A stretch of DNA of 64,000 nucleotides from Rhodanobacteraceae bacterium ZG21-1 (lineage in GTDB: Bacteria; Pseudomonadota; Gammaproteobacteria; Xanthomonadales; Rhodanobacteraceae), in assembly GCA_021390615.1 (NCBI GenBank), contig JAJEJU010000024.1, positions 372,001-436,000 of the forward strand. Reading direction: 5' to 3'. Below, piece after piece: positions 1-64,000 of this stretch. How positions within the stretch are numbered: position 1 is the stretch's first letter; the number at the start of each line of letters is the position of its first letter. The position numbers and the translations under genes were made by a program. The notes under the pieces were generated by a model. That model made no database searches and was not told where the DNA came from. It saw nothing but the letters and a program-made list of their open reading frames with translations.

Positions 1-1
1 G

Positions 2-1201
2 CGGCGCTGGGTGCATCGCGTGCGCGGCCTGGCGCTGACCGACCGCGCCGGACGGCCGGACGGCCTGGTGCTGATCGCCGCCGACGTCACCGACTGGGCC
101 GAGGCCGAGCAGCGCTTCGAGAAGACCTTTCAGGCGAATCCGGCGCCGGCGCTGATCTGTCGGCTGGAGGATCTGCGCTACATCAAGGTCAATCACGGCT
201 TCCTGGACATGACCGGCTACGCCCGCGAACAGGTGCTGGGACGTTCGCTCCACGATCTCGACGTGTTCGAACAGGCGGACCGCCGCGAGCTGGCGCTCGA
301 GTCGCTCGAGGCCGGCGAAACCATCCCGCAGATGGAAGCCGAGTTGCGCCTGCCGGACGGCGGCGCCAAGCTGGTGATCGTCGCTGGCCAGCCGATCGAG
401 CTGGGCGACGCCGCCTGCATGCTGCTCACCTTCGTCGACCTTGAGCCGCGGCGGCAGGCCGAGCAAGCGCTGCGGCAGAGTGAGGAACGCTTCGCCAAGG
501 CTTTCCGCATGACGCCGGTGGCGACCCTGCTGTGCAGCGCAGCGCGCCTGCGCGTGATGGACGTGAACGAGGCCTTCGTCGCCAGCCTGGGTTACGCCGC
601 GGAGGAAGTGCGGGATCGGCCGCTGGACGATCTGGACCTGTTCGTCGACCGCCACGCCGGCGCGCGCCTGGGCGAGCGCCTCAGGCGCAACGGCAGTGTG
701 CGCAGCGACGCCTGCCAGGTGAAGAAGAAAGACGGCGGCGTGCTCGACTGCCTGCTGTCGGTGGAGACCGTCGGTATCCAGCACGAGGTCTGCCGCCTGC
801 TGGTGCTGTTCGACGTCACCGAGCGCCGCCGCAGCGAGGGCGAGCTGATGGCGGCGATCGAGGAAGTGATGAAGGACGCGACCTGGTTCAGCCGCAGCCT
901 GGTCGAGAAGCTGGCCCATGTGCGCCACGGGCGCCCGGCCGAGCTGGCCGCGGCGGAACTGGCCGGGCTCACCGCGCGCGAGCGCGATGCGCTCAGCCTG
1001 ATCTGCGAAGGGCTGGCCGACAAGGAGATCGCCGCGCGGCTCGGCCTGGCGCCGAACACCGTGCGCAACCATGTGGCGGCGCTGTATTCCAAGCTCGACG
1101 TGCACAGCCGCAGCGAGGCGATCGTGTGGGCGCGCGAGCGCGGTCTGTTCGGCCGCCTGGGTCGATCGACGCTGCCGGGGCGGCGCGTGCGTCGGCGCTG
1201 A
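2..1201 (+). CDS. PAS-domain LuxR-type response regulator/sensor (5' truncated by window)
   Basis: The frame is open to the left edge: the codons before the GTG at 11 read RRW, and R-R-W-V-H-R...DVT is the usual end of a PAS domain, so the true start lies outside the window. Two further PAS domains follow (about residues 35-150 and 160-275 of the visible part). A short helical linker and a LuxR-type helix-turn-helix come last (about 320-380, with LTARERDAL and the recognition-helix region around TVRNHVAALYSKL). It is probably a cytoplasmic one-component regulator that senses a signal through PAS and binds DNA. No receiver or kinase domain is visible. It could be the tail of a longer multi-PAS protein. 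Family assignment is secure; ligand and targets are unknown. Confidence 0.85.
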   Translation, partial: RRWVHRVRGLALTDRAGRPDGLVLIAADVTDWAEAEQRFEKTFQANPAPALICRLEDLRYIKVNHGFLDMTGYAREQVLGRSLHDLDVFEQADRRELALESLEAGETIPQMEAELRLPDGGAKLVIVAGQPIELGDAACMLLTFVDLEPRRQAEQALRQSEERFAKAFRMTPVATLLCSAARLRVMDVNEAFVASLGYAAEEVRDRPLDDLDLFVDRHAGARLGERLRRNGSVRSDACQVKKKDGGVLDCLLSVETVGIQHEVCRLLVLFDVTERRRSEGELMAAIEEVMKDATWFSRSLVEKLAHVRHGRPAELAAAELAGLTARERDALSLICEGLADKEIAARLGLAPNTVRNHVAALYSKLDVHSRSEAIVWARERGLFGRLGRSTLPGRRVRRR

Positions 1202-1280
1202 GCCGGGCGCCGTTCGAATGTACCAATTGCGCTGGTGCATCTGCGGCTATCGCCGTCATCGTCGCGGCGAGCATGCTCTT

Positions 1281-1302
1281 CGACAGGCCGCGCGGCCTGT
1301 CG
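1281..1302. promoter_or_regulatory. 22-bp perfect GC-rich palindrome before csbD
   Basis: CGACAGGCCGC followed directly by its exact reverse complement. It lies 80 bp after the LuxR-type gene and 42 bp before the CsbD start. It may be a hairpin ending the upstream transcript (there is no T-run) or an operator for the stress gene. The half-motif GGCCTGTCG recurs at 1309-1317. Confidence 0.4.
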
Positions 1303-1343
1303 TCGCCCGGCCTGTCGACCCCCACAACCCAGAGGACATCGAG

Positions 1344-1526
1344 ATGGACAAGAACCGCATCGACGGCGCCGCGAAGCAGGTCAAGGGCTCGATCAAGGAG
1401 GCCGTGGGCAAGCTCACCGGCGACAAGCGGACGCAACTTGAGGGCACGGCCGAGAAGCAGGTCGGCAAGGCCCAGCGCAAGGCCGGCGAGGCCGCCGACA
1501 AAGTGCGCGACACCCTGAAGAAGTGA
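1344..1526 (+). CDS. CsbD family stress-response protein
   Basis: A 60-residue hydrophilic protein made almost wholly of charged and small residues, with the CsbD pattern of repeated KG/GxxKEAxGK...EGxxEKxxGK segments. CsbD proteins are abundant small general-stress proteins (sigma-B dependent in Bacillus) of unknown biochemical role. The ATG at 1344 is preceded by an AGAGGA ribosome-binding site, and only this start gives the family's normal length. The next gene encodes a related small stress protein with a membrane anchor. A hairpin-forming sequence (GTGCCG...CGGCAC, 1527-1545) follows the stop codon. Confidence 0.85.
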   Translation: MDKNRIDGAAKQVKGSIKEAVGKLTGDKRTQLEGTAEKQVGKAQRKAGEAADKVRDTLKK

Positions 1527-1661
1527 GTGCCGCCGCGGTCGGCACCGCCGGAGCCGGCACCCGGCAAATCCGGCGGCGTCGACTGCGCTTCCATGGCTGC
1601 ATGGGAACGGTGTCGTTCCGGCCGAATCGGAACTCATGCACAGCAACGAGGTATCGAAACG

Positions 1662-1919
1662 ATGGGCAGACATGAAGTGGAAGGCACGCTGCGCGAAGCG
1701 GCCGGTCGGGTCGAAGACGCCACCGGCGCGCTGATCGGCGATGCCGGCCTGCAGGCTAGGGGCAAGGCTCGTCGATGGGCCGGCAAGGCCGAAGCCGAGG
1801 CCGGCGAGGCATGGGACGAAGCGCGAAGCTTCGTGGTGCGACAACCGCTCGCTGCCGCGCTGCTGGCGGCAACGGCGGGCTTCTTGCTCGGCGCTTGCTG
1901 GATGCGCCGGCGCGACTAG
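1662..1919 (+). CDS. CsbD/YqjD-like small protein with C-terminal membrane anchor
   Basis: 85 residues. The N-terminal half is CsbD-like (EVEGTLREAAGRVEDATG, then GKARRWAGKAEAEAGEAWDEAR). The C-terminal third has one membrane helix (about residues 60-80, PLAAALLAATAGFLLGACW) ending in MRRRD, the layout of the ribosome-associated inner-membrane proteins ElaB/YqjD. It may act at the inner membrane under stress, but ribosome binding is not shown by the sequence. It lies 135 bp after the csbD-like gene and probably responds to similar conditions. The start at 1662 is the only one that fits the alignment. Confidence 0.7.
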   Translation: MGRHEVEGTLREAAGRVEDATGALIGDAGLQARGKARRWAGKAEAEAGEAWDEARSFVVRQPLAAALLAATAGFLLGACWMRRRD

Positions 1920-1954
1920 AACGGAACCGGCGAGCCAGGCTTGATCGATGCAGG

Positions 1955-1984
1955 CTCGATCAGATCAGACTCGATCAGATCAGG
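1955..1984. repeat. 15-bp direct tandem repeat over the stop codon
   Basis: CTCGATCAGATCAGA at 1955-1969 is repeated at 1970-1984 with only the last base changed. The second copy contains the stop codon of the minus-strand retropepsin-PDZ gene. It looks like a small slippage duplication. Confidence 0.6.
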
Positions 1985-3819
1985 TCGCGCAGGACCAGCT
2001 TGACCGTGCGGGTCGTCGCGTCGTGCTGCACGGCCAGCGTCACGGTGGTGCCGGGTGCATCGTTGCGCAGGCGTTCGCGCAGCGCGTACAGCTTCAGCGA
2101 CTGCACCGGCTTGCCGTCCACCGCGGTGATGACGTCGTCGGCGTGCAGGCCGGCGGCGTCCGCCGGCGAACCCTTGGTGACGTCGACGATCTGGAAGCCC
2201 TTGGGCGACTGGTTGATCCACAGGCCGGAGCGGTCGAAGGTATCCAGGTCGGCGATCGGGCCCTCGATCGGCTTCAGGTACATCAGCTGGTGGTCGTAAT
2301 CCAGGGTGACCACGAAACGCTTCAGCAGGCCGCCGCCGACATTGTTGGGGAAGGCGTCCACGCCGAAGGCGCCGCCCTTGTCGGTGCCGAATTCGGTGAG
2401 TGGCGAGGCGATCCGTACGCCATCCAGCACCAGTTCCTTGCCGCGGAACACGTAGCCACGCGAAGGTCCGCCGACGCCCCAGCCGGTGAGTGCTTCGATG
2501 CCGTGCGGCTCGGTCGCGCGCAATTGATGTTGCTCGGCGAATGGCCGGGTCAGCGCGAGGGTGCTGCGCGCGCCGGTGTCGATGCCGAAGCGGCCCGGGA
2601 TGCCGTCGTAGGTGCCGAGCACTTCGATGAACTGGCCGAAGAAGCGGAAGTGCACCGGCGTGCCGGCGTCCTTGGGATCGAAATGGCGCTTGTCGATGAA
2701 GGTGAGCTGGTGCTTGCCGTAGTCGATGCGCGTGATGAAGCGCGCGAAGAACTCGTAGCCGATCATGCCCTGTTCGTCGATGCCTTCGGTGGCGCCGGAG
2801 AATTGCAGCACGTCCACCGGCTGCTGGCTCAGCGTGGCGGCGCCGACGCGTATAGACGCCACCCGGGCCAGCCCGCCCTGTGCGGTGCTGTCGCCGGCGC
2901 CGCCGCTGGGCTGGCTGCCGACCGGCTTGATGCCGAGCTGGCTGGCGGTGGACGTGGTCAGGATGTCGTGGCCGCCGGTGTCGAAGATGAAGTTCAGCGG
3001 CTTGCTGCCGTTGATCGATACCGGCGCGTAGATGTGATTGTTGAGCAGCTGAAAAGGCACGGTGGTCTCGCTGACGCCGCCGGCGAACGAGTAGTCGTGC
3101 AACTCGGCCTTGGGCTTGGCGTAGGCGGCGGCGTCGCGCGGCGGCAGGAAGCGTGCCGAGCTCAACGTATAAGTTTGCTGGTTGGCGGCGCCGGTGCCGT
3201 CGTTCACCAGCTGTTTGTGCGCGAGCTGCACGCCGTCGACGGCGGCGTAGTCTTGGTAGTCGGTGGTGATGGTCATGGTGGACTGTTGTTCCACCGTGCG
3301 GGCGAGCAGATGGCTGCCGGCGTCGAACCAGGCTTCGAACGGCTTGCCGTCCGTCGGCGTCACCGTGAGCACGTCGTAGTCGTGTCCGTCGGCGCTCTTG
3401 CGCACCGGACCCTCGATGCTGGCGCCGCCGCGATCGCTGCGCCACCAGAGATTGCGGTCACGGTAGGCCTCGTTGACCGCCAGTTGCAGGGTGTCGCCGC
3501 CGCTCTCGAAGGTGACCGTACCGGAAGGCTCGCGCAGCCAGGCCGCGCTGCCGTCGTAGCCGTTGGCGCCGCTGGTCGGGCCGATCCGGTAGCTGTCGAC
3601 GAAGGCGCCGCGGCGCAGATCCTGCAGCGACGTGGTGGTGCCGGTGAGGCCCTGGCCGGCGTAGGTGTAGTCGATCTGCAAGCTGGCTTTGCCGTCCCAG
3701 GCGCTGCCGCCGCTGGCGGTGCGGTTGGCCGCAAGGATGTCGGCCGCATCGGCGGCGCGGACCGGCGCTTGCATCGCAAAGGCGGCAAGCACGGCGAGGG
3801 CGAGCAGGGATCGGGACAT
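1975..3819 (-). CDS. Secreted retropepsin-like aspartic protease with PDZ domain (copy A)
   Basis: 614 residues beginning with a Sec signal peptide (MSRSLLALAVLAAFA...A). The N-terminal half is an uncharacterised beta-rich region. Two aspartic-protease motifs follow, D-T-G near residue 280 (FIFDTGGHD) and D-T-G near 415 (GIDTGARS), so both lobes of a retropepsin-type active site lie in one chain. A PDZ domain occupies about 535-605 (GSPADAAGL, DVITAVDG). It is probably a periplasmic or exported peptidase; the substrate is unknown. The start at 3819 was chosen because it opens the signal peptide and gives exactly the same length as copy B. It is a tandem duplicate of the gene at 3972-5816: the last 120 residues are nearly identical and the N-terminal parts have diverged. 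Confidence 0.85.
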   Translation of the reverse strand: MSRSLLALAVLAAFAMQAPVRAADAADILAANRTASGGSAWDGKASLQIDYTYAGQGLTGTTTSLQDLRRGAFVDSYRIGPTSGANGYDGSAAWLREPSGTVTFESGGDTLQLAVNEAYRDRNLWWRSDRGGASIEGPVRKSADGHDYDVLTVTPTDGKPFEAWFDAGSHLLARTVEQQSTMTITTDYQDYAAVDGVQLAHKQLVNDGTGAANQQTYTLSSARFLPPRDAAAYAKPKAELHDYSFAGGVSETTVPFQLLNNHIYAPVSINGSKPLNFIFDTGGHDILTTSTASQLGIKPVGSQPSGGAGDSTAQGGLARVASIRVGAATLSQQPVDVLQFSGATEGIDEQGMIGYEFFARFITRIDYGKHQLTFIDKRHFDPKDAGTPVHFRFFGQFIEVLGTYDGIPGRFGIDTGARSTLALTRPFAEQHQLRATEPHGIEALTGWGVGGPSRGYVFRGKELVLDGVRIASPLTEFGTDKGGAFGVDAFPNNVGGGLLKRFVVTLDYDHQLMYLKPIEGPIADLDTFDRSGLWINQSPKGFQIVDVTKGSPADAAGLHADDVITAVDGKPVQSLKLYALRERLRNDAPGTTVTLAVQHDATTRTVKLVLRDLI

Positions 3820-3880
3820 GCGGATTCCTTGACGGTGACGGCGTGGGGGCGCTGGCGTGGGGTTTCCAGCGAGCACCAGC

Positions 3881-3945
3881 TTAGGTCGCCGCATTCGCCG
3901 CTGTCTTGAATCCAGTTGACGTCGCCCGATCGGCGCAGGGCGGCG
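3881..3945 (-). pseudogene. Remnant of the AraC-type gene's 3' end between the two protease copies
   Basis: Read on the minus strand this stretch encodes TSTGFKTAANAAT followed by TAA. The intact AraC-type gene at 5889-6638 ends TSTGFKTVRNAAV followed by TAA in the same position relative to its downstream protease gene. The flanking CAGCTTA is also shared. The duplicated unit therefore included the end of the regulator gene, and this is the leftover. Confidence 0.75.
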
Positions 3946-3971
3946 CCGTCAGCGGTGCCGCGCCTGCGCGA

Positions 3972-5816
3972 CTAGAACAAGTCGCGCAGGCTCAGTTCGA
4001 CCGTGCGTGTGGTGGTGCCATGCAGCACGGCCAGCGTCACCTGCGTGCCGGGCGCATCGTTGCGCAGGCGTTCGCGCAGCGCGTACAGCTTCAACGACTG
4101 CACCGGCTTGCCGTCCACCGCGGTGATGACGTCGCCGGCATGCAGTCCGGCAGCATCCGCCGGCGAGCCTCGGGTGACATCGATGACCTGGAAGCCCTTG
4201 GGCGACTGGTTGATCCACAGGCCGGAGCGATCGAAGCTGTCGAGGTCGGCGATCGGTCCTTCGATCGGTTTCAGGTAGACCCGCTGATGGTCGTAGTCCA
4301 GGGTGACCACGAAGCGCTTCAGCAGTCCGCCGCCGATATTGTTCGGAAAGGCCTCCACGTTCTCGGCGCCGCCCTTGTCGGTGCTGAATTCGGTGAGCGG
4401 CGAAGCGATCTTGACGTCGCCCAGCCGCAGCTCCTTGCCGCGCAGCACGAAGGCGCGCGTGGGGCCGCCGACGCCCCAGCCGATGAGCGCCTCGACGCCC
4501 TGCGTTTCCCGTTCGCGCAGCTGATGCTGTTCGACGAACGGCCGGGTCAGTATCAGTGTGGTGCGTGCACCGGTGTCGAGACAGAAGCGGCCGGGAATGC
4601 CGTCATAGGAACCCTGCATTTCGAGGATCTCGCCGAAGAAGCGGAAGGGCACCGGCGTGCCGGCGTCCTTCGGGTCGAAGCGGCGCTTGTCGATGAAGCT
4701 GAGCGTGTGCTTGCCGTAGTCGATGCGGGTGACGAAACGGGCGAAGAACTCGTAGCCGATCATGCCTTGTTCGTCGATGCCCTCGGGAGCGGTGTAGAAA
4801 TCCAGCACGGCGACCGGCTGGTCCTTGATCGTGGCGGCGCCGATGCGCATCGAATCGACCCGGGTCAGGCCGCCCGGGATGGTGCTGTCGCCTGCGCCGC
4901 TGGTGGTCTGGCTGCCCTGCGCCTTGATGCCCAGCGACTTGGCGGCAGCGGGCGTGAGCGCGTTGCGGCCGCCGGTGTCGAAGATGAAGTTCAACGGCTT
5001 GCTGCCGTTGATCGAGACGTCGGCGTAGATGTGGTTGTTGATCAGCCGGAACGGCAGCGTGGTCTCGCTGGCGCCGTCGGCGATGGCGTAGTCGTGCAGG
5101 TCGGCGACGGGCTTGGCGAAGGCGCTCGCGTCGCGCGGCGGCAGGAAGCGCGCCGAGGTCAGCGTATAGGTTTGCCGCCCGGCCGGGCCGCTGCCGTCGT
5201 CCACCGCCAGCGTGTGCGCGAGCTGCACGCCGTCGACCGCGGCGTAGTCCTGGTAATGGGTGACGATGGTCAGCGTGTCCTGCTGCTCGACGATGCGGGC
5301 GAGCAGGTGACTGCCCGCATCGAACCAGGCCTCGAACGATTTGCCGCCGGCCGGGGTGACGCTGAGCACGTCGTAGTCGCGGTGCTGCTCGCGCTTGCGC
5401 GCCGGCTCGCCGATGCGCGCGCCGCCGTGGTCGGCGAGCCACCAGAGATTCGCGTCGCGATAGGCTTCGTTCACCGCCAGCTGCCGCGTATCGGCGCCAT
5501 CCTGGGTGGTCACCGTACCGGAGGCTTCGCGCATCCAGGCGATGCTGCCGTCATAGCCGTTCGCGCTGCGCGTCGGGCCGATTTCCGAGCTGTCGACGAA
5601 GGTGCCGTGGCGCAGATCCTGCAGCGATGAAGCGGTGCCGGTGAGCCCTTGGCCGGCATAGCGGTACTCGCTTTGCAGGCTGGCCTTGTCGTTCCAGGCC
5701 GCGCCGCCGCTGGCGCTGCGGTTGGCGGCGAAGATGCCGGCGGCATCGATGGCGTGGACCGGCGCCGGCATGGCGAAGGCGCCGAGTATGGCGAGAACGA
5801 GCAGAGAGCGTGACAT
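3972..5816 (-). CDS. Secreted retropepsin-like aspartic protease with PDZ domain (copy B)
   Basis: 614 residues, same architecture as copy A: signal peptide (MSRSLLVLAILGAFA), N-terminal beta-rich region, two D-T-G motifs (FIFDTGGRN near 280, CLDTGARTT near 415) and a C-terminal PDZ domain (GSPADAAGLHAGDVITAVDG). Both catalytic aspartates are intact, so both copies could be active. It lies directly downstream of an AraC-type regulator gene on the same strand and is probably transcribed with it or from the 70-bp gap. The near-identical C-terminus and diverged N-terminus against copy A suggest gene conversion or constraint on the PDZ part. The substrate is not predictable. Confidence 0.85.
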   Translation of the reverse strand: MSRSLLVLAILGAFAMPAPVHAIDAAGIFAANRSASGGAAWNDKASLQSEYRYAGQGLTGTASSLQDLRHGTFVDSSEIGPTRSANGYDGSIAWMREASGTVTTQDGADTRQLAVNEAYRDANLWWLADHGGARIGEPARKREQHRDYDVLSVTPAGGKSFEAWFDAGSHLLARIVEQQDTLTIVTHYQDYAAVDGVQLAHTLAVDDGSGPAGRQTYTLTSARFLPPRDASAFAKPVADLHDYAIADGASETTLPFRLINNHIYADVSINGSKPLNFIFDTGGRNALTPAAAKSLGIKAQGSQTTSGAGDSTIPGGLTRVDSMRIGAATIKDQPVAVLDFYTAPEGIDEQGMIGYEFFARFVTRIDYGKHTLSFIDKRRFDPKDAGTPVPFRFFGEILEMQGSYDGIPGRFCLDTGARTTLILTRPFVEQHQLRERETQGVEALIGWGVGGPTRAFVLRGKELRLGDVKIASPLTEFSTDKGGAENVEAFPNNIGGGLLKRFVVTLDYDHQRVYLKPIEGPIADLDSFDRSGLWINQSPKGFQVIDVTRGSPADAAGLHAGDVITAVDGKPVQSLKLYALRERLRNDAPGTQVTLAVLHGTTTRTVELSLRDLF

Positions 5817-5888
5817 GGGGCCTCCGTGGCGGGCGCGACGTACGGGATGGGGAATGCGCCATGCGCTTCCCGACCGTCTTCAGCCAGC

Positions 5889-6638
5889 TTAGACGGCGGC
5901 GTTTCGCACTGTCTTGAATCCAGTTGATGTGCCGGAGCGGAGCAGGGCGCCGGTCTCGCGCCAGGCACGCGGCATGCGTCCGGTCAGTGCGCTGACCGCG
6001 CGGCTCATGTGTGCCTGGTCGGCATAACCCAGCGCAGCGGCGATCTCCGCCAGCGGCTGGCCCGAATCGCGAATGCGCCACAGCGCCGAGCGCGCCCGCG
6101 CCGTGGCGCGGAACGCCTTGGGCGAGCTGCCGTAGGCCAGCTGGAAACCGCGGCTCACCGTTTCGGGCCGCAGGCCGTGCGTTGCGGCCCAATGCCGCAA
6201 GCAAAGCTCCGGCTCGCTGCGCAGGCCTTCGGCGAGCAGGTCCGGCCAGTCGCGATGGCGCTGCTCGCTGGCGTGCAGGCCCGCGACCAGGGCCTGCACG
6301 GCATCCTGCGGCGAATGCCGCGCCATTCGCACCAGCGCGTCCGCATCCGCCGCGCGGCCGAACAGGGGCGTTTCCGCCGCGGCGACCACGGGCAGGATCA
6401 GCACCCGTGCGCCGCGCGTGGAGAAGCAATCGAGATGGGACTCGAAAGCACGGTGCATCAGCACGTCGCCGGGCGCGAGCGTGCGGCGCCCTTCGTCGCC
6501 CGCTTCCAGGTAGCCGCCCTCCAGCACCACCACCGCATAGGCGGCGGCATGGCAATGGCGTTCCATGCGTCGCTCGGCGGCATACCACTGGTGGCCGATC
6601 GGTGCATGGGCGAAGGAGGGGGTGCGGCAGCTGTGCAT
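5889..6638 (-). CDS. AraC family transcriptional regulator
   Basis: 249 residues. The N-terminal cupin-like sensor region (about 10-130) contains H-rich stretches and LAPGDVLMHRAFESH. The C-terminal part is an AraC/XylS double helix-turn-helix (about 150-245): the first HTH is around RPETVSRGFQLAYGSSPKAFR and the second around PLAEIAAALGYADQAHMSRAV. It is likely a cytoplasmic DNA-binding activator or repressor of unknown ligand. Its neighbours downstream on the same strand are the two retropepsin-PDZ genes, its most obvious targets. The start at 6638 gives a normal AraC length. Its last codons (TSTGFKTVRNAAV) are also found as a remnant between the two protease genes. Confidence 0.85.
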   Translation of the reverse strand: MHSCRTPSFAHAPIGHQWYAAERRMERHCHAAAYAVVVLEGGYLEAGDEGRRTLAPGDVLMHRAFESHLDCFSTRGARVLILPVVAAAETPLFGRAADADALVRMARHSPQDAVQALVAGLHASEQRHRDWPDLLAEGLRSEPELCLRHWAATHGLRPETVSRGFQLAYGSSPKAFRATARARSALWRIRDSGQPLAEIAAALGYADQAHMSRAVSALTGRMPRAWRETGALLRSGTSTGFKTVRNAAV

Positions 6639-6697
6639 GCTGGTGTCGATGCCTGCCTGGTCGGGCCGGTGGCGGTAGTCCGGTCGGTCGTCTGCCA

Positions 6698-6729
6698 ACC
6701 CTCGCCGCCGCGGTCGCGACGGCGAGGGT
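6698..6729 (-). terminator. Hairpin downstream of the M13 peptidase gene
   Basis: ACCCTCGCCG pairs exactly with CGGCGAGGGT around a 12-base loop, just past the minus-strand peptidase stop at 6737. There is no U-tract, so it may be a weak or factor-assisted terminator. Confidence 0.4.
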
Positions 6730-6736
6730 GCGGGTC

Positions 6737-8773
6737 TTACCAGATCTTCACCTGGGTTTCCGGCGGCCGCACCATCGCGTCGCCGGGCTTGCACTGGAAC
6801 GCGCTGGCGAAGGCCGCCATGTTGGACGGCGCACCGATGGCGCGGAATTGCGCCGGCGCGTGCGGGTCGGTGTTGAGCAGGGTGATCTGCGCCTCGGGGC
6901 GGATGTTGCCGCGCCACACGCGGCCCCAGTTGAGGAAGAAGCGCTGGTCCTGGGTATAGCCGTCTATCTTCGAGGCGGCTTCCTGCGGATTCTTCGCCAG
7001 CGCCATCTGCAGCGCGTCGTAGGCGGCATTGAGGCCGCCGAGGTCGCCGATGTTCTCGCCCATGGTGAGCTGGCCGTTGACGTGCTTGCCGGGCAGCGGC
7101 TGGTAGGCGTCGAACTGCGCCGCCAGCTTCGCCGTGCGCTCCTCGAAGGCCTTGCGGTCGGCGTCGGTCCACCAGTTCACGTTGTTGCCCTTGGCGTCGA
7201 ACTTGCTGCCCTGGTCGTCGTAGCCGTGGCCCATTTCGTGGCCGATCACCGCACCGATGCCGCCGTAGTTGATGGCGTCGTCGGCCTTGGGATCGAAGAA
7301 CGGCGGCTGCAGGATCGCCGCCGGGAACACGATCTCGTTCTTCTGCGGGCTGTAGTAGGCGTTCACCGTCTGCGGCGTCATGCCCCACTCGTCGCGATCC
7401 ACCGGCTTGCCGATCTTGGCGACCATGTAGTCGTAGTTGAATTTGTCAGCCGCCTCGACATCGGCGAAATACCGGCCCGGCTGGATCTGCAGGCCGGTCC
7501 AGTCGCGCCATTTGTCCGGATAGCCGATCTTCGGGGTGAAGCTGGCCCACTTCTCCAGCGCCTTCTGCTTGGTGGCCTCGCTCATCCAGGGCAGGTTCTC
7601 GATGCGCTGCTTGTAGGCCGCGCGCAGGTTCTGCACCAGCGCCTCGGCGCGCGCCTTGGACTCGGCCGGGAAGTGGTCGGCGACGTAGAGCTGGCCCAGT
7701 GCCATGCCCATGCTTTCCTCGACGGTGCCCAGCGCGATCTTCCAGCGCGCCTTCATTTCCTTCTGGCCGTTGAGGGTCTTGTCGTTGAAGGCGAAGTCTT
7801 CCTGCTGGAACGGCTTGGACAGGTACGGCGCGGCGCGGTTGATCGCGTGGAAGCGCAGGTAGGCGTGCCAGTCGGAAGCCGGCGTGTCCTTCAGCATCTT
7901 CTCGAATTCGGCGAAGAACTTCGGCTGCGACAGCGAGAAGCTGCTGCCGACGTCGGCGCCCTGCGCCTTGAAGAACGCGGCCCAGTCGAAGTCGGGGGTG
8001 AGCTGATCGGCTTCGGCGAAGCTGACCAGGTGATAGCGGTTTTCCGGCTTGCGCAGCTCGGTGGGCAGCATCGACACGCCGGCCAGGCGCGTCTCGAAAG
8101 CCAGCACCGCCTTGGCCTGCGTCTGTGCGTCGGCGGCCTTGGTGCCGGTCAGCTCGAACAGCTTGGCGATGTGCGCCAGGTAAGCGTCGCGGATCTTCGC
8201 GTAGTCGGGCTTGCTGTAGTAGTCCGCGGTGGGCAGGCCGAGTCCACCCTGGCCCACGTAGGCGATCTGCTGGTCGGAATTCTTGAAGTCGGCGTTGCCG
8301 CCAAAGCGGAACACCGCCGGCTGGCCCTGCGCGTAGCTGTCGCGGATGTAGGCGGCGATCTCGGCCGGGCTCTGCAGCGCGTCGATGCGCGCCAGCTGCG
8401 GCTTGATCGGCTCGAAGCCGGCGTGGTCGATCGCCTTCTCGTCCATGCCGGCCGCATACAGGTAGCCGATCTTCTGCTGGATCGAGCCCGCCGGCAGGCT
8501 GGCGGCCTGCTTGGCTGCGCTCTCGACGATGCCGTGCTGCACGTCGAGGCTGTCCTCGCGCAGTGCGTCGAACGAACCCCAGCGCGTGCGATCCGCGGGA
8601 ATCGGATGGGCGGCGATCCATTTCGCATTCACGAAGCCGTTGAAGTCGCCGCACGGCGACTTGCCGTGGTCGAGTTCGCTCACGTCGAAGGCGGAATAGG
8701 AGGCAGCGCTGGCGCCGGCGGACAGCGCCAGGCCCACGGCCAGCGCGAGCGGTTTCACGAAGCGATCGTTCAT
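6737..8773 (-). CDS. M13 family (neprilysin/PepO-type) zinc metallopeptidase, periplasmic
   Basis: 678 residues with a Sec signal peptide (about 1-24, ending ASAAS). The M13 N-terminal domain starts at SPCGDFNGFVNAKW and the catalytic domain includes NAYYSP. The zinc motif is HEMGH near residue 513, and the third ligand Glu lies in GENIGDLGG near 570. The C-terminus has the family-typical CKPGDAMVR and ends VKIW. M13 enzymes are oligopeptidases that cut small peptides on the amino side of hydrophobic residues. A second M13 gene lies at 47220-49367, but that one is a lipoprotein. The gene is downstream of the SufR-like regulator on the same strand with a 157-bp gap, so it probably has its own promoter. 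Confidence 0.95.
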   Translation of the reverse strand: MNDRFVKPLALAVGLALSAGASAASYSAFDVSELDHGKSPCGDFNGFVNAKWIAAHPIPADRTRWGSFDALREDSLDVQHGIVESAAKQAASLPAGSIQQKIGYLYAAGMDEKAIDHAGFEPIKPQLARIDALQSPAEIAAYIRDSYAQGQPAVFRFGGNADFKNSDQQIAYVGQGGLGLPTADYYSKPDYAKIRDAYLAHIAKLFELTGTKAADAQTQAKAVLAFETRLAGVSMLPTELRKPENRYHLVSFAEADQLTPDFDWAAFFKAQGADVGSSFSLSQPKFFAEFEKMLKDTPASDWHAYLRFHAINRAAPYLSKPFQQEDFAFNDKTLNGQKEMKARWKIALGTVEESMGMALGQLYVADHFPAESKARAEALVQNLRAAYKQRIENLPWMSEATKQKALEKWASFTPKIGYPDKWRDWTGLQIQPGRYFADVEAADKFNYDYMVAKIGKPVDRDEWGMTPQTVNAYYSPQKNEIVFPAAILQPPFFDPKADDAINYGGIGAVIGHEMGHGYDDQGSKFDAKGNNVNWWTDADRKAFEERTAKLAAQFDAYQPLPGKHVNGQLTMGENIGDLGGLNAAYDALQMALAKNPQEAASKIDGYTQDQRFFLNWGRVWRGNIRPEAQITLLNTDPHAPAQFRAIGAPSNMAAFASAFQCKPGDAMVRPPETQVKIW

Positions 8774-8930
8774 GGAAATTTCCCGATGGAGGGATGCGCG
8801 CGGGCATCCGGAAAGCTGGAAGCCGAGGCCGTGCGGCCCGACAGACCACCCTAGACAGGCGGTGCGGGCGCGGCCCAGTGTCGAAGGTCATGCCTGTCGA
8901 CGGCCGGCCCGCGCGGTGGCGCGGCGCGCG

Positions 8931-9572
8931 CTAGGCCGGGGTGATGCGGTAGGTGCAGCGGCGTCCGCCGGCGAGCAGATGCTGTTCGCGCACCACGCGA
9001 GCGTCCTTTCCCAGCACCGCGCGGAACAGTGCCAGTTCGGCGCGGCAGAAACCCTGGCAGGCCTGCGCGGCGGCACAGATCGGACAATGGTCCTCGATCA
9101 GCAGCCAGTCGCGGCCGTCGCGTTCGGCGCGCGCCATGTAGCCTTCGCGCTCGCGCAGCGCGGCCAGGCGCCGCACGCGCTCGCCCAGGCTGCGCGCGCC
9201 TTGTAGCGATTCCGCGTAGTGGCGGCGGTTCTCTTCGGCGCGCGCGTCGATCAGCCGGTCCACGCCGGCGTCGCCGTGCAGCGCGCGCATCGACGCGATC
9301 AGGTCCAGCGCGAGCTGGGCATGCGCGTCGGGGAAGCGCGCATGGCCGGCGGCGGTCAGGTTCCACAACTGGCGTGGACGCCCGGCGCCGCTGCTGCGCT
9401 CCAGGCTGCCCTCGAGCAGGCCGGCCTCGGCCAGCTTCTGCACCTGCTGGCGCACCGCCTCGGCGGTGAGCTGCAAGCTGCCGGCGAGGGTGGCGGTGCT
9501 CTGCGCGCCGTGGCTCTTCAACCGGAACAGGATCCGCTGCGCCGTCTGCTCGTTTTTATTTTCCAAGTTCAT
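8931..9572 (-). CDS. SufR-like (COG2345) winged-helix regulator with Cys cluster
   Basis: 213 residues. An N-terminal winged helix-turn-helix (about 10-75, TLAGSLQLTAEAVRQQVQKL and the wing GRPRQLWNLT) is followed by a dimerisation region. The C-terminal part has Cys163, 166, 172, 176 and 206 arranged as in the iron-sulfur regulator SufR and its COG2345 relatives. This suggests a metal or [Fe-S] cluster sensor that represses its targets. The gene is divergent from an MFS transporter, and an inverted repeat (9557-9626) spans the shared promoter and the regulator's own start, so autoregulation and control of the pump are likely. Cluster binding is inferred from Cys placement only. Confidence 0.8.
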   Translation of the reverse strand: MNLENKNEQTAQRILFRLKSHGAQSTATLAGSLQLTAEAVRQQVQKLAEAGLLEGSLERSSGAGRPRQLWNLTAAGHARFPDAHAQLALDLIASMRALHGDAGVDRLIDARAEENRRHYAESLQGARSLGERVRRLAALREREGYMARAERDGRDWLLIEDHCPICAAAQACQGFCRAELALFRAVLGKDARVVREQHLLAGGRRCTYRITPA

Positions 9573-9626
9573 GCTTGTTTATTTAGGCAGGCCGCGCATA
9601 ATACGCAAGCGAAAACTTGGATATTA
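9557..9626. promoter_or_regulatory. Divergent operator/promoter with 21-bp inverted repeat
   Basis: Arms at 9557-9577 and 9606-9626 match inversely at 16 of 21 positions, with shared cores CCAAGTT and GCTTG. They flank a 28-bp AT-richer centre. The left arm overlaps the start of the regulator gene; the right arm is upstream of the MFS start at 9658. This is a good candidate binding site for the adjacent SufR-like regulator. Confidence 0.65.
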
Positions 9627-9657
9627 GGCGCGTCCACCGCGCACTGTCGAGGCTGCC

Positions 9658-11088
9658 ATGGCCGCTGCATCGGTCGTTTCATCGTCGTCCTCTTCCGCCG
9701 ACCAGGCTTCCTGGGCCGGCCTGCTCTCCGGCCGCAACGGCATGCGCTCGCTGGCCCTGGCCAGCGGCACCGCGCTGCATGCGGTCAACATCTACGTGGT
9801 CACCACCATCATGCCCTCGATCGTGGCCGACATCGGCGGGCTGGCCTACTACGCCTGGAACACCACGCTGTTCGTGATCGCCTCGATCGTGGGCGCCGCC
9901 CTGGCCGCGCCGCTGGCCGCGCAACGGGGCGGCAAGGCAGCCTATCTGCTGGCGCTGGGCGTGTTCGCGTCGGGTTCGCTGGTCTGTGCGCTGGCGCCCT
10001 CGATGGCCTGGCTGCTGGCCGGGCGCAGCCTGCAGGGTTTCGGCGGCGGCGTGCTGGTGTCGCTGGCCTACGTGCTGATCCGGCAGGTGTTCGAACCGCA
10101 TTACTGGCCGCGCGCGATGGGCATGATTTCGGCGATGTGGGGCGTGGCCAGCCTGTCGGGGCCGGCGATCGGCGGCTTGTTCGCGCAGGCCGGCGTGTGG
10201 CGGGCGTCGTTCTGGGTTTTGCTGCCAGCGGTGGCCTTGCTGGCCTTCGTGGTGCTGGGCTGGCTGCCGGCCGGACGGCAGGGCACTCGTGTCGGCCGCG
10301 TGCCGGCCGGGCGGCTGGCCTTGCTGGCGCTGTCGGCGCTGGCGATTTCGCTGGCCAGCCTCGGCGCATCGCGCGGGCTGCAGGCGCTGGGTGTGGGTAT
10401 CGGCCTGGCGCTGGCGGTATGGATCGTTGCGCTGGACCGCCGCGCCGCCAACGGCCTGCTGCCGCGCGACGGCTATCGGCCGACCCGGCTGCGTGCGATC
10501 TACGTGGTGATGAGCCTGCTGGTGATCGGCAGCACGGTGGAGATCTTCGTGCCGTATTTCCTGCAGACCATCCAGGGCCGCAGTCCGCTGGCAGCCGGTT
10601 ATCTCACCGCGGTGATGGCCGCCGGCTGGAGCTTCGGCTCGACCCTGAGCGCCGGCCGCAGCGCGGCTTTCGCCAGGATGGCGATGCGCGCCGGTCCGCT
10701 GCTGATGGCGTTGTCGCTGGCTGCGCTGTCCTGGCTGCTGCGCCAGCCGGCCGCGCAAGTGCAGGGCATCGGCTTCGCCCTGCTGTGCACCGCGCTGGCC
10801 GGAGTCGGCCTGGGCATCGGCCTGTCCTGGCCGCACCTGCTCACCGCCTTGCTGGCCTCCGCGCCGCCCGAGCAGGGCGATGCGGCTTCCGCGTCGATCT
10901 CCACCGTGCAGCTGTACGCGATGTCGATGGGCGCGGCGCTGGCCGGCCTGGTCGCCAATGCCGCGGGGCTCAGCGCCCCCGGCGGCGTCGCCGGCGCGCA
11001 GCAGGCGGCGCTGTGGCTGCTCGGCGGGTTCGCCGTACTGACCGCGCTGAGCCTGCCGGCGGCGCGCCGCGCGGCGGAGCCAGACTGA
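9658..11088 (+). CDS. MFS transporter (DHA2-like drug/metabolite exporter)
   Basis: 476 residues with about 13-14 predicted membrane helices. The first helix is around ALASGTALHAVNIYVVTTIMPSI, the usual DHA2 opening for drug exporters, and the conserved loop motif includes LAAQRGGKAAYL. It probably exports a toxic compound or metabolite across the inner membrane using the proton gradient; the substrate is unknown. It is divergent from a SufR-like regulator with a strong inverted repeat between them, so expression is probably derepressed by redox or metal stress. The iron superoxide dismutase gene follows 33 bp later on the same strand, which fits a redox theme. Confidence 0.85.
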   Translation: MAAASVVSSSSSSADQASWAGLLSGRNGMRSLALASGTALHAVNIYVVTTIMPSIVADIGGLAYYAWNTTLFVIASIVGAALAAPLAAQRGGKAAYLLALGVFASGSLVCALAPSMAWLLAGRSLQGFGGGVLVSLAYVLIRQVFEPHYWPRAMGMISAMWGVASLSGPAIGGLFAQAGVWRASFWVLLPAVALLAFVVLGWLPAGRQGTRVGRVPAGRLALLALSALAISLASLGASRGLQALGVGIGLALAVWIVALDRRAANGLLPRDGYRPTRLRAIYVVMSLLVIGSTVEIFVPYFLQTIQGRSPLAAGYLTAVMAAGWSFGSTLSAGRSAAFARMAMRAGPLLMALSLAALSWLLRQPAAQVQGIGFALLCTALAGVGLGIGLSWPHLLTALLASAPPEQGDAASASISTVQLYAMSMGAALAGLVANAAGLSAPGGVAGAQQAALWLLGGFAVLTALSLPAARRAAEPD

Positions 11089-11121
11089 ACTTTCATCCAT
11101 GCCACCTCGAGGAGCCCAACC

Positions 11122-11700
11122 ATGGCGATCGAACTTCCCCCGCTGCCCTACGAAAAGCATGCGCTAGCACCGCACATCTCGGCCGAAACGCTGGAGTACC
11201 ACTACGGCAAGCATCACCAGGCCTACGTCACCAACCTCAATAACTTGATCAAGGGCACCGAGTTCGAGGACGCCAAGCTAGAAGACATCATCAAGAAGTC
11301 CTCCGGCGGCGTGTTCAACAACGCCGCGCAGATCTGGAACCACACCTTCTACTGGCACTCGCTCAGCCCCAAGGGCGGCCACGAGCCCACCGGCAAGCTG
11401 GCCGACGCCATCGCTAAGGCCTTCGGCTCCTTCGCCAGCTTCAAGGAAGAGTTCACCAAGTCCGCCGCCGGCAACTTCGGTTCGGGCTGGACCTGGCTGG
11501 TGCAGCGTCCCGACGGTGCACTGGGCATCGTCAACACCTCCAACGCGGCCACCCCGATCACCGGCAGCGACAAGCCGCTGCTGACCGTGGACGTGTGGGA
11601 GCACGCCTACTACATCGACTACCGCAACGCGCGCCCGAAGTACCTGGAAGCCTTCTGGAACCTGGTCAACTGGGAATTCGCCGCCAAGAACCTGGCCTGA
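11122..11700 (+). CDS. sodB: Superoxide dismutase, iron type
   Basis: 192 residues, full length. It converts superoxide to hydrogen peroxide and oxygen in the cytoplasm. Metal ligands are His27, His74, Asp157 and His161. The iron-type signature is present: [13 protein letters not shown] with the outer-sphere Gln at 70, and no Mn-type Gln in the SGWTWL segment. The start at 11122 follows a GAGGAG ribosome site. It lies 33 bp downstream of the MFS gene and is followed by a Rho-independent terminator, so it may be the last gene of that transcript or have its own promoter. Confidence 0.97.
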
Positions 11701-11718
11701 TCCGACCAGGTCGTCGAG

Positions 11719-11747
11719 AACGGGGCCGGCAACGGTCCCGTTTTTTT
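11719..11747 (+). terminator. Rho-independent terminator after sodB
   Basis: AACGGGGCC pairs with GGTCCCGTT (one G-U) around GGCAAC-type loop bases and is followed by seven T. Confidence 0.9.
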
Positions 11748-11877
11748 ATGGCCTCGTGTTCATGGCGAGTTCCTGCCGATCGCTGCGCGCGAACTCAGGG
11801 CTGCACGTGACTTGAGCGCATGGCCGGCCAACGGCTCACGCATAGGCGCGATCACCGTCGCGCATTATCATCGCTGC

Positions 11878-12426
11878 ATGTCTGTCCGTTCTTTTCCCGT
11901 ATTCCGTGCGGCCGGGACCGCCGACGCCGAAGCCGTGGTGCGGTTGGTGGAGAGCGCCTATCGCGGCGACTCCGGTCGTCGCGGCTGGACCACCGAGGCG
12001 GATCTGCTGGACGGTCGCCGCACCGATGCGGCGATGGTGGCCGAGCTGATCGCGACGCCGCGCAGCCTGATCCTGCTGGCCGAGCAGGGCGGAACGCTGC
12101 ACGGCTGCTGTCACCTCGCCTGGCAGGACGAGGCGGGCTACTTCGGCATGTTCGCAGTCGATCCCTCGCAGCAGGGCGGCGGCCTGGGCAAGGCGATGTT
12201 GGCCGAGGCCGAGCGCATCGTGCGCGAAGAGTGGCAGGGGCAGCGCATGCGCATGTCGGTGATCGAGCAGCGGGCGGAACTGATCGCCTGGTACGAACGC
12301 CGCGGTTACCGCCGTACCGGCGAGTACCGGCCATTCCCATACGGCGACGAGCGCTTCGGCATCCCGCGCCGCGACGACCTGCGCTTCGAGTGGCTGCTCA
12401 AGGAATTCGCGGGAGCCCGCGCATGA
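11878..12426 (+). CDS. GNAT family N-acetyltransferase
   Basis: 182 residues with the GNAT fold: an N-terminal ATADAEAVVRLVESAYR-type strand/helix, motif A with the acetyl-CoA loop around GMFAVDPSQQGGGLGKAML (Q-x-x-G-x-G variant), and motif B WYERRGYRRTGE. It acetylates an unknown small molecule or protein. The ATG at 11878 was chosen over upstream in-frame starts because homology to GNATs begins at FRAAGTADAEA. It overlaps the Rieske protein gene by ATGA, so the two are translationally coupled. Confidence 0.85.
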   Translation: MSVRSFPVFRAAGTADAEAVVRLVESAYRGDSGRRGWTTEADLLDGRRTDAAMVAELIATPRSLILLAEQGGTLHGCCHLAWQDEAGYFGMFAVDPSQQGGGLGKAMLAEAERIVREEWQGQRMRMSVIEQRAELIAWYERRGYRRTGEYRPFPYGDERFGIPRRDDLRFEWLLKEFAGARA

Positions 12427-12737
12427 ACGGCTGGGTGCGCGTGGGCACACGCAGCGAGCTGCTGCCCGGCGAGTTCCGCGTGGTGTGGGACGGCGATACC
12501 GCGATCGCGGTGTACAACATCGACGGCGACCTGTACGCCATCGAGGACGTGTGCAGTCACGACGGCGGCGAGCTGGCCGGCGGCGAGGTCTTCGGCTTCG
12601 AAGTGGAATGTCCGCGCCACGGTGCGCGCTTCGACGTGCGTAGCGGCGCGGTGACCTGTCCGCCGGCCTACGAGCCGATCGCCAGCTTCCCGGTGCAGGA
12701 AGCGGACGGCATCATCTGGACCCGCGACGACCGCTGA
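12423..12737 (+). CDS. Rieske [2Fe-2S] ferredoxin-like protein
   Basis: 104 residues, a stand-alone Rieske domain. Cluster ligands are Cys44-x-His46 (CSHDGGEL) and Cys63-x-x-His66 (CPRHGARF). This is the size of small ferredoxins of non-heme iron oxygenase systems (BphF/NirD-like). It would carry electrons in the cytoplasm, but no oxygenase is visible nearby, so its partner is unknown. The start codon overlaps the stop of the GNAT gene. The downstream gene is convergent. Confidence 0.9.
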   Translation: MNGWVRVGTRSELLPGEFRVVWDGDTAIAVYNIDGDLYAIEDVCSHDGGELAGGEVFGFEVECPRHGARFDVRSGAVTCPPAYEPIASFPVQEADGIIWTRDDR

Positions 12738-12871
12738 GTCCGCCCGTCTCGCCGGAAAGACCTTTGAAAGGGCGCATTTCTACGATGCCGGGCTGGTACG
12801 GCTGGCAGGGTGGCAGCGAAGTGCGTTCCTTCCGACATCGCCGCACCGGCGCAATGGCCGGGCAGCTGCCT

Positions 12872-14104
12872 TCACGGCGCGCGCTTCAGCGCGAGCACGG
12901 CGTTCAGTCCGCCGAACGCGAACGAGTTGCTCAGCGCCGCGCGCACCGGCATGACGCGCGCCACGTTGGGCACGTAGTCGAGATCGCAGGCAGGGTCGAC
13001 CACGTCGAGGTTGGCGGTCGGGGGCACCACGCCTTCGCGCAGGGCCTGCACCACCGCGACCAGTTCCAGCGCGCCCGAGGCGCCCATCGCATGGCCGTGC
13101 ATCGACTTGGTCGAGGACACCGCCAGGCGCTCGGCCGCGCTGCCGAAGATCTGCCGGATCGCGCGGGTCTCGGTGATGTCGTTGGCCTGGGTGGCGGTGC
13201 CGTGCGCATTGATGTAGTCGACGTCGCCGGGCGCCAGGCCGGCATCGGCGAGCGCGCCGGCGATCGCCGCGGCGGCGCCGTTCGGGTCCGGCGCCACGAT
13301 ATCGCCGGCGTCGGCGCTCATGCCGCTGCCGCCGAATTCGGCCAGGATCTGCGCGCCGCGCGCCTGGGCCAGGTCCATCGCTTCCAGCACGAACACGCCG
13401 GCGCCTTCGCCCAGCACCAGGCCGCGCCGGTTGACGCTGAACGGTCGGCAGGTGTCGTCGGCCAGCACGCGCATCGCCTCCCAGGCGCGCAGCGTGCCGT
13501 AGTTGAGGCAGGAGTCGGTGCCGCCGACGACGGCCGCGTCGGCCAGGCCGGCGCGCAGCATCAGCACCGCCTGCGCGATCGCATGGTTGCTCGAGGCGCA
13601 GGCGCTGGCGACCACGAAGGCCGGTCCGTGCAGCTCGTGTGCCATGCTGATCTGGCTGGCCGGGGCGTTCATCATGCTGCGCACGATGGTCAGCGGGTGC
13701 ACCCGGCTGGAGTTCTCCGCATACAGCCGCTTGTACTGCTCGTCGAGGGTGGTTTCGCCGCCGATGCCGCTGCCGATCACCACCGCGGTACGCCGGTTCA
13801 GCCCGTCGCGGGCGAACTCGATTCCGCTCTGCCGGATCGCCTCGCGCGCCGCCAGCAGGGCGAACTGCGAGGTGCGGTCGAGCATCGGCAGCATGCGCTC
13901 GTCGAAGTGCGCGGCCGCATCGTAATCGGCCGGCACCTGGGCGGCCACGCGCACGCGCAGCCGCTCGGCGTCGGCATGGCGCAGCCGCGCAATGCCGCTG
14001 CGGCCTTCGCGCAGGCCATGCCACAGCGGTTCGGCGCCCAGGCCGAAGGCGCTGACCGCGCCGAGGCCGGTGATGGCGATGCGGCGATGCGCGGCGACGC
14101 TCAC
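12872..14104 (-). CDS. Beta-ketoacyl-ACP synthase, FabF/NodE-type (dedicated)
   Basis: 410 residues, full-length type II condensing enzyme. The active-site set is intact: Cys169 (VASACASSNHA), His301 (NAHGTATQAND), Lys333 and His338 (STKSMHGHAMGASG). It elongates acyl-ACP by two carbons with malonyl-ACP. It starts at a GTG whose TGA overlap with the preceding ACP gene couples the two. There is no FabG, FabZ or FabD nearby, and the gene sits beside an N-acyltransferase and an aminotransferase. It is therefore more likely a specialised synthase giving an unusual acyl chain (as NodE/NodF do) than the housekeeping FabF. Enzyme class is secure; pathway is inferred. Confidence 0.9.
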   Translation of the reverse strand: MSVAAHRRIAITGLGAVSAFGLGAEPLWHGLREGRSGIARLRHADAERLRVRVAAQVPADYDAAAHFDERMLPMLDRTSQFALLAAREAIRQSGIEFARDGLNRRTAVVIGSGIGGETTLDEQYKRLYAENSSRVHPLTIVRSMMNAPASQISMAHELHGPAFVVASACASSNHAIAQAVLMLRAGLADAAVVGGTDSCLNYGTLRAWEAMRVLADDTCRPFSVNRRGLVLGEGAGVFVLEAMDLAQARGAQILAEFGGSGMSADAGDIVAPDPNGAAAAIAGALADAGLAPGDVDYINAHGTATQANDITETRAIRQIFGSAAERLAVSSTKSMHGHAMGASGALELVAVVQALREGVVPPTANLDVVDPACDLDYVPNVARVMPVRAALSNSFAFGGLNAVLALKRAP

Positions 14105-14373
14105 GCCGCGCCGTCCTTGCTCGCCAGCGCCTTGTTCACCGCATCGACCAGGCTCTGTACGGTGTCGGTGTCGAAATTGGTGCCCTGGTCCGGGAAGGTG
14201 ATGTCGAAGTGTTCCTCGATGTCGAAGATCACTTCGATCGCGTCCAGCGAGGCCACGCCGAGATCCTTCAGGGTGGACTCGGGACGAATCATCGCCGGGT
14301 CGACCTTGGCCTGCTTGGCGATGATCTCGGTGATCTGTGCCGGAATGTCGTTGGTTGGGCTGTCGTTGGTCAT
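14101..14373 (-). CDS. Acyl carrier protein (dedicated)
   Basis: 90 residues with the four-helix ACP pattern. The phosphopantetheine site is Ser42 in LGVASLDAIEVIF. The usual Asp before the Ser (D-S-L) is replaced by Ala, which sets it apart from housekeeping AcpP. The C-terminal half is acidic, with FDIEEHFDITFPDQ as in many specialised ACPs. It must be charged by a phosphopantetheinyl transferase encoded elsewhere. It is the first gene of a two-gene unit with the ketosynthase (GTGA overlap) and divergent from the N-acyltransferase gene. Confidence 0.92.
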   Translation of the reverse strand: MTNDSPTNDIPAQITEIIAKQAKVDPAMIRPESTLKDLGVASLDAIEVIFDIEEHFDITFPDQGTNFDTDTVQSLVDAVNKALASKDGAA

Positions 14374-14711
14374 GGGACAACGTTCCTCGCTCGCCGGTGG
14401 CAGTGGCCCGATCATAGAGCCTGTCGGCCTGTTTCGAACCGTCCGCGGCGTCCGGGCCCTCGGGCCTGGCCGGGGCGGGTCGGCACGGCAGGCGGCAGGT
14501 TCGCGCAAGGCCGTCGTCGCCGCGTCCTCGCGTGTTGCCCGGGGGACGATCTCATCGCGCGCCGGTGTATCGGCATACACTTTGTCGTCGCGGCCTGGTG
14601 GGCCTGCAGGCGCACCGCTGCGGAGGCGCGGTACGAGTCCCCGCTTGGGCTTCGTACCATCCGGCATCGCCTCACCGGCTTTTACCTCAGTCTAATCGGC
14701 CCGGCTTCCTC
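14374..14711. other. Intergenic region between the ACP and N-acyltransferase genes
   Basis: 338 bp between divergently transcribed genes; it must hold both promoters. No convincing -35/-10 pair, repeat or small gene was recognised. TCTAAT at about 14691-14696 is a possible -10 for the rightward genes. Confidence 0.5.
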
Positions 14712-15794
14712 ATGCCTTTCATCGCGCAACTCGAACCAGATGCCTTGCTGCGGCACTTCATGGCGCATCCTCCGCTGGGTTTTGTTGCGAACTGGTCGCC
14801 GCAGGGCGCGGCCGCCTTCGTGGCGCCGTTCGATCTGCTGACCACGGCCGAGGACGATCTGCGTCGCCGGGTCGCCGCGATGCCGGGCTACCGGCGCTGG
14901 TCCCGCCTGCTGCGCTGGCGCACCCGCTTCGTCGGCACCACCGTGTCCGAGTACGCGCCGCTTCCGCGCGAGGTGGCGCCGGCGGAGCTGGCACGTGGAC
15001 TGCGCCAGGCCTACGGGCGCGAGCATGCGCTGTTGATCGTGAAGGACATAGCTACGGATTCGCCCTTGCTGGACGCGGCGGACAACGCCTACACGCGCGA
15101 CTTCGCCGCGGCCTGCGCCGCGCAGGGCTTCGTGCTGCTGGAGGGCCAGGCGCTGGCCTGGGTGCCGATCGACTTCGATTCCGGCGAGGAGTATCTGTCG
15201 CGGCTCTCCTCCGGCCGGCGCAAGGACATCCGGCGCAAGCTGCGCAGCCGCGCCGGGCTCGACATCGAGCGGGTGCCGCTGGGCGACGCGCGCTTCTTCG
15301 ACGAGGCGGTGCTGGCCGAGTACCAGGCGCTGTACCGCAACGTCTACGCGCAGAGCGAAATCCATTTCGACGAACTGTCGCCGGCGTTCTTCCGCGACGT
15401 GCTGCAGGAAGGCGCCAGCGGCGGCGTGGTGTTCGTGTACCGCCACGCCGGCGTGATGATCGGCTGGAACCTGTGCTACGAGCACGGCGGCAAGCTGATC
15501 GACAAATACGTCGGCTTCGCCTATCCGCAGGCACGCGAGCACAATCTGTATTTCGTCAGCTGGATGCACAATCTGGAATACGCGCGCGAACGCGGCCTGA
15601 GCCATTACGTGGCCGGCTGGACCGACCCGCAGATCAAGTCGTATCTGGGCGCGCAGATGACCTTCACCCGGCATGCGGTGTATGCGCGCAATCCGCTGCT
15701 GCGATGGTTGCTGCGGCGTATCGGCGGCCATTTCGAAAGCGACCGCGCCTGGCAGGACGGCGCGTCCACGGTACCTACGGAGCCCCGCGCATGA
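14712..15794 (+). CDS. GNAT/FemAB-like N-acyltransferase
   Basis: 360 residues. The C-terminal half matches the BioF2/FemAB-like GNAT fold (Acetyltransf_6): a basic RRKDIRRKLR stretch near 175, then the strand/helix series GGVVFVYRHAGVMIGW, KLIDKYVGFAYP, HNLYFVSWMHNLEYARERGL and YVAGWTDPQIKSYLGA. The N-terminal half has no close recognised domain. Such proteins transfer acyl or aminoacyl groups to amines. Next to a dedicated ACP and ketosynthase it is the natural candidate to use their acyl chain. It overlaps the ureohydrolase-like gene by ATGA. Start chosen at the first ATG of the conserved part; upstream in-frame sequence is not protein-like. Confidence 0.75.
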   Translation: MPFIAQLEPDALLRHFMAHPPLGFVANWSPQGAAAFVAPFDLLTTAEDDLRRRVAAMPGYRRWSRLLRWRTRFVGTTVSEYAPLPREVAPAELARGLRQAYGREHALLIVKDIATDSPLLDAADNAYTRDFAAACAAQGFVLLEGQALAWVPIDFDSGEEYLSRLSSGRRKDIRRKLRSRAGLDIERVPLGDARFFDEAVLAEYQALYRNVYAQSEIHFDELSPAFFRDVLQEGASGGVVFVYRHAGVMIGWNLCYEHGGKLIDKYVGFAYPQAREHNLYFVSWMHNLEYARERGLSHYVAGWTDPQIKSYLGAQMTFTRHAVYARNPLLRWLLRRIGGHFESDRAWQDGASTVPTEPRA

Positions 15795-16660
15795 AGCAGC
15801 CCGTCGTTCTCGACATCGACCGCTCGGTCGGCCCGCTGCCGGGACAGCACGTGCTGCCGCTGGCCGAATGGCAGGAGGCGGTGCGCTTCGGCTGCTCGCT
15901 GCGCACGCTGCGTCGCTTCGGGCGTGCGCTGGAGGCGGCCTTGCCGGCGAGCTACGGCACGGTGTTCTTCGGCAGCGGCGATTTCCACCACCTCAGCTGG
16001 CCGCTGATCCGGCGGCTCAGCCCGCGCGCCTCGTTCCAGGTGGTGGTGCTGGACAACCATCCGGACAACATGCGCTTTCCGTTCGGCGTGCACTGCGGTT
16101 CGTGGGTGCGCCGGGTAGCCATGCTGCCGCAGGTGAGCCACGTGCACGTGCTCGGCATCACCTCGCCGGACATCGGCGCCGGCCACGCCTGGGAGAACTA
16201 CCTGACCCCGCTGCGCCGGCACAAGCTCAGCTACTGGTGCATGGACGTCGACGTGGGCTGGGCCAGCCGCCTCGGCCTGGCGCACGCCTTCCATCGCCAC
16301 GACGATCCGGAGGCCCTGCTGGATGCCTTCATCGAGCAGCAGCGCACGCATCATGAGCCGGCCTATCTGTCGATCGACAAGGACGTGTTCGCGCCCGACG
16401 TGGCCCGCACCAACTGGGACCAGGGCCGGCTGCGCGCCGAGCATGCGCTGGCGCTGATCGACAGCCTGCGCCACGGCCTGGTCGGCAGCGACGTCAACGG
16501 CGAGATTTCCTCCTACCGCTACCGCAGCTGGTGGAAGCGCAAGCTTTCCGCGATGGACGAGCAGCCCGAGGTCGACGTGGCCCAGCTGGCCGACTGGCAG
16601 GCCCAGCAGCATGCGCTGAACCTGCGCCTGCTCGAGGCGATCGGCGCGCGCGGCGGTTGA
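15791..16660 (+). CDS. Ureohydrolase (arginase/agmatinase/deacetylase)-fold metalloenzyme
   Basis: 289 residues. The dimetal site of the arginase superfamily is recognisable but altered: GSGDFHH (residues 61-67) in place of GGDHS, D-N-H-P-D (Asp88, His90, Asp92) for DAHxD, and S-I-D-K-D (Asp196, Asp198) for SxDxD. All acidic and His ligands of a two-manganese centre are therefore present. Family members hydrolyse guanidino groups (arginine, agmatine, guanidinobutyrate) or related amides. The altered motifs place this outside classical arginase, so the substrate should not be assumed. It is coupled to the N-acyltransferase by an ATGA overlap, which points to a role in modifying the same molecule. 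Confidence 0.75.
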   Translation: MKQPVVLDIDRSVGPLPGQHVLPLAEWQEAVRFGCSLRTLRRFGRALEAALPASYGTVFFGSGDFHHLSWPLIRRLSPRASFQVVVLDNHPDNMRFPFGVHCGSWVRRVAMLPQVSHVHVLGITSPDIGAGHAWENYLTPLRRHKLSYWCMDVDVGWASRLGLAHAFHRHDDPEALLDAFIEQQRTHHEPAYLSIDKDVFAPDVARTNWDQGRLRAEHALALIDSLRHGLVGSDVNGEISSYRYRSWWKRKLSAMDEQPEVDVAQLADWQAQQHALNLRLLEAIGARGG

Positions 16661-16775
16661 GGTCGCGCGCGGCGGCTCCGCGCGTGCAGGGTCAGCGCAC
16701 GCGCCGGTGGCAGGTCCAGCGAAGCCTGCGGCTGTGGCACCATGCGCGCTCGCTGTTAATGCGGCAGGAGACGGC

Positions 16776-17891
16776 ATGACCATGAAGGACATTCCCCTCG
16801 CGCAGACCATCAAGAGCGCGATCGACGATGCGCTGAAGGAGCGCGGCGAAGCCAACGTGCTGGTGGTCGGCAAGACCGGCGTCGGCAAGAGCACCCTGGT
16901 GAATACGGTGTTTTCCGGCCGCATGGCCGACACCGGGCAGGGCCGGCCGGTGACCCAGGAGATGCGCAAGATCAGCAAGAGCGGCATCCCGGTGTCGATC
17001 TACGACACTAAGGGCCTGGAGGTGAAGGACTACCGGCCGATCCTCGAGCAGACCCTGCGCGCGGTCGGCGAGATCAATGCCGGCGCCGATCCGAACAAGC
17101 ACATCCACGTCGCCTGGCTGTGCATCGGCGAGGACTCGGCACGGGTCGAGGAAGCCGAGGTCGAGCTGGCCCGCGCGCTGCACGAGCGGCAGATCCCGGT
17201 GATCGTGGTGATTACCAAGGCGATCGCCGACAACGGCTTCAAGGCGGTGGTCGAGGGTTTCTTCCCGTTCGCCCGCAACGTGGTGCGGGTGAACTCCGAA
17301 CCGAAGGTGCTGGACGGCGGCCTGGTGATTCCCGTGCATGGCGTCGAGAACCTGGTCGACGTGACGATGGAGGTGATCCCAGACGGCCAAAAAAACGCCT
17401 TCGCCGCCGCGCAGCGCATAAAGATCCAGCACAAGGTCGATAGATCGCGTGCGGTGGTGCTGGCGGCGGCGGGCAGCGCGGCCACGGTCGGGGCGGTGCC
17501 GATCCCATTTGCCGACGCCATCGGCATCATCCCGGTGCAGATCGGCATGCTGGCCTCGATCACCGCGATCTTCGGCCTCGACGTGTCCACCGGCTTCCTC
17601 ACCACCCTGGTCGGCGGCACCTTCACCTCGATCTCCGGCACCATGGGCGGGCGCGCCCTGGTCGGCGGCCTGCTCAAGCTGATTCCCGGGGCCGGTTCGC
17701 TGATCGGCGGCACCATCTCCGCGACGGTGGCCGGCGCCATCACCACCGCTTTCGGCGAAGCCTATATCGCGGTGCTGAAGGGCCTGCTGAGCGCGCACCC
17801 GGACCATGCGCCCAGCGCGGTGGAAATCAGCGAAGCCTTCAAGGAAAAGCTGAAGTCGGTTTCGCCCGGCAAATGGATCGGCAGGGGCTGA
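16776..17891 (+). CDS. Era/YcjF-like GTPase with DUF697 membrane domain
   Basis: 371 residues. The N-terminal G domain has P-loop GKTGVGKST (32-40), switch II DTKGLE, and a G4 position reading TKAIAD, so the usual Asp three residues after Lys is displaced. The C-terminal half is a DUF697-type region with hydrophobic helices and Gly-rich turns (AGSAATVGAVPIPFADAIGIIP, then VGGLLKLIPGAGSLIGG). It is probably a membrane-associated regulatory GTPase of unknown target. A GCAGGAG ribosome site precedes the ATG at 16776. It lies 115 bp after the ureohydrolase-like gene on the same strand and is convergent with the aminotransferase operon; whether it belongs to that pathway is unclear. Confidence 0.8.
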   Translation: MTMKDIPLAQTIKSAIDDALKERGEANVLVVGKTGVGKSTLVNTVFSGRMADTGQGRPVTQEMRKISKSGIPVSIYDTKGLEVKDYRPILEQTLRAVGEINAGADPNKHIHVAWLCIGEDSARVEEAEVELARALHERQIPVIVVITKAIADNGFKAVVEGFFPFARNVVRVNSEPKVLDGGLVIPVHGVENLVDVTMEVIPDGQKNAFAAAQRIKIQHKVDRSRAVVLAAAGSAATVGAVPIPFADAIGIIPVQIGMLASITAIFGLDVSTGFLTTLVGGTFTSISGTMGGRALVGGLLKLIPGAGSLIGGTISATVAGAITTAFGEAYIAVLKGLLSAHPDHAPSAVEISEAFKEKLKSVSPGKWIGRG

Positions 17892-17910
17892 GCCGCGCCG
17901 GCCGGCGTGG

Positions 17911-19140
17911 TCAGCGCAATGCCGCCTGCAGGCGTTCGCAGATGTGCTCGAAAGTGGCGTCGTCCAGCCAGGGGCTGTTGCTGATGGTCAGGCTGCGCGC
18001 GGCGAAGTCGCGCGCGCGCGGCACGTCCTGCTGCGGCACGCAGTCGCCGAGGTAGGCGTAGTCGGGCAGGGCGTGGATGAACAGCCGGCTGACCCCCAAG
18101 CCGGCCTGCCACAGCTGCGCCAGGGCAGCGTCGCGCCGTGCCTGGTCCGGCATCAGCAGCATGAAGAACGGCCAGCTGCCCTGGTCGCCGGGCCGGTCTT
18201 CCAATACACGCAGACCATCGATGGCGCGCAGGCGCGGCAGGCGCTGCTGCGCCTGCGCCTGGGTCTGCGCCAGGAAGTCCGGCCAGCGTCGCGCCGCATG
18301 CGCGCCGATCGCCTGGCGCCAGCGGCCGACCCGGTGCAGCGGAATGTCCAGCGCGAACTCGTCGCCCACCGCAGCGACCGGATCGCCGCGTCGCAGCGCG
18401 CGCCGCAACGGCGCGCCATAGGCCAGGCGCAAGCCGCGTGGCCGGTAGAGCAGGGCATAGCCCAGCAGCTCGAGGCTGCGCCGCCATTCCCAGGCCAGGC
18501 TGGCCGGAACGTGGCGCGCGCTGCTTTGCCGCAGCGCCTCGCGCATCGTTTCGTCGCGCGCCGTCAGCAGGCCGCCTTCGTAGATCGACAAGCCCTTGCC
18601 GGCGGCCAGGCTGAAGAAGCCGAGGTCGCCGCGCAAGCCCACGCTCTCGCCGGCGTGGCGCGCGCCCAGCGCCTGCGCCGCATCCTCGATCACCCAGGCA
18701 CCGACCTCGCGCGCAATCTCGAGTGCGCCGTCGACGTCGGCGACGCGGCCGCCGAGATGAGTGGGCACGATCGCCAGGGTGTGTTCGTCGCAGGCCGCGG
18801 CCAGGGCCTGCGGATCCATGTCGTAGTGATCTGGCAGCAGATCGCACAGGTGCAGTTCCAGCCCGGCGCGGCGCACCGCCAGCGCGACCAGCGGGCAGGT
18901 ATACGCCGGCACCACTACCGTGCGTCGCTGTGGCGCCAGCTCGCGCAAGGCGAGCAGGCTCACCACCAGGGCGGCGGTGCCCGAGCATTCCAGTTGCAGC
19001 GGTGGCGTGCCGAGCTGGGCGGCCACGCCGGCGGCGAGTCCACCGCCGTGCGAGAACAGGTCGCCGGCCCGCAGCGGCAGGCCGGCCGTGGGCGGCAGTT
19101 CATGGCGTGTCGCTTGCGCGGGGTGCGGGCGTGCGCTCAT
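17911..19140 (-). CDS. DegT/DnrJ/EryC1/StrS-type PLP aminotransferase
   Basis: 409 residues of fold-type I aminotransferase. SGTAAL (53-58) would bind the cofactor phosphate, and IEDAAQ (151-156) holds the pyridine-binding Asp153 and Gln156. Lys182 in AAGKGLSIYEGG is the Schiff-base lysine. The family transaminates keto-sugars on nucleotides (as ArnB does), usually with glutamate or glutamine as amino donor. It is the last gene of the minus-strand run hydrolase-EamA-EamA-DegT, 15 bp after the second EamA gene. An aminotransferase next to paired EamA half-transporters recalls ArnB with ArnE/ArnF. The sequence is divergent, so a sugar substrate is not certain. Confidence 0.85.
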   Translation of the reverse strand: MSARPHPAQATRHELPPTAGLPLRAGDLFSHGGGLAAGVAAQLGTPPLQLECSGTAALVVSLLALRELAPQRRTVVVPAYTCPLVALAVRRAGLELHLCDLLPDHYDMDPQALAAACDEHTLAIVPTHLGGRVADVDGALEIAREVGAWVIEDAAQALGARHAGESVGLRGDLGFFSLAAGKGLSIYEGGLLTARDETMREALRQSSARHVPASLAWEWRRSLELLGYALLYRPRGLRLAYGAPLRRALRRGDPVAAVGDEFALDIPLHRVGRWRQAIGAHAARRWPDFLAQTQAQAQQRLPRLRAIDGLRVLEDRPGDQGSWPFFMLLMPDQARRDAALAQLWQAGLGVSRLFIHALPDYAYLGDCVPQQDVPRARDFAARSLTISNSPWLDDATFEHICERLQAALR

Positions 19141-19155
19141 CGCTCGCCTCGTCGG

Positions 19156-19578
19156 CTAGCCGGCGGCCGGGCTGCTGGCGTCGGCGCCGTCCTCGGCTTC
19201 GTGCTCGTGCGATTCGGCCAGGCCCAGGCAGACGATGCCGCCGATGATCAGCACGGCGCCCAGGGTGCGCGCCACGGTCAGCTGCTCGTCGAACAGCCAG
19301 ATCGACAGCAGCATCACCGACACCACTTCCAGGTGCGAGGCGGCGAAGGCCGGCCCGATCGGCGCGGTCTTGAGCAGGCTCATATAGGTGAAGAAGGCGC
19401 CGACGTAGCCGATCACCGCGCCGTAGACCCAGGGATGGCCGAACACGCGCATCAGCCAGGCCATGCTGGCCTCGACCGGCAGGGCATGGTCGCCGGCGTA
19501 CTTGAAGCTGATCTGCGACAAGGTGTCGAAGCCCATCAGCAGCAGGAAGCCGAACAGGTAGAAATATCCGCGCTTCAT
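19156..19578 (-). CDS. EamA-type half-transporter (4 TM), subunit 2
   Basis: 140 residues with four predicted membrane helices (about 5-20, 50-68, 78-97, 103-121) and a charged cytoplasmic tail (ESHEHEAEDGAD). This is the size of SMR/ArnE-ArnF-type half units, not of full ten-helix EamA proteins. It probably forms a heterodimer with the preceding gene product. Paired half units of this class flip undecaprenyl-linked sugars or export small polar compounds. The start ATG overlaps the stop of subunit 1 (ATGA). Confidence 0.85.
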   Translation of the reverse strand: MKRGYFYLFGFLLLMGFDTLSQISFKYAGDHALPVEASMAWLMRVFGHPWVYGAVIGYVGAFFTYMSLLKTAPIGPAFAASHLEVVSVMLLSIWLFDEQLTVARTLGAVLIIGGIVCLGLAESHEHEAEDGADASSPAAG

Positions 19579-19934
19579 CCGGCGGCTCCCACCACGGCGA
19601 CGCCCACCGTGACCAGCAGGATGCCGATCACCCGCAGGCGGGTCAGCTTCTCCTTGAACAGCCAGCGGCCGGCCAACATGATCACCACCATGTCGATCGA
19701 GCCGAGCAGCACGCCGCGGGTCAGCGGCCCCTGCGACAAAAAGGCGATCCACACCGGGAATTCCAGCACGTAGCAGGCCACGCCGATGATCAGCCATGGC
19801 CGCGCCAGCATGTGCCGCCAGCGCGCCAGACCGTCGCCGGCATGCGGATCGCTGGCGGCCGCTTTGAAGGCGAGCTGGCCGCCGGTGTCGAGCACCAGGT
19901 TGAGCAGCCACAGCGCGGTCGCCAGCGGAGTCAT
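19575..19934 (-). CDS. EamA-type half-transporter (4 TM), subunit 1
   Basis: 119 residues with four predicted helices (LATALWLLNLVLDTGGQLAF, a segment around 45-65, GVLLGSIDMVVIMLAGRWLF, VIGILLVTVGVAVVGA). The Gly-Ser...WLFKEKLTRLRVIG segment is typical of EamA/SMR proteins. The start overlaps the hydrolase stop and the stop overlaps the subunit 2 start, so all three are translationally coupled. It is likely an obligate partner of subunit 2 in the inner membrane. Confidence 0.85.
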   Translation of the reverse strand: MTPLATALWLLNLVLDTGGQLAFKAAASDPHAGDGLARWRHMLARPWLIIGVACYVLEFPVWIAFLSQGPLTRGVLLGSIDMVVIMLAGRWLFKEKLTRLRVIGILLVTVGVAVVGAAG

Positions 19935-20764
19935 GCGGCGGCGGCTTCGGACTTGTTGGCGGCGATGCGCTCGAAGAATTCGGCCGAGCGCGCGATCAGG
20001 GTGCGACGATCGCGATCGATGGTAATCATGTGGTAGCTGTCTTTGAGCAGCAGCAGCTCGGTCGGCCCCTGCACGCGGCGGATCACTTCCTGCGCGTTGT
20101 CCACGCTGGCCACGTCGTCCTCGCTGGCGTGCGCGACCAGGCACGGCGCGGTGACCTGCGGCAGCTGGCGGCGCACCTGGCGCGACAGCTGGTACAGCTC
20201 GGCCAGCGAATACCATGGGTTGCCGGGCAGGCCGGCGGCCGCGCTGTCGCCGCCCAGCATCGCCGCGCTGATCTGCGCGCGGATGCGCTCGTCGCGCAGG
20301 CCGTACGGCGGCTCCTCGTCGAACACGCGGCCGCGGCCGATGCCGAGCCGCTTGAACAGCGGCAGCAGAAAGGACAGCTTGGCCTTCCACGGGATGTTCC
20401 AGCCGTCGTAGCGGAAGGTGGCACCGTACACGCCCACGCCGGCGACCATGCCGGGATGGTCGGCGGCCAGCTTCAGCGCCAGCAGCGCGCCCATCGACAG
20501 GCCGCCCACGAACAGCTGGTCGACCTTGCCCTTGAGCGCCTGCGCGGCCTGCTCGACGCTGGCGTACCAGTCGTGCCAGCCGGTGGCCAGCAGGTCCTCG
20601 ACGTCGCCGCAGTGGCCGGCCAGCTGCATGCCGTGCACGGTATAGCCTTCGCGATTCAGGCCCTTGCCGAGCATGCGCATTTCCATCGGCGTGCCGGTGA
20701 GGCCGTGGATCAGCAGCACGCCGCGGCGATCACCTTCGAAGAAAAATTCGGACGGCTGAATCAT
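19931..20764 (-). CDS. Alpha/beta hydrolase (Est30/monoacylglycerol-lipase-like carboxylesterase)
   Basis: 277 residues, no signal peptide. Catalytic elements: oxyanion loop HGLTGTP (20-26), nucleophile Ser90 in G-L-S-M-G, acid in the ASEDDVASV segment and His in DSYHMIT near 250. This is the small carboxylesterase/MGL family that cleaves acyl esters. The ATG at 20764 starts the conserved part; an upstream in-frame start would add 12 unrelated residues. It is the first gene of the coupled operon with two EamA units and DegT. In this setting it may trim, release or recycle an acyl group, which is inference. Confidence 0.85.
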   Translation of the reverse strand: MIQPSEFFFEGDRRGVLLIHGLTGTPMEMRMLGKGLNREGYTVHGMQLAGHCGDVEDLLATGWHDWYASVEQAAQALKGKVDQLFVGGLSMGALLALKLAADHPGMVAGVGVYGATFRYDGWNIPWKAKLSFLLPLFKRLGIGRGRVFDEEPPYGLRDERIRAQISAAMLGGDSAAAGLPGNPWYSLAELYQLSRQVRRQLPQVTAPCLVAHASEDDVASVDNAQEVIRRVQGPTELLLLKDSYHMITIDRDRRTLIARSAEFFERIAANKSEAAAA

Positions 20765-20944
20765 CGGGAGGAATTCACGTGGGCCGGGCGACCTGCGCAA
20801 TCAACAGAGGCTATGCGCGCGGGCCGAAATGGAAGGATAGACGGCATGCGCGCCGCCTGGCGGGTCATGCGGGCATGCTCCGGGCTCTCGCCGGTGCGGC
20901 GGCGGTGGTTTCGCCGCGGCGCAAAGTCGCATGCCGCCGTTTCA

Positions 20945-21859
20945 TCAGGCTTTCGGCGCGGCCGGGAACTGCACCAGCACGCGCTGGCCGATGCGCAGCT
21001 CGGCCGGCGGCGGCTGGTCGAAGGTCAGCACGCATTCGACCGTGCGGGTATTCGCGCGCACCTGCGGATCCTCCTCCAGCGTGCTGGCGCCGAACACGCC
21101 GCCGATGCGCAGCACGTGGGCCTTCAGCGAGGACTGGCGGCTGTTGCCGTTGTCTTCCACCACTTCGGCGGCCATGCCGGGATGGATCGCGTCGACGAAG
21201 GATTCGTTGAGCTCGGCGCGCACGATGCGGGTTTCGTCCGGCAGCAGCACGAAGGCAGGCCCTGCGGTGGGCGATACCGTCGCGCCGGGCTGGATCAGCC
21301 GGCGCACCACCTGCGCGTCGACCGGCGCGTGCAGGCTGCGCTGGCCGAGCTCGTAGCGCGCCGCGGCGATCTTCTGTGCGGCCAGCGCCGCATTGGCCAG
21401 GGCCGAATCGCGTTCGCCCTGCAGCTGCTGCACGTTTTCGCGTGCATCGTCGGCGCTCTGGCCGTCGCCGGCGCCGGCCGAGGCGGCGGCCGCCAATCGC
21501 TGGGCGCGCTGCTGGGCGCCCTGGATGCGCTGGTCGAGCAGCTTGGCCTGGCTCTCGGCCTGCTTCTGTTCGGCCTGTGCCGCATCGACCGCGAGCTGGG
21601 CGGCCTCGGTGTCCAGGGCCGCCAGCAACTGCCCCTTGTGCACGTGATCGCCCTCGTGCACGGCGATGCTGGCGACCACGCCTTCGCGTGGCATGCCGAG
21701 CTTGAGCAGGCCGCCCTCGATGTCCACGCGTCCGCGCGCCACCGCGGCGTAGGGCGAGGCGGCCGGCGCCGGTGCCGTCGACGTGTCGCCGTGCGAACAG
21801 CCGGCCAGCAGCGCGGCGGCCAGCAGCACGATCGACGGACGGAGGAAGCGCGGGCTCAT
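20945..21859 (-). CDS. Periplasmic adaptor (HlyD/MacA/DevB family), lipoprotein
   Basis: 304 residues. The lipoprotein signal has lipobox LLAGC, so it is anchored in the inner membrane facing the periplasm. It has a biotinyl-lipoyl-like half motif (EGVVASIAVHEGDHVHKGQLLAALD), a long coiled coil (about 90-175, rich in Q, A and E), the second lipoyl half and a beta-barrel domain. It links an ABC pump to an outer-membrane channel. It is the last of four coupled genes; its ATG overlaps the ATPase stop. Confidence 0.92.
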   Translation of the reverse strand: MSPRFLRPSIVLLAAALLAGCSHGDTSTAPAPAASPYAAVARGRVDIEGGLLKLGMPREGVVASIAVHEGDHVHKGQLLAALDTEAAQLAVDAAQAEQKQAESQAKLLDQRIQGAQQRAQRLAAAASAGAGDGQSADDARENVQQLQGERDSALANAALAAQKIAAARYELGQRSLHAPVDAQVVRRLIQPGATVSPTAGPAFVLLPDETRIVRAELNESFVDAIHPGMAAEVVEDNGNSRQSSLKAHVLRIGGVFGASTLEEDPQVRANTRTVECVLTFDQPPPAELRIGQRVLVQFPAAPKA

Positions 21860-22611
21860 GCGGAGGATTCCATGGAAGCGGAGAAGGGCGGAGCGGGCGG
21901 CGCCGGCACGGCGGCGACATGGTCGCTCAGAATACGGCCGTCTTCCATCGACAGCACGCGGTCGGCGTGACCGACCAGGCGCGGGTCGTGGCTGACGCAC
22001 AGCACGGTGGTGCCGTGGCTGCGGGCGATGCGATGCAGGATGTCGATCACGATCTGGCCGTTGGCGGCGTCCAGCGCGCTGGTCGGTTCGTCGGCGAACA
22101 GCAGGCCGGGCTCCTTGGCCAATGCGCGCGCAATCGCCACGCGCTGCTTTTCGCCGCCGGACAGCTCCGACGGGCGCAGCTGCATGCGCGGCCCCATGCC
22201 CACTTCTTCCAGCGATGCGGTGGCGCGGCGCCGGGCCTCGGCGGGCGTCAGGCCCAGGTAGCTCAGCGGCAGCTCCACCTGCTCCAGCGCATTCAGCGCC
22301 GGGAACAGGTTGAAGCCCTGGAACACGAAGCCGGTGTGCCGCAGGCGGAAGCGCTCCAGCGCGTGTTGGTCGAGCCGGCTCAGTTCCTCGCCGAGGGCCA
22401 TCACCTGGCCCTGGTCCGGCCGCTGCAGGCCGCTGAGGATGGCCAGCAAGGTGCTCTTGCCGCAGCCGGAGGGACCGGAGATCAGGGTCAGCTCGCCAGG
22501 GTTGATGTCCAGCGACAGGTCGTGCAGCACGGTGCTGCGCAGCCGTCCGGATACGAACGACTTGGCGACATGGCGGGCCTGCAGAGAGGCGTTCGGCGCG
22601 GAATCGGCCAT
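21856..22611 (-). CDS. ABC transporter ATP-binding protein (LolD/MacB/DevA type)
   Basis: 251 residues. Walker A GPSGCGKST, Q-loop FVFQGFNLFPALN, signature LSGGEKQR, Walker B LLFADEP and H-loop VSHD are all present. The sequence is typical of the stand-alone ATPases that partner FtsX-type permeases (LolD, DevA, YknY). It powers the adjacent permease at the inner membrane. There are 3 bases between the permease stop and this start, and the stop overlaps the adaptor start. Confidence 0.95.
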   Translation of the reverse strand: MADSAPNASLQARHVAKSFVSGRLRSTVLHDLSLDINPGELTLISGPSGCGKSTLLAILSGLQRPDQGQVMALGEELSRLDQHALERFRLRHTGFVFQGFNLFPALNALEQVELPLSYLGLTPAEARRRATASLEEVGMGPRMQLRPSELSGGEKQRVAIARALAKEPGLLFADEPTSALDAANGQIVIDILHRIARSHGTTVLCVSHDPRLVGHADRVLSMEDGRILSDHVAAVPAPPAPPFSASMESSA

Positions 22612-22614
22612 CGC

Positions 22615-23748
22615 TTACCTCAGCAGGCTGGCGGGATCGGCGCGGCGCAGGCTGCGCATCGCGGCCAGGCCCGAGACCATCGCCAGCAGCATGGTCAGGC
22701 CGAGACAGAGAATGGTCGGCATCGGATACAAGGCCACCGGCACGCTGCGGCTGCGCGCCAGCGCCAGCAGCAGCATGCCCATGGTCGCGCTGCCGACCAG
22801 GCCGAGCGCGCCGACCCAGAACGCCTGCTCCAGCACTACCTTGCGCAAGGCGCCGACACCCACGCCGAGCGCGTTGAGGGTGGCGTATTCGCGCACCGAG
22901 CCGACCACCGCGGCGACCAGGGTCTGGCTGGTGATCACCGCGCCGACCAGGAACACGATGCCGGCCAGGAACAGCACGCCGGCGCCGGCGCCGGTGTCGA
23001 GGATCCAGTACATCTGCGAACGGCGCGCGAACTCCTGCTTGGTCCACACCGCATAGCTGCCGAACGAGGCCGCGCCGGAGAGGCGTCGCGCCACTTCCCG
23101 GCTGCGCGCGGGATCGCGCACGCTGGCGACGAAATAGGTGACGCGCCCGCTGTCCTGCGGATCGACGTCGAGCTCGCGCGCGGTGTCCAGCGAGGACACC
23201 ACGTTGACCCCGCCGAGCGCGCGCAAGCCGTTGCTGACCCCGACCACGCGCACGCGATGGCCGTTGATCGCCGCGGTGTCGCCGACGCTCACGCCCAGGT
23301 TTTCGAGGTCGGCGCGATCCACGATCACCGCATCGGGCTCGTTCAGCAGGGCGCGCAGCCGTGGCGGCAGCGCCTGGGCGAACATCATGCCGTCCGGGCG
23401 CGGGTCGATGCCGGAGACGAACACCGAGACGCCGCCGGTGTCCTTGGGGCCGCGCCAGTCGGCGTCGACCCAGCGGAACGGCTCGACGCGCACCACGTCG
23501 GGGTCCATGCGCAGGCGCATTTCCACGCCCTCGTCGATCGGCCGCCCCAGGTTCACGCTCTGCGTGCCGGGATAGCCGACCCATAGCTGGGCCGAAGAGC
23601 CGGTGATGTAGACGCTGGCGCTGCCGAAGATGCCGAGCACCAGGGCCGCCTGCAGCAGCTGCAGCAGGCCGGCGAAGCACACCGCGAGGATCGCCGGCAG
23701 AAAGCGGCGCCATTCGTAGACCAGGGTTTTGCGGGCAAGGGCGACCAT
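22615..23748 (-). CDS. FtsX/DevC-like ABC permease
   Basis: 377 residues. One N-terminal helix (about 17-40), a large periplasmic domain (about 45-255) and three C-terminal helices form the FtsX/MacB topology without a fused ATPase. Phrases such as DPDVVRVEPF and the closing RRADPASLLR fit the DevC-like group of separate permeases. MacB-type systems extract lipids or amphiphiles from the periplasmic leaflet. The ATG overlaps the last base of the outer-membrane factor's TGA. Confidence 0.9.
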   Translation of the reverse strand: MVALARKTLVYEWRRFLPAILAVCFAGLLQLLQAALVLGIFGSASVYITGSSAQLWVGYPGTQSVNLGRPIDEGVEMRLRMDPDVVRVEPFRWVDADWRGPKDTGGVSVFVSGIDPRPDGMMFAQALPPRLRALLNEPDAVIVDRADLENLGVSVGDTAAINGHRVRVVGVSNGLRALGGVNVVSSLDTARELDVDPQDSGRVTYFVASVRDPARSREVARRLSGAASFGSYAVWTKQEFARRSQMYWILDTGAGAGVLFLAGIVFLVGAVITSQTLVAAVVGSVREYATLNALGVGVGALRKVVLEQAFWVGALGLVGSATMGMLLLALARSRSVPVALYPMPTILCLGLTMLLAMVSGLAAMRSLRRADPASLLR

Positions 23749-25214
23749 CAGTCGGCACCCTTGTGCGCAGCGGCCGGCGAGGTCGCCGCGTTGCCGTCGT
23801 CGGGCAGCGGAGCGCCGCCGAGCGCCTTGTACAGTGACACGTAGGCCAGATCGCGCGCAGCGCGCGCGGACACCAGCTCCAGCTCCGCACGGCGGCTTTC
23901 CAGCTGGCTGTCCTGCCATTCCAGCGGGCTGCCCAGGCGCAGTTCCACACGCTTCTGGGTGATCGCGCCGCCTTGCTCGACCGCCTGCAGGGCCTGCTGG
24001 CTGGCGCTCTCGCGCGCCTGCAACTGGTGCAGGTCGCCCATCGCCGTCTCCGCTTCGGCCACGCCCTGCAGCACTGCCTGTCGGTAGGCCAGCAGCGCGG
24101 CCTTGAGGTCGTGGCTCTTGGCGTGGGCGAGCGACACGCGCTGGCCCCAGTCGAACAGCGGGATGTCGATGATCGGGCCGGAAGAGGCGATGCCTTCGCC
24201 GCTGTGGATGTGGTTGTAGTTCGAGGTGATGTTGACCGACCACTGCAGCGAGGTGCCGAGGCCGATGTTCGGATAGATCGCCGCGCGGCTGAGGCCCAGG
24301 TCGCCGGCGGCGCGCAGCACGTTGGCCTCGGCGGTGGCGATCTCGGGACGGGTGCGCAGCAGGTCGGCCGGCGCCGTCTGCAGTTGCCAGGCGCCCAGCT
24401 GCGGCTGCGGGCCGGGCTGCAGCCATTGCGGATCGGGTTCGTTCTGGCCGACCAGCACCGCCAGCTGCTGGGCGCTGCCGATGATCGCCTGCTGCGGCTC
24501 GGCCAGCGCCGCATCGGCGCGCGCCAGCTCGGCCTGCGCATGCGTCACGTCGAGCTGGGGAGCCAGCTTCAGGCTCTGCCGCACCTGCAGCAGGCGCAGC
24601 TTCTCGGCCTGGGCGTCGCGGATCGCGCCGAGCAGGCGCAATTGTTCCTGCGCCGAGCGCAGCTCGATCCACTGGCGGGTGATTTCGGCGACCAGCGAGA
24701 CGCGCGCGCCCTGCAGCTCGGCGCGCGCCAGGTTTTCCTGGCCCTGTGCCTGGCGGCCTGCGCTCTGCCAGGCGCCGAACAGGGGCAGCTCCCACACGGC
24801 GTCGAAGCCGACCAGGAAGTACGACGCGCTGGTGTCGGGATTGATCACGTCGTTGGTGCGGCCGTGCAGCGCCGGCAGGTAGCCGTCGTGCGAATGCCGG
24901 TTCAGGATGCGCGCCGAGCGCACGCGTTCGGCGGCCTGTGCGACGTCCAGGTTATTGCGCAAGGCGCGCTCGATCAGGGCGTCCAGCTGCGGGTCGCCCA
25001 GCGCCGTCCACCAATGGCGCAGGTCGGCCTGCGGCGTGGCGGCGGGTCCCAGCTCGCCGTTGCGCCAGGTATTCGGCACCGAAGGCTTGAGTTCGGGCAG
25101 GGGCGCCACGCTGCAGCCGGCGAACAAAACCAGGCCGGTCGCCAGCAGCAGGCTGCGGATGCCATCCGATCGGCGCACGGGTTTCGGCAACAGCGGATGC
25201 GTGATGGCGGGCAA
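23748..25214 (-). CDS. Outer-membrane efflux factor (NodT/OprM family), lipoprotein
   Basis: 488 residues. The lipoprotein signal has lipobox LFAGC near residue 31-35. Two TolC-type OEP repeats follow, with long alpha-hairpins (LDALIERALRNNLDVAQAAERV, RPEIATAEANVLRAAGDLGLSRA) and beta-barrel strands. It forms the trimeric outer-membrane channel. It is the first gene of the operon OMF-permease-ATPase-adaptor, an unusual order that gives a self-contained tripartite pump. The promoter must lie in the 182-bp gap shared with the divergent HAD phosphatase gene. Confidence 0.93.
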   Translation of the reverse strand: MPAITHPLLPKPVRRSDGIRSLLLATGLVLFAGCSVAPLPELKPSVPNTWRNGELGPAATPQADLRHWWTALGDPQLDALIERALRNNLDVAQAAERVRSARILNRHSHDGYLPALHGRTNDVINPDTSASYFLVGFDAVWELPLFGAWQSAGRQAQGQENLARAELQGARVSLVAEITRQWIELRSAQEQLRLLGAIRDAQAEKLRLLQVRQSLKLAPQLDVTHAQAELARADAALAEPQQAIIGSAQQLAVLVGQNEPDPQWLQPGPQPQLGAWQLQTAPADLLRTRPEIATAEANVLRAAGDLGLSRAAIYPNIGLGTSLQWSVNITSNYNHIHSGEGIASSGPIIDIPLFDWGQRVSLAHAKSHDLKAALLAYRQAVLQGVAEAETAMGDLHQLQARESASQQALQAVEQGGAITQKRVELRLGSPLEWQDSQLESRRAELELVSARAARDLAYVSLYKALGGAPLPDDGNAATSPAAAHKGAD

Positions 25215-25396
25215 GGGCGGGGTGTTCTCAAGCGTACAAAGCAGGGATGATACCGGTTGGACCTTTCATTTTCATTTGTGCGAGCTGACTGGGTGGTCCG
25301 GGGGGAAGCGGTGAAAAATCGAAGAAAAGGGAAAGAAAGGGGGCGGAAAGGCGCCTGCGTTTAACCTAGTGCTAATTCTTGGGAGAACTAGCCCGC

Positions 25397-26098
25397 ATGA
25401 CCCCCTGGAAAATCCTCTGCGACTTCGACGGCACCATCTCCGTGGAGGACGTGATCGACTCGCTGCTCGACCGTTTCGGCCGTCCCGGCTGGGAAACGCT
25501 CGAGCAGGATTGGCGCGCCGGCCGCATCGGCTCGCGCGAGTGCATGACCGGCCAGGTCGAACTGCTCGACATGAGCCGCGACCAGCTCGACCATCACCTC
25601 GATGGGTTGTGGATCGATCACGCCTTTCCCGCCTTCGTGGCCAAGACGCGCGAGCTCGGCATGCCGATCCGCGTGGTCAGCGATGGCCTCGACTACGCCA
25701 TCCACAAGATCCTGGGCCGCTACGGCCTGGATGATCTGCCGCTGGCCGCCAACCACCTGTCGCCGGCGCCGCCGCCACGGCAGTGGCAGCTGACCTCGCC
25801 GTTCCAGGCCGAAGGCTGCCGCAGCGGCACCTGCAAGTGCGCCTGCGTGGCCCAGGCCCGCGCCAGCGGCGCGAAGACCTTGCTGATCGGCGACGGCGCC
25901 TCGGATTTCTGCGCCGCCGACCGCGTCGATTTCGTGTTCGCCAAGCATCGCCTGATCGAGCACTGCCGCGCCGCGGGCATTCCCTACGTGCCGATCACCG
26001 GCTTCGAGGACGCCCTGGAACTGCTGCCCCGCCTGTTGGACGGCAGCCTGGTGGCCGAGCATGTCCGCCATGAGCCTGCCGTCGCCAACGCGCACTGA
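25397..26098 (+). CDS. MtnX-like HAD-IB family phosphatase
   Basis: 233 residues. HAD motif I is DFDGT (residues 9-13), motif II is VVSDG (about 94-98) and the later GDGASD is motif III. A Cys-rich stretch (CRSGTCKCAC, about 141-150) lies between them and may bind metal or be structural. Relatives are phosphoserine-phosphatase-like enzymes including MtnX of methionine salvage, but no other salvage genes are nearby, so the substrate is unknown. The ATG at 25397 is used; a TTG at 25379 would add six residues. It lies 67 bp before a class III aminotransferase gene and is probably cotranscribed. Confidence 0.8.
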   Translation: MTPWKILCDFDGTISVEDVIDSLLDRFGRPGWETLEQDWRAGRIGSRECMTGQVELLDMSRDQLDHHLDGLWIDHAFPAFVAKTRELGMPIRVVSDGLDYAIHKILGRYGLDDLPLAANHLSPAPPPRQWQLTSPFQAEGCRSGTCKCACVAQARASGAKTLLIGDGASDFCAADRVDFVFAKHRLIEHCRAAGIPYVPITGFEDALELLPRLLDGSLVAEHVRHEPAVANAH

Positions 26099-26165
26099 CG
26101 CGCCGGCGCGACAGGCTCCCGTTTCGCCTGTCCGCCACCCCCGCCATTCCCATCCGGACGCTTTG

Positions 26166-27575
26166 ATGAACGCCTACGATCCGAACGCCGCAACCGGCGT
26201 GATTCCCGACGCCCAGTTGCTGGCCGACGAGGCCCAGTACAGCTCCTTCGGCGACACCGTGCACTATGTCGACCCGCCGAAGATCTTCCGCCACGGCGAA
26301 GGCAGCTGGATGTACGACACCGCCGGCGTGCCGTTTCTGGACCTGCAGATGTGGTACTCCGCGGTCAATTTCGGCTACGGCAACAAGCGCCTGAACGACA
26401 CGCTGAAGCGCCAGATCGATGTGCTGCCGCAGGTGGCCAGCCAGTATCTGCACCAGACCCGCATCGAGCTGGCCAAGACCATCGCGGTCGACGCGCAGCA
26501 GAAGTTCGGCGTGAAGGGCCGCGTGCACTTCAACGTCGGCGGCGCGCAGGCGGTGGAGGATTCGCTCAAGCTGGTGCGCAACTTCAAGAACGGCAAGAGC
26601 CTGATGTTCGCCTTCGAGGGCGGCTATCACGGCCGCACCCTGGGCGCTTCCTCGATCACCTCCAGCTACCGCTATCGCCGCCGCTTCGGCCACTTCGGCG
26701 AGCGCGCGATGTTCATCCCGTTCCCGTATCCGTTCCGCCGCCCGAAGGGCATGACGCCGGAAGAGTATTCGGACGCCTGCGTGCGCCAGTTCGAGCGCCT
26801 GTTCGAGACCGAATACAACGGCGTGTGGGACCCCAAGGTCAGCCAGGCCGAATACGCCGCCTTCTACGTGGAGCCGATCCAGGGCACCGGCGGCTATGTG
26901 ATCCCCCCGAAGAATTTCTTCAAGGATCTGAAGCGGGTGCTGGACAAGTACGGCATCCTGATGGTGGTCGACGAGATCCAGATGGGTTTCTGGCGCACCG
27001 GCAAGCTGTGGTCGATCGAGCACTTCGGCGTGACGCCGGACGTGATCGTGTTCGGCAAGGCGCTGACCAACGGTCTCAATCCGCTCTCGGGCCTGTGGGC
27101 GCGCGAGGAGATGATCAATCCGCAGATCTTCCCGCCGGGCTCGACCCATTCCACCTTCAACTCCAACCCGCTCGGCACCTCGCTCGGCCTCGAAGTCATC
27201 AAGATGGGCTACGAGCTGGACTACGAGACCAATGTGGCCAAGAAGGGCGCGCACTTCCTCGAGGCGCTGAAGGACCTGCAGAAGCGCCACAAGGAAATCG
27301 GCGACGTCGACGGCCTTGGCCTGGCGCTGCGCGCCGAGATCTGCACCGACGACGGCTTCTCGCCGAACAAGGCGCTGCTGGACAAGATGGTCGACATCGG
27401 CCTGGCCGGCGACCTCGAGCACAACGGCAAGAAGATCGGCCTGGTGCTGGACGTGGGCGGCTGGTACAAGAACGTGATTACCTTCGCGCCCTCGCTGGAC
27501 ATCACCCACGAGGAGATCGACCTGGCGATCAGCCTGCTCGATCAGCTGCTGACCAAGGCGAAGAAGCTGGTCTGA
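26166..27575 (+). CDS. Class III PLP-dependent aminotransferase (GabT-like)
   Basis: 469 residues. GGAQAVEDSLKL binds the cofactor phosphate, FEGGYHGRT is the aromatic stacking region, VVDEIQMGF carries the pyridine-binding Asp, and the Schiff-base Lys lies in VFGKALTNG. The STHSTFNSNPLG segment is typical of the family. It transaminates an omega-amino or similar amine to a 2-oxo acid. It differs from ordinary 4-aminobutyrate aminotransferases in the N-terminal 45 residues. The upstream HAD phosphatase suggests a two-step route acting on a phosphorylated amino compound, which is an inference. A strong terminator follows. Confidence 0.88.
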   Translation: MNAYDPNAATGVIPDAQLLADEAQYSSFGDTVHYVDPPKIFRHGEGSWMYDTAGVPFLDLQMWYSAVNFGYGNKRLNDTLKRQIDVLPQVASQYLHQTRIELAKTIAVDAQQKFGVKGRVHFNVGGAQAVEDSLKLVRNFKNGKSLMFAFEGGYHGRTLGASSITSSYRYRRRFGHFGERAMFIPFPYPFRRPKGMTPEEYSDACVRQFERLFETEYNGVWDPKVSQAEYAAFYVEPIQGTGGYVIPPKNFFKDLKRVLDKYGILMVVDEIQMGFWRTGKLWSIEHFGVTPDVIVFGKALTNGLNPLSGLWAREEMINPQIFPPGSTHSTFNSNPLGTSLGLEVIKMGYELDYETNVAKKGAHFLEALKDLQKRHKEIGDVDGLGLALRAEICTDDGFSPNKALLDKMVDIGLAGDLEHNGKKIGLVLDVGGWYKNVITFAPSLDITHEEIDLAISLLDQLLTKAKKLV

Positions 27576-27598
27576 GCCGATATCTCGGCAAGGCCATC

Positions 27599-27632
27599 AA
27601 AAACGGCGGCGCATTGGCGTCGCCGTTTTTTT
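27599..27632 (+). terminator. Rho-independent terminator after the class III aminotransferase
   Basis: AAAAACGGCG pairs exactly with CGCCGTTTTT, followed by more T. It is the only clear hairpin in the gap before the convergent SGNH hydrolase gene. Confidence 0.92.
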
Positions 27633-27740
27633 GTGCCGCGCATCCGCCCGATTTTCTGCGCCGACGCTATGGCTGCTTTGGCGTCCGAACGGCTGTTGGC
27701 CTGCATATCCGAGTTATTACTGGCTGGGCGATGCCTCGAC

Positions 27741-28451
27741 CTAGGGCGCAGCTGCCTCCGTGCGCATGAAGTCGCGCAGGCGTGAACTGAGCAAGTCATA
27801 GCCCGCGCTGGTCAGGTGCAGGTTGAGGTCGGGCACGAACAGCGGGCAGGGCGTCTTGTGGCCGCAGGTGAAGGCGTCATGCACGTCGAAAAAGGCGAAG
27901 CGCCGCGCCGCTGCGGCCTGGGCCAGCGCAGCGTTCACCGCGCGGATCTTGTCGTCCGCGCCCATCATGTCGGTGCCCCGCGGCAGCAGGCTGCTGACGA
28001 TCACGCGCGCCGACGGGAAGTGCGTGTGGACTGCGGCCACCACGCTGAGGATGCCGGAGACGATGGCGCAGCTCGGATAGCCGATGTCGTTGGTGCCGAT
28101 CAGCAGCAGGACGTAGCGCGGCGACTGGCGATGGAAATCGTAGGTTCCGAGTCGCCACAGCGTGTGCTCGGTGCCGTCCTGCCCGAAGCCTGCATTCAAC
28201 ACCGTCAGTCCGGTCGCCTGGCCGAGGCGGGCTTCGCTCCAGCCGGCCATGATCGAGTCGCCGAAGCTGATCAGCTGGTAGGACCCGCTCGCGAGCCGGT
28301 GCTGCAGGGTCGTTTGTTGTTCGACCCAGGCCTCAGTGCGCGGCGTGGGCGTGGTAGTCGGCAGGAGACCAGAAGCCGCGGGGCAGGACTGCGCCTCGGC
28401 GCGCGGGGAGAGCGCGGCGAAGCAGATCAGCAGCGTCAACATGAATCGCAT
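27741..28451 (-). CDS. Secreted SGNH/GDSL-family hydrolase
   Basis: 236 residues with a signal peptide (MRFMLTLLICFAALSPRAEAQ). Block I GDSIMAGW contains the nucleophile Ser, block III is GTNDIG, and block V is a variant in which the conserved D-x-x-H reads D-L-N-L-H (FVPDLNLHLTSAGYDLL). These are esterases or acetyl-esterases acting on lipids, peptidoglycan or polysaccharide in the periplasm or outside. Two Cys pairs may form disulfides. The ATG at 28451 opens the signal peptide. No operon partner is visible. Confidence 0.85.
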   Translation of the reverse strand: MRFMLTLLICFAALSPRAEAQSCPAASGLLPTTTPTPRTEAWVEQQTTLQHRLASGSYQLISFGDSIMAGWSEARLGQATGLTVLNAGFGQDGTEHTLWRLGTYDFHRQSPRYVLLLIGTNDIGYPSCAIVSGILSVVAAVHTHFPSARVIVSSLLPRGTDMMGADDKIRAVNAALAQAAAARRFAFFDVHDAFTCGHKTPCPLFVPDLNLHLTSAGYDLLSSRLRDFMRTEAAAP

Positions 28452-28884
28452 CTTGCCCGCTCCTTGAGTGACGGCCATCAGTGGCGGCCTTCGCCGAGAT
28501 CAGGCGCCGAGCAGCCCGGGAACACATAGAGAACTCATGCCTGCTCGCAACAGGCGTGGTTTCGACAAAGCGCTGCGCGTGTCGGGGCGATGGTAATAGA
28601 GGGGGATCGTTCGTGGAGTGCGCCAGCACTCGGGAGGATGGCCGGCCAGCTCGATGGCTCGCGTGGCCACTCGGCCTCTCGCCGCCCTAGCGCGCCCTGC
28701 CCAAGCCTGTCTGTTCCATGGGAGCCGGATGCGTGCGATGCGACATTGATTCAGCGCAAGCAAGCCGCCGATCAATGGCTGGAACGTCGACGCACTGCTT
28801 TTCGGAAGCTGCTTTGTCGTGAGGCCTATTGGTCGGGCCGTCGAGCCATACCCTCCCGCAAACATCCCACGCGCCAACGTCGCG
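28452..28884. other. Intergenic region without a recognised gene
   Basis: 433 bp between the SGNH hydrolase start and the end of the histidine kinase gene (both minus strand). No protein-like frame, repeat or clear terminator was found. It should contain the hydrolase promoter. Confidence 0.5.
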
Positions 28885-30288
28885 CTAGCCGACGGCAGGA
28901 AAGTGCAGCTCCACCCGGAAGCCGCCTTCGGTGCGATTGGCGTAGTGCACGCTGGCATGGTGGCGCTCGGCCATGCGCTGCACGATCGCCAGGCCCAGCC
29001 CGCTGCCTTCCTCCTGACTGCCCGGCACGCGGAAGAAGCGTTCGCCCAGCCGGTGCAGCAGCGTTTCGGGCACGCCCGGACCGTTGTCCTCGACGCCCAG
29101 CACGACTTCGCCGCCGGCCAGGCCGACGGTCACGGTCACTACGCTGTGCGGGCCGGCGTAGCGCATCGCGTTGTCGATCAGGTTGTCCAGCAACTCCTGC
29201 AGCACGGTCGGATCGCCCTGGATCCAGGCCGGCGCGGACGGTCCCTCGTAGCCCAGGTCGATTCGCGCGGCCAGCGCCTCGTGCACGCGCAGGCCGACCT
29301 GTTCGGGCGCGAGCAGGTTGAGGTCCACCCGCTCGTTGCCGTGTTCGAGCCGCTCCGGCGATTGCGCGCGGGTCAGCGCGAGCAACTGGGCCGAGGTGCG
29401 GCTGGCCCGCACGGTGAGTCGCTGGATGTGCTGCAGCGCGTCGGTCACCGTGGCCGGCGATGGATCTTTCTGCGCACGCTCGACGTGTACGCGCAGCCCG
29501 GCCAGCGGCGTGCGCAGCTGGTGCGCGGCGTCGGCGGTGAAGCGTTCCTGCAGCAGCAGCATGTGGCGCAGCCGCGCGAACAGGCCGTCGATGGTGCGTG
29601 TCAGCGGCAGGATCTCCGCCGGCACGTCGTCGTCGCCGATCGGGGTGAGGTCGTGCTCGCGCGCAGCCAGCCGCGCGGTCAGTGGCTCCAGCATGCGCAT
29701 GCCGCTGGCCACGCCGAACCACACCAGCAGGAACACCACCAGGATCAGCAGGGCCTGTGCCGGAATGCTCAGCAGCAGGATTTCGCGCGCCTGCTGGTGC
29801 CGGTCGTGCAGGTTCTCGGCCACCGCCACGGTGAGCATGTCGTCCGGGTCCAGCATGTTGGGGATCAGCACGGCCGCCGCGCGCAGCGGCCGCCGCTTGA
29901 GCTGGGCGTCGAACAGCTGCGGTTCGCGCTCGGGCTGCAGGCCGGCCGGCGCCTGCAGTGCGGCTGCGCCGGCGATCAGGCCGTGCTTGGTGCTGCTGAC
30001 GCTGAAGTAGCTGTGCCCCTGCGGTTCGTACTCGAGCAGAAAGCCGGCCTGCGGCGAGATATGGCCGTCCGGCGCTTCGCGGGTCAGCATCTGCGCCAGG
30101 GCCAGGGTGTCGTCGCTGAGGTCGCGGTCGTGTACGTGGTTGGCGTAGGCCAGCGCGCCGCCGTAGGTCAGCAGGCTGTTGACCAGCAGCAGCAGGGTCA
30201 GCGGCACCAGCAGCACGATCAGCAGCTGGCGGCGCAGGCTGAGCCGGGGCGCGGACGGCGCAGCCGCCGCCGACGTGTCGGGCGTCAT
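28885..30288 (-). CDS. Two-component sensor histidine kinase (QseC/TctE-like)
   Basis: 467 residues. Two membrane helices (about 23-45 and 165-190) enclose a periplasmic sensor domain. A HAMP-like linker follows, then the H-box FTADAAHQLRTPLAGL with phospho-His near 252, the N-box LLDNLIDNAMRY, and G-boxes DNGPGVP and GSGLGLAIV. It autophosphorylates and passes phosphate to the response regulator encoded just upstream; its ATG overlaps that gene's stop. The signal is unknown. The sensor domain is of the 2CSK-N type seen in QseC/TctE relatives. Confidence 0.93.
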   Translation of the reverse strand: MTPDTSAAAAPSAPRLSLRRQLLIVLLVPLTLLLLVNSLLTYGGALAYANHVHDRDLSDDTLALAQMLTREAPDGHISPQAGFLLEYEPQGHSYFSVSSTKHGLIAGAAALQAPAGLQPEREPQLFDAQLKRRPLRAAAVLIPNMLDPDDMLTVAVAENLHDRHQQAREILLLSIPAQALLILVVFLLVWFGVASGMRMLEPLTARLAAREHDLTPIGDDDVPAEILPLTRTIDGLFARLRHMLLLQERFTADAAHQLRTPLAGLRVHVERAQKDPSPATVTDALQHIQRLTVRASRTSAQLLALTRAQSPERLEHGNERVDLNLLAPEQVGLRVHEALAARIDLGYEGPSAPAWIQGDPTVLQELLDNLIDNAMRYAGPHSVVTVTVGLAGGEVVLGVEDNGPGVPETLLHRLGERFFRVPGSQEEGSGLGLAIVQRMAERHHASVHYANRTEGGFRVELHFPAVG

Positions 30289-30995
30289 CTCTGGTGACCG
30301 GCCGGTTCGTCCGCCGGGGCCGATCCGGCGGGCACCTCTTCCAGCAGATAGCCCAGACCGCGGATGGTGCGCACCTGGGTACCCGACTCGGCCAGCTTGC
30401 GGCGCAGGCGGTAGATGGCGATGTCCAGCCCGTTGTCGGTGAGCTCCTCGTCCCAACTGCATAGGGCTTCGATCAGCTGGGAGCGGCTGGTGACGCGGTC
30501 CGGCCGCGCCGCGAGGGCCTCGAGCAGACCGAATTCGCGCGCGGTCAGCTCCAGCGGCGTCTCGTCGACCCAGGCGCGATGGCCGGGCAGATCCAGGCGC
30601 AGCCGGCCGATCGCCAGCTCGGGCGCGCCCTGGGTGGTGTAGCGGCGCAGCAGTGCGCGCACGCGTGCCTCGAACTCGGCGAGGGCGAACGGCTTCACCA
30701 GGTAATCGTCGGCGCCCAGGTCGAGCACGCGCACGCGCTCGCGCAAGTCGTCGCGCGCAGTGAGCACCAGCACCGGCAAGCTGGTGCCGCGCCGGCGCAG
30801 CCGATGCAGCACTTCGCTGCCGTCCAGCCCGGGCAGGCCGAGGTCGAGCACCAGCAGGTCGTAGGGCGTGTCACGCAGGGCGGTGTCGGCAGTGCCGCCG
30901 TCGGAGACGTGGTCCACTGCATGCCCGCCTTGGCGCAGCGCGGCGCTCACGCCGGCGGCAATGGCCGGATCGTCCTCGACGATCAGGATGCGCAT
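30285..30995 (-). CDS. OmpR-family response regulator (QseB/TctD-like)
   Basis: 236 residues. The receiver domain (1-115) has phospho-acceptor Asp51 (VLDLGLPG), the acidic pair at 8-9 and Lys in YLVKPFA. The winged-helix effector domain (about 125-222) includes ELTAREFGLLEAL and NGLDIAIYRLRRKL. It forms a two-component pair with the overlapping kinase gene. No target site was identified in the 260 bp upstream. Confidence 0.95.
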   Translation of the reverse strand: MRILIVEDDPAIAAGVSAALRQGGHAVDHVSDGGTADTALRDTPYDLLVLDLGLPGLDGSEVLHRLRRRGTSLPVLVLTARDDLRERVRVLDLGADDYLVKPFALAEFEARVRALLRRYTTQGAPELAIGRLRLDLPGHRAWVDETPLELTAREFGLLEALAARPDRVTSRSQLIEALCSWDEELTDNGLDIAIYRLRRKLAESGTQVRTIRGLGYLLEEVPAGSAPADEPAGHQR

Positions 30996-31255
30996 AGGCC
31001 GGCTCCGTTCGGCGGCAATGAAAAGAAGGCAGGACTCATCACGGGATCGGATAGTACAACCTGGCGTCCGGCGGGCACGTCATGGCCCGACAACTTGATG
31101 CCGCCGTGGCGACAGGCCGGAGCAGATCGGATCAGGATGAGGGCAAGCTCGCGATAGAACATGGCGACCATCGAGTCGGCGCGAATCGGTCGAAACTTCA
31201 GGCTTGGCGCGCGATCGGGCTCGAGTCATGCGAAGCGTCGATGGCCAGGCAGCGC

Positions 31256-31804
31256 TCAGGCCCAGGCGCAGCGGCGATCGAGGCAGGGCGGGTAGTAGGC
31301 GAACACATGGTTGTGGCTGCCGTAGAAGTCCATGTCTTCGATGTGCTCGCCGCCGAGTCGCTCGGCGACCCGGTCGGAAGCCTCGTTGCCGACGCGCACC
31401 AGGCTGATCACGCGCGGCGCGTGCAGGCGCTTCCAGGCGAACTCCAGCACCGCGTTGCCGGCTTCGGTGGCGTAGCCGTGGTGGCGGTGTTCGGGCTTGA
31501 GCATCCAGCCCATTTCCAGCGCCGGCCAGCCCTCGGGATACATCAGGCCGGCGCGGCCGATGAATTCGCCGCTGGACTTCAGTTCCAGCGCCCACATGCC
31601 GTAGCCGCGCAGCTGCCAGTGGCCGATCAGCATGGCCAGCGAGCGCCATGCGTTGGTGCGGTCCAGCGGCTGGCCGTCGCCGACCCAGCGGGTGCTTTCC
31701 GGATCGCCCAGCATCGCGGCGTAATCGTCGAAATGGCGCTCGGTGAAAGCGGTCAGCCGCAGGCGCGGCGTTTCCAGGGCGGGAATGTCGAACATAGGGT
31801 TCAT
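31256..31804 (-). CDS. RimJ/RimL-type GNAT N-acetyltransferase
   Basis: 182 residues. ETPRLRLTAFTERHFDDY is the classical start of RimJ/RimL-like enzymes. GWMLKPEHRHHGYATEAGNAVL is the acetyl-CoA loop, and VRVGNEASDRVAERLG follows. Members acetylate protein N-termini, amino sugars or drugs. Its ATG overlaps the stop of the SET-domain gene, so the two products are made together. Confidence 0.88.
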   Translation of the reverse strand: MNPMFDIPALETPRLRLTAFTERHFDDYAAMLGDPESTRWVGDGQPLDRTNAWRSLAMLIGHWQLRGYGMWALELKSSGEFIGRAGLMYPEGWPALEMGWMLKPEHRHHGYATEAGNAVLEFAWKRLHAPRVISLVRVGNEASDRVAERLGGEHIEDMDFYGSHNHVFAYYPPCLDRRCAWA

Positions 31805-32274
31805 GCAGCTCGTTGGCCCAGTATCGCGGCCAGTGCTCGGGTGCTCTGTTGCAGGCTTTCGGCCCAGGGCAAGCCGATGATTTTCTCACCAGTGGCGGCG
31901 TCAAGAAAGTCCTCGGCTTCGCCCGGCGGCAGCAGATGGCGGTAATCCACCGTGATTTCAGTGCCTTGGGGGAGCTTGCTGATGGCGAACACGAAACCGA
32001 GGTGCCATAGGCCGGTCGGTTCGAAGCTGTGGTTGATGTAGCACTCGTCCGGCCAGTCGGGCGACAGCGTGTAGCGGTCCTCGAACCAGCGCGCGGCGGC
32101 GTACATCTGCGCGCCGAGCGCAGGATCGGCGGCGATCTCGGCATGCCGCCAGGTGTGCTCGATCGCATCCGGTGCGGTGATGATGCGTCCCGCCTCGACC
32201 GCTTCGTCCAGAAACAGGCCCTTGCCGGCGCCGCCGATGTTCGACGGGGCAATGCGATAGCGCGGAATAATCAT
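31801..32274 (-). CDS. SET-domain protein (putative lysine methyltransferase)
   Basis: 157 residues, a compact stand-alone SET domain. It opens with G-G-A-G-K-G-L-F (the N-flanking GxG motif). YINHSFEPT matches the knot motif N-H-S-x-x-P, and ITVDYRHLL carries the catalytic-site Tyr. SET enzymes transfer methyl from S-adenosylmethionine to lysine side chains. There is no post-SET cysteine cluster. The ATG at 32274 begins the domain. It is coupled to the GNAT gene downstream. The target is unknown. Confidence 0.85.
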   Translation of the reverse strand: MIIPRYRIAPSNIGGAGKGLFLDEAVEAGRIITAPDAIEHTWRHAEIAADPALGAQMYAAARWFEDRYTLSPDWPDECYINHSFEPTGLWHLGFVFAISKLPQGTEITVDYRHLLPPGEAEDFLDAATGEKIIGLPWAESLQQSTRALAAILGQRAA

Positions 32275-32405
32275 AAATCCCTGAACAGGCTCGAAGAGCG
32301 TGGCCGGCTGGCGAAGGGCGCGAGTGTAGCGCAAGCCTCGCTCCGGCGAGCCGCGATACGGCGGCGCGCTACAATCACGCTTTTGCCGTTGCCCGAGGAG
32401 TCGCC

Positions 32406-33830
<1,425 letters not shown>

Positions 33831-33840
33831 CGTGCTGGCG

Positions 33841-34542
33841 ATGAGCGCGGACATCGACGCCGCCAGTTTCGTGGCCAACTGGGCGCAGGTGCGGGCGCGC
33901 GTCGATGCCGCCTGCCGTGCGGCGGGACGCGATCCGGGCGAGGTCGCGATCCTGCCGGTAAGCAAGACCTTCGGCGCGGCGTCGGTGCGCGCCGCGATGG
34001 CGCTGGGCCTGCGGCGCTTCGGCGAGAACCGGGTGCAGGAGCTGCGCGACAAGCAGGCCGAGCTTGCCGGTGAGCCGGCCGAGTGGGTGCTGATCGGCCA
34101 GCTGCAGACCAACAAGGCCAAGGATGCGGCGCGGCTGGCCAGTGAAGTGCAGTCGCTGGACCGGCTGGAGCTGGCCGCGGCGCTGGATCAGCGCCTGCAG
34201 CAGGAAGGCCGCGTGCTCGACGTGCTGGTGCAGGTCAAGACCTCGCCCGAGCCGAGCAAGACCGGCCTGCCGCCGGATGAATTGCCGGCCTTGCTGGATC
34301 GCCTGCGCGACTACCCGCGCCTGTGCGTGCGTGGCTTGATGACCCTGGCGGTGCATTCGGACGACACGGAGCAGGTTCGCGCCTGTTTCCGGCGCCTGCG
34401 CGAATGCCGCGAGCAGGCCGCGCGGCAGGGGCATGCGTTGGAGCGCCTGTCGATGGGCATGAGCGGCGATTTCTCGCTGGCGATCGCCGAAGGGGCCACC
34501 GAGGTGCGCATCGGCAGCGCGCTGTTCGGTCAGCGCTCTTGA
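33841..34542 (+). CDS. yggS: YggS family PLP-binding protein (PLP homeostasis)
   Basis: 233 residues. The cofactor lysine is in LPVSKTF near residue 40. FGENRVQEL, WVLIGQLQTNK and GLMTLAVHSDD are conserved family segments, and LSMGMSGDF with the closing VRIGSALFG form the phosphate-binding region. The protein balances free pyridoxal phosphate and has no known catalysis. The ATG at 33841 is chosen; a GTG at 33832 would add three residues. It is followed by an AT-rich gap. Confidence 0.93.
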   Translation: MSADIDAASFVANWAQVRARVDAACRAAGRDPGEVAILPVSKTFGAASVRAAMALGLRRFGENRVQELRDKQAELAGEPAEWVLIGQLQTNKAKDAARLASEVQSLDRLELAAALDQRLQQEGRVLDVLVQVKTSPEPSKTGLPPDELPALLDRLRDYPRLCVRGLMTLAVHSDDTEQVRACFRRLRECREQAARQGHALERLSMGMSGDFSLAIAEGATEVRIGSALFGQRS

Positions 34543-34797
34543 ACATTTGGCAAATTAATATACTTTTTCATCTAATGAGTTCTTTAATGCCTTCGAAATC
34601 AACGGAGTCTCATTGTATTTTTAGGAAAAATCATATGGTTGCATGAGGTCGGTGGGAGTAGAGCGAATTTGCAAACGACAGGGTTTAGTTAACGTCGATC
34701 CAACATAAGGACTGTGTCACTTTGCTAAGTTCACCTCTTCGTCACGTCGCCAGCACAGCCGGCGGCTAATCCTGAAACAGCTAGGGGCGCCTCCCGC
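34543..34797. other. AT-rich intergenic segment before the NlpC/P60 gene
   Basis: 255 bp. Bases 34561-34620 contain 19 G or C out of 60, and the next 60 contain 26, far below the surrounding genes. One 23-codon open frame (34575-34646) has no recognisable product. The right half must carry the promoter and leader of the NlpC/P60 gene. The self-complementary GGGGCGCC/TCCC near 34782-34793 could fold over the ribosome site. Confidence 0.6.
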
Positions 34798-35511
34798 ATG
34801 CCAATCAAGCGATTGACCGTATACTCTGTGCTTGCTTCCACGCTTATCGCTTCTGGTTCGCTGCTCGCCGCCCCTTCCGTTACCGATACCCTCAGCATCA
34901 ATGCCGCCCCGCAGCTGATGAACCAGCTGCCGGTGTTCAACCCGGCACCGATGCTCGCCCAGGCCTCCGTCGCCGCCGACCTGGTTCCCGCCGCCTCCCT
35001 TTCGAAAGCTTCTTCTGCGCTGCCGACGGCCAAGCTGGCCAGCCGCGCCGCGTCGCAGCTTGCGGTCAGCGAGGACGACGAGGCCCAGCTCGGCAACGAC
35101 GTGAGCGATCTGCGTCGCACCCTGATCAACCTGGCCATGAACCTGCGCGACATCCGCTATGTGCGCGGCGGCCACGATCCATCCACCGGTTTCGACTGCA
35201 GCGGCTTCGTGCGCTATGTGTTCGCGCACGCCATCGGCCTGAACCTGCCGACCAATTCCGCAGCGCAGTTCCTGTCCGGCCTGAAGGTCGATCGCTCGCA
35301 CATGCAGCCGGGCGACCTGGTGTTCTTCCGCACCGCTGGCCGTCATGGCCGCGGCCGCATCTCCCACGTCGGCATCTACGTGGCCGACGGCCGTTTCATC
35401 CACTCGCCCTCGCATGGCAAGACGGTGCGCGTGGACAGCCTGGACGAAGCCTACTGGGCCGAGCGCTTCGCCGGCGCCAAGCGCCCGGAAGCGATCGCGC
35501 GCAACGGCTGA
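34798..35511 (+). CDS. Secreted NlpC/P60 family peptidoglycan endopeptidase
   Basis: 237 residues. A signal peptide (about 1-25) is followed by a low-complexity Ala/Ser-rich linker (about 30-100). The NlpC/P60 catalytic domain has Cys134 in FDCSGFVRY, His near 191 in SHVGIYVADG and the third polar residue in RFIHSPS. Enzymes of this family cut the peptide stems of peptidoglycan in the periplasm. The linker contains no SH3 domain. It is monocistronic, with an AT-rich leader and its own terminator. Confidence 0.92.
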   Translation: MPIKRLTVYSVLASTLIASGSLLAAPSVTDTLSINAAPQLMNQLPVFNPAPMLAQASVAADLVPAASLSKASSALPTAKLASRAASQLAVSEDDEAQLGNDVSDLRRTLINLAMNLRDIRYVRGGHDPSTGFDCSGFVRYVFAHAIGLNLPTNSAAQFLSGLKVDRSHMQPGDLVFFRTAGRHGRGRISHVGIYVADGRFIHSPSHGKTVRVDSLDEAYWAERFAGAKRPEAIARNG

Positions 35512-35534
35512 GCAGGCTCGCCGCTGCCGCAAGC

Positions 35535-35562
35535 AAAGGCCGCCCAGGGGGCGGCCTTTTCG
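35535..35562 (+). terminator. Rho-independent terminator after the NlpC/P60 gene
   Basis: AAAGGCCGCCC pairs with GGGCGGCCTTT around AGG, followed by a short T-run. It separates the convergent TonB-receptor gene. Confidence 0.88.
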
Positions 35563-35605
35563 TTGATGGCGCGTCGGCCGTCCATGGCCGTGCTCGGGCG
35601 AGAAG

Positions 35606-38197
35606 CTAGAACTTGTAGTCCACGCCGAAGTTGACGAAGCGGCCGCGCGGATCGGCCTGGGTGATGTCGTAGTAGGTGTTTGACGGGTCCCATGGCGGCC
35701 GGCGGTTCTGCAGGTTCTGCACGGCCAGGGTGAGGGTGGTGCGGGTCAGGCCGGTGTAGGCGATCGCCAGGTCGTAGGTGCTCCAGCTCTTCACCCGCTC
35801 GGGATAGGCCGCAGTCAGGCGATTGGCCGGGTTCTGCTGGTAGCCGCCGACGTAGTACCAGGTCAGCGTGCTGGTGAAATCGCCCAGGCTCCACTGCAGC
35901 CCGGTGCTGCCGCGCCAGTGCGGCAGCGCGCCGAGCACATTGCTGCCAGCGCCGTTCACCGGCGCCTGGCCGGCGACCAGCGGCTCGCTGTACTTCAGCA
36001 GGCGGGTCCAGGTGCCGTCGAGGGTGAAGCTGCCGAAACGCTGCGTGCGCAGCACCTGCTTGAAGTCGATATCGACGCCGTCGGTGGTCAGGCTCTGCTG
36101 GTTCAAATACTGGTTGTCGATGGTGACGATGCGGCCCTGGGCATCGCGGATCACCCGCGGGTCCTTGGCGTCCACCATCGCCTGTTCGTTGTCCGGCCCG
36201 ATGATGCCGTTCTGCACGATGTGGTAGTAGTCCAGGCCGACGCTGGTATCCGCGCTGGGCGAGATGACGAAGCCGGCGTTGTAATTCTTCGAACGCTCCG
36301 GCTGCAGCTTCGGATTGGCGGCGAACACCTCGGTGTAGCTGCGCGGCTGGCCCGGCGTGACGGGATCGTAGGGATCGATCACCGAGCTGTAGCTGATCGC
36401 CGTGCTGTGCGTGATTTCCGGCAGCGAGGGCGCACGGAAGCCGCGCGAGAACGAGCCGCGCAGCAGCAGCCAGTCCAGCGGCTGGTAGCGCAGGCTGAAC
36501 TTGGGCGCGAAGGCATTGCCGAAATCGCTGTAGTGGTCGAGCCGGCCGGCGACGTTCGCCTCCAGCGTGCTGAGCAGCGGCAGGTTGAACTCGGCATAGG
36601 CCGCGTTGACGTTGCGCGAGCCGTTGATGATGTCGATCGCCGGGCGCAGCTCGGTGCCCGACAGCACGGCGTCGGAGGTGCGCGAATTGATCGACTCGTT
36701 GCGGAACTGGTAGCCGGCGGCGAAACCCACCGTGCCGGCCGGCAGGTCGAACAACTGCGTGCTGGCGGTGGCGTCGACCGTACTCAGCCGCGACACGGCC
36801 GGGCGGGTCGTCGCCAGGCGCAGCGCGTCCACTGCGCCGGCCGGGTTGCCGGTCGAGGCGAGGTCGTAGCCGCCATCGGCCAGCAGGGACTGGAAGGCAT
36901 AGCGATTGGCGAAATCGGTGACGTCCTCCTTCAGGCTGCTCTCCGAATGCTGCGCGGAGACATCCCAGTCCCAGTTTCCGCTGTGTCCTTTCACGCCGCC
37001 CAGGAAGCGGCTGAAGATGGTGTGGTCGCGCTTGTTGCGCCGACCGAGATCCCACAGGTTGGTGTTGACCGGCGTCGGCGCGCTGTTCGGATTGGCCGGA
37101 TTGCCCGCCGGCAGGGTGGTGCCGATGTTCACCAGCTGCTGGCTGGCGTTGTCCCAGGCGCGCAGGCCGCTGCCGATCGCCAGCGGCGGTCCGAAGATGA
37201 AGGAGGCGTCGCTGCGGCTGTAGATCGCCTCGCCGTACGCCTGGATGTCGTCGGTGATGCGGACCGTGGTCTTCAGCACCGCGTGGTAGCGTTCGATGCC
37301 GGGGATCAGGGTGGTGTACTGCGCCGGGTTGTAGGCCCATACCGTGCCGCTCTGCCCCGGCGTGATCGCACCGTAGGGCAGCTGCCGCACCGGGCCTACC
37401 GCATGGGCGTAGCCCTGGGTCGGATCGTTGTTGTAGTAGTTGGTCGGCACCCAGGCCAGCGTGCCGCCGGGTTTGTCGCGGAAGTCGCTGTCGCGCATCC
37501 AGCTCACGTCGTCCTGGTTGAGCTGGTTGCTGCGGGTGCCGTCGACGGCGAAGAACACGTTGTAGCCGTCCCGCTTGAGGTCGCCGTGACCGAGCAGCAG
37601 ATGAAAGTCGTGCTCGGTCTGGCCGGTGCCCTCGGTGCTGCCGCCGTAGCTGACGCCGGCCTCCGCGCCCTGGTAGTTCTGCTTGAGGATGATGTTGACC
37701 ACGCCGGCGATGGCGTCCGAGCCATACACCGCCGAGGCGCCGTCCTTCAGCACCTCGATGCGCTCCACCGCGGCCAGCGGCAGCGAGTTCAGGTCGACGA
37801 AGGTCTGCTGCAGGTTGTACGCCGTGGCGTAGTTGGCCACGCGCTTGCCGTCGACCAGGATCAAGGTGTTCTGCTGGCCCAGGCCGCGCAGCGAGATGCC
37901 AGCGGTGCCGGCGGAGAAGCTGCCGGTCAGCTGTTCGTTGACGCTGTTGCCGGTGTTGGCCGAGATCGAGCGCAGGAAATCGGGCAGGGTGGTCTTGCCG
38001 CTGACCTTGATGTCCTGCGCGGTGATGACCTGCACCGGGCTGGGGCCTTCCAGGTCGGTGGTCTTGATGTTGGAGCCGGTGACGGTGATCGCTTCCAACT
38101 GGGTCGGGGAGGTGCCGCGGTCGTGGTCCTCGGCGCGGAGCGCTGGTGCCGTAAGCGCCGTAGCGACGGCAAGCGAAAGTACGGTGGATCGGAGCAT
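35606..38197 (-). CDS. TonB-dependent outer-membrane receptor
   Basis: 863 residues. Signal peptide (1-22), a TonB-box-like segment LEAITVTGSN (about 35-44), a plug domain (about 55-165, with LRGLGQQNTLILVDGKR and VERIEVLKDGASAVYGSDAIAGVVNI), a 22-strand barrel and a C-terminus ending in aromatic Phe (DYKF). It imports an unknown ligand. The plug resembles the Xanthomonadales receptors for carbohydrates, peptides or siderophores, which are not separable by eye. No transport or regulatory gene adjoins it. It is divergent from the rhomboid gene across a 640-bp gap. Confidence 0.93.
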   Translation of the reverse strand: MLRSTVLSLAVATALTAPALRAEDHDRGTSPTQLEAITVTGSNIKTTDLEGPSPVQVITAQDIKVSGKTTLPDFLRSISANTGNSVNEQLTGSFSAGTAGISLRGLGQQNTLILVDGKRVANYATAYNLQQTFVDLNSLPLAAVERIEVLKDGASAVYGSDAIAGVVNIILKQNYQGAEAGVSYGGSTEGTGQTEHDFHLLLGHGDLKRDGYNVFFAVDGTRSNQLNQDDVSWMRDSDFRDKPGGTLAWVPTNYYNNDPTQGYAHAVGPVRQLPYGAITPGQSGTVWAYNPAQYTTLIPGIERYHAVLKTTVRITDDIQAYGEAIYSRSDASFIFGPPLAIGSGLRAWDNASQQLVNIGTTLPAGNPANPNSAPTPVNTNLWDLGRRNKRDHTIFSRFLGGVKGHSGNWDWDVSAQHSESSLKEDVTDFANRYAFQSLLADGGYDLASTGNPAGAVDALRLATTRPAVSRLSTVDATASTQLFDLPAGTVGFAAGYQFRNESINSRTSDAVLSGTELRPAIDIINGSRNVNAAYAEFNLPLLSTLEANVAGRLDHYSDFGNAFAPKFSLRYQPLDWLLLRGSFSRGFRAPSLPEITHSTAISYSSVIDPYDPVTPGQPRSYTEVFAANPKLQPERSKNYNAGFVISPSADTSVGLDYYHIVQNGIIGPDNEQAMVDAKDPRVIRDAQGRIVTIDNQYLNQQSLTTDGVDIDFKQVLRTQRFGSFTLDGTWTRLLKYSEPLVAGQAPVNGAGSNVLGALPHWRGSTGLQWSLGDFTSTLTWYYVGGYQQNPANRLTAAYPERVKSWSTYDLAIAYTGLTRTTLTLAVQNLQNRRPPWDPSNTYYDITQADPRGRFVNFGVDYKF

Positions 38198-38837
38198 GGG
38201 GATTTTCCTGGGTGCAGCATTCCGCCCCGGCGCAAGGCCGGGCGACAGAAATGCATCGATGCGGCGGCACTAGGCCGTCGAGTGGGGGACGCCGAGGCGT
38301 CGTGCGGTGAGCGCCGGGGCAGCGCTCGTGGCTGCGGGGTCAGCCGATACGGTGCATGGGCGGGCGGCAGGCGGCACGAAGGCACGCAGGCCGTCGCCGC
38401 AGGCGGCAGGCAAGCTGGCTAAGCACGTTGGTTTCCTGGTCTGGCGAGGGTCGCGCCTGGCAGCGCGCGCGGGTTCCGCAGCTTTGTCGGATCAACAACA
38501 ACAGCGCATCGCTCGATGGCGCTGCGCAATCTCGACGGTAGGGCGGAAGACCAGGGTGTTCACGGCTGCGGATGTTCCTTGATGAGCGAGCTAAAACAAA
38601 TAGCGGTATAGACGTCTATTTGCGCATGATGTTGCGACGCTGTCAACCATTCGCTGCGCGATTCGTTGCGGCGCGCCTGCCGGATCGGCCGGCAGTCGTT
38701 GCGGCGCGGTGCGGCGTACAGGCTTGCGGCGAAATGTCGCATGTTGCGTTGCAGCGGCGCAGAACGGCCGATCCGGCGCGGATGGCGGCGGCCGGCGCCA
38801 GTCGCTACGCTTGCTGGAACGCAGCCCGGAACGCCTT
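38198..38837. other. Long divergent intergenic region (TonB receptor / rhomboid)
   Basis: 640 bp without a convincing gene. It contains AT-richer sequence around 38585-38625, including the 12-bp palindrome ATAGACGTCTAT at 38608-38619. It must hold promoters for both neighbours. No riboswitch or insertion-sequence end was recognised. Confidence 0.5.
38608..38619. promoter_or_regulatory. 12-bp palindrome, possible operator
   Basis: ATAGACGTCTAT is perfectly self-complementary and sits in the AT-richest part of the gap, about 410 bp before the receptor start and 219 bp before the rhomboid start. AAATA to its left also pairs with TATTT at its right edge. Confidence 0.35.
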
Positions 38838-39500
38838 ATGCCCAACCTGCCGCCCGTCACGCGCAACCTGCTGATCGCGAATATCGCGGTGTTCCTGCTG
38901 CAATGGCTGCTGCACGACGATTCGACGATGGCGCTGACGCGGACTTTCGCCCTGTGGCCGGTCGGTCCCGACACCTTGGCGCCGGGGCCGGACGGCAACA
39001 TGGTCAGCTGGGGTTTCCGACTCTGGCAGCCGGTCACCTATGCCTTCCTGCATGGCGGCTTCAACCATATCTTCGCCAACATGCTGGGCCTGTACATGTT
39101 CGGAGGCACCATCGAGCGGACCTTCGGCGCGCGCAACTTCCTGATCTACTACCTGGTCTGCGCGATCACCGCCGCACTTGCCCAGCTCGCCGTGGCGCAA
39201 TGGTTGATCCATGGCATCTATCCCACGGTAGGCGCCTCGGGCGCGATCTTCGGCATCTTGCTCGCCTTCGGCATGTTCTATCCGCAGGAACGGATCATGC
39301 TGCTGTTCTTTCCGGTGCCGATGCCGGCCTGGCTGTTCGTGACCGGCTATGCCGTGGTCGAGCTGGTGTCCGGCGTCACCGGAGCCCAGCCCAACGTTGC
39401 CCATTTCGCCCATCTCGGCGGTATGCTCGGCGGTTATGTGCTGATCGAGTACTGGCGCGGCCGCCTGCCGCTGAAGCCGAAAACGCGGCTGTCGCGCTGA
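38838..39500 (+). CDS. Rhomboid family intramembrane serine protease
   Basis: 220 residues with six predicted membrane helices. The catalytic dyad is Ser in VGASGAIFG (about 135) and His in HFAHLGG (about 190). The L1 loop with WQPVTYAFLHGGFNHIFANM supplies the conserved Trp/His/Asn features. It cleaves membrane proteins within the inner membrane. The N-terminus is short with no extra cytoplasmic domain. The ATG at 38838 is the start matching the family. The amino-acid permease gene follows after 32 bp. Confidence 0.93.
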   Translation: MPNLPPVTRNLLIANIAVFLLQWLLHDDSTMALTRTFALWPVGPDTLAPGPDGNMVSWGFRLWQPVTYAFLHGGFNHIFANMLGLYMFGGTIERTFGARNFLIYYLVCAITAALAQLAVAQWLIHGIYPTVGASGAIFGILLAFGMFYPQERIMLLFFPVPMPAWLFVTGYAVVELVSGVTGAQPNVAHFAHLGGMLGGYVLIEYWRGRLPLKPKTRLSR

Positions 39501-39532
39501 GTGCGCCGCGGCTCTTCCACCTAGGGGTTTCG

Positions 39533-40903
39533 ATGAACCAACATCTGCAGCGCCGGCTCGGCCCGCGCCTGATCACCTTCATGGCGCTGGGCATGGCCAT
39601 CGGTTCGGGGCTGTTCCTGGGCTCGGCCGACACCATCCAGCTGGCCGGGCCGTCGGTGGTGTTCGCCTACCTGTTCGGCGGCGCGATGATCTTCATCATC
39701 ATGCGCGCGCTGGGCGAGATGGCCGTCAATGATCCCGTGCCCGGATCGTTCGCAGCTTACGCGCACCGCTATCTGGGCCCGTTCGCCGGCTACCTCACCG
39801 GCTGGAACTACTGGATCCTGATGGTCGGCGTGGGCATCGCCGAGAGCACCGCGGTGGGCGTGTACATGGGCGTGTGGTTCCCGACCACGCCGCAATGGAT
39901 CTGGGTGCTCGGCAGCGTGCTGCTGATCGGCAGCCTGAACCTGCTGGCGGTGAAGGTCTACGGCGAGATGGAATTCTGGTTCACCCTCATCAAGGTGCTC
40001 GCGGTGGTGCTGATGCTGGCCGGCGGCGCCGGCATGATCTGGCTGGGCTGGGGCAACGCCGGCAAGCCGCTGGGCCTGGGCAATCTGTGGCAGCACGGCG
40101 GCTGGTTCCCGCATGGGCTGACCGGCATGGTGCTGGCGCTGCCGGTGGTGGTGTTCTCGTTCGGCGGCATCGAGACGATCGGCGTCGCCGCCGGCGAGGC
40201 GGCCGAGCCGGAGCGCACGATTCCGCGCGCGGTCAATTCGGTGCTCTGGCGCATCCTGATCTTCTATGTCGGCGCGCTGTTCGTGATCATGGCGATTTAC
40301 CCGTGGGACCAGCTCGACGCGCACAGCAGCCCGTTCGTTACCACCTTCGCCCGGCTGGGCATCCACCAGGCGGCCGGGCTGATCAACTTCGTGCTGATCA
40401 CTGCGGCGCTGTCTGGCTTCAACAGCACCGCCTTCAGCGGCAGCCGCATGCTCTACGGCCTTGCCGAGAAGAGCCAGGCGCCGGGCTTCCTGCGCCAGGT
40501 GAACACGCACGGCGTACCCTTGCCCGCGGTGCTGGTGACCCTGCTGTGCCTGATGTCGGGCGTGCTGCTGAACTACCTGCTGCCCAAGCACATCTTCTCG
40601 ACCATGATGTCGATCCTGTCGTTCAACACCGTGTGGACCTGGATGATGGTGCTGGTGGCGCACTACAGCTATCGCCGGCGCCACGCGGCCAGCGGTTTCC
40701 GCTTGCGCTGGTGGCCGCTGAGCGGCCTGGTCTGCATGGCCTTTCTGGCCTTCGTGCTGTTCATGCTCGGCTGGAGCCCGGCCACGCGGGTGGCGCTGTT
40801 CGTCGGCATCGGCTGGATCGCGCTGCTGGGGCTGGCCTACCTCGCGTTCGGCGTCGGCCGCCGCATGCAGGCGGCCGATGCCGCGGCAGGGCAGGCGCCC
40901 TGA
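39533..40903 (+). CDS. Amino acid permease (APC superfamily, AAT family)
   Basis: 456 residues with twelve predicted helices. It starts with RRLGPRLITFMALGMAIGSGLFLGSADTIQLAGPSV, the AAT-family helix 1 with its broken GSG segment. EMAVNDPVPGSFAAYA and the FGGIETIGVAAGEA segment (helix 6 region) are also conserved. It is a proton-coupled uptake system for an amino acid or GABA/proline-like substrate, not resolvable further. The ribosome site AGGGG lies at 39524-39528. It shares a direction and short gap with the rhomboid gene. Confidence 0.9.
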   Translation: MNQHLQRRLGPRLITFMALGMAIGSGLFLGSADTIQLAGPSVVFAYLFGGAMIFIIMRALGEMAVNDPVPGSFAAYAHRYLGPFAGYLTGWNYWILMVGVGIAESTAVGVYMGVWFPTTPQWIWVLGSVLLIGSLNLLAVKVYGEMEFWFTLIKVLAVVLMLAGGAGMIWLGWGNAGKPLGLGNLWQHGGWFPHGLTGMVLALPVVVFSFGGIETIGVAAGEAAEPERTIPRAVNSVLWRILIFYVGALFVIMAIYPWDQLDAHSSPFVTTFARLGIHQAAGLINFVLITAALSGFNSTAFSGSRMLYGLAEKSQAPGFLRQVNTHGVPLPAVLVTLLCLMSGVLLNYLLPKHIFSTMMSILSFNTVWTWMMVLVAHYSYRRRHAASGFRLRWWPLSGLVCMAFLAFVLFMLGWSPATRVALFVGIGWIALLGLAYLAFGVGRRMQAADAAAGQAP

Positions 40904-40910
40904 GCCGAAG

Positions 40911-40930
40911 CCTGCCGCCGCAGCGGCAGG
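40911..40930. terminator. Hairpin between convergent permease and rapA genes
   Basis: CCTGCCGC pairs exactly with GCGGCAGG around CGCA in the 33-bp gap between the two stop codons. It has no T-run, so termination is likely but not certain. Confidence 0.45.
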
Positions 40931-40936
40931 TGAAGC

Positions 40937-43777
40937 TCAGCGCAGGGCCAGGAAGTCCGGACTGACCACGAAGCGCGCTGCATCCAGGCGCAGCCGCGAC
41001 AGCGGCAGCGCCGCCAGCAGCGCGTCGCGCTCGGCTGCGAGGGCGGCGATTTCTTCCCGGCGGATCGACGGATTCACCGCACGCAGCGCCTGCAGCCGGT
41101 CCAGTTCGGCGCCCAGCGTGTCGGCCGCCTCGCGCACGGCCGCCTCGATGCTGGCCTGCGAGCGGCCCTGGGCGAGTGCCTCGGCCTTTTCCAGCATGGG
41201 CGGCACCAGCTTGGCGAGGAATTTGCGGTAGCGCGGCACCTCGATGGTGCGGTCCCCGGCCTTGCGCAGGGCGATCTCGCTGGGCTGGAAGTCCGCCCGC
41301 TCGGCCAGCTTGGTGTCGACGGTGACCACGATCGGCTGGGTCGGCAGGAAGCGTTCGGCATCCAGCCGGCGATCGGCCACGCATTCGAGCAGGTAGGCCG
41401 CCTGCAACAGCGCGGTGCGCGGCGGCAGGGCGTCGTCCACCATGAAGGAGGCGTTGCCTTGCTCGCCGGACAAGGCCAGGTCGAGCGCGCCGGCGATCAT
41501 CGGATGATCCAGCCGCAGCAGCGGCAGCTCTTCCCGCGCCAGCGCCAGCTCGCGGCTGAAGGTGACCGCCACCGGGCCGTCGGCGAAGCCGGGCAGGGCG
41601 TCGGTGGACAGGTATTGCGGATCGAGCAGCAGCACGCCGCCGCCGAGTTCTTCGGCATGGATGCCGAACTGCTCGAGCAGGCGCTGCAGGAAGCCGTCGC
41701 GGCCGGGATCGCCGTCCTCGCGCACGAAGGCCTGGCGCAGCGCGTCGGCATGCGGGTCACGGCTGGCGGCCAGCTCGAGCAGGTGGTCGCGGCCGCCGCG
41801 GATCAGTTCGGCCATCTCCTCGTGCATCGCCCGCGTTTCCGCGAGCAGGGCGTCAAGCTCCTGGTCGCGGCCGTCGTCGCCGCGGGCGTGTTCGCTGGCC
41901 AGCCGGGTCACGGTGTCGCCGAAGCGGCGCAGCAGCTCGCGGCCGTCGGCCGGGCTGGAGCGGAAAGCGTCGATGCCTTCGTCGTACCAGCGCGCCAGCA
42001 CGTGCTGGGCGCTGTCGGTGACGGCGAGGACATGGATGCTGATGTCGTGTGCCTGGCCGATGCGGTCCAGGCGGCCGATGCGCTGCTCAAGCAGGTCCGG
42101 ATCCAGCGGCAGATCCCACAGCACCAGCCGATGCGCGAACTGGAAGTTGCGTCCTTCCGAGCCGATCTCCGAGCACAGCAGCAGGCGGGCGCCGTCGGGC
42201 TGGGCGAAATAGGCGGCATTGCGGTCGCGCTGCACGATGCCCAGGCCTTCGTGGAAGCGCGCGATGCCGGCGCCGCTGCGCGTGCGCAGGGCTTCTTCCA
42301 GCGCCTGCACCTTGGCCTGGCTGCGGCAGATCAGCAGGAATTTGTCCTGCGCATGCTCGTCCAGCAGGGCGACCAGGGCGTCCAGGCGCGGATCGTTGGC
42401 GTAGTCCAGCGCCAGGGCCGGCGACGGCTGCTGGATGTCGGCGTGAAACTCGGCGAGCAGCGCCTGGCGGCCTTCGTCGCCGAGCTTGCCGGTGTCGATC
42501 AGATGCCACACCGGCAGGCGGCGCGGAAAGCCGCCGATGCCGGCGCGGCGGTTGCGGAACATGGCGCGACCGGTGCCGTGGCGATCGATCAGGGCGGCCA
42601 GGATTTCGCGTGCGTTTTCCGGCTTGGTCGGCTCGGCCAGGCGTGCGCCGAGCACCGGGTCGTCCTTGAACGCCTGGTGCAGCTCGGCGGCTTGCGCCTC
42701 GTCCAGCGGCGCGCTGTCCAGCAGGCGGTCGGCGATCTGCGACAGCGGCTGGAAGCGTTCGGTCTCCGCCAGATAGGCGTCCAGATCGGCGTAGCGCTGC
42801 GGATCGAGCAGGCGCAGACGGGCGAAGTGGCCGCTGCGGCCGAGCTGCTCGGGCGTCGCGGTGAGCAGGATCACGCCGGGCGTCACCGCTGCCAGCTGCT
42901 CGACCAGGGTGTAGCGGGGGCTGGCCGCTTCCGGCGTCCAGGCCAGGTGATGCGCCTCGTCGATGACCAGCAGGTCCCAGCCGGCTTCGAGCAACTGCTG
43001 CGAGCGCTTGGGCGACTGCTCGAGAAAGCCGAAATCGGCGATCACCAACTGCTCGTCTTCGAACGGGTTGCCGTCGTTGCCGGCCTGTTCCAGCGCCTCG
43101 CAGCGTTCCTCGTCGTAGATCGCGAAACTGAGGTTGAAGCGGCGCAGCAGCTCGACGAACCACTGATAGACCAGGGTGTCCGGCAGCAGCACCAGCACGC
43201 GCGAGGCGCGTCCGGTGGCGAGCTGACGCGCGACGATCATGCCGGCCTCGATGGTCTTGCCCAGGCCCACCTCGTCCGCGAGCAGCACGCGCGGCGGTCG
43301 CCGTGCGGCGGCGATGCCGGCCACGCGCAGCTGATGCGGCACCAGCCCGATGCGCGCGGCGCCGAGGCCCCAGGCCGGCGAGCGGCGCGCCGCGGCGCGG
43401 CGCTGCAGGCCTTCCACGCGCAGCTCGAACTGCGCCGCCGGGTCGGTACGGCCGGCGATCAGGCGGTCGTCCGCCTGGCTCACGCTCTGTTCGTCGTCGA
43501 GCTGGCCTTCGTGCAGTTCACGCCCTTCGCCGCGGTAGATCAGCAGGTCGTCGCGGATTTCCACGCGCTCGACCAGGAAGGCGATGCCCTTGCCGGCCAC
43601 GCGCTGGCCGGCGCGGAATTCCGCGCGTATCAGCGGGGCGGAGTCGATGGCGTAGGGGCGCAGCACCCCGGCCTTGGCGAACAGCACCTGCACGCCGCGG
43701 CCCTCCACGCGCAGCACGGTGCCGAGGCCGAGTTCAGGTTCGGCGGAGGAGATCCAGCGTTGACCAGGTACGAACAT
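40937..43777 (-). CDS. rapA: RNA polymerase-associated ATPase RapA (HepA)
   Basis: 946 residues, the usual RapA length. An N-terminal Tudor-like pair (1-110, starting FVPGQRWISSAEPELGLGTV) is followed by the Swi2/Snf2 core, with Walker A DEVGLGKT near 170, DEAH box VIDEAHH near 273, motif III LLTATP, and helicase-C motifs GSEGRNFQFA and QRIGRLDRIGQ. The RapA C-terminal domains complete it. It binds RNA polymerase and helps recycle it, particularly from back-tracked complexes. The ATG at 43777 begins the conserved part. Single gene, convergent with the permease. Confidence 0.97.
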   Translation of the reverse strand: MFVPGQRWISSAEPELGLGTVLRVEGRGVQVLFAKAGVLRPYAIDSAPLIRAEFRAGQRVAGKGIAFLVERVEIRDDLLIYRGEGRELHEGQLDDEQSVSQADDRLIAGRTDPAAQFELRVEGLQRRAAARRSPAWGLGAARIGLVPHQLRVAGIAAARRPPRVLLADEVGLGKTIEAGMIVARQLATGRASRVLVLLPDTLVYQWFVELLRRFNLSFAIYDEERCEALEQAGNDGNPFEDEQLVIADFGFLEQSPKRSQQLLEAGWDLLVIDEAHHLAWTPEAASPRYTLVEQLAAVTPGVILLTATPEQLGRSGHFARLRLLDPQRYADLDAYLAETERFQPLSQIADRLLDSAPLDEAQAAELHQAFKDDPVLGARLAEPTKPENAREILAALIDRHGTGRAMFRNRRAGIGGFPRRLPVWHLIDTGKLGDEGRQALLAEFHADIQQPSPALALDYANDPRLDALVALLDEHAQDKFLLICRSQAKVQALEEALRTRSGAGIARFHEGLGIVQRDRNAAYFAQPDGARLLLCSEIGSEGRNFQFAHRLVLWDLPLDPDLLEQRIGRLDRIGQAHDISIHVLAVTDSAQHVLARWYDEGIDAFRSSPADGRELLRRFGDTVTRLASEHARGDDGRDQELDALLAETRAMHEEMAELIRGGRDHLLELAASRDPHADALRQAFVREDGDPGRDGFLQRLLEQFGIHAEELGGGVLLLDPQYLSTDALPGFADGPVAVTFSRELALAREELPLLRLDHPMIAGALDLALSGEQGNASFMVDDALPPRTALLQAAYLLECVADRRLDAERFLPTQPIVVTVDTKLAERADFQPSEIALRKAGDRTIEVPRYRKFLAKLVPPMLEKAEALAQGRSQASIEAAVREAADTLGAELDRLQALRAVNPSIRREEIAALAAERDALLAALPLSRLRLDAARFVVSPDFLALR

Positions 43778-43903
43778 CGTGTCGCCGTATAGCTCGAGAG
43801 GGCGAGGATTATCCGCTGGTGGCCGCGCGCTGGGAACAGCCGGCGCTTTCAAGCCTCGCCATGTCGCACGATTATTCCGGCGCGGCGGCGGCCGGCGACG
43901 GGA

Positions 43904-44590
43904 TCAGACGTCGGTCCACATGCGCAGCAGATTGTGATAGCAGCCGGTGAGATGGACGCGTGCGGCTTCGTCGGCGCCGGTCGCGTGCAGGCGCTGGATG
44001 GCGTTGTCCAGGTCGAACAGCAGGGCGCGCTGGCCGTCGTCGCGCACCAGGCTCTGCACCCAGAAGAAGCAGGCCAGGCGGCTGCCGCGGGTCACCGGCA
44101 TGACCCGGTGCAGGCTGCTGGCGGGATACAGCACCATGTCGCCGGCGGCCAGCTTGACCGACTGCGTGCCGTAGGTGTCCTCGATCAGCAGCTCGCCGCC
44201 GTCGTAGCTTTCCGGCGGCACCAGGAACAGGGTGGCCGACAGGTCGGTGCGGATTTTCGCGCCGCTGCCTGGCAGCAGGCGCACCGAGCCGTCGACGTGG
44301 CTGCCGAAATGCATGCCGCCTTCGTAGCGGTTGAACATCGGCGGGTAGACCTGATTCGGCAGCGCGGCGCTGATGAACAGGGGCAGCCGTTCCAGCGCGC
44401 CGAGCACGATGCCGCCGAGCTCGGCGGACAGCGCCGAAGCTTCGGCGATCTGCAGGTTCTGCTTGACCTGGGCGCCCTGGTGCCCCGCGGTCACCCGCCC
44501 GTCCACCCACGGCGCATCGGCGGCATGCAGCCGCTCGACGAAATGCCTCAGTTGCTCGCCGTTGAGCAGGGCCGGCACGTGCACCAGCAT
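43904..44590 (-). CDS. piuC: PiuC/YbiX-type Fe(II)/2-oxoglutarate-dependent dioxygenase
   Basis: 228 residues. The iron ligands are H-x-D in FGSHVDGSVR and His in SSLHRVMPVTRG, with the Arg of that segment binding 2-oxoglutarate. This is the PKHD-type hydroxylase family (YbiX in E. coli, PiuC in Pseudomonas), often encoded beside a catecholate siderophore receptor. The substrate is not established. It lies 118 bp downstream of the siderophore receptor gene on the same strand, and probably belongs to the same iron-regulated transcript. Confidence 0.92.
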   Translation of the reverse strand: MLVHVPALLNGEQLRHFVERLHAADAPWVDGRVTAGHQGAQVKQNLQIAEASALSAELGGIVLGALERLPLFISAALPNQVYPPMFNRYEGGMHFGSHVDGSVRLLPGSGAKIRTDLSATLFLVPPESYDGGELLIEDTYGTQSVKLAAGDMVLYPASSLHRVMPVTRGSRLACFFWVQSLVRDDGQRALLFDLDNAIQRLHATGADEAARVHLTGCYHNLLRMWTDV

Positions 44591-44708
44591 GATCGAAGCT
44601 CCTAGGTTGGGGCTGTTCGAGATCGCCGCCGCGCGGCGGCGATGCCGGAGCTGGAGTGTACGCGCAAGCCCGCGGCGTCGCCGGAGGAGGCGGCGGCGCC
44701 GAGCCAGC

Positions 44709-46877
44709 TCAGAACTTGTAGGTGGCGGTGACCATCGCGGTGCGCCCGATGCCCGGCACCGAGCGGCCGCCGTCGGACTGGATCAGTGCGTCGAAGTACT
44801 TCTTGTTGGTCAGGTTGAGCACGTTCAGGCGCAGGTCGTAGCTGGGCTGGTGGTAGGCCATCGTGGCGTCCCAGCGGGTGTAGCCGCCGGCGCTCACCAG
44901 GTCGGTGTTGGCCGCATAGCGCTGCGACATGTAGGTCATGCCGCCGCCGGCCTCCCAGTCGTGCGCGAAGCTGTAGGTGCTCCACAGCGCGGCGGTGTTG
45001 CGCGGCGTGTTGGCTGGGATGTTGCCCTGCGTGCCGTCCAGCGCCTTGACCACCTTCGCGTTCATGTGGGTGTAGCCGGAGAACACCTGCCAGTGCTCGG
45101 TGATATGGCCGCTGGCGCCGAGTTCGGCGCCGCGCACGCGGATGTTGCCGTCCAGCACGTACTCGCCGCTGGAGGTCTGCGTGCGCGCATTGGTCTGCTC
45201 CAGGTTGAACAGCGCCGCGGTGAGCTGCAGCGTGTCCTCCAGCAGATCCCACTTGCCGCCGATCTCGTAGGAGCGGTTCTTCTCCGGAGCGAGATTCTGC
45301 GTGCCGTTGGTCAGGGTGAGCTGTTCCAGCGACGGGTCGAACGAAGTGCCGTAGGACAGGTAGTAGGACTGCGCCTCGCTGGGCTGGTAGATCAGGCCGC
45401 CGCGCACGCTGGTGAAGTACACCGTCTGCGTCGCGTAGGCCGGCAGCGACACCGTATTGCTGATGTCGGCCTTGAAGCGGTCGCGGCGCAGACCAGCCAC
45501 CAGCGTCCACTGATCGTTGAACTTGATCGAATCGTTGAGGTACAGCGCGGCGGTGTCGGCCGTGGACTTCGCGTAGTTGCCGACCGTGGTGGTGACATTG
45601 GCCGGCGTGGCTTCCTGCACCGGATCGAGCAGCGACAGCAGGGGCAGGCCGTTACGCGTGTAGCTCTGGTTGTTGTAGGTCTCGTGGGCGATCTCGACGC
45701 CGCTGATCAAGGTGTGCTGCAGGCTGCCGGTATCGAACTTGGTGACCAGGTCGGTCTGGCTGTCCAGGATGCGGTCGTGGATCAGGCGATCGTGGCTGGC
45801 CAGCTGCACGTAGAGATCCTGCAGCGGCAGGTTGGTCGGATTGCCGGCGGTCTTGTTCAAGGTCACGCCGGCCGCGGTGACCACGCTGTTGGCGGCGGTC
45901 TCGCGCGCATTGGTGGTGTACTGGCTGTACTGCAACTGGCTGCGCAGGTTCACGTCTTCGGAGAACGCGTGCTCGATGCGTGCGTTGAAGCTGTTGACGT
46001 GCTGCTTGGTGCGGTCGTCGGTGAGGCCGTACCAGTTGTCGGGATTCACGTGCGCCGGGCGGCCGTTGATCGGCGGCAGACCGTAGTCCGGCATGTCGTC
46101 ATTGCGCTGCAGCAGCGCGGACAAGGTGATCTGGGTCGGCGTGCCGATGCCGAAGCGCAGCGAGGGCGCGATGCCGTAGTCCTTGTTCGCCATCACGTCG
46201 CGGGTGGAGTGCATGTCCTGCCCGAAGATGTTCAGGCGGGCGGCCGCGGTGTCCGACAGCGGCTGGTTGAAGTCGGCGGTGGTGCGATAGCGGTCGTCGG
46301 TGCCGACGGTGGCCGAAACGGTGCCGAAGGCCTTGAGTTCTGGTTCCTTGCTGACCTGGTTGATCACGCCGCCGGTAGAGCCGCGGCCGAACAGCATGGA
46401 GGAGGGTCCCTTCAGCACCTCGATCGCCGACAGGTCGAAGGTGTCGCGGTAGTACTGGCCGGGATCGCGGAAGCCGTCCAGATAGATATCGGTGCGCGCA
46501 GTGAAGCCGCGCAGGTTGATGTTGTTGCCGATCTGGCCGCCCTCGGCGCCGCCGATGGTGATGCCCGGCACGTTGCGCAAGGCGTCCTGGAACGAGGTGG
46601 CGCCCTGCGCATCCAGCAGATCGCGGTTGACCACTACGACCGACTGCGGGATATCGCGCAGCGCCGTCGGCACCTTGGCGCCGACGCTCGAGCTGTCCGA
46701 GTCGTAGTGGTTGCCCACCACGCTGCCGGTGACATGCACGGTGTTGAGGGTCTTGGCCTTGGCCTGGCCGTCGGTCGGCGCGTCGGTCGCGCTGCTCTGT
46801 GCGAGCGCCGCGGCGGGCAGGGCAAGCGCGACCATCACGGCGGCATGCAGCGGAGAAGCGCGGAAGGACTGAGGCAT
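44709..46877 (-). CDS. TonB-dependent siderophore receptor (Fiu/PiuA-like)
   Basis: 722 residues with a signal peptide (about 1-26). The TonB box region LNTVHVTGS is followed by the TIGR01783-type plug with ALRDIPQSVVVVNRDLLDAQ and IEVLKGPSSMLFGRGSTGGVIN. A 22-strand barrel follows, ending in VTATYKF. It takes up a ferric catecholate-type siderophore, judged from the plug and the PiuC neighbour. The ATG at 46877 opens the signal peptide. A Fur-box-like site lies about 110 bp upstream, so iron repression is likely. Confidence 0.93.
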   Translation of the reverse strand: MPQSFRASPLHAAVMVALALPAAALAQSSATDAPTDGQAKAKTLNTVHVTGSVVGNHYDSDSSSVGAKVPTALRDIPQSVVVVNRDLLDAQGATSFQDALRNVPGITIGGAEGGQIGNNINLRGFTARTDIYLDGFRDPGQYYRDTFDLSAIEVLKGPSSMLFGRGSTGGVINQVSKEPELKAFGTVSATVGTDDRYRTTADFNQPLSDTAAARLNIFGQDMHSTRDVMANKDYGIAPSLRFGIGTPTQITLSALLQRNDDMPDYGLPPINGRPAHVNPDNWYGLTDDRTKQHVNSFNARIEHAFSEDVNLRSQLQYSQYTTNARETAANSVVTAAGVTLNKTAGNPTNLPLQDLYVQLASHDRLIHDRILDSQTDLVTKFDTGSLQHTLISGVEIAHETYNNQSYTRNGLPLLSLLDPVQEATPANVTTTVGNYAKSTADTAALYLNDSIKFNDQWTLVAGLRRDRFKADISNTVSLPAYATQTVYFTSVRGGLIYQPSEAQSYYLSYGTSFDPSLEQLTLTNGTQNLAPEKNRSYEIGGKWDLLEDTLQLTAALFNLEQTNARTQTSSGEYVLDGNIRVRGAELGASGHITEHWQVFSGYTHMNAKVVKALDGTQGNIPANTPRNTAALWSTYSFAHDWEAGGGMTYMSQRYAANTDLVSAGGYTRWDATMAYHQPSYDLRLNVLNLTNKKYFDALIQSDGGRSVPGIGRTAMVTATYKF

Positions 46878-47144
46878 GTCGGAAGACCTTGTATGCGGTG
46901 CGAACAGGCCCTCGCCAACCGCCTGTGTCGGCCGCATGGCGTCAGCGATGGCCTGTCCGGGAATCCAATGGGAATGGTGAATCAAATACGAATCATTCCT
47001 ATTGTCACATCTGGTTATCAATTTGTGAAGATGAGGCGACCATCACGTAGCAAGGCGGTGCCCGGCGGCCGGGCCATCGGACAGCCGCACAAGCGGACAA
47101 GCGGGTCCTTGTGCGGTCCATGTCTTTGGCGACACGTAAAGAAA
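46878..47144. other. Upstream region of the siderophore receptor gene
   Basis: 267 bp non-coding stretch between the receptor start and the terminator of the M13 lipoprotein gene. The only recognised element is the Fur-like site at 46985-47003. Confidence 0.5.
46985..47003 (-). promoter_or_regulatory. Fur-box-like site
   Basis: The minus strand reads AATAGGAATGATTCGTATT. It keeps the central AAT-N-ATT palindrome and the outer AAT/ATT of the 19-bp Fur consensus, with a few mismatches, in an AT-rich patch upstream of the siderophore receptor. Confidence 0.6.
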
Positions 47145-47168
47145 AAGCCCCGCGCGAGGCGGGGCTTC
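47145..47168 (-). terminator. Rho-independent terminator after the M13 lipoprotein gene
   Basis: On the minus strand AAGCCCCGC and GCGGGGCTT pair around a short loop, followed by TTTCTTT. It is placed about 50 bp after the stop at 47220. Confidence 0.88.
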
Positions 47169-47219
47169 CGTTCTGCTGAAGTCGCCCTGGCCATGGCTGG
47201 CCAGGGCGACGTGGAGCGG

Positions 47220-49367
47220 TTACCAGATCTTCACCTGCTTGTCGCCGCTGCGAACCATGGCGTCGCCCGGCTTGCACTGGAAGGCCGTGGCGAAGGCTTC
47301 CATGTTCGACGGCGCGGCGATGGCGCGCAGCGAGGCGGGGGCGTGCGGATCGGTGTTCAGGTACAGCTCCGCCTGCTGCTCGCGGACGCTGCCGCGCCAC
47401 ACGCGCGCCCAGTTGAGGAAGAAGCGCTGGTCTTCGGTGTAGCCGTCGATCTTCTGGCCGGCTTCCTGCGGATTCTTCTTCAGCGCTTCCTGCAGGGCGT
47501 CGTAGGCCACATTCAGGCCGCCCAGGTCGGCGATGTTCTCGCCCAGGGTCAGCTTGCCGTTGACGTGCAGGTTCGGCTTGTCCTTGATCGGGGCATAGTC
47601 GTCGAACTGCTTGACCAGGCGATCGGTGCGCGACTCGAACTTGGCCTTGTCATCCTTGGTCCACCAGTCGACCTGGTTGCCGGCGCCGTCGAACTGGCTG
47701 CCCTGGTCGTCGAAGCCGTGGCTGGACTCGTGGCCGATCACCGCGCCGATGCCGCCGTAGTTGATCGCGTCGTCCGCCTTGGCGTCGAAGAACGGCGGCT
47801 GCAGGATCGCGGCCGGGAAGTTGATCGTGTTGTCGGTCGGGTTGTAGTAGGCGTTGACCGTCTGCGGGGTCATGCCCCATTCCTTGCGGTCGGTGGGCTT
47901 GCCGATCTTGGCGATGTCGTAGTCGTAGTTGAACTTGGCGGCCGCTTCCACGTCACCGTAATAGTTGTCGCCGCTGATGTTCAGGCCGGACCAGTCGCGC
48001 CACTTGTCGGGGTAGCCGATCTTGGGCAGGAAGGTATTCCACTTGGCGATGGCCTTTTCCTTGGTGGTCGGGCTCATCCAGTCCAGGTTCTCGATGCGCG
48101 CCTTGAGGGCATTGCGCACGTTGTCGACCAGTTCCTGGGCGCGCTGCTTGGCCTCGGGGGTGAAGGTCTTGGCCACATACAGCTGGCCCAGCGCTTCGCC
48201 CATCGACTCGTTGACCGCGCTCAGCACGCGCTTCCAGCGCGGCTTCTGCTCCGGCTGGCCGGCCATGGTCTTGCCGTAGAAGTCGAACAGGTTGTCCTGG
48301 AACGCCTTGCTCAGGTAGGCCGAGGCGTTGTCGATGGTGTGGAAGCGCAGGTAGGCCTGCCACTGCTCGACCGGCGCGCTGGCCAGCAGCTTGTCGAAGC
48401 CGGCGAAGAACTTCGGCTGCGACAGCGAGAAGCCCTTGTCGACGGTCACGCCCTGCGCCGCGAAGAACTTGTCCCAGCTGAAGTGCGGGGTGATCTTGTC
48501 GGCGTCCTTGACGCTGACGAAGTGGTACTGGTTGTTCGGATCGCGCTCTTCGGTCGGGGTCAGCGACGCGTCGGCCAGCTTGGTCTCGAAGGCCAGCACG
48601 TCGGCGGCCTGCTTCTTGGCGTCGGCTTCGGACACGCCGGTCAGCTGCAGCGCCTTGGCGATGTGCTCGACGTAGGCGTCGCGCTTCGCCTTGTAGTCCG
48701 GCTTGGAGTAGTAGTCCTTGGTCGGCAGGCCCAGGCCGGCTTCGTTGGCGTAGGCGATCTGCATGTCGGCATGCTTGAAGTCGGCGCCGGAGCCGAACTG
48801 GAACACCTGGCCGTCGCCCTGGGCGTAGCGCTGGGTGATGTAGTCGGCCACGGCGGCGCCGTTCTTCAGCGCGGCGATGGCGTCGAGCTGCGGCTTGATC
48901 GGGTCATAGCCGGCCTTCTCGATCGCCGCGTCGTCCATGCCGGCCTTGTAGATCAGGCCGATCTTCTGCTCGATCGAACCGGACTTGGCCTGGTCGGCAC
49001 CCTTGGCGGCGTCGTCGACGATCTGGTGCTGGGTGTTCAGGCTGTCGTCGGCCAGCTTGTCGAACGAGCCCCAGCGGGTGCGGTCGTTCGGGATCGGGTT
49101 GGCGGCGACCCACTTCGAATTGACGAAGCTGTTGAAGTCCTGGCAGGCGTTGCCGTTCGCATCGAGTTCGCTGACGTCGAACACGCTCTTCGGCGCGGCG
49201 GCCGCGGTCGTGCTGGCGGCGGCAGGCGCTGCGGTGCTGGCCTTGGCCGGCGCGGTGGTGCTGGCGGCCGGGCCGGCCTGGTCGCCGGTCTCGCTCTTGC
49301 CGCAGGCGGTGACGGCCAGCGCCAGGCTTACCGCCAGGGCCAGGGGCTTCAGATACTGCTTGGTCAT
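47220..49367 (-). CDS. M13 family zinc metallopeptidase, lipoprotein
   Basis: 715 residues. The lipoprotein signal has lipobox VTAC near residue 22. An Ala/Thr/Ser/Pro-rich linker (about 25-60) is followed by the complete M13 domains. The zinc motif is HESSH near 546, the third ligand is in GENIADLGG near 605, and the end is CKPGDAMVR...VKIW. It is closely related to the M13 peptidase at 6737-8773 but has a lipid anchor and linker in place of a cleaved signal. It probably degrades oligopeptides at the periplasmic face of a membrane. The ATG at 49367 begins the lipoprotein signal; an upstream in-frame start would hide it. Confidence 0.95.
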   Translation of the reverse strand: MTKQYLKPLALAVSLALAVTACGKSETGDQAGPAASTTAPAKASTAAPAAASTTAAAAPKSVFDVSELDANGNACQDFNSFVNSKWVAANPIPNDRTRWGSFDKLADDSLNTQHQIVDDAAKGADQAKSGSIEQKIGLIYKAGMDDAAIEKAGYDPIKPQLDAIAALKNGAAVADYITQRYAQGDGQVFQFGSGADFKHADMQIAYANEAGLGLPTKDYYSKPDYKAKRDAYVEHIAKALQLTGVSEADAKKQAADVLAFETKLADASLTPTEERDPNNQYHFVSVKDADKITPHFSWDKFFAAQGVTVDKGFSLSQPKFFAGFDKLLASAPVEQWQAYLRFHTIDNASAYLSKAFQDNLFDFYGKTMAGQPEQKPRWKRVLSAVNESMGEALGQLYVAKTFTPEAKQRAQELVDNVRNALKARIENLDWMSPTTKEKAIAKWNTFLPKIGYPDKWRDWSGLNISGDNYYGDVEAAAKFNYDYDIAKIGKPTDRKEWGMTPQTVNAYYNPTDNTINFPAAILQPPFFDAKADDAINYGGIGAVIGHESSHGFDDQGSQFDGAGNQVDWWTKDDKAKFESRTDRLVKQFDDYAPIKDKPNLHVNGKLTLGENIADLGGLNVAYDALQEALKKNPQEAGQKIDGYTEDQRFFLNWARVWRGSVREQQAELYLNTDPHAPASLRAIAAPSNMEAFATAFQCKPGDAMVRSGDKQVKIW

Positions 49368-49712
49368 GGATGTCCCTCGGGTGAAATAGGCTGATGGATC
49401 GCCCACGGGCGGTCCTGTACGTGCTGACCGCCCCCCTCGGAGCTCCCTGTGGCGCGGCCATGACCTTTGAAACTAGGCCATGAGTCATGGGGCAGATAGT
49501 GTCAAAGGTCAGGGGTGGGGGTTGCCGGAGGCCCGCTCAGGCGAGGGCGCGATATCGGCAGACGGACATGCCCTCGGTCGCCCGGTGTGCTTGGCATCAC
49601 AAAGTCCGTGGTCGCAAGGCGGATGTTATCGGCCTGTCACTTAGTCGGCCTATGGTCCGCTGCGACTGCGCTTGTGGGGGAGCGCGCCACCCGTGACCCA
49701 GGGAGCCCTTCC
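49368..49712. other. Divergent intergenic region (M13 peptidase / acid phosphatase)
   Basis: 345 bp that must hold two promoters. CTGTCAC at 49634-49640 resembles half of a Pho box but has no proper partner. Nothing else was recognised. Confidence 0.45.
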
Positions 49713-51428
49713 ATGCGATACAACCTCGCAGCCAGCCTTGCCGCCTGCATCTTGAGTCTTTCCGCGGTCGCGTTCGCGCAGACCCCGATCACCGGCACCA
49801 CCGACGATGCCGCCTCGCTGTCCGATTGGCACGGCGGCGGTTTCTTGCGTACGGCCACGCCGATCAAACACCTGGTGGTGATCTTCCAGGAAAACGTATC
49901 GTTCGATCACTACTTCGGCACCTATCCGCGCGCCGCCAATGCGCCCGGCGAGCCGGCCTTCTATGCGCGCCCGTTCACGCCGGCGGTGAACGGACTGACC
50001 CAGGCCCTGCTCGCGCACAACCCTAACCAGGCCAATGCGGGCAACGGCAGCGGCGCGATCAATCCGTTCCGGCTGTCGCGGACGCAGGCGGCCACGGCCG
50101 ACCAGGACCATGCCTACGGCCCTGAGCAGAAAGCCTTCGACGGCGGCGCGATGGACCTGTTTCCCAAGTACACCGGTTCCGGCGAGACCCTGCCGGGCGC
50201 ACCCGCCGACGAGGACGGCAGCGGCCAGGTGATGGGCTACTACGACGGCAACACGGTCACCGCGATGTGGAACTACGCGCAGTGGTTCGCGTTGAACGAC
50301 AACAGTTACGGCACCACTTTCGGTCCTTCCACGCCCGGTGCGATCAACCTGATCTCGGGCCAGACCAACGGCGTGGCCGAAACCCTCAACGGCACCGGCA
50401 ACGAGATCGCCGACGGGCAGGGCGGCCTGACCCTGATCGGCGATGCCGATCCGATCGGCGACGTGTGCTCCTCGCCCAGCGGCAACCAGGTGCGCTTCAA
50501 CGGCCGCAACGTCGGCGACCTGCTCAACCAGGCCGGAGTGAGCTGGGGCTTCTTCGAGGGCGGCTTCGATCTCGGCACGGTGAACGCGAACGGCAGCACG
50601 AACTGCAAGCGCAACACCTTGTCGAGCGTCACCCAGGTCGCCGAGAGCGACTACATCCCGCATCACCAGCCGTTCCAGTACTACACGTCGACCGCCAACC
50701 CGACGCATGCACGTCCCACCTCGACCGCGATGATCGGCCGCCAGGGCGATGCGGCCAATCACCAGTACGACATCAACGACTTCTATACGGCAGTGAGCGC
50801 CGGCAACTTCCCCTCGGTGAGCTTCCTCAAGGCGCCGGGTTACCAGGACGGCCATGCCGGCTACTCGGACCCGCTGGACGAACAGCAGTTCGTGGTGCAC
50901 GTGCTGAACTTCCTGCAGCAGCGGCCGGAGTGGCGCGACACCGCGGTGGTGATCGCCTACGACGACTCGGATGGCTGGTACGACCACCAGGCTTCGCCCA
51001 ACGTGAATGCCTCGAGCAGCAGTTCGGACGCGCTGAACGGCGCGGGCGTCTGCAAGGCGCCGGCCACCTTGCCGGGTCCGGCCAGCCAGGGGCAGCCGGT
51101 GCAGGGACGCTGCGGCCATGGTCCGCGTCTGCCGCTGCTGGTGATCTCGCCGTGGGCGCGCAGCAACTTCGTCGATCACAGCATGACCGACCAGTCGTCG
51201 GTGACCCGCTTCATCGAGGACAACTGGCTGCGCGGCCAGCGCATCGGCGGCGGCTCCTTCGACGCCGTGGCGGGATCGCTGGACCGCATGTTCGACTTCT
51301 TCCAGCCGATACCGTTCGAGCGGCGCCTGCTGCTGGACGAGCAGACCGGCCAGCCGCTGCATCGTCCGTTCCCGCAGCCGTGGCCCTGGTGGCCGTGGTC
51401 CAGCCGCGCGCACGCCGCGCTCCGCTGA
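49713..51428 (+). CDS. Secreted acid phosphatase / phospholipase C family (AcpA-like)
   Basis: 571 residues with a Sec signal peptide (1-22). The phosphoesterase signature E-N-V-S-F-D-H-Y-F-G (about 60-69, usually ENRSFDHYFG) carries the metal-binding Glu-Asn and the Ser nucleophile region. YDDSDGWYDH and HGPRLPLLVISPWAR match the C-terminal metal-site segments. The family includes Francisella AcpA and bacterial phospholipases C. It hydrolyses phosphomonoesters or phospholipid head groups outside the inner membrane. The ATG at 49713 follows a GGGAG ribosome site. A strong hairpin follows, so it is probably monocistronic. Confidence 0.9.
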   Translation: MRYNLAASLAACILSLSAVAFAQTPITGTTDDAASLSDWHGGGFLRTATPIKHLVVIFQENVSFDHYFGTYPRAANAPGEPAFYARPFTPAVNGLTQALLAHNPNQANAGNGSGAINPFRLSRTQAATADQDHAYGPEQKAFDGGAMDLFPKYTGSGETLPGAPADEDGSGQVMGYYDGNTVTAMWNYAQWFALNDNSYGTTFGPSTPGAINLISGQTNGVAETLNGTGNEIADGQGGLTLIGDADPIGDVCSSPSGNQVRFNGRNVGDLLNQAGVSWGFFEGGFDLGTVNANGSTNCKRNTLSSVTQVAESDYIPHHQPFQYYTSTANPTHARPTSTAMIGRQGDAANHQYDINDFYTAVSAGNFPSVSFLKAPGYQDGHAGYSDPLDEQQFVVHVLNFLQQRPEWRDTAVVIAYDDSDGWYDHQASPNVNASSSSSDALNGAGVCKAPATLPGPASQGQPVQGRCGHGPRLPLLVISPWARSNFVDHSMTDQSSVTRFIEDNWLRGQRIGGGSFDAVAGSLDRMFDFFQPIPFERRLLLDEQTGQPLHRPFPQPWPWWPWSSRAHAALR

Positions 51429-51460
51429 GCCTCCAAGCCCTCGTATCCTAGTCGTACACA

Positions 51461-51484
51461 CGCCCCGGACAGTTGTCCGGGGCG
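51461..51484 (+). terminator. Terminator hairpin after the acid phosphatase gene
   Basis: CGCCCCGGAC pairs exactly with GTCCGGGGCG around AGTT. Only a short T-poor tail (TTGTCG) follows, so it may be partly factor-dependent. Confidence 0.7.
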
Positions 51485-51518
51485 TTGTCGTGAAAGTCGC
51501 TCAGCCCGGAGTCGCACC

Positions 51519-53141
51519 ATGTTCAACTCGCGCCGTGGTTTCCTGAAAGGAGTGGCCTGGGTCTCGGCGGCCGGCCTGCTGCTGCCGGTCCGGCGGGCGC
51601 AGGCGCATGCGATGTCCGCGATGCATCCCGCGCACGCCGGTGCCCTGTGCAAGCACCCGGTGCCCACGCAGCTCGACATGCCGAAGCTGCTCGATCCTTC
51701 GCGACTCACGCCCTTCGTCGATCCGCTGCCGATTCCCGAGGTGCTGCGCGCGACGCGCGGCAAGCCGCTGCGCATCGCCATGCGCGAGAGCGAGCAACGC
51801 CTGCACCGGCAACTGCCGCCGACCCGCCTGTGGACCTACGGCGGCCACCTGCCGGGACCGACCATCGAGGCGCGCAGCGGCGAAGCGCTGCGGGTCGAAT
51901 GGGTGAACCAGCTGCCGGCCAAGCATTTTCTGCCGATCGATCAGCACATCTGCGGCGCCGAGCCGGGCGTGCCCGAGGTGCGCGCCGTGGTGCACGTGCA
52001 CGGCGCGCGCGTGCCGGCCGCCGACGACGGCTATCCGACCGACTGGTTCCTGCCTGGAAAATCGCGTCAGCAGACTTATCCGAATCGGCAGGACGCCGCC
52101 ACGCTGTGGTACCACGACCACACCATGGGCATCGAGCGGCTGAATCTGTACGCCGGCCTGTTCGGCATGTATCGCCTGCACGACGAGCACGAGCTGTCGC
52201 TCGGTCTGCCCGGCGGCGAGCGCGACCTGCCGCTGGTGCTGTGCGATCGCCTGCTCACCGAGGACGGCCAGTTGTACTACCCGGTGTCGGGCATCGAGGA
52301 CGCACCCTGGGTGCCCGAGGTGTTCGGCAACGCCATGCTGGTGAACGGCGCGCTGCTGCCGCGGCTGGACGTGCAGCCCTGCCGCTATCGCTTCCGCGTG
52401 CTGAATGCCGCCAATGGGCGCTTCTTCCATCTGTCCCTGCGCGGGCAGCGCCCGTTCGTGCAGATCGGCAGCGACCAGGGCCTGCTGGCCGCGCCGGTGA
52501 GTCAGACCAGCCTGCTGCTGGCGCCCGGCGAACGCGCCGACCTGGTGATCGATTTCGCCGCGCTGGCCGGCACGGCGATCGAGCTGATGACCGATGCGCT
52601 GCCCTTGATGCGCTTCGCGGTCGCCGACGGCAAGGTCGAGGACAGCAGTCGGCTGCCGGCGGCCTTGCGCGAGCTGCCGCGCACGCCGGAGTCGGCGGCG
52701 ACGCGCACTCGCATATTGACCATCGACGAATACGACGACTGCACCGGCGGTCCGATGACCATGCTGCTGGACGGCAAGCACTGGCACGATCCGGTCAGCG
52801 AAAAGCCGCGACTGGGCAGCACCGAGATCTGGAGCCTGGTGAATCTCACCGAGGACACCCATCCGGTGCACCTGCACCTGGTGCGCTTCCAGATCCTCGA
52901 CCGGCGGCCGTTCGACGTCGACGACTACCTGGCCTCGAAGACCTTGCGCTACACCGGCCCGGCGCAGCCGCCGCCGCCGCACGAGGCGGGCTGGAAGGAC
53001 ACCGCGCAGGTGTATCCCGGCATGGTCACGCGCTACATCATCCGCTTCGAGGGCTATGCCGGCCGCTATGTGTGGCACTGCCACCTGCTGGAGCACGCCT
53101 CGAACGAGATGATGCGCCCGTTCGAGGTGGTCACGGCCTGA
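51519..53141 (+). CDS. Multicopper oxidase (CotA/bilirubin-oxidase-like), Tat-exported
   Basis: 540 residues. The twin-arginine signal reads S-R-R-G-F-L-K at 4-10 followed by a hydrophobic stretch, so it folds in the cytoplasm and is exported by Tat. Copper sites: HVHG (159-162), WYHDH (197-201), HPVHLH (about 450) and HCHLLEHASNEMM (about 520), giving all type 1, 2 and 3 ligands. The long DQHICGAEPG loop resembles CotA-type laccases. It oxidises phenols, bilirubin-like pigments or metal ions with oxygen. The stop is only 4 bp from the stop of the convergent carboxypeptidase. Confidence 0.94.
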   Translation: MFNSRRGFLKGVAWVSAAGLLLPVRRAQAHAMSAMHPAHAGALCKHPVPTQLDMPKLLDPSRLTPFVDPLPIPEVLRATRGKPLRIAMRESEQRLHRQLPPTRLWTYGGHLPGPTIEARSGEALRVEWVNQLPAKHFLPIDQHICGAEPGVPEVRAVVHVHGARVPAADDGYPTDWFLPGKSRQQTYPNRQDAATLWYHDHTMGIERLNLYAGLFGMYRLHDEHELSLGLPGGERDLPLVLCDRLLTEDGQLYYPVSGIEDAPWVPEVFGNAMLVNGALLPRLDVQPCRYRFRVLNAANGRFFHLSLRGQRPFVQIGSDQGLLAAPVSQTSLLLAPGERADLVIDFAALAGTAIELMTDALPLMRFAVADGKVEDSSRLPAALRELPRTPESAATRTRILTIDEYDDCTGGPMTMLLDGKHWHDPVSEKPRLGSTEIWSLVNLTEDTHPVHLHLVRFQILDRRPFDVDDYLASKTLRYTGPAQPPPPHEAGWKDTAQVYPGMVTRYIIRFEGYAGRYVWHCHLLEHASNEMMRPFEVVTA

Positions 53142-53145
53142 TCGC

Positions 53146-55053
53146 TCAGGGTTGCGTCGCCGCCGCAGCCGCGGCGGCCTGCGCGGCATCCAGGCGCAGC
53201 ACCGGATAGGCGCCGACCTGCTGCGCCGCATACCAGGGCGAGCGCTCGAAGAAGAACATCAGGCGTGCTTCGGGGCTGGAGGCAAAGCCTGCATCGTCGT
53301 GCAACTTGCGTTCGAACTCGCTGCGCAGGGCCGGATCCTTCGCGAGCATGTCGCGCGCGAGTTTTTCCAGCACGCGCGGTTCGCCGTATTCCTTGATCTC
53401 GAAAATCGCGTCGAGCAGACCCCAGTGCAGCAGCGAATCAGGTGCCTGCGGTTCCAGCAGATGGATCGCCACGTTGGCGCCGCGCTGATCCAGCGGCACG
53501 ATCGCCGAGCCGGGCGGCAGTTCGACTTCGCGCTCGGCCTCGGCCACGCGGAAGTCGCGCAGCATCAGGTGACCTTCGAAAGGCTGGCTCGCCCATTGCG
53601 GCTGGCTGAGTTGGTAGGCGTCGCCTTTCAGCTGCAATGGTCGGGTAGTGCGTCGATAGGCGATGCCGTGCGCGTCGAGCCGGTCGATCAGCACGCGCCA
53701 TTGCGCGGGAATCGCGTAGGCCGCCGGCGGGGTGATTTCCAGGTCGGGCAGCAGGCGATTCCAGTTCGGAATGCTGTAGCTCTGCTTGCGCGTCGGGTCG
53801 TACTGGATCCACTCACTGCCCGAGATGTCGCTGTGGGCGAGGCTGAAGGCATAGCTCTTGAACTCGAACGGCGTGGAGGCCGGATCGAGCTTGAAGCTCA
53901 GCGGCACCCTGGCCTGCGCATCGGCGGCGCGCGCGATCACGTCGGCATCGGCCTTGCGGTTGGCGGCGAGCAGCGAGGGCGCTTCCGCAGCGACCTGTTC
54001 CAGGGTCAGCTCGACCAGGTCGTAGGTGCTGCGCACGCGGTTCTCGTACGGCTTCAGCATGTGCGTCTCGACCAGCAGGGCCGGGCGGTTCTGCAGGGCC
54101 ACGTAGCCGGTGGAGAAGCGCGGGCCGGAACCGAAGTTCTCGATGCCTTTGCGCGGGTCGCGGCCGTCCTTCAACTCGAGATAGATCGACGGCAGATGCC
54201 CGCGCCGCTGCAGCGCCGGCATCACTTCGTTGGCGAACAGGTGCTGCTGCCAGGCGCTGACCGCCGGATCGAGCTTGTGCGGGTCTTCCAGATACCAGGT
54301 GAGGTCGTACTGATAGTCGGCGCCGTCGGTGGTATGGACGTCCATGAACAGGTCGGGCTGCCAGCGCTGCCACAGCTTCAGCCAGGCGCGCGTTTCCGGC
54401 GCCTCGGCCTTGATGTAGTCGCGGTTGAGGTTGAGGTATTGAGCCTGGCCGCGAAAGCCCATGTTTTCAGGGCCGTTCTGGTTGATGCGGTGGTAGGGCG
54501 AGCTGTTCTCGTGACCATCCACGCTGTACACCGGGATGTAGACCAGCACCACCTTGTCCAGCAGATGAGGCAGCTTGCCGGCGACTGCGTAGTCGCGCAG
54601 CAGCATCAGGCCGGCGTCCTTGCCCTCGATCTCGCCGGGGTGGATGCCGGCCTGCACCAGCACCACCGGCTTGCCCTGCGCATGCGCGTCGGCAGGCTCG
54701 AAGTGGCCGTCGCCGCTGGCGACCACCGCGATCATCGGCCGCCCCTGCGGCGAGCTGCCGAAGTTTTCCAGTTTCAGCTTGCCGGGCGCAGCCGCGACCA
54801 GACGCTGGAGATAGGCGAGCGTCTCGGCATAGCTGGGCGTGGTGCGGAAATGCGCGGCCTCGGCCGGCGTGGTCCAGTCGGCGGCATGGGCCAGGGTGAT
54901 GCCACCGAGCAGCGCGCAGGTGAGCAGGATGCGTCGAGCCGGGCTGGCCGCGTATCGCCCCTGCAGTGGCCGGGCCTGCGGAAGCTCAGCCGACCAGCTG
55001 GCCGTTTCGGCCCAATTGCTGGACGCCGACTCCGTCGTGGTCGTATGGCTCAC
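53146..55053 (-). CDS. M14 family zinc carboxypeptidase, secreted
   Basis: 635 residues. Zinc ligands H-P-G-E (AGIHPGEIEG, near 138) and His in DVHTTDG (near 237), and the catalytic Glu in VETHML (near 327), are all present. The C-terminal 300 residues form an extra domain not found in simple carboxypeptidases. The start is a GTG overlapping the stop of the DUF502 gene. No ATG, GTG or TTG occurs between it and the hydrophobic signal segment (ILLTCALLGGITLAHA, about 40-57), so the signal is preceded by an unusual 38-residue extension. It removes C-terminal residues or amide-linked groups in the periplasm or outside. Confidence 0.88.
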   Translation of the reverse strand: MSHTTTTESASSNWAETASWSAELPQARPLQGRYAASPARRILLTCALLGGITLAHAADWTTPAEAAHFRTTPSYAETLAYLQRLVAAAPGKLKLENFGSSPQGRPMIAVVASGDGHFEPADAHAQGKPVVLVQAGIHPGEIEGKDAGLMLLRDYAVAGKLPHLLDKVVLVYIPVYSVDGHENSSPYHRINQNGPENMGFRGQAQYLNLNRDYIKAEAPETRAWLKLWQRWQPDLFMDVHTTDGADYQYDLTWYLEDPHKLDPAVSAWQQHLFANEVMPALQRRGHLPSIYLELKDGRDPRKGIENFGSGPRFSTGYVALQNRPALLVETHMLKPYENRVRSTYDLVELTLEQVAAEAPSLLAANRKADADVIARAADAQARVPLSFKLDPASTPFEFKSYAFSLAHSDISGSEWIQYDPTRKQSYSIPNWNRLLPDLEITPPAAYAIPAQWRVLIDRLDAHGIAYRRTTRPLQLKGDAYQLSQPQWASQPFEGHLMLRDFRVAEAEREVELPPGSAIVPLDQRGANVAIHLLEPQAPDSLLHWGLLDAIFEIKEYGEPRVLEKLARDMLAKDPALRSEFERKLHDDAGFASSPEARLMFFFERSPWYAAQQVGAYPVLRLDAAQAAAAAAATQP

Positions 55054-55730
55054 GGCCGGTCTCCGCTGTCCGCGGCGCCATGCGTCATGGGCGGCACCGC
55101 CGGCAGGCGATCCGGAGCGACCGCGCCGCCGGAGATGATGAAGGCCATCGCCTGGTCCATGCTCCAGTCGGTCGGGATCAACTCCTCCAGCGGCAGCACC
55201 TCGAGATAGCCGCCGGTGGGGTTGGGCGTGGTGGGGATGAACACCGCCGCCATCTCGCGCCCGGTGCCTTCCTCGACCAGCACGCGAGTGACGAAGCCGA
55301 TCACCCGCATGCCGCGGCGGGGGAATTCCACCAGCACCACGCGCTGCACGCCGGAGGGTTTTTGCTGCAGCACCGACATCAGCTTCTTGGTGCCGCCGTA
55401 GATGCTCTGCACCAGCGGAATGCGCGAAATCAGGCCGTCGAAGGCGTTGAGGATGCGCCGGCCGATCACCCGGTTGGCCAGCCAGCCGAGCAGGTAGAGT
55501 CCGATCAGGGTGAACAGCAGGGCCAGCAGCGAGATCAGCCACACATTGCTCAGCTGCGCCGCCGCGTGCGGCGCCACCAGCGTGAGCAGCTCGGCCAGGG
55601 TGGCCACCAGCGGCGCGCCGATGCTGGCCAGCAGACCCAGCACGAATTTGAACACTGCCCAGGTCACCCACAGCGGGATGAAGGTGAGCAGGCCAGTCAG
55701 CAGATAGCGTTGGAGGCGCAGGGAAGCCAT
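55050..55730 (-). CDS. DUF502 family membrane protein
   Basis: 226 residues. Two membrane helices (about 8-33 and 60-85) come first, then a soluble domain with the family motifs GRRILNAFDGLISRIPLVQSIYGGTKKLM and VVLVEFPRRGMRVIGFVT, and FIPTTPNPTGGYLEVLP. The function of DUF502 proteins is unknown; they sit in the inner membrane. The ATG at 55730 matches the family start. Its stop overlaps the GTG of the M14 carboxypeptidase gene. It is divergent from the sigma factor gene. Confidence 0.92.
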   Translation of the reverse strand: MASLRLQRYLLTGLLTFIPLWVTWAVFKFVLGLLASIGAPLVATLAELLTLVAPHAAAQLSNVWLISLLALLFTLIGLYLLGWLANRVIGRRILNAFDGLISRIPLVQSIYGGTKKLMSVLQQKPSGVQRVVLVEFPRRGMRVIGFVTRVLVEEGTGREMAAVFIPTTPNPTGGYLEVLPLEELIPTDWSMDQAMAFIISGGAVAPDRLPAVPPMTHGAADSGDRP

Positions 55731-55879
55731 GGGAGCATGAGATCTGGGGAGCGGCCATTCTAAGAGCCCGCCCAGCGATTCCCAATGCCCCATGCCCGGC
55801 ATGGCGCTTGTTTCGCGGCGATCTGTGATTTTTTTCCGCGGCCGGCGAATCATGAGTAGAAACCAGGAATCCGCATGCC

Positions 55880-56413
55880 ATGAAAGCCGTTACCGACCCG
55901 CATCGCTTCGCGACGCTGCTGCAGCAGCATCGCGGCATGCTCTACAAAGTGGCGGCCCTGTACAGCCATAACGCGGCCGACCGCGAAGATCTGGTGCAGG
56001 AGATCAGCACCCAGCTGTGGCGCTCGTTCGGCCGCTACGACGAGCAGCGGGCGAAATTCTCCACCTGGCTGTACCGCATCGCCTTGAACGTGGCGATCTC
56101 GCAGGCGCGGCGCGAACGCAGGAACGAGGCCGAGCGCTTCGAGCCGCTGGACGAGCGGCATGCCGACGCCATCGGCGGCGGTGCCGCGATCCCGGAGCCG
56201 GACGAGCGGATCGCCGCGCTGTACGCCTTCATCGGCCAGTTGGACGAACTCAATCGCGCGCTGATCCTGCTGTATCTGGAAGAGAAGAGCTATGCCGAGA
56301 TCGCCGAGATCATCGGCATCAGCGAAACCAACGTGGCGACCAAGATCGGTCGCATCAAACAGAAGCTGCGCGGCCAGATGGTGGCCGCCGCACCCCACGA
56401 CGAGAGGGCATGA
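55880..56413 (+). CDS. ECF-type RNA polymerase sigma factor
   Basis: 177 residues. Region 2 (about 15-80) contains DREDLVQEISTQLWRSF and FSTWLYRIALNVA. Region 4 (about 120-170) contains EEKSYAEIAEIIGISETNVATKIGRIKQKLR. It directs polymerase to a set of stress or envelope promoters. Its stop overlaps the start of a membrane protein gene that is the likely anti-sigma partner. The closing Ala/His/Asp tail is short. ECF sigma factors usually activate their own promoter; the 149-bp gap upstream was not resolved into -35/-10 elements. Confidence 0.93.
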   Translation: MKAVTDPHRFATLLQQHRGMLYKVAALYSHNAADREDLVQEISTQLWRSFGRYDEQRAKFSTWLYRIALNVAISQARRERRNEAERFEPLDERHADAIGGGAAIPEPDERIAALYAFIGQLDELNRALILLYLEEKSYAEIAEIIGISETNVATKIGRIKQKLRGQMVAAAPHDERA

Positions 56414-57066
56414 CGATGGAACTGGATGATTTCAAGCAGGCTTGGCAGGCGCTCGACCGTCGGCTGGAGCAGCAACACGACATGAGCGTGCAGTTGTTTC
56501 GCGACGGCCGGCTGGACCAGATGCGCCACGGTCTGCGGCCGCTGGTGTGGGGGCAGGCCGTGCAGATGGTCGTCGGCGTGCTCGGCCTGCTGCTGCTGGC
56601 GCCGATCTGGGTGGCGCATCGCGGCGATCCGGCGGTGCTGGTGGCCGGCCTGGTGATGCACGCCTATTGCATCGGTCTGATCGTGGTCGGCGCGCGCGTA
56701 CAGGCACTGGTCGCGCGGATCGACTACGCCGCGCCGGTGCTGGCGATCCAGCGGCAACTGCTGGATCTGCGCCGTACCTATGCGGTCTACGGCGCGGTGG
56801 CGGTCGGCCTGCCGTGGTGGTTCCTCACCGCGCCGCTGCTGGTGGTGCTGAGCCGCGGCGCAATCATGACCACCGCGCCATCGGTGATCTGGATCCAGCT
56901 GGCCATCGGTGCAGCGGGACTGCTGGCGACCTGGTGGTTCCATCGCTGGGCGCATCGCCCGGGCCGCGCCGAGCTGGCGCGCAAGCTGGACGACAGCAGC
57001 GCTGGCGGCAGCATCCGCCGCGCGCAGGCCGCGCTGGCCGAGATCGCGCGCTTCGAGCGCGAATGA
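56410..57066 (+). CDS. Putative membrane anti-sigma partner
   Basis: 218 residues. A soluble N-terminal segment (MTMELDDFKQAWQALDRRLEQQHD) begins like several anti-sigma proteins. Four predicted helices follow (about 45-62, 67-85, 115-138, 145-165), then a charged C-terminal helix. There is no zinc-binding H-x3-C-x2-C motif, so it is not of the ZAS type. The role is inferred from the ATGA overlap with the sigma gene and the topology. ATG at 56416 is an alternative start two codons later. Confidence 0.65.
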   Translation: MTMELDDFKQAWQALDRRLEQQHDMSVQLFRDGRLDQMRHGLRPLVWGQAVQMVVGVLGLLLLAPIWVAHRGDPAVLVAGLVMHAYCIGLIVVGARVQALVARIDYAAPVLAIQRQLLDLRRTYAVYGAVAVGLPWWFLTAPLLVVLSRGAIMTTAPSVIWIQLAIGAAGLLATWWFHRWAHRPGRAELARKLDDSSAGGSIRRAQAALAEIARFERE

Positions 57067-57175
57067 CGGTGAGGCCCGGCGAAGTTCCGGGCCTGTCTGA
57101 AATTTCACCTTATCGCTTGATCGTCGCGGGCTGCCTGGGCCGCCCGCAAGGTTCAACTCATCCCTGGAAAAGGCC

Positions 57176-58366
57176 ATGACTACGTTGTCGATCGAACGGC
57201 AGGAGGCGCTGGGCCGCCTGCGCAGCTTTCTCACCTTGCTGGTGGTGCTCCATCACGCCCTGATCGCCTACTGCCGTTTCGCGCCGCCCGTGCACGGCAT
57301 CAGCGCGGACCTGCTGTGGACGGCTTTCCCGGTCGTCGACCGGCAGCGCTGGGGCGGCGCCGACCTCATCGTCGGACTGAACGACGATTTCTTCATGGCC
57401 CTAATGTTCCTGGTTTCCGGCGCCTTCGTCTGGTCCAGCCTGATGCACCGGGGCGCCGGTCCCTTTCTGCGGCGGCGCCTGCTGCGTCTGGGGGTCCCTT
57501 TCTTGGTGGCTGCAGCGTTGCTGGCCCCACTGGCTTATTACCCGGTCTATCTCGCCGGGGCAGGGCAGGCGCAAGCCGGCAGCTTCTGGCAGGCCTGGCT
57601 TGCTTTGGGCGTGTGGCCGGCCGGTCCCGCCTGGTTCCTGTGGGTGCTGCTGGCGTTCGACGTCTTCGCGGCGCTGCTCTATCGGCTCTGGCCGGACTTC
57701 GGCCAGGCCTGCGCGAAGCAGATCGAGCGCGTGTCGCAGCGACCGCTGCGGGCGTTCCTGATCCTGCTGGCGCTCTCCGCCCTGGTCTATCTTCCGCTGG
57801 CTGCGTGGCTCGAGCCGTCCCGCTGGCTCAAGGCCGGTCCGTTTTTCGTACAGGCCAGCCGGCTCGGGCTGTACGGGCTGTTTTTCCTGATAGGCATCGG
57901 CCTGGGCGTCCAGCAGGATGCCTCGAAAGACCTGCTGCGCAAGGATGCCCGGCTGGCTCGCCGCTGGCCGGCATGGCTGGCCTTGACCCTCGTCGCCTAT
58001 GCCGCCTCGATCGCCGTGCTGCTCGTCATCCTGGGCGCGATCGCGCATGGCGGTGCTAGTCCCGGGCTGACCACCCTGGGCAATGCGATGTTCGTGCTGG
58101 TATGCAGTTCGGCCAGCTTTGCCTGCCTGGGCTTGTTCGCACGCACCGCGCATGCGCCGCGGCCGTGGACCAGGCGCCTTGGCGCGAACGCCTATGGCAT
58201 CTACCTGCTGCACTACGCCTGCGTCACCTGGCTGCAGTTCGCCCTGCTGGGCGCGGCCTGGCCCGGCGTCGTCAAGGCCTTGCTGGTGTTTGTCGGCGCG
58301 GTGGTGCTGAGCTGGACACTGAGCGCGTGCCTGCGGCGCATTCCGGCCGTGGCCCGCATCGTCTAG
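57176..58366 (+). CDS. Acyltransferase 3 family membrane protein (OpgC-like)
   Basis: 396 residues with about ten helices. LRSFLTLLVVLHHALIAY carries the conserved His of the family near residue 28, and RLLRLGVPFLVAAALL the Arg-rich loop. The C-terminal LGANAYGIYLLHYACVTWLQF holds the conserved Tyr/His. These proteins O-acylate sugars, peptides or glucans at the inner membrane; the substrate is unknown. It lies 109 bp after the sigma/anti-sigma pair and may be in the same regulon. Confidence 0.9.
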   Translation: MTTLSIERQEALGRLRSFLTLLVVLHHALIAYCRFAPPVHGISADLLWTAFPVVDRQRWGGADLIVGLNDDFFMALMFLVSGAFVWSSLMHRGAGPFLRRRLLRLGVPFLVAAALLAPLAYYPVYLAGAGQAQAGSFWQAWLALGVWPAGPAWFLWVLLAFDVFAALLYRLWPDFGQACAKQIERVSQRPLRAFLILLALSALVYLPLAAWLEPSRWLKAGPFFVQASRLGLYGLFFLIGIGLGVQQDASKDLLRKDARLARRWPAWLALTLVAYAASIAVLLVILGAIAHGGASPGLTTLGNAMFVLVCSSASFACLGLFARTAHAPRPWTRRLGANAYGIYLLHYACVTWLQFALLGAAWPGVVKALLVFVGAVVLSWTLSACLRRIPAVARIV

Positions 58367-58394
58367 GCAGGCAGGCCGTGGCCGTCTGGATGGC

Positions 58395-58847
58395 TCAACG
58401 CGCCTTCGGCTTCAGGCGCACGTAGATCTGCTTGCGTACGCGCGCCACCACTTCGCCGCCGGCAGTCTTCACGTCGGTCTCGAACCAGCGCAGCACCTTC
58501 TCGCCGCCGGCGGCGGCCTGGCGCAATTCCTCGACCATGGCCGAGGTGAGTTCGAAATGCGCGTAGACGTGCTCGCGACCCGGCGCGACGAAGTCGATCG
58601 CGCCGGCCTTGTCCCACACGTAGTAGTCGTTGCCCAGCCGGTGCATCACCAGCAGCATCCAGAACGGGTCGGTCATCGAGAACAGGTTGCCGCCGAACTG
58701 GCTGCGCACGTAGTTGCGGTTCCACGGTCGCAGTCGCAGCACCACGCGGGCTTCGGAATAGTCGGGACTGATGCTCAGCACGCGGATGCTGTTGAAGAAG
58801 AACGGCGGCCAGAGATTGAGCAGGCGGCGGAAAGTGGAAGCGCGCAT
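58395..58847 (-). CDS. DUF4442 hotdog-fold protein (thioesterase-like)
   Basis: 150 residues. The hotdog pattern starts at LLNLWPPFFFNSIRVLSISPDYSEARVVLRLRPWNRNY and continues with SQFGGNLFSMTDPFWMLLVM. This family (DUF4442) is related to acyl-CoA thioesterases of the PaaI class but lacks a proven activity. The start at 58847 is the ATG before the conserved LLNLWPP. A 32-bp perfect palindrome lies 39 bp upstream and is the obvious operator. It is convergent with the acyltransferase gene. Confidence 0.85.
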   Translation of the reverse strand: MRASTFRRLLNLWPPFFFNSIRVLSISPDYSEARVVLRLRPWNRNYVRSQFGGNLFSMTDPFWMLLVMHRLGNDYYVWDKAGAIDFVAPGREHVYAHFELTSAMVEELRQAAAGGEKVLRWFETDVKTAGGEVVARVRKQIYVRLKPKAR

Positions 58848-58885
58848 GAGTTCGGGAGCGATCGGTGACGGAAGCCCTAGTCTAA

Positions 58886-58917
58886 CAGCAAACCATACGC
58901 ATGCGTATGGTTTGCTG
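58886..58917. promoter_or_regulatory. 32-bp perfect palindrome upstream of the DUF4442 gene
   Basis: CAGCAAACCATACGCA is followed without spacer by its exact reverse complement. The core CATACGC/GCGTATG resembles operators of TetR-type repressors. No TetR gene is present in the window, so the regulator would act in trans. The position fits repression of the DUF4442 promoter. Confidence 0.8.
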
Positions 58918-59130
58918 GAGCGAAATGAAGGTGCGGGGCGGTCGCCGATGACCGCTCTCCGCGCCTCCACACATCTGCTGGCTGCAAGTGTTCCCGTTCC
59001 CGCCATCGCTTTGCCGCCCGCGCGGCGGGCGCTGCCTGTCATCACTCGGGGCACATCGCCAACGGGCTCAGGCCAGACATGTGCAAGCGAGCGAAGCGCG
59101 GCGGATCTTCATCGAAGAGTATCGGCGGCG

Positions 59131-61383
59131 TCAGCGAGACTCCTTGGTCGGCTGCCCCTCGGCCATCTGCGGATTTTCACGCAGGCCGAGCTCGAGATAG
59201 CTGTCCGCCGACCAGCGGAGCCGCAGCGGTTCGCCTGCATCGGCGATCGATTCGCTGCTCACATCGCGCCCGGTGCCGTAGTTGATCTGGACGGCCGGCC
59301 GCTTGGGCACGCCGACCACCGCGACGATCCGGCTTCCCGGCGACAGCAGGCGCGCGGTCAGCTTCTGGCTCTCGAACTCGAGACGCTGGGTCTGGCCCGG
59401 CTGCAGCAGATGGCGGTGGCTGCGGTCCTGCATATAGCTTGCCCGGCCGAGGTAGGAAGCCAGGGCGAGATAGCGGCCGTCGGCGGTCAGTTCGTAGAAG
59501 TTCACCGACAGGTCGAAGTCGCGCTTGTTGGCGACGACCTGGAAATGGCCGCGGAACAGGCCATCGACCTCCAGCGACTGATCCAGCGCCGGGGTCGTGA
59601 ACACCAGCGCGTTGCGGGTATCCGGCGTGCCCGGCGGCGGGCTGAAGTCGGCGTCATGGCGATCGGCGAAGTCGACCACCAGCTCGGGCGGCGGCTGCTG
59701 GCCCGGGGCGTCGCCGAATAGCAGCCGGTCCCCCTGCTGGTGGCCGCTGAGGTAGAGGCGTCGTTCGCTGGTCGCCATCTCGGCGAGCGTGGACACGTGA
59801 CGCCACGCGTTCGCCCCCATCACCTCGAAGTTGACCCGGTTGCTGAGCAGCTCGGGCAGCGGCGCGCCACGGAGCACGTGCTCGAACCACTGCAGCCGCA
59901 CGTCCTGCAGATCGAGCAGCGCGGCCTTGTCGACGACGTAGCCGTCGACCTCGGGCAGCACGCCGGTCTGCATGGCGATGTGATGGTAGGGGCCGATCAG
60001 CATGCGGTCGTCGGCCGACGGGCGGTACTTGAGATGCTGCTGGAAGTAATACAGCGCGCCCACCATGCCGCCGTCGTAATAGCCGGTTTCGACGAAGACC
60101 GGGATGTCGATATCGGCGAACTCGCGGCCGTAGGGGATCAGGCGCTGCCAAAAGCTGTCGTAGGACGGATGCTGCAGCCAGCTGTCGAACACCGGGTTGG
60201 GTCTGCCGTCGAGCTTGTCCAGCTCGCGATAGGGCTTCCCGCTGGCGTACCACCGGCGCTGAAGCCCGTCCCAGTGGGCGTCGTCGTCGAAGGCGCGGTC
60301 GTCCAGGCTCTTGTTGTCGGTGGTGTAGAACGGCCAGTAGTAAATGAAGCTCTGGAATACGTTGCCTTGCATCGGCGTATCGATGCCTGGGGCATTGGTG
60401 GCATGGGTGGCCATGGCTTTCAGCGCCGGCGGATGATGCTTGGCGGCGGCCCACTGGGTGAAGCCGTTGTAGCTGCCGCTGAACATGCCGACGCGGCCGT
60501 CGCTCCACGGCTGGCGCGCCAGCCACGCGATCACCGTGGCCGCGTCCTCGCCGTCGTGAACGTAGGGCACCACCGCGTCGGAGCTGCGGCCTTTGCCGCG
60601 GGTATAGGCGACCACGCCGGCATAGCCGTGGCCGGCCATCTTCAGCGCATCTTGCATGCTCCAGTCGTCCTTGGCGTAGATGGTGAAATTCAGCAGGGCG
60701 GTCAGCTTGGCCGGCTTGGCCGAGCGGGGGCGCACGATCATCGCGGCGATCTTCGCGCCGTCGGGGGTCGGGATCAGGACCTGATCGTCGACCAGAAAGC
60801 GGCGCTGCGTATCGGCCTCGAGCAGCGGCTTCAGGCCCGGCACGAGGTCGTTCCACGCGGCCAATGACTGGCGGGCCGAGATCAGCTTCGCCGCGGAAGG
60901 GCAGGCCGCTAGCGCCATCCCGGCGCAGGCTTTTTCCTGTTCGGCTGCGCGGGTGCGCACCGCGTCCAGGTCGACTTCGTACCAGGGCGCGACGTCCACG
61001 GCCTGGGCATCCGGCAGCGATTCGTAGAGTTCGGCAAAGGCGCGATGCAGGGCGGCGGAGGCCTCGATCCCGCTCGCCTCGTAGGCTTTCGCGCGGGCAT
61101 AGGTCCGCCAAGGCGCGACGGAGAGCATCATCCTCGGTTCGCTCGAGCGGTAGGCCGCCTCGAGGCGATCGAGGCTGGCCTCGGCGTCGGCATAGCGGCC
61201 GGCGGCGAGTTGCAGCCGGTAGAGCACGATCAGTTCGGCGGGCGTGGTGGCCGAGGCGTGGCTTGCGATCAGCGTTGCCGCGACCTCGGGTGGGCTGGCC
61301 TCCGTGGGCGGCGCCGTGCCTGCCCGGGCGTCGACGGCGACTAGGCCCAGGGCAAGCAGGATGGGCAGGGCGAAGACTTTCAT
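59131..61383 (-). CDS. CocE/NonD family (X-Pro dipeptidyl-peptidase-like) hydrolase, secreted
   Basis: 750 residues with a signal peptide (about 1-20). An N-terminal helical region (about 30-190) with no recognised domain precedes the S15-type alpha/beta hydrolase. The nucleophile is Ser in GMFSGSYNG near 301, the acid in ETGYYDGGM near 437 and His in GPYHHIA near 466. A C-terminal jelly-roll domain (about 500-745) is typical of CocE and X-Pro-DPP. It cleaves ester or peptide bonds of an unknown substrate in the periplasm. The ATG at 61383 opens the signal peptide. A LytTR regulator gene lies 148 bp upstream on the same strand. Confidence 0.9.
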   Translation of the reverse strand: MKVFALPILLALGLVAVDARAGTAPPTEASPPEVAATLIASHASATTPAELIVLYRLQLAAGRYADAEASLDRLEAAYRSSEPRMMLSVAPWRTYARAKAYEASGIEASAALHRAFAELYESLPDAQAVDVAPWYEVDLDAVRTRAAEQEKACAGMALAACPSAAKLISARQSLAAWNDLVPGLKPLLEADTQRRFLVDDQVLIPTPDGAKIAAMIVRPRSAKPAKLTALLNFTIYAKDDWSMQDALKMAGHGYAGVVAYTRGKGRSSDAVVPYVHDGEDAATVIAWLARQPWSDGRVGMFSGSYNGFTQWAAAKHHPPALKAMATHATNAPGIDTPMQGNVFQSFIYYWPFYTTDNKSLDDRAFDDDAHWDGLQRRWYASGKPYRELDKLDGRPNPVFDSWLQHPSYDSFWQRLIPYGREFADIDIPVFVETGYYDGGMVGALYYFQQHLKYRPSADDRMLIGPYHHIAMQTGVLPEVDGYVVDKAALLDLQDVRLQWFEHVLRGAPLPELLSNRVNFEVMGANAWRHVSTLAEMATSERRLYLSGHQQGDRLLFGDAPGQQPPPELVVDFADRHDADFSPPPGTPDTRNALVFTTPALDQSLEVDGLFRGHFQVVANKRDFDLSVNFYELTADGRYLALASYLGRASYMQDRSHRHLLQPGQTQRLEFESQKLTARLLSPGSRIVAVVGVPKRPAVQINYGTGRDVSSESIADAGEPLRLRWSADSYLELGLRENPQMAEGQPTKESR

Positions 61384-61531
61384 GCAGTCCTTTCTCCGGA
61401 TCATTCGAGGGAACATCGTTGCGTCCCGGGCCAGGGGCCGGGGCGGCGAGATGCTCGCTGGATGCGGACGGGAAAGGTCGAAAAATCGGCGAATGGACAC
61501 TTCGCTGCGGCGAACGGGAACGCCGCGGCGG

Positions 61532-62446
61532 TCAGAGCACCCGGTTGCGCAGCAGCCTGGCGCCGTCCCGGCTGGTCGAGATGGTCTGGCCGGTTTCCAT
61601 GTGCAGCAGCAGCCGGCCGCCGCCGGCCGGTTCGGCCCGGGCGATGCGATGGGTGTTGACGATCCAGGAGCGGTGCACCCGCACATATTTGGCCGGGTCG
61701 AGCGATTTGGCGAATTCCGCCAGGGTCACGCGAACCAGGTGCTTGCCGCTCAGCGTGCGCACTTCGGCATAGTCGTCCGCGCCGCCGATGCTCACCACCG
61801 TGTCGATATCGAGCGGACGCAGCTCCTCGCCGATCTTCACGAAGTAGCGGGAGAGGCCTGCATCGGTGCGCGCCTCAAGGGTCGGCTCCACGGTATCCGC
61901 CGGGGCGATGTCGGTGGCGGCGATGGGTTCCTCGTTCGCCGGCGCCGGGGCGCGGGGAACCGCAGCGACGGTTGCGGCCTCGCCGGCGCCGGCCTGCCTG
62001 TCGGGCGCGGCCATGGTATGGCGCGACGCGGCCGCGGCGTTGCTCATGGCCTGCAGATGCGACAGCGCCGCGATCAGCGCGTAGGTGGTCACATTCTCCA
62101 GCGACTGCCACACGGTGCCGCCGGCCGAGAGGGGGTGTACCACGAAGCCGTTCGGACCCACGCCGTTGAACAAGCCGAACAGGATGATCAGCAGGCCGTA
62201 CGACAGGGCGCAGAACGCAGCGCACAGCAGGATATGGGCGATCAGCTGAAGCAGCGCCGGCCTGCCGACCAGCTGCCGCACCACGATATGGCGCACCATC
62301 GCCCCGAAGATCACTACCGGCACGGTATTGGCGACCGCGCCGAGCAGGCTCCCGGCAAGATCGAGGCCCATGGCCAGCCGCATCGTGACCGCATAGGCCA
62401 CGAAGATGCCGGCGATCACCAGGAGATCAAAGTGCCGTGGCTTCAT
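61532..62446 (-). CDS. Membrane-bound LytTR-family transcriptional regulator
   Basis: 304 residues. Four predicted membrane helices (about 8-28, 36-55, 65-90, 105-125) are followed by an Ala/Pro-rich linker (about 135-195) and a LytTR DNA-binding domain (about 200-300, with IGGADDYAEVRTLSGKHLVRVTLAEF and FVRVHRSWIVNTHRI-type strands). There is no receiver domain, so the protein would bind DNA from the membrane without a kinase. The nearest gene in the same direction is the CocE-type hydrolase, a likely target. Confidence 0.9.
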   Translation of the reverse strand: MKPRHFDLLVIAGIFVAYAVTMRLAMGLDLAGSLLGAVANTVPVVIFGAMVRHIVVRQLVGRPALLQLIAHILLCAAFCALSYGLLIILFGLFNGVGPNGFVVHPLSAGGTVWQSLENVTTYALIAALSHLQAMSNAAAASRHTMAAPDRQAGAGEAATVAAVPRAPAPANEEPIAATDIAPADTVEPTLEARTDAGLSRYFVKIGEELRPLDIDTVVSIGGADDYAEVRTLSGKHLVRVTLAEFAKSLDPAKYVRVHRSWIVNTHRIARAEPAGGGRLLLHMETGQTISTSRDGARLLRNRVL

Positions 62447-62812
62447 CCTTTATCCCGCATCCCATCCCCGTTCAGATTCAAAGCGCATTCGATTTTCCCC
62501 ATGCCGCTGCGCTTGCGCCGATCGCCTGCCGAGGAGCCAGACGCCATCCTAGCCGCTTAACGCCGTGCGGCAACTTGACGGCACCCGGGCGATTCCGCCG
62601 CGGCGTCACAAACCTGATGGCTCGCGTGCGCCGTCACTCTCCGCCGCAGGCATGAGAGCAAAGCCGCTTCCATAGTGACCGGCGCCGAAGCTATCGGCGG
62701 ATCGGGAGACCAGGGCCGAATCAGGCGCGTTGCGCTGCGAAGCGGCGCCGCCGGCCGGGTGCCAGGCGCAGCCGCAGGACACGCCGCCCCGTTCCCTGCG
62801 CGAGTCGCCGGA
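62447..62812. other. Intergenic region without a recognised gene
   Basis: 366 bp between the LytTR gene start and the cnoX stop (both minus strand). No repeat, terminator or protein-like frame was recognised; it should hold the LytTR promoter. Confidence 0.5.
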
Positions 62813-63694
62813 TCAGAACAGCAGCGAGGCCATCCGGCGACGATAGCGGCCGACCAGTTCCGCGTCGTTGAGCGTGGCGAAGGCCGCCAGCAGGCGCTTC
62901 TTGGCCTGGCCGTCCTGCCAGTCGCGGGCGTGCTGCAGGATCGCCAGGAACTGCTCCAGTCCGCCGCTGGCGTCACCTTCCAGCAACAGCCGCACGCCGA
63001 GCAGGTCGCGCGCCGCCCAGTCGCTGCCGTCGGCCTGCACCCGGCGCTGCAGCTCTTCCAGCGCCGGCGCACCGTCCAGCGCTCGCGCCAGATCGAGCTG
63101 GCTGCGCAGGCGTACGGCGCGCTCGTCGGTAGCGAGCTTGGCCGGCAGGGCCTGCAGCTCCGCCGCCGCGGCATCGACCTGGCCGACGCGCATCAGCGCC
63201 AGGGCCAGGTCCAGCTTCAGTTCGGCCTTTTCAGGTTCGGCGGCGATCGCCTGCTGCAGGCGGTTCAGCGTCTGCTCCGGCGTCTCGGCAGGCGCCTGAT
63301 CGAGTGCGGCATCGGCTTCGTCGGCTTCCAGCGGCTGCACATGGCGCGACAGGAACTCGCGCAACTGGCCCGCAGGCAGCGCGCCGGCGAAGCCGTCCAG
63401 GATCTGGCCGTCCTTCACCAGCATCACCGTGGGAATGCTGCGGATGCCGAAGATGCCTGCCAGTTCCTGATGCTTGTCGACGTCGACCTTGCCCAGCCGG
63501 AACGCGCCGTTGTATTCGGCGGCGAGCTTCTCCAGCAGGGGCCCCAGGGTCTTGCACGGTTCGCACCACTCGGCCCAGAAATCGAGCAGCACCGGCGTAT
63601 CCAGCGAGCCCTGCAGCACCTCGGTCTCGAAATTGCCCTGATCCACGTCGAACACATGGCTGGAAGCTGGGCCTGGGGCGGTGGCGTCGGTCAC
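62813..63694 (-). CDS. cnoX: Thioredoxin-fold co-chaperone CnoX (YbbN)
   Basis: 293 residues, close to the E. coli length. An N-terminal thioredoxin domain (about 12-115) has the active site W-C-E-P-C (Cys44, Cys47) and cis-Pro in RSIPTVML. A TPR-like helical C-terminal region (about 150-290) follows. CnoX protects proteins under hypochlorous acid stress and hands them to GroEL. Unlike E. coli CnoX, which lacks a full CxxC, this one has both cysteines and may reduce disulfides. The GTG at 63694 is chosen because GGAG lies six bases before it; an upstream ATG at 63745 has no ribosome site. Confidence 0.9.
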   Translation of the reverse strand: MTDATAPGPASSHVFDVDQGNFETEVLQGSLDTPVLLDFWAEWCEPCKTLGPLLEKLAAEYNGAFRLGKVDVDKHQELAGIFGIRSIPTVMLVKDGQILDGFAGALPAGQLREFLSRHVQPLEADEADAALDQAPAETPEQTLNRLQQAIAAEPEKAELKLDLALALMRVGQVDAAAAELQALPAKLATDERAVRLRSQLDLARALDGAPALEELQRRVQADGSDWAARDLLGVRLLLEGDASGGLEQFLAILQHARDWQDGQAKKRLLAAFATLNDAELVGRYRRRMASLLF

Positions 63695-63812
63695 AATGAA
63701 CTCCGGGGCAGGGAATGCGCCCCAGATCGGGGCATGCGTCAGCATATCAAGAGCAGGCGAAGGCCATCTCGGGTTGCGCCAGGTTCAGCAGTGTCATGGT
63801 GGATTTGCGAGA

Positions 63813-64000
63813 ATGCCCGTCATGTCACCGCCGCCAGCCACCCCCGCCACGTCTGCGCCGCCGCACTCGCGGTGGCTGGTCTGCGAGCATTGCGACACGG
63901 TCTACCACCGGCGTGAACTGGCCCGTGGCGAAGCGGCCTACTGCGCCCGCTGCGACGCCCTGCTGGAGCGCCACCATCTGTTCGGCGTGAACGCCATGCT
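63813..64000 (+). CDS. PqiA-family protein, N-terminal part (3' truncated by window)
   Basis: 62 visible codons. After a Pro/Ala-rich start, LVCEHCDTVYHRRELARGEAAYCARC gives the two CxxC pairs (zinc-ribbon) of the paraquat-inducible PqiA/YebS family, followed by ERHHLFGVNAM, which leads into the first membrane helix. PqiA-type inner-membrane proteins work with PqiB/YebT MCE proteins in lipid transport across the envelope. The rest of the gene is outside the window. The start could also be the ATG at 63822. Divergent from cnoX. Confidence 0.85.
   Translation, partial: MPVMSPPPATPATSAPPHSRWLVCEHCDTVYHRRELARGEAAYCARCDALLERHHLFGVNAM

Follow-up and report, generated by a model that had tools for sequence, protein, structure and literature searches.

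A conserved gene neighbourhood of Rhodanobacteraceae as a candidate pathway for an exported lipid-like amide

What do a second acyl carrier protein, a ketosynthase, a GNAT-type transferase, a ureohydrolase-fold enzyme and a pair of half-size EamA proteins do side by side in one genome? The question is raised by a locus of Rhodanobacteraceae bacterium ZG21-1, in the 64,000-nucleotide stretch of DNA that was analysed here (the window). An earlier note, written from the sequence alone, had described eight genes (KS, ACP, NAT, ARG, DEGT, EAM2, EAM1 and HYD) as a candidate pathway that acylates an amino compound with a specialised chain and flips it across the inner membrane.

Extent and recurrence of the gene set

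All of the genes claimed in the note were found where it had placed them. The gene unit is about twice the size drawn there: to the eight genes it adds HAD and AT3 as well as an exporter and a two-component pair. It comprises about 16 neighbouring genes at 12872-30995 (Table 1), which many soil and plant bacteria carry largely as one group, sometimes on plasmids. KS and ACP overlap by GTGA, and the coordinates of NAT and ARG give a four-base overlap, ATGA, both as claimed. The facing operon had been called coupled throughout; four-base overlaps are present at two of its three junctions, and a 15-base gap precedes DEGT.

Table 1. Genes of the locus, with window coordinates, strand and family assignment
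Gene	Coordinates	Strand	Assignment
KS	12872..14104	-	FabF-like beta-ketoacyl-ACP synthase, GTG start; Pfam ketoacyl-synt
ACP	14101..14373	-	second acyl carrier protein; Pfam PP-binding
NAT	14712..15794	+	FemAB_like tandem-GNAT transferase; PF04339, 35.8 bits (cut-off 27)
ARG	15791..16660	+	ureohydrolase-fold enzyme; Arginase PF00491, 29.8 bits (cut-off 22)
GTPase with DUF697 domain	16776-17891	+	between ARG and DEGT; not counted in the module
DEGT	17911..19140	-	DegT/DnrJ/EryC1/StrS-family aminotransferase; PF01041
EAM2	19156..19578	-	half-size EamA membrane protein; Pfam EamA
EAM1	19575..19934	-	half-size EamA membrane protein; Pfam EamA
HYD	19931..20764	-	alpha/beta hydrolase, monoacylglycerol lipase/Est30 kind; Pfam Hydrolase_4
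HlyD-type adaptor	20945..21859	-	
ABC ATPase	21856..22611	-	
FtsX/MacB-type ABC permease	22615..23748	-	
TolC-family outer membrane efflux protein	23748..25214	-	
HAD	25397..26098	+	MtnX-like HAD-IB phosphatase; ORF open from 25379
AT3	26166..27575	+	class III PLP aminotransferase; PF00202, 243.5 bits; ORF open from 26061
HK	28885..30288	-	sensor histidine kinase; 2CSK_N domain
RR	30285..30995	-	response regulator; Trans_reg_C domain

Two neighbours were rejected as members of the module. The GTPase gene had no match in the available stretches of 133 other loci (some genomes are present twice in this set, and some stretches do not reach the GTPase site), and it was left out because no other locus showed it. 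The GNAT-Rieske gene pair that precedes KS often accompanies the locus in Rhodanobacteraceae; it was not counted because its GNAT gene is found in 52 genomes of the order that do not have ARG.

Of 200 genomes of the order, 38 have ARG, 37 have DEGT and 40 have AT3. The earlier note had proposed a check of neighbourhood conservation, and its gene sets do co-occur in relatives: ARG and DEGT are together in 37 genomes and apart in one, and ARG and AT3 are together in 37 and apart in four. G053, G105 and G120 have both ARG and DEGT, though on different contigs. The control, which is a single neighbouring non-module gene (GNAT, 11878-12426), occurs in 90 of the 200 genomes, including all 38 with ARG and 52 without it; these counts are not independent because the genomes are related. 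In a phylum-wide sample of 398 genomes, AT3 accompanies every firm ARG (16 of 16, leaving out G218, whose ARG match is marginal at E 4.7e-4 and which has no AT3), and 10 of the 26 AT3-bearing genomes are without ARG.

All eight genes of the earlier note occur together, in three arrangements and with shuffled order, in at least 61 of 80 named loci. These are the best 80 of at least 554 relatives among 590 stretches and are nearly all from one family because they were chosen by similarity to ARG; this count and the gene-neighbour counts below are lower bounds because contig ends or the 10-kb flank cut some loci. The gene set, or a large part of it, recurs in Rhodanobacter, Dyella, Luteibacter, Xanthomonas, Rhizobium and Agrobacterium. 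Measured against the GNAT control, the co-occurrence of ARG, DEGT and AT3 and the linked loci rule out a chance neighbourhood and bear out the claim that the genes behave as one unit. Their linkage is strong: although their order changes, the genes are retained as a group in different families and classes and seldom occur one without another.

Divergent versions differ in content and order. In Agrobacterium fabrum the genes run in one direction as HAD-AT3-ARG-EamA-HYD-NAT-EamA-TolC-permease-ATPase-HlyD, and in Xanthomonas sacchari they lie consecutively, pump and kinase included. The X. sacchari record has its permease and TolC genes in pieces, in more than one frame, and does not annotate the permease. 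Two tailoring genes lie inside the Rhizobium version, one for a fatty acid desaturase and one of the cyclopropane-synthase family; the G150 locus has a desaturase nearby, and DEGT is absent from that genome (search at E 1e-40). In most divergent versions the locus stretch that was seen has no KS or ACP, and in several it has no DegT, so that KS/ACP and DegT both look accessory. The divergent versions on plasmids retain portions of the module core; their visible stretches have no KS/ACP and mostly no DegT, and one of them carries two acyl-tailoring genes in addition. In the five plasmid records inspected the annotators give module genes family names only.

The two halves of the module are also found singly. 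G060 and G174 have HAD, AT3 and the pump without ARG and DEGT, G140 has HAD-AT3 without ARG and DEGT, and G053 has ARG and DEGT without AT3. These patterns, with the AT3-bearing phylum genomes that do not have ARG, indicate that the halves are usable apart. Dyella-like genomes carry the HAD-AT3-pump-kinase half away from the ARG half. When the window was compared with a selection of the 80 loci (20 from Rhodanobacter, 18 from Dyella) and with three Dyella-like loci (G039, G189 and G125, the last so labelled by similarity only), most of the block at 12.9-20.8 kb was nearer to Rhodanobacter, and the pump, AT3 and the kinase were nearer to the three Dyella-like loci.

Properties of the encoded proteins

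The predicted model of NAT (pLDDT 89.6) carries the tandem-GNAT fold of the MprF/FemX tRNA-dependent transferases. Its best fold match is Sba18 (Z 18.3, rmsd 3.1, 253 aligned), level with Sbb17 and ahead of MprF (17.2) and FemX (16-17); N-myristoyltransferase scores lower (12.8). The protein has a conserved basic stretch, RRKxIRRKLR. PF04339 is its sole Pfam match, with the NodA family absent; it has no NCBIfam match, a search of the PDB with the single sequence gave one match at chance level, and its profile found none there. The solved structures closest to the model are thus those of tRNA-dependent aminoacyl transferases, but the donor is not settled by the fold.

ARG is predicted (pLDDT 88.6) to adopt the alpha/beta arginase fold, matching the arginase domain 8d27_A with Z 19.1 and rmsd 3.1 over 230 aligned. 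The best 50 fold matches listed are all ureohydrolases by title, at 10-19% identity. ARG has no NCBIfam match at E 0.01, and its single sequence found no match in the PDB. A profile alignment to agmatinase and arginase places all six metal ligands (H; DxHxD; DxD), and all 120 distinct sequences have SGD[FY]HH, DNHPD and DKD, which completes a two-metal site (residue counts here and below leave out rows of at most 75% of query length, rows below 29% identity and identical sequences). The loop NWDQG is atypical. The HH pair had suggested an HDAC-type single-metal enzyme, which is ruled out because DxHxD and DxD are both kept.

The best other copy of KS in the genome is 39% identical, and ACP has one other match there (E ≤ 0.001), 31% identical. 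All 91 distinct KS sequences, that of the window included, have the catalytic Cys/His/Lys/His. The second ACP, this intact KS, the Rhizobium tailoring genes and the G150 desaturase support the earlier claim of an acyl chain, which is a likely part of the product. The PLP lysine is present in all distinct sequences of DEGT (93 of 93) and AT3 (84 of 84); AT3, beside which HAD is found in related loci, has an invariant Thr where three of four aligned solved relatives have Arg. HYD keeps its GLSMG motif in 96 of 98 sequences, the two exceptions looking like wrong picks, and has no signal peptide by visual inspection.

EAM2 is 29% identical to EAM1. The exporter is of the MacAB-TolC type, with HlyD adaptor, ABC ATPase, MacB/FtsX permease and TolC-family channel. 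HlyD is the same-strand neighbour of HYD in at least 35 of the 61 named loci with room for it; in relatives, the gene next to HK is AT3 or HYD or belongs to the pump.

Proposed pathway and alternatives

We give an even chance to the reading that 12872-30995 is one regulated pathway, by which a lipid-like amide would be made in the cytoplasm and exported. In the chemistry that we infer, AT3 would aminate and HAD dephosphorylate a small phosphorylated keto compound to give an amino alcohol, a candidate route being from dihydroxyacetone phosphate to serinol; DEGT may perform a second amination in this lineage. The ACP/KS pair would build or elongate a particular acyl chain, which in other lineages may be altered instead by a desaturase or a cyclopropane-synthase-like enzyme. 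NAT would join chain and amine as an amide, ARG would hydrolyse an amidino or guanidino (or related C-N) group, and HYD, being of the monoacylglycerol-lipase kind, could remove or transfer an O-acyl group. Passage across the inner membrane would then be the work of EAM1 and EAM2 as flippases, and the MacAB-TolC-like pump would take the product outwards from the periplasm; flipping by the EamA pair and export, as the note proposed, are plausible. HK and RR would switch the gene set on. Of the original reading, the single unit, the acyl chain and export are retained; its unit was too small, KS/ACP and DegT look accessory, and curated models identify none of the proteins as NodA, ArnB, ArnE or ArnF. 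Against a single lipid-amide pathway stand the closest folds to the NAT model, which use aminoacyl-tRNA and not acyl-ACP, the position of HlyD next to HYD in only 35 of 61 loci, and the separable halves.

The product could instead be a metabolite that diffuses, an N-acyl amine or amino alcohol (a signal, surfactant or antibiotic), secreted by the pump and not a membrane lipid. A tripartite pump beside the gene set, plasmid carriage with scattered distribution, and variable accessory tailoring genes all agree with this, but an EamA pair with a MacB-type pump suits an outer membrane lipid too, and HlyD is seen in only 38 of the 80 best-matching named loci, a lower bound because many stretches end before its site. 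We regard this as unlikely.

Another alternative, which we consider improbable, is a split MprF-like system, in which NAT would take an amino acid such as arginine from its tRNA and attach it to an amino alcohol or a lipid. ARG would then convert the arginyl group to ornithyl, with the EamA pair standing in for the MprF flippase, and the product would be a cationic aminoacyl lipid useful against cationic peptides. The ranking of NAT fold matches, with N-myristoyltransferase below the tRNA-dependent enzymes, its basic stretch, the overlap of the ARG start with the NAT end and the complete ureohydrolase ligands are consistent with such a system. It leaves AT3 and HAD unexplained, however, and the donor is not fixed by fold; ACP/KS in at least 73 of the same 80 loci, like the desaturase and cyclopropane-synthase-family genes, suggests that an acyl donor is used or an acyl chain tailored. 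Two or more separate side-by-side pathways (HAD-AT3-pump-kinase and KS-ACP-NAT-ARG-DEGT-EamA-HYD) would fit the split Dyella-like genomes, the differing affinities of the window halves and the lone half in G060 and G174, but are very improbable given how seldom ARG and AT3 part in the order, the AT3 found with every firm ARG in the phylum sample and the interleaving of both units in alphaproteobacterial operons.

A fuller version of the single lipid-amide pathway is offered tentatively, as a possibility that is rather doubtful in its entirety. It would be an undescribed class of exported amide lipids of alpha- and gammaproteobacterial lineages, traded on plasmids, with a head group made by aminotransferase and phosphatase from a phosphorylated sugar-like precursor, joined by an MprF-fold enzyme and trimmed by a ureohydrolase at a guanidino (arginyl) intermediate. 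Acyl-tailoring genes would be swappable, and the pathway would have a flippase, an exporter and a two-component switch to itself. If a ureohydrolase does act inside a lipid-type pathway here, this would be a new use of the fold; we know of no precedent. A full-text literature search, which covered subscription literature thinly so that absence there is weak evidence, found no paper on the gene set. Published descriptions, as far as their accessible portions go, report unidentified aminolipids in Dyella and Luteibacter, and also in Stenotrophomonas. An exported amide lipid could account for those of Dyella and Luteibacter, as other aminolipids equally could. The Stenotrophomonas report stands apart, the gene set not being established there by name. 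The gene set may bear on membrane charge, on surface activity or on the association with plants, and the module offers single-gene knock-outs with a clear readout.

Comparison with known systems

In the Nod factor system (NodF/NodE/NodA) a special ACP and ketosynthase stand beside an N-acyltransferase. The earlier note's analogy holds for the dedicated ACP and KS beside NAT; by Pfam NAT is not NodA, and KS/ACP are not universal here, being unseen in most divergent stretches. The likeness to Arn lipid A modification is likewise partial: a DegT-family enzyme lies beside two half-size EamA proteins, and EAM1 has weak ArnE/ArnF similarity, but the scores are far under the curated cut-offs (DEGT 70 bits versus 631 for ArnB; EAM1 29 bits versus 92-99 for ArnE/ArnF).

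With MprF, FemX and Sba18, NAT shares the tandem-GNAT fold, but in sequence it matches FemAB_like only. MprF also has a flippase part; in the locus NAT is accompanied by a distinct EamA pair, an aminotransferase, a phosphatase and the ureohydrolase-fold enzyme. ARG shares fold and two-metal site with proclavaminate amidinohydrolase and other ureohydrolases, and differs from them by its low identity and the NWDQG loop. RtxA, in the portion of its description consulted, aminates dihydroxyacetone phosphate, which with dephosphorylation gives the amino alcohol serinol (PMC3222319). It is a possible parallel to AT3 with HAD, likened by reaction and not by sequence.

The bCerS protein of Caulobacter ceramide synthesis is a FemAB_like/GNAT protein. 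As for serine palmitoyltransferase, the scanned proteins of the locus gave no match to PF00155, the family of Spt. In the part of the source available, the Caulobacter pathway (Spt, bCerS, CerR) proceeds by N-acylation in the cytoplasm and then to the periplasm and outer membrane (PMC11087976). The route proposed for the locus would be alike in its cytoplasmic N-acylation followed by outward movement, whereas its genes instead include a class III aminotransferase, a HAD phosphatase, ARG, the EamA pair and the pump.

Gene content of the locus

The eight genes that the earlier note assigned to an acylated-amine locus are all found in the window by gene coordinates and family matches, with the overlaps it described. 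A GTGA overlap joins KS, a FabF-like ketosynthase, to ACP, an acyl carrier protein, and NAT, a FemAB_like tandem-GNAT transferase, overlaps ARG, a ureohydrolase-fold enzyme, by four bases. In the facing operon, 4-base overlaps chain HYD, an alpha/beta hydrolase, to the half-size EamA proteins EAM1 and EAM2, and the DegT-family aminotransferase DEGT lies 15 bases further on. These eight genes do hold together, but the set is larger than was proposed. It continues beyond HYD with an HlyD adaptor, ABC ATPase, MacB/FtsX permease and TolC-family channel (the pump), the MtnX-like phosphatase HAD, the class III aminotransferase AT3, and a 2CSK_N sensor kinase with a response regulator. HAD and AT3 were first noticed in distant loci and then located in the window. 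The GTPase has no match in the examined stretches of 133 other loci, which makes an insertion confined to this genome probable. A comparison with 20 Rhodanobacter, 18 Dyella and 3 Dyella-like loci turned up no counterpart of the GDSL lipase.

Features of the window in and around the gene set
Feature	Coordinates	Remarks
Two adjacent ORFs	1975-5816	near-identical secreted-protein starts; apparently a tandem duplication
Two ORFs	6737-8773; 47220-49406	signal-peptide starts; presumed resemblance to M13 metallopeptidases (putative)
GNAT and Rieske ferredoxin genes	11878-12737	many Rhodanobacteraceae have this pair ahead of the module or of its pump half
GNAT gene of this pair	11878-12426	outside the set; distribution far wider than the module's
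GTPase with DUF697 domain	16776-17891	between ARG and DEGT
HAD, MtnX-like phosphatase	25397-26098	past the end first proposed for the locus
AT3, class III aminotransferase	26166-27575	past the end first proposed for the locus
GDSL lipase	27741-28478	between AT3 and kinase

Co-occurrence in the order and the two halves of the set

The neighbourhood is conserved in relatives, the check that had been suggested: all eight genes lie within the stretch, in three arrangements, in 61 of 80 named loci (one scan, chosen by similarity to ARG and nearly all of one family). HAD is present in at least 46 of the 80 and AT3 in at least 48, lower bounds because the flanks were 10-kb, and HlyD lies on the upstream side of HYD, on the same strand and within 600 bases, in 35 of 61 named loci that have room for it. 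Xanthomonas sacchari has the contiguous order HAD-AT3-KS-ACP-NAT-ARG-DegT-EamA-EamA-HYD-HlyD-ATPase-TolC-kinase-regulator, its permease being detected by tblastn only, in pieces.

Among 200 genomes of the order, ARG is present in 38, DEGT in 37 and AT3 in 40. ARG and DEGT occur together in 37, the sole exception (G150) carrying a divergent version, and none of the 200 has DEGT without ARG. This co-occurrence is more than linkage, since the two genes are on different contigs in G053, G105 and G120. The GNAT gene, taken as a control, is present in 90 of the 200 genomes (all 38 with ARG and 52 without). Fisher values are extreme, but the sampled genomes are kin and hence not independent. Counting against the proposed pathway, HAD-AT3 is kept without ARG or DEGT in G060, G174 and G140, and AT3 is missing from G053, which has both ARG and DEGT.

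Dyella-like genomes have GNAT-Rieske-pump-HAD-AT3-kinase-regulator ordered as in the window, without the block at 12.9-20.8 kb (KS through HYD), which is located elsewhere in them. For the greater part, the block in the window is closer to Rhodanobacter (medians 72-79% vs 61-70%; EAM1 is tied at 71%). For the window's pump, AT3 and kinase pair, three Dyella-like loci are the closer relatives, and HAD is about equal. It looks as if the two halves were joined or rejoined in this genome.

Reach across the phylum and plasmids

Seventeen of 398 phylum genomes have an ARG match, one of them marginal and dropped, and AT3 is present in all 16 retained. AT3 also occurs without ARG in 10 further genomes. 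HAD and HYD adjoin it in eight of the nine whose AT3 surroundings were examined (G360 was left out); four of the eight also have KS and two a piece of NAT, and in G202, one of the eight, the EamA pair, pump and kinase are there too. At the ninth, L207, AT3 stands alone.

ARG is found in 47 plasmid records, from Rhizobium, Roseomonas, Agrobacterium, Bartonella, Xanthomonas and others. The order in Agrobacterium fabrum is HAD-AT3-ARG-EamA-HYD-NAT-EamA-TolC-permease-ATPase-HlyD; in Rhizobium sp. Pop5 this core is joined by a fatty acid desaturase gene and one of the cyclopropane-fatty-acyl-phospholipid synthase family. Roseomonas mucosa carries DegT, two EamA-like proteins, HAD, ARG, HYD, NAT, a kinase-regulator pair and an aminotransferase only 24% like AT3. 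Bartonella sp. has AT3-NAT-ARG followed by AlgX-like and MBOAT genes, other set members being absent from the stretch examined. An MBOAT O-acyltransferase and a second gene lie beside ARG in two distant lineages (L072:6279-8721 and L184:9900-12422); the second gene is AlgX-like in L184, and in the divergent locus L072 the MBOAT gene adjoins ARG. By gene content in these loci, AT3, HAD and HYD persist most, followed by NAT and then by ARG and the EamA pair; the variable parts are KS/ACP, DEGT, and the desaturase, cyclopropane-type and MBOAT genes. G431 carries, on separate contigs (L210, L177), a window-type NAT-ARG-EamA pair locus and one in which a kinase-regulator pair and a NAT of divergent sequence accompany HAD-AT3-HYD.

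Protein features and proposed pathway

The predicted ARG structure (pLDDT 88.6) matches an arginase domain with Z 19.1, the matches listed being ureohydrolases throughout. Across 120 distinct sequences, all six metal ligands and a Glu or Asp at 238 are invariably present, and His101 is retained in 117; His101 and residue 238 would correspond to arginase His141 and Glu277. ARG also has its own loop, NWDQG. The KS catalytic residues are intact in 91/91 sequences, and the six commonest ACP patterns, all with Ser, account for 81 of 88. AT3 keeps its PLP lysine and the Thr of NVIT in 84/84 sequences; at the site of this Thr, Arg is found in three of the four solved relatives whose alignment extends that far, so AT3 may use an unusual amino donor or substrate. 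Near-invariant positions (≥95% identity) are most frequent in AT3 (56%) and next in KS (36%), in sequence sets that differ between proteins. The closest solved relatives of HYD are monoacylglycerol lipases and Est30-type carboxylesterases, and those of DEGT are perosamine synthetases and deoxy-inosose aminotransferases.

The analysis shows the co-occurrence, architecture, folds and residues of the set; all of its chemistry and the transport direction are inferred. AT3 and HAD would convert a phosphorylated precursor to a small amine; a passage in PMC3222319 has RtxA turning dihydroxyacetone phosphate into serinol, a model for this step in likeness of reaction, homology not being implied. NAT would form an amide with the chain that ACP and KS supply in this lineage. 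Its donor may instead be aminoacyl; the folds nearest to the NAT model (pLDDT 89.6) are the tRNA-dependent Sba18/Sbb17, MprF and FemX, and the NAT fold leaves room for either choice. ARG would take off a group released as urea or ammonia, and HYD would act on an O-acyl bond. The EamA pair would flip the product and the MacB-type pump would then export it. MacB pumps load from the periplasm, which fits this order.

A literature search, with subscription papers mostly outside its coverage, found no paper on this set, which we rate as an unnamed biosynthesis-and-export module assembled from known families. The set would work somewhat like the Arn and Nod systems, although when tested it fell outside Arn and NodA membership, and somewhat like the MprF systems.
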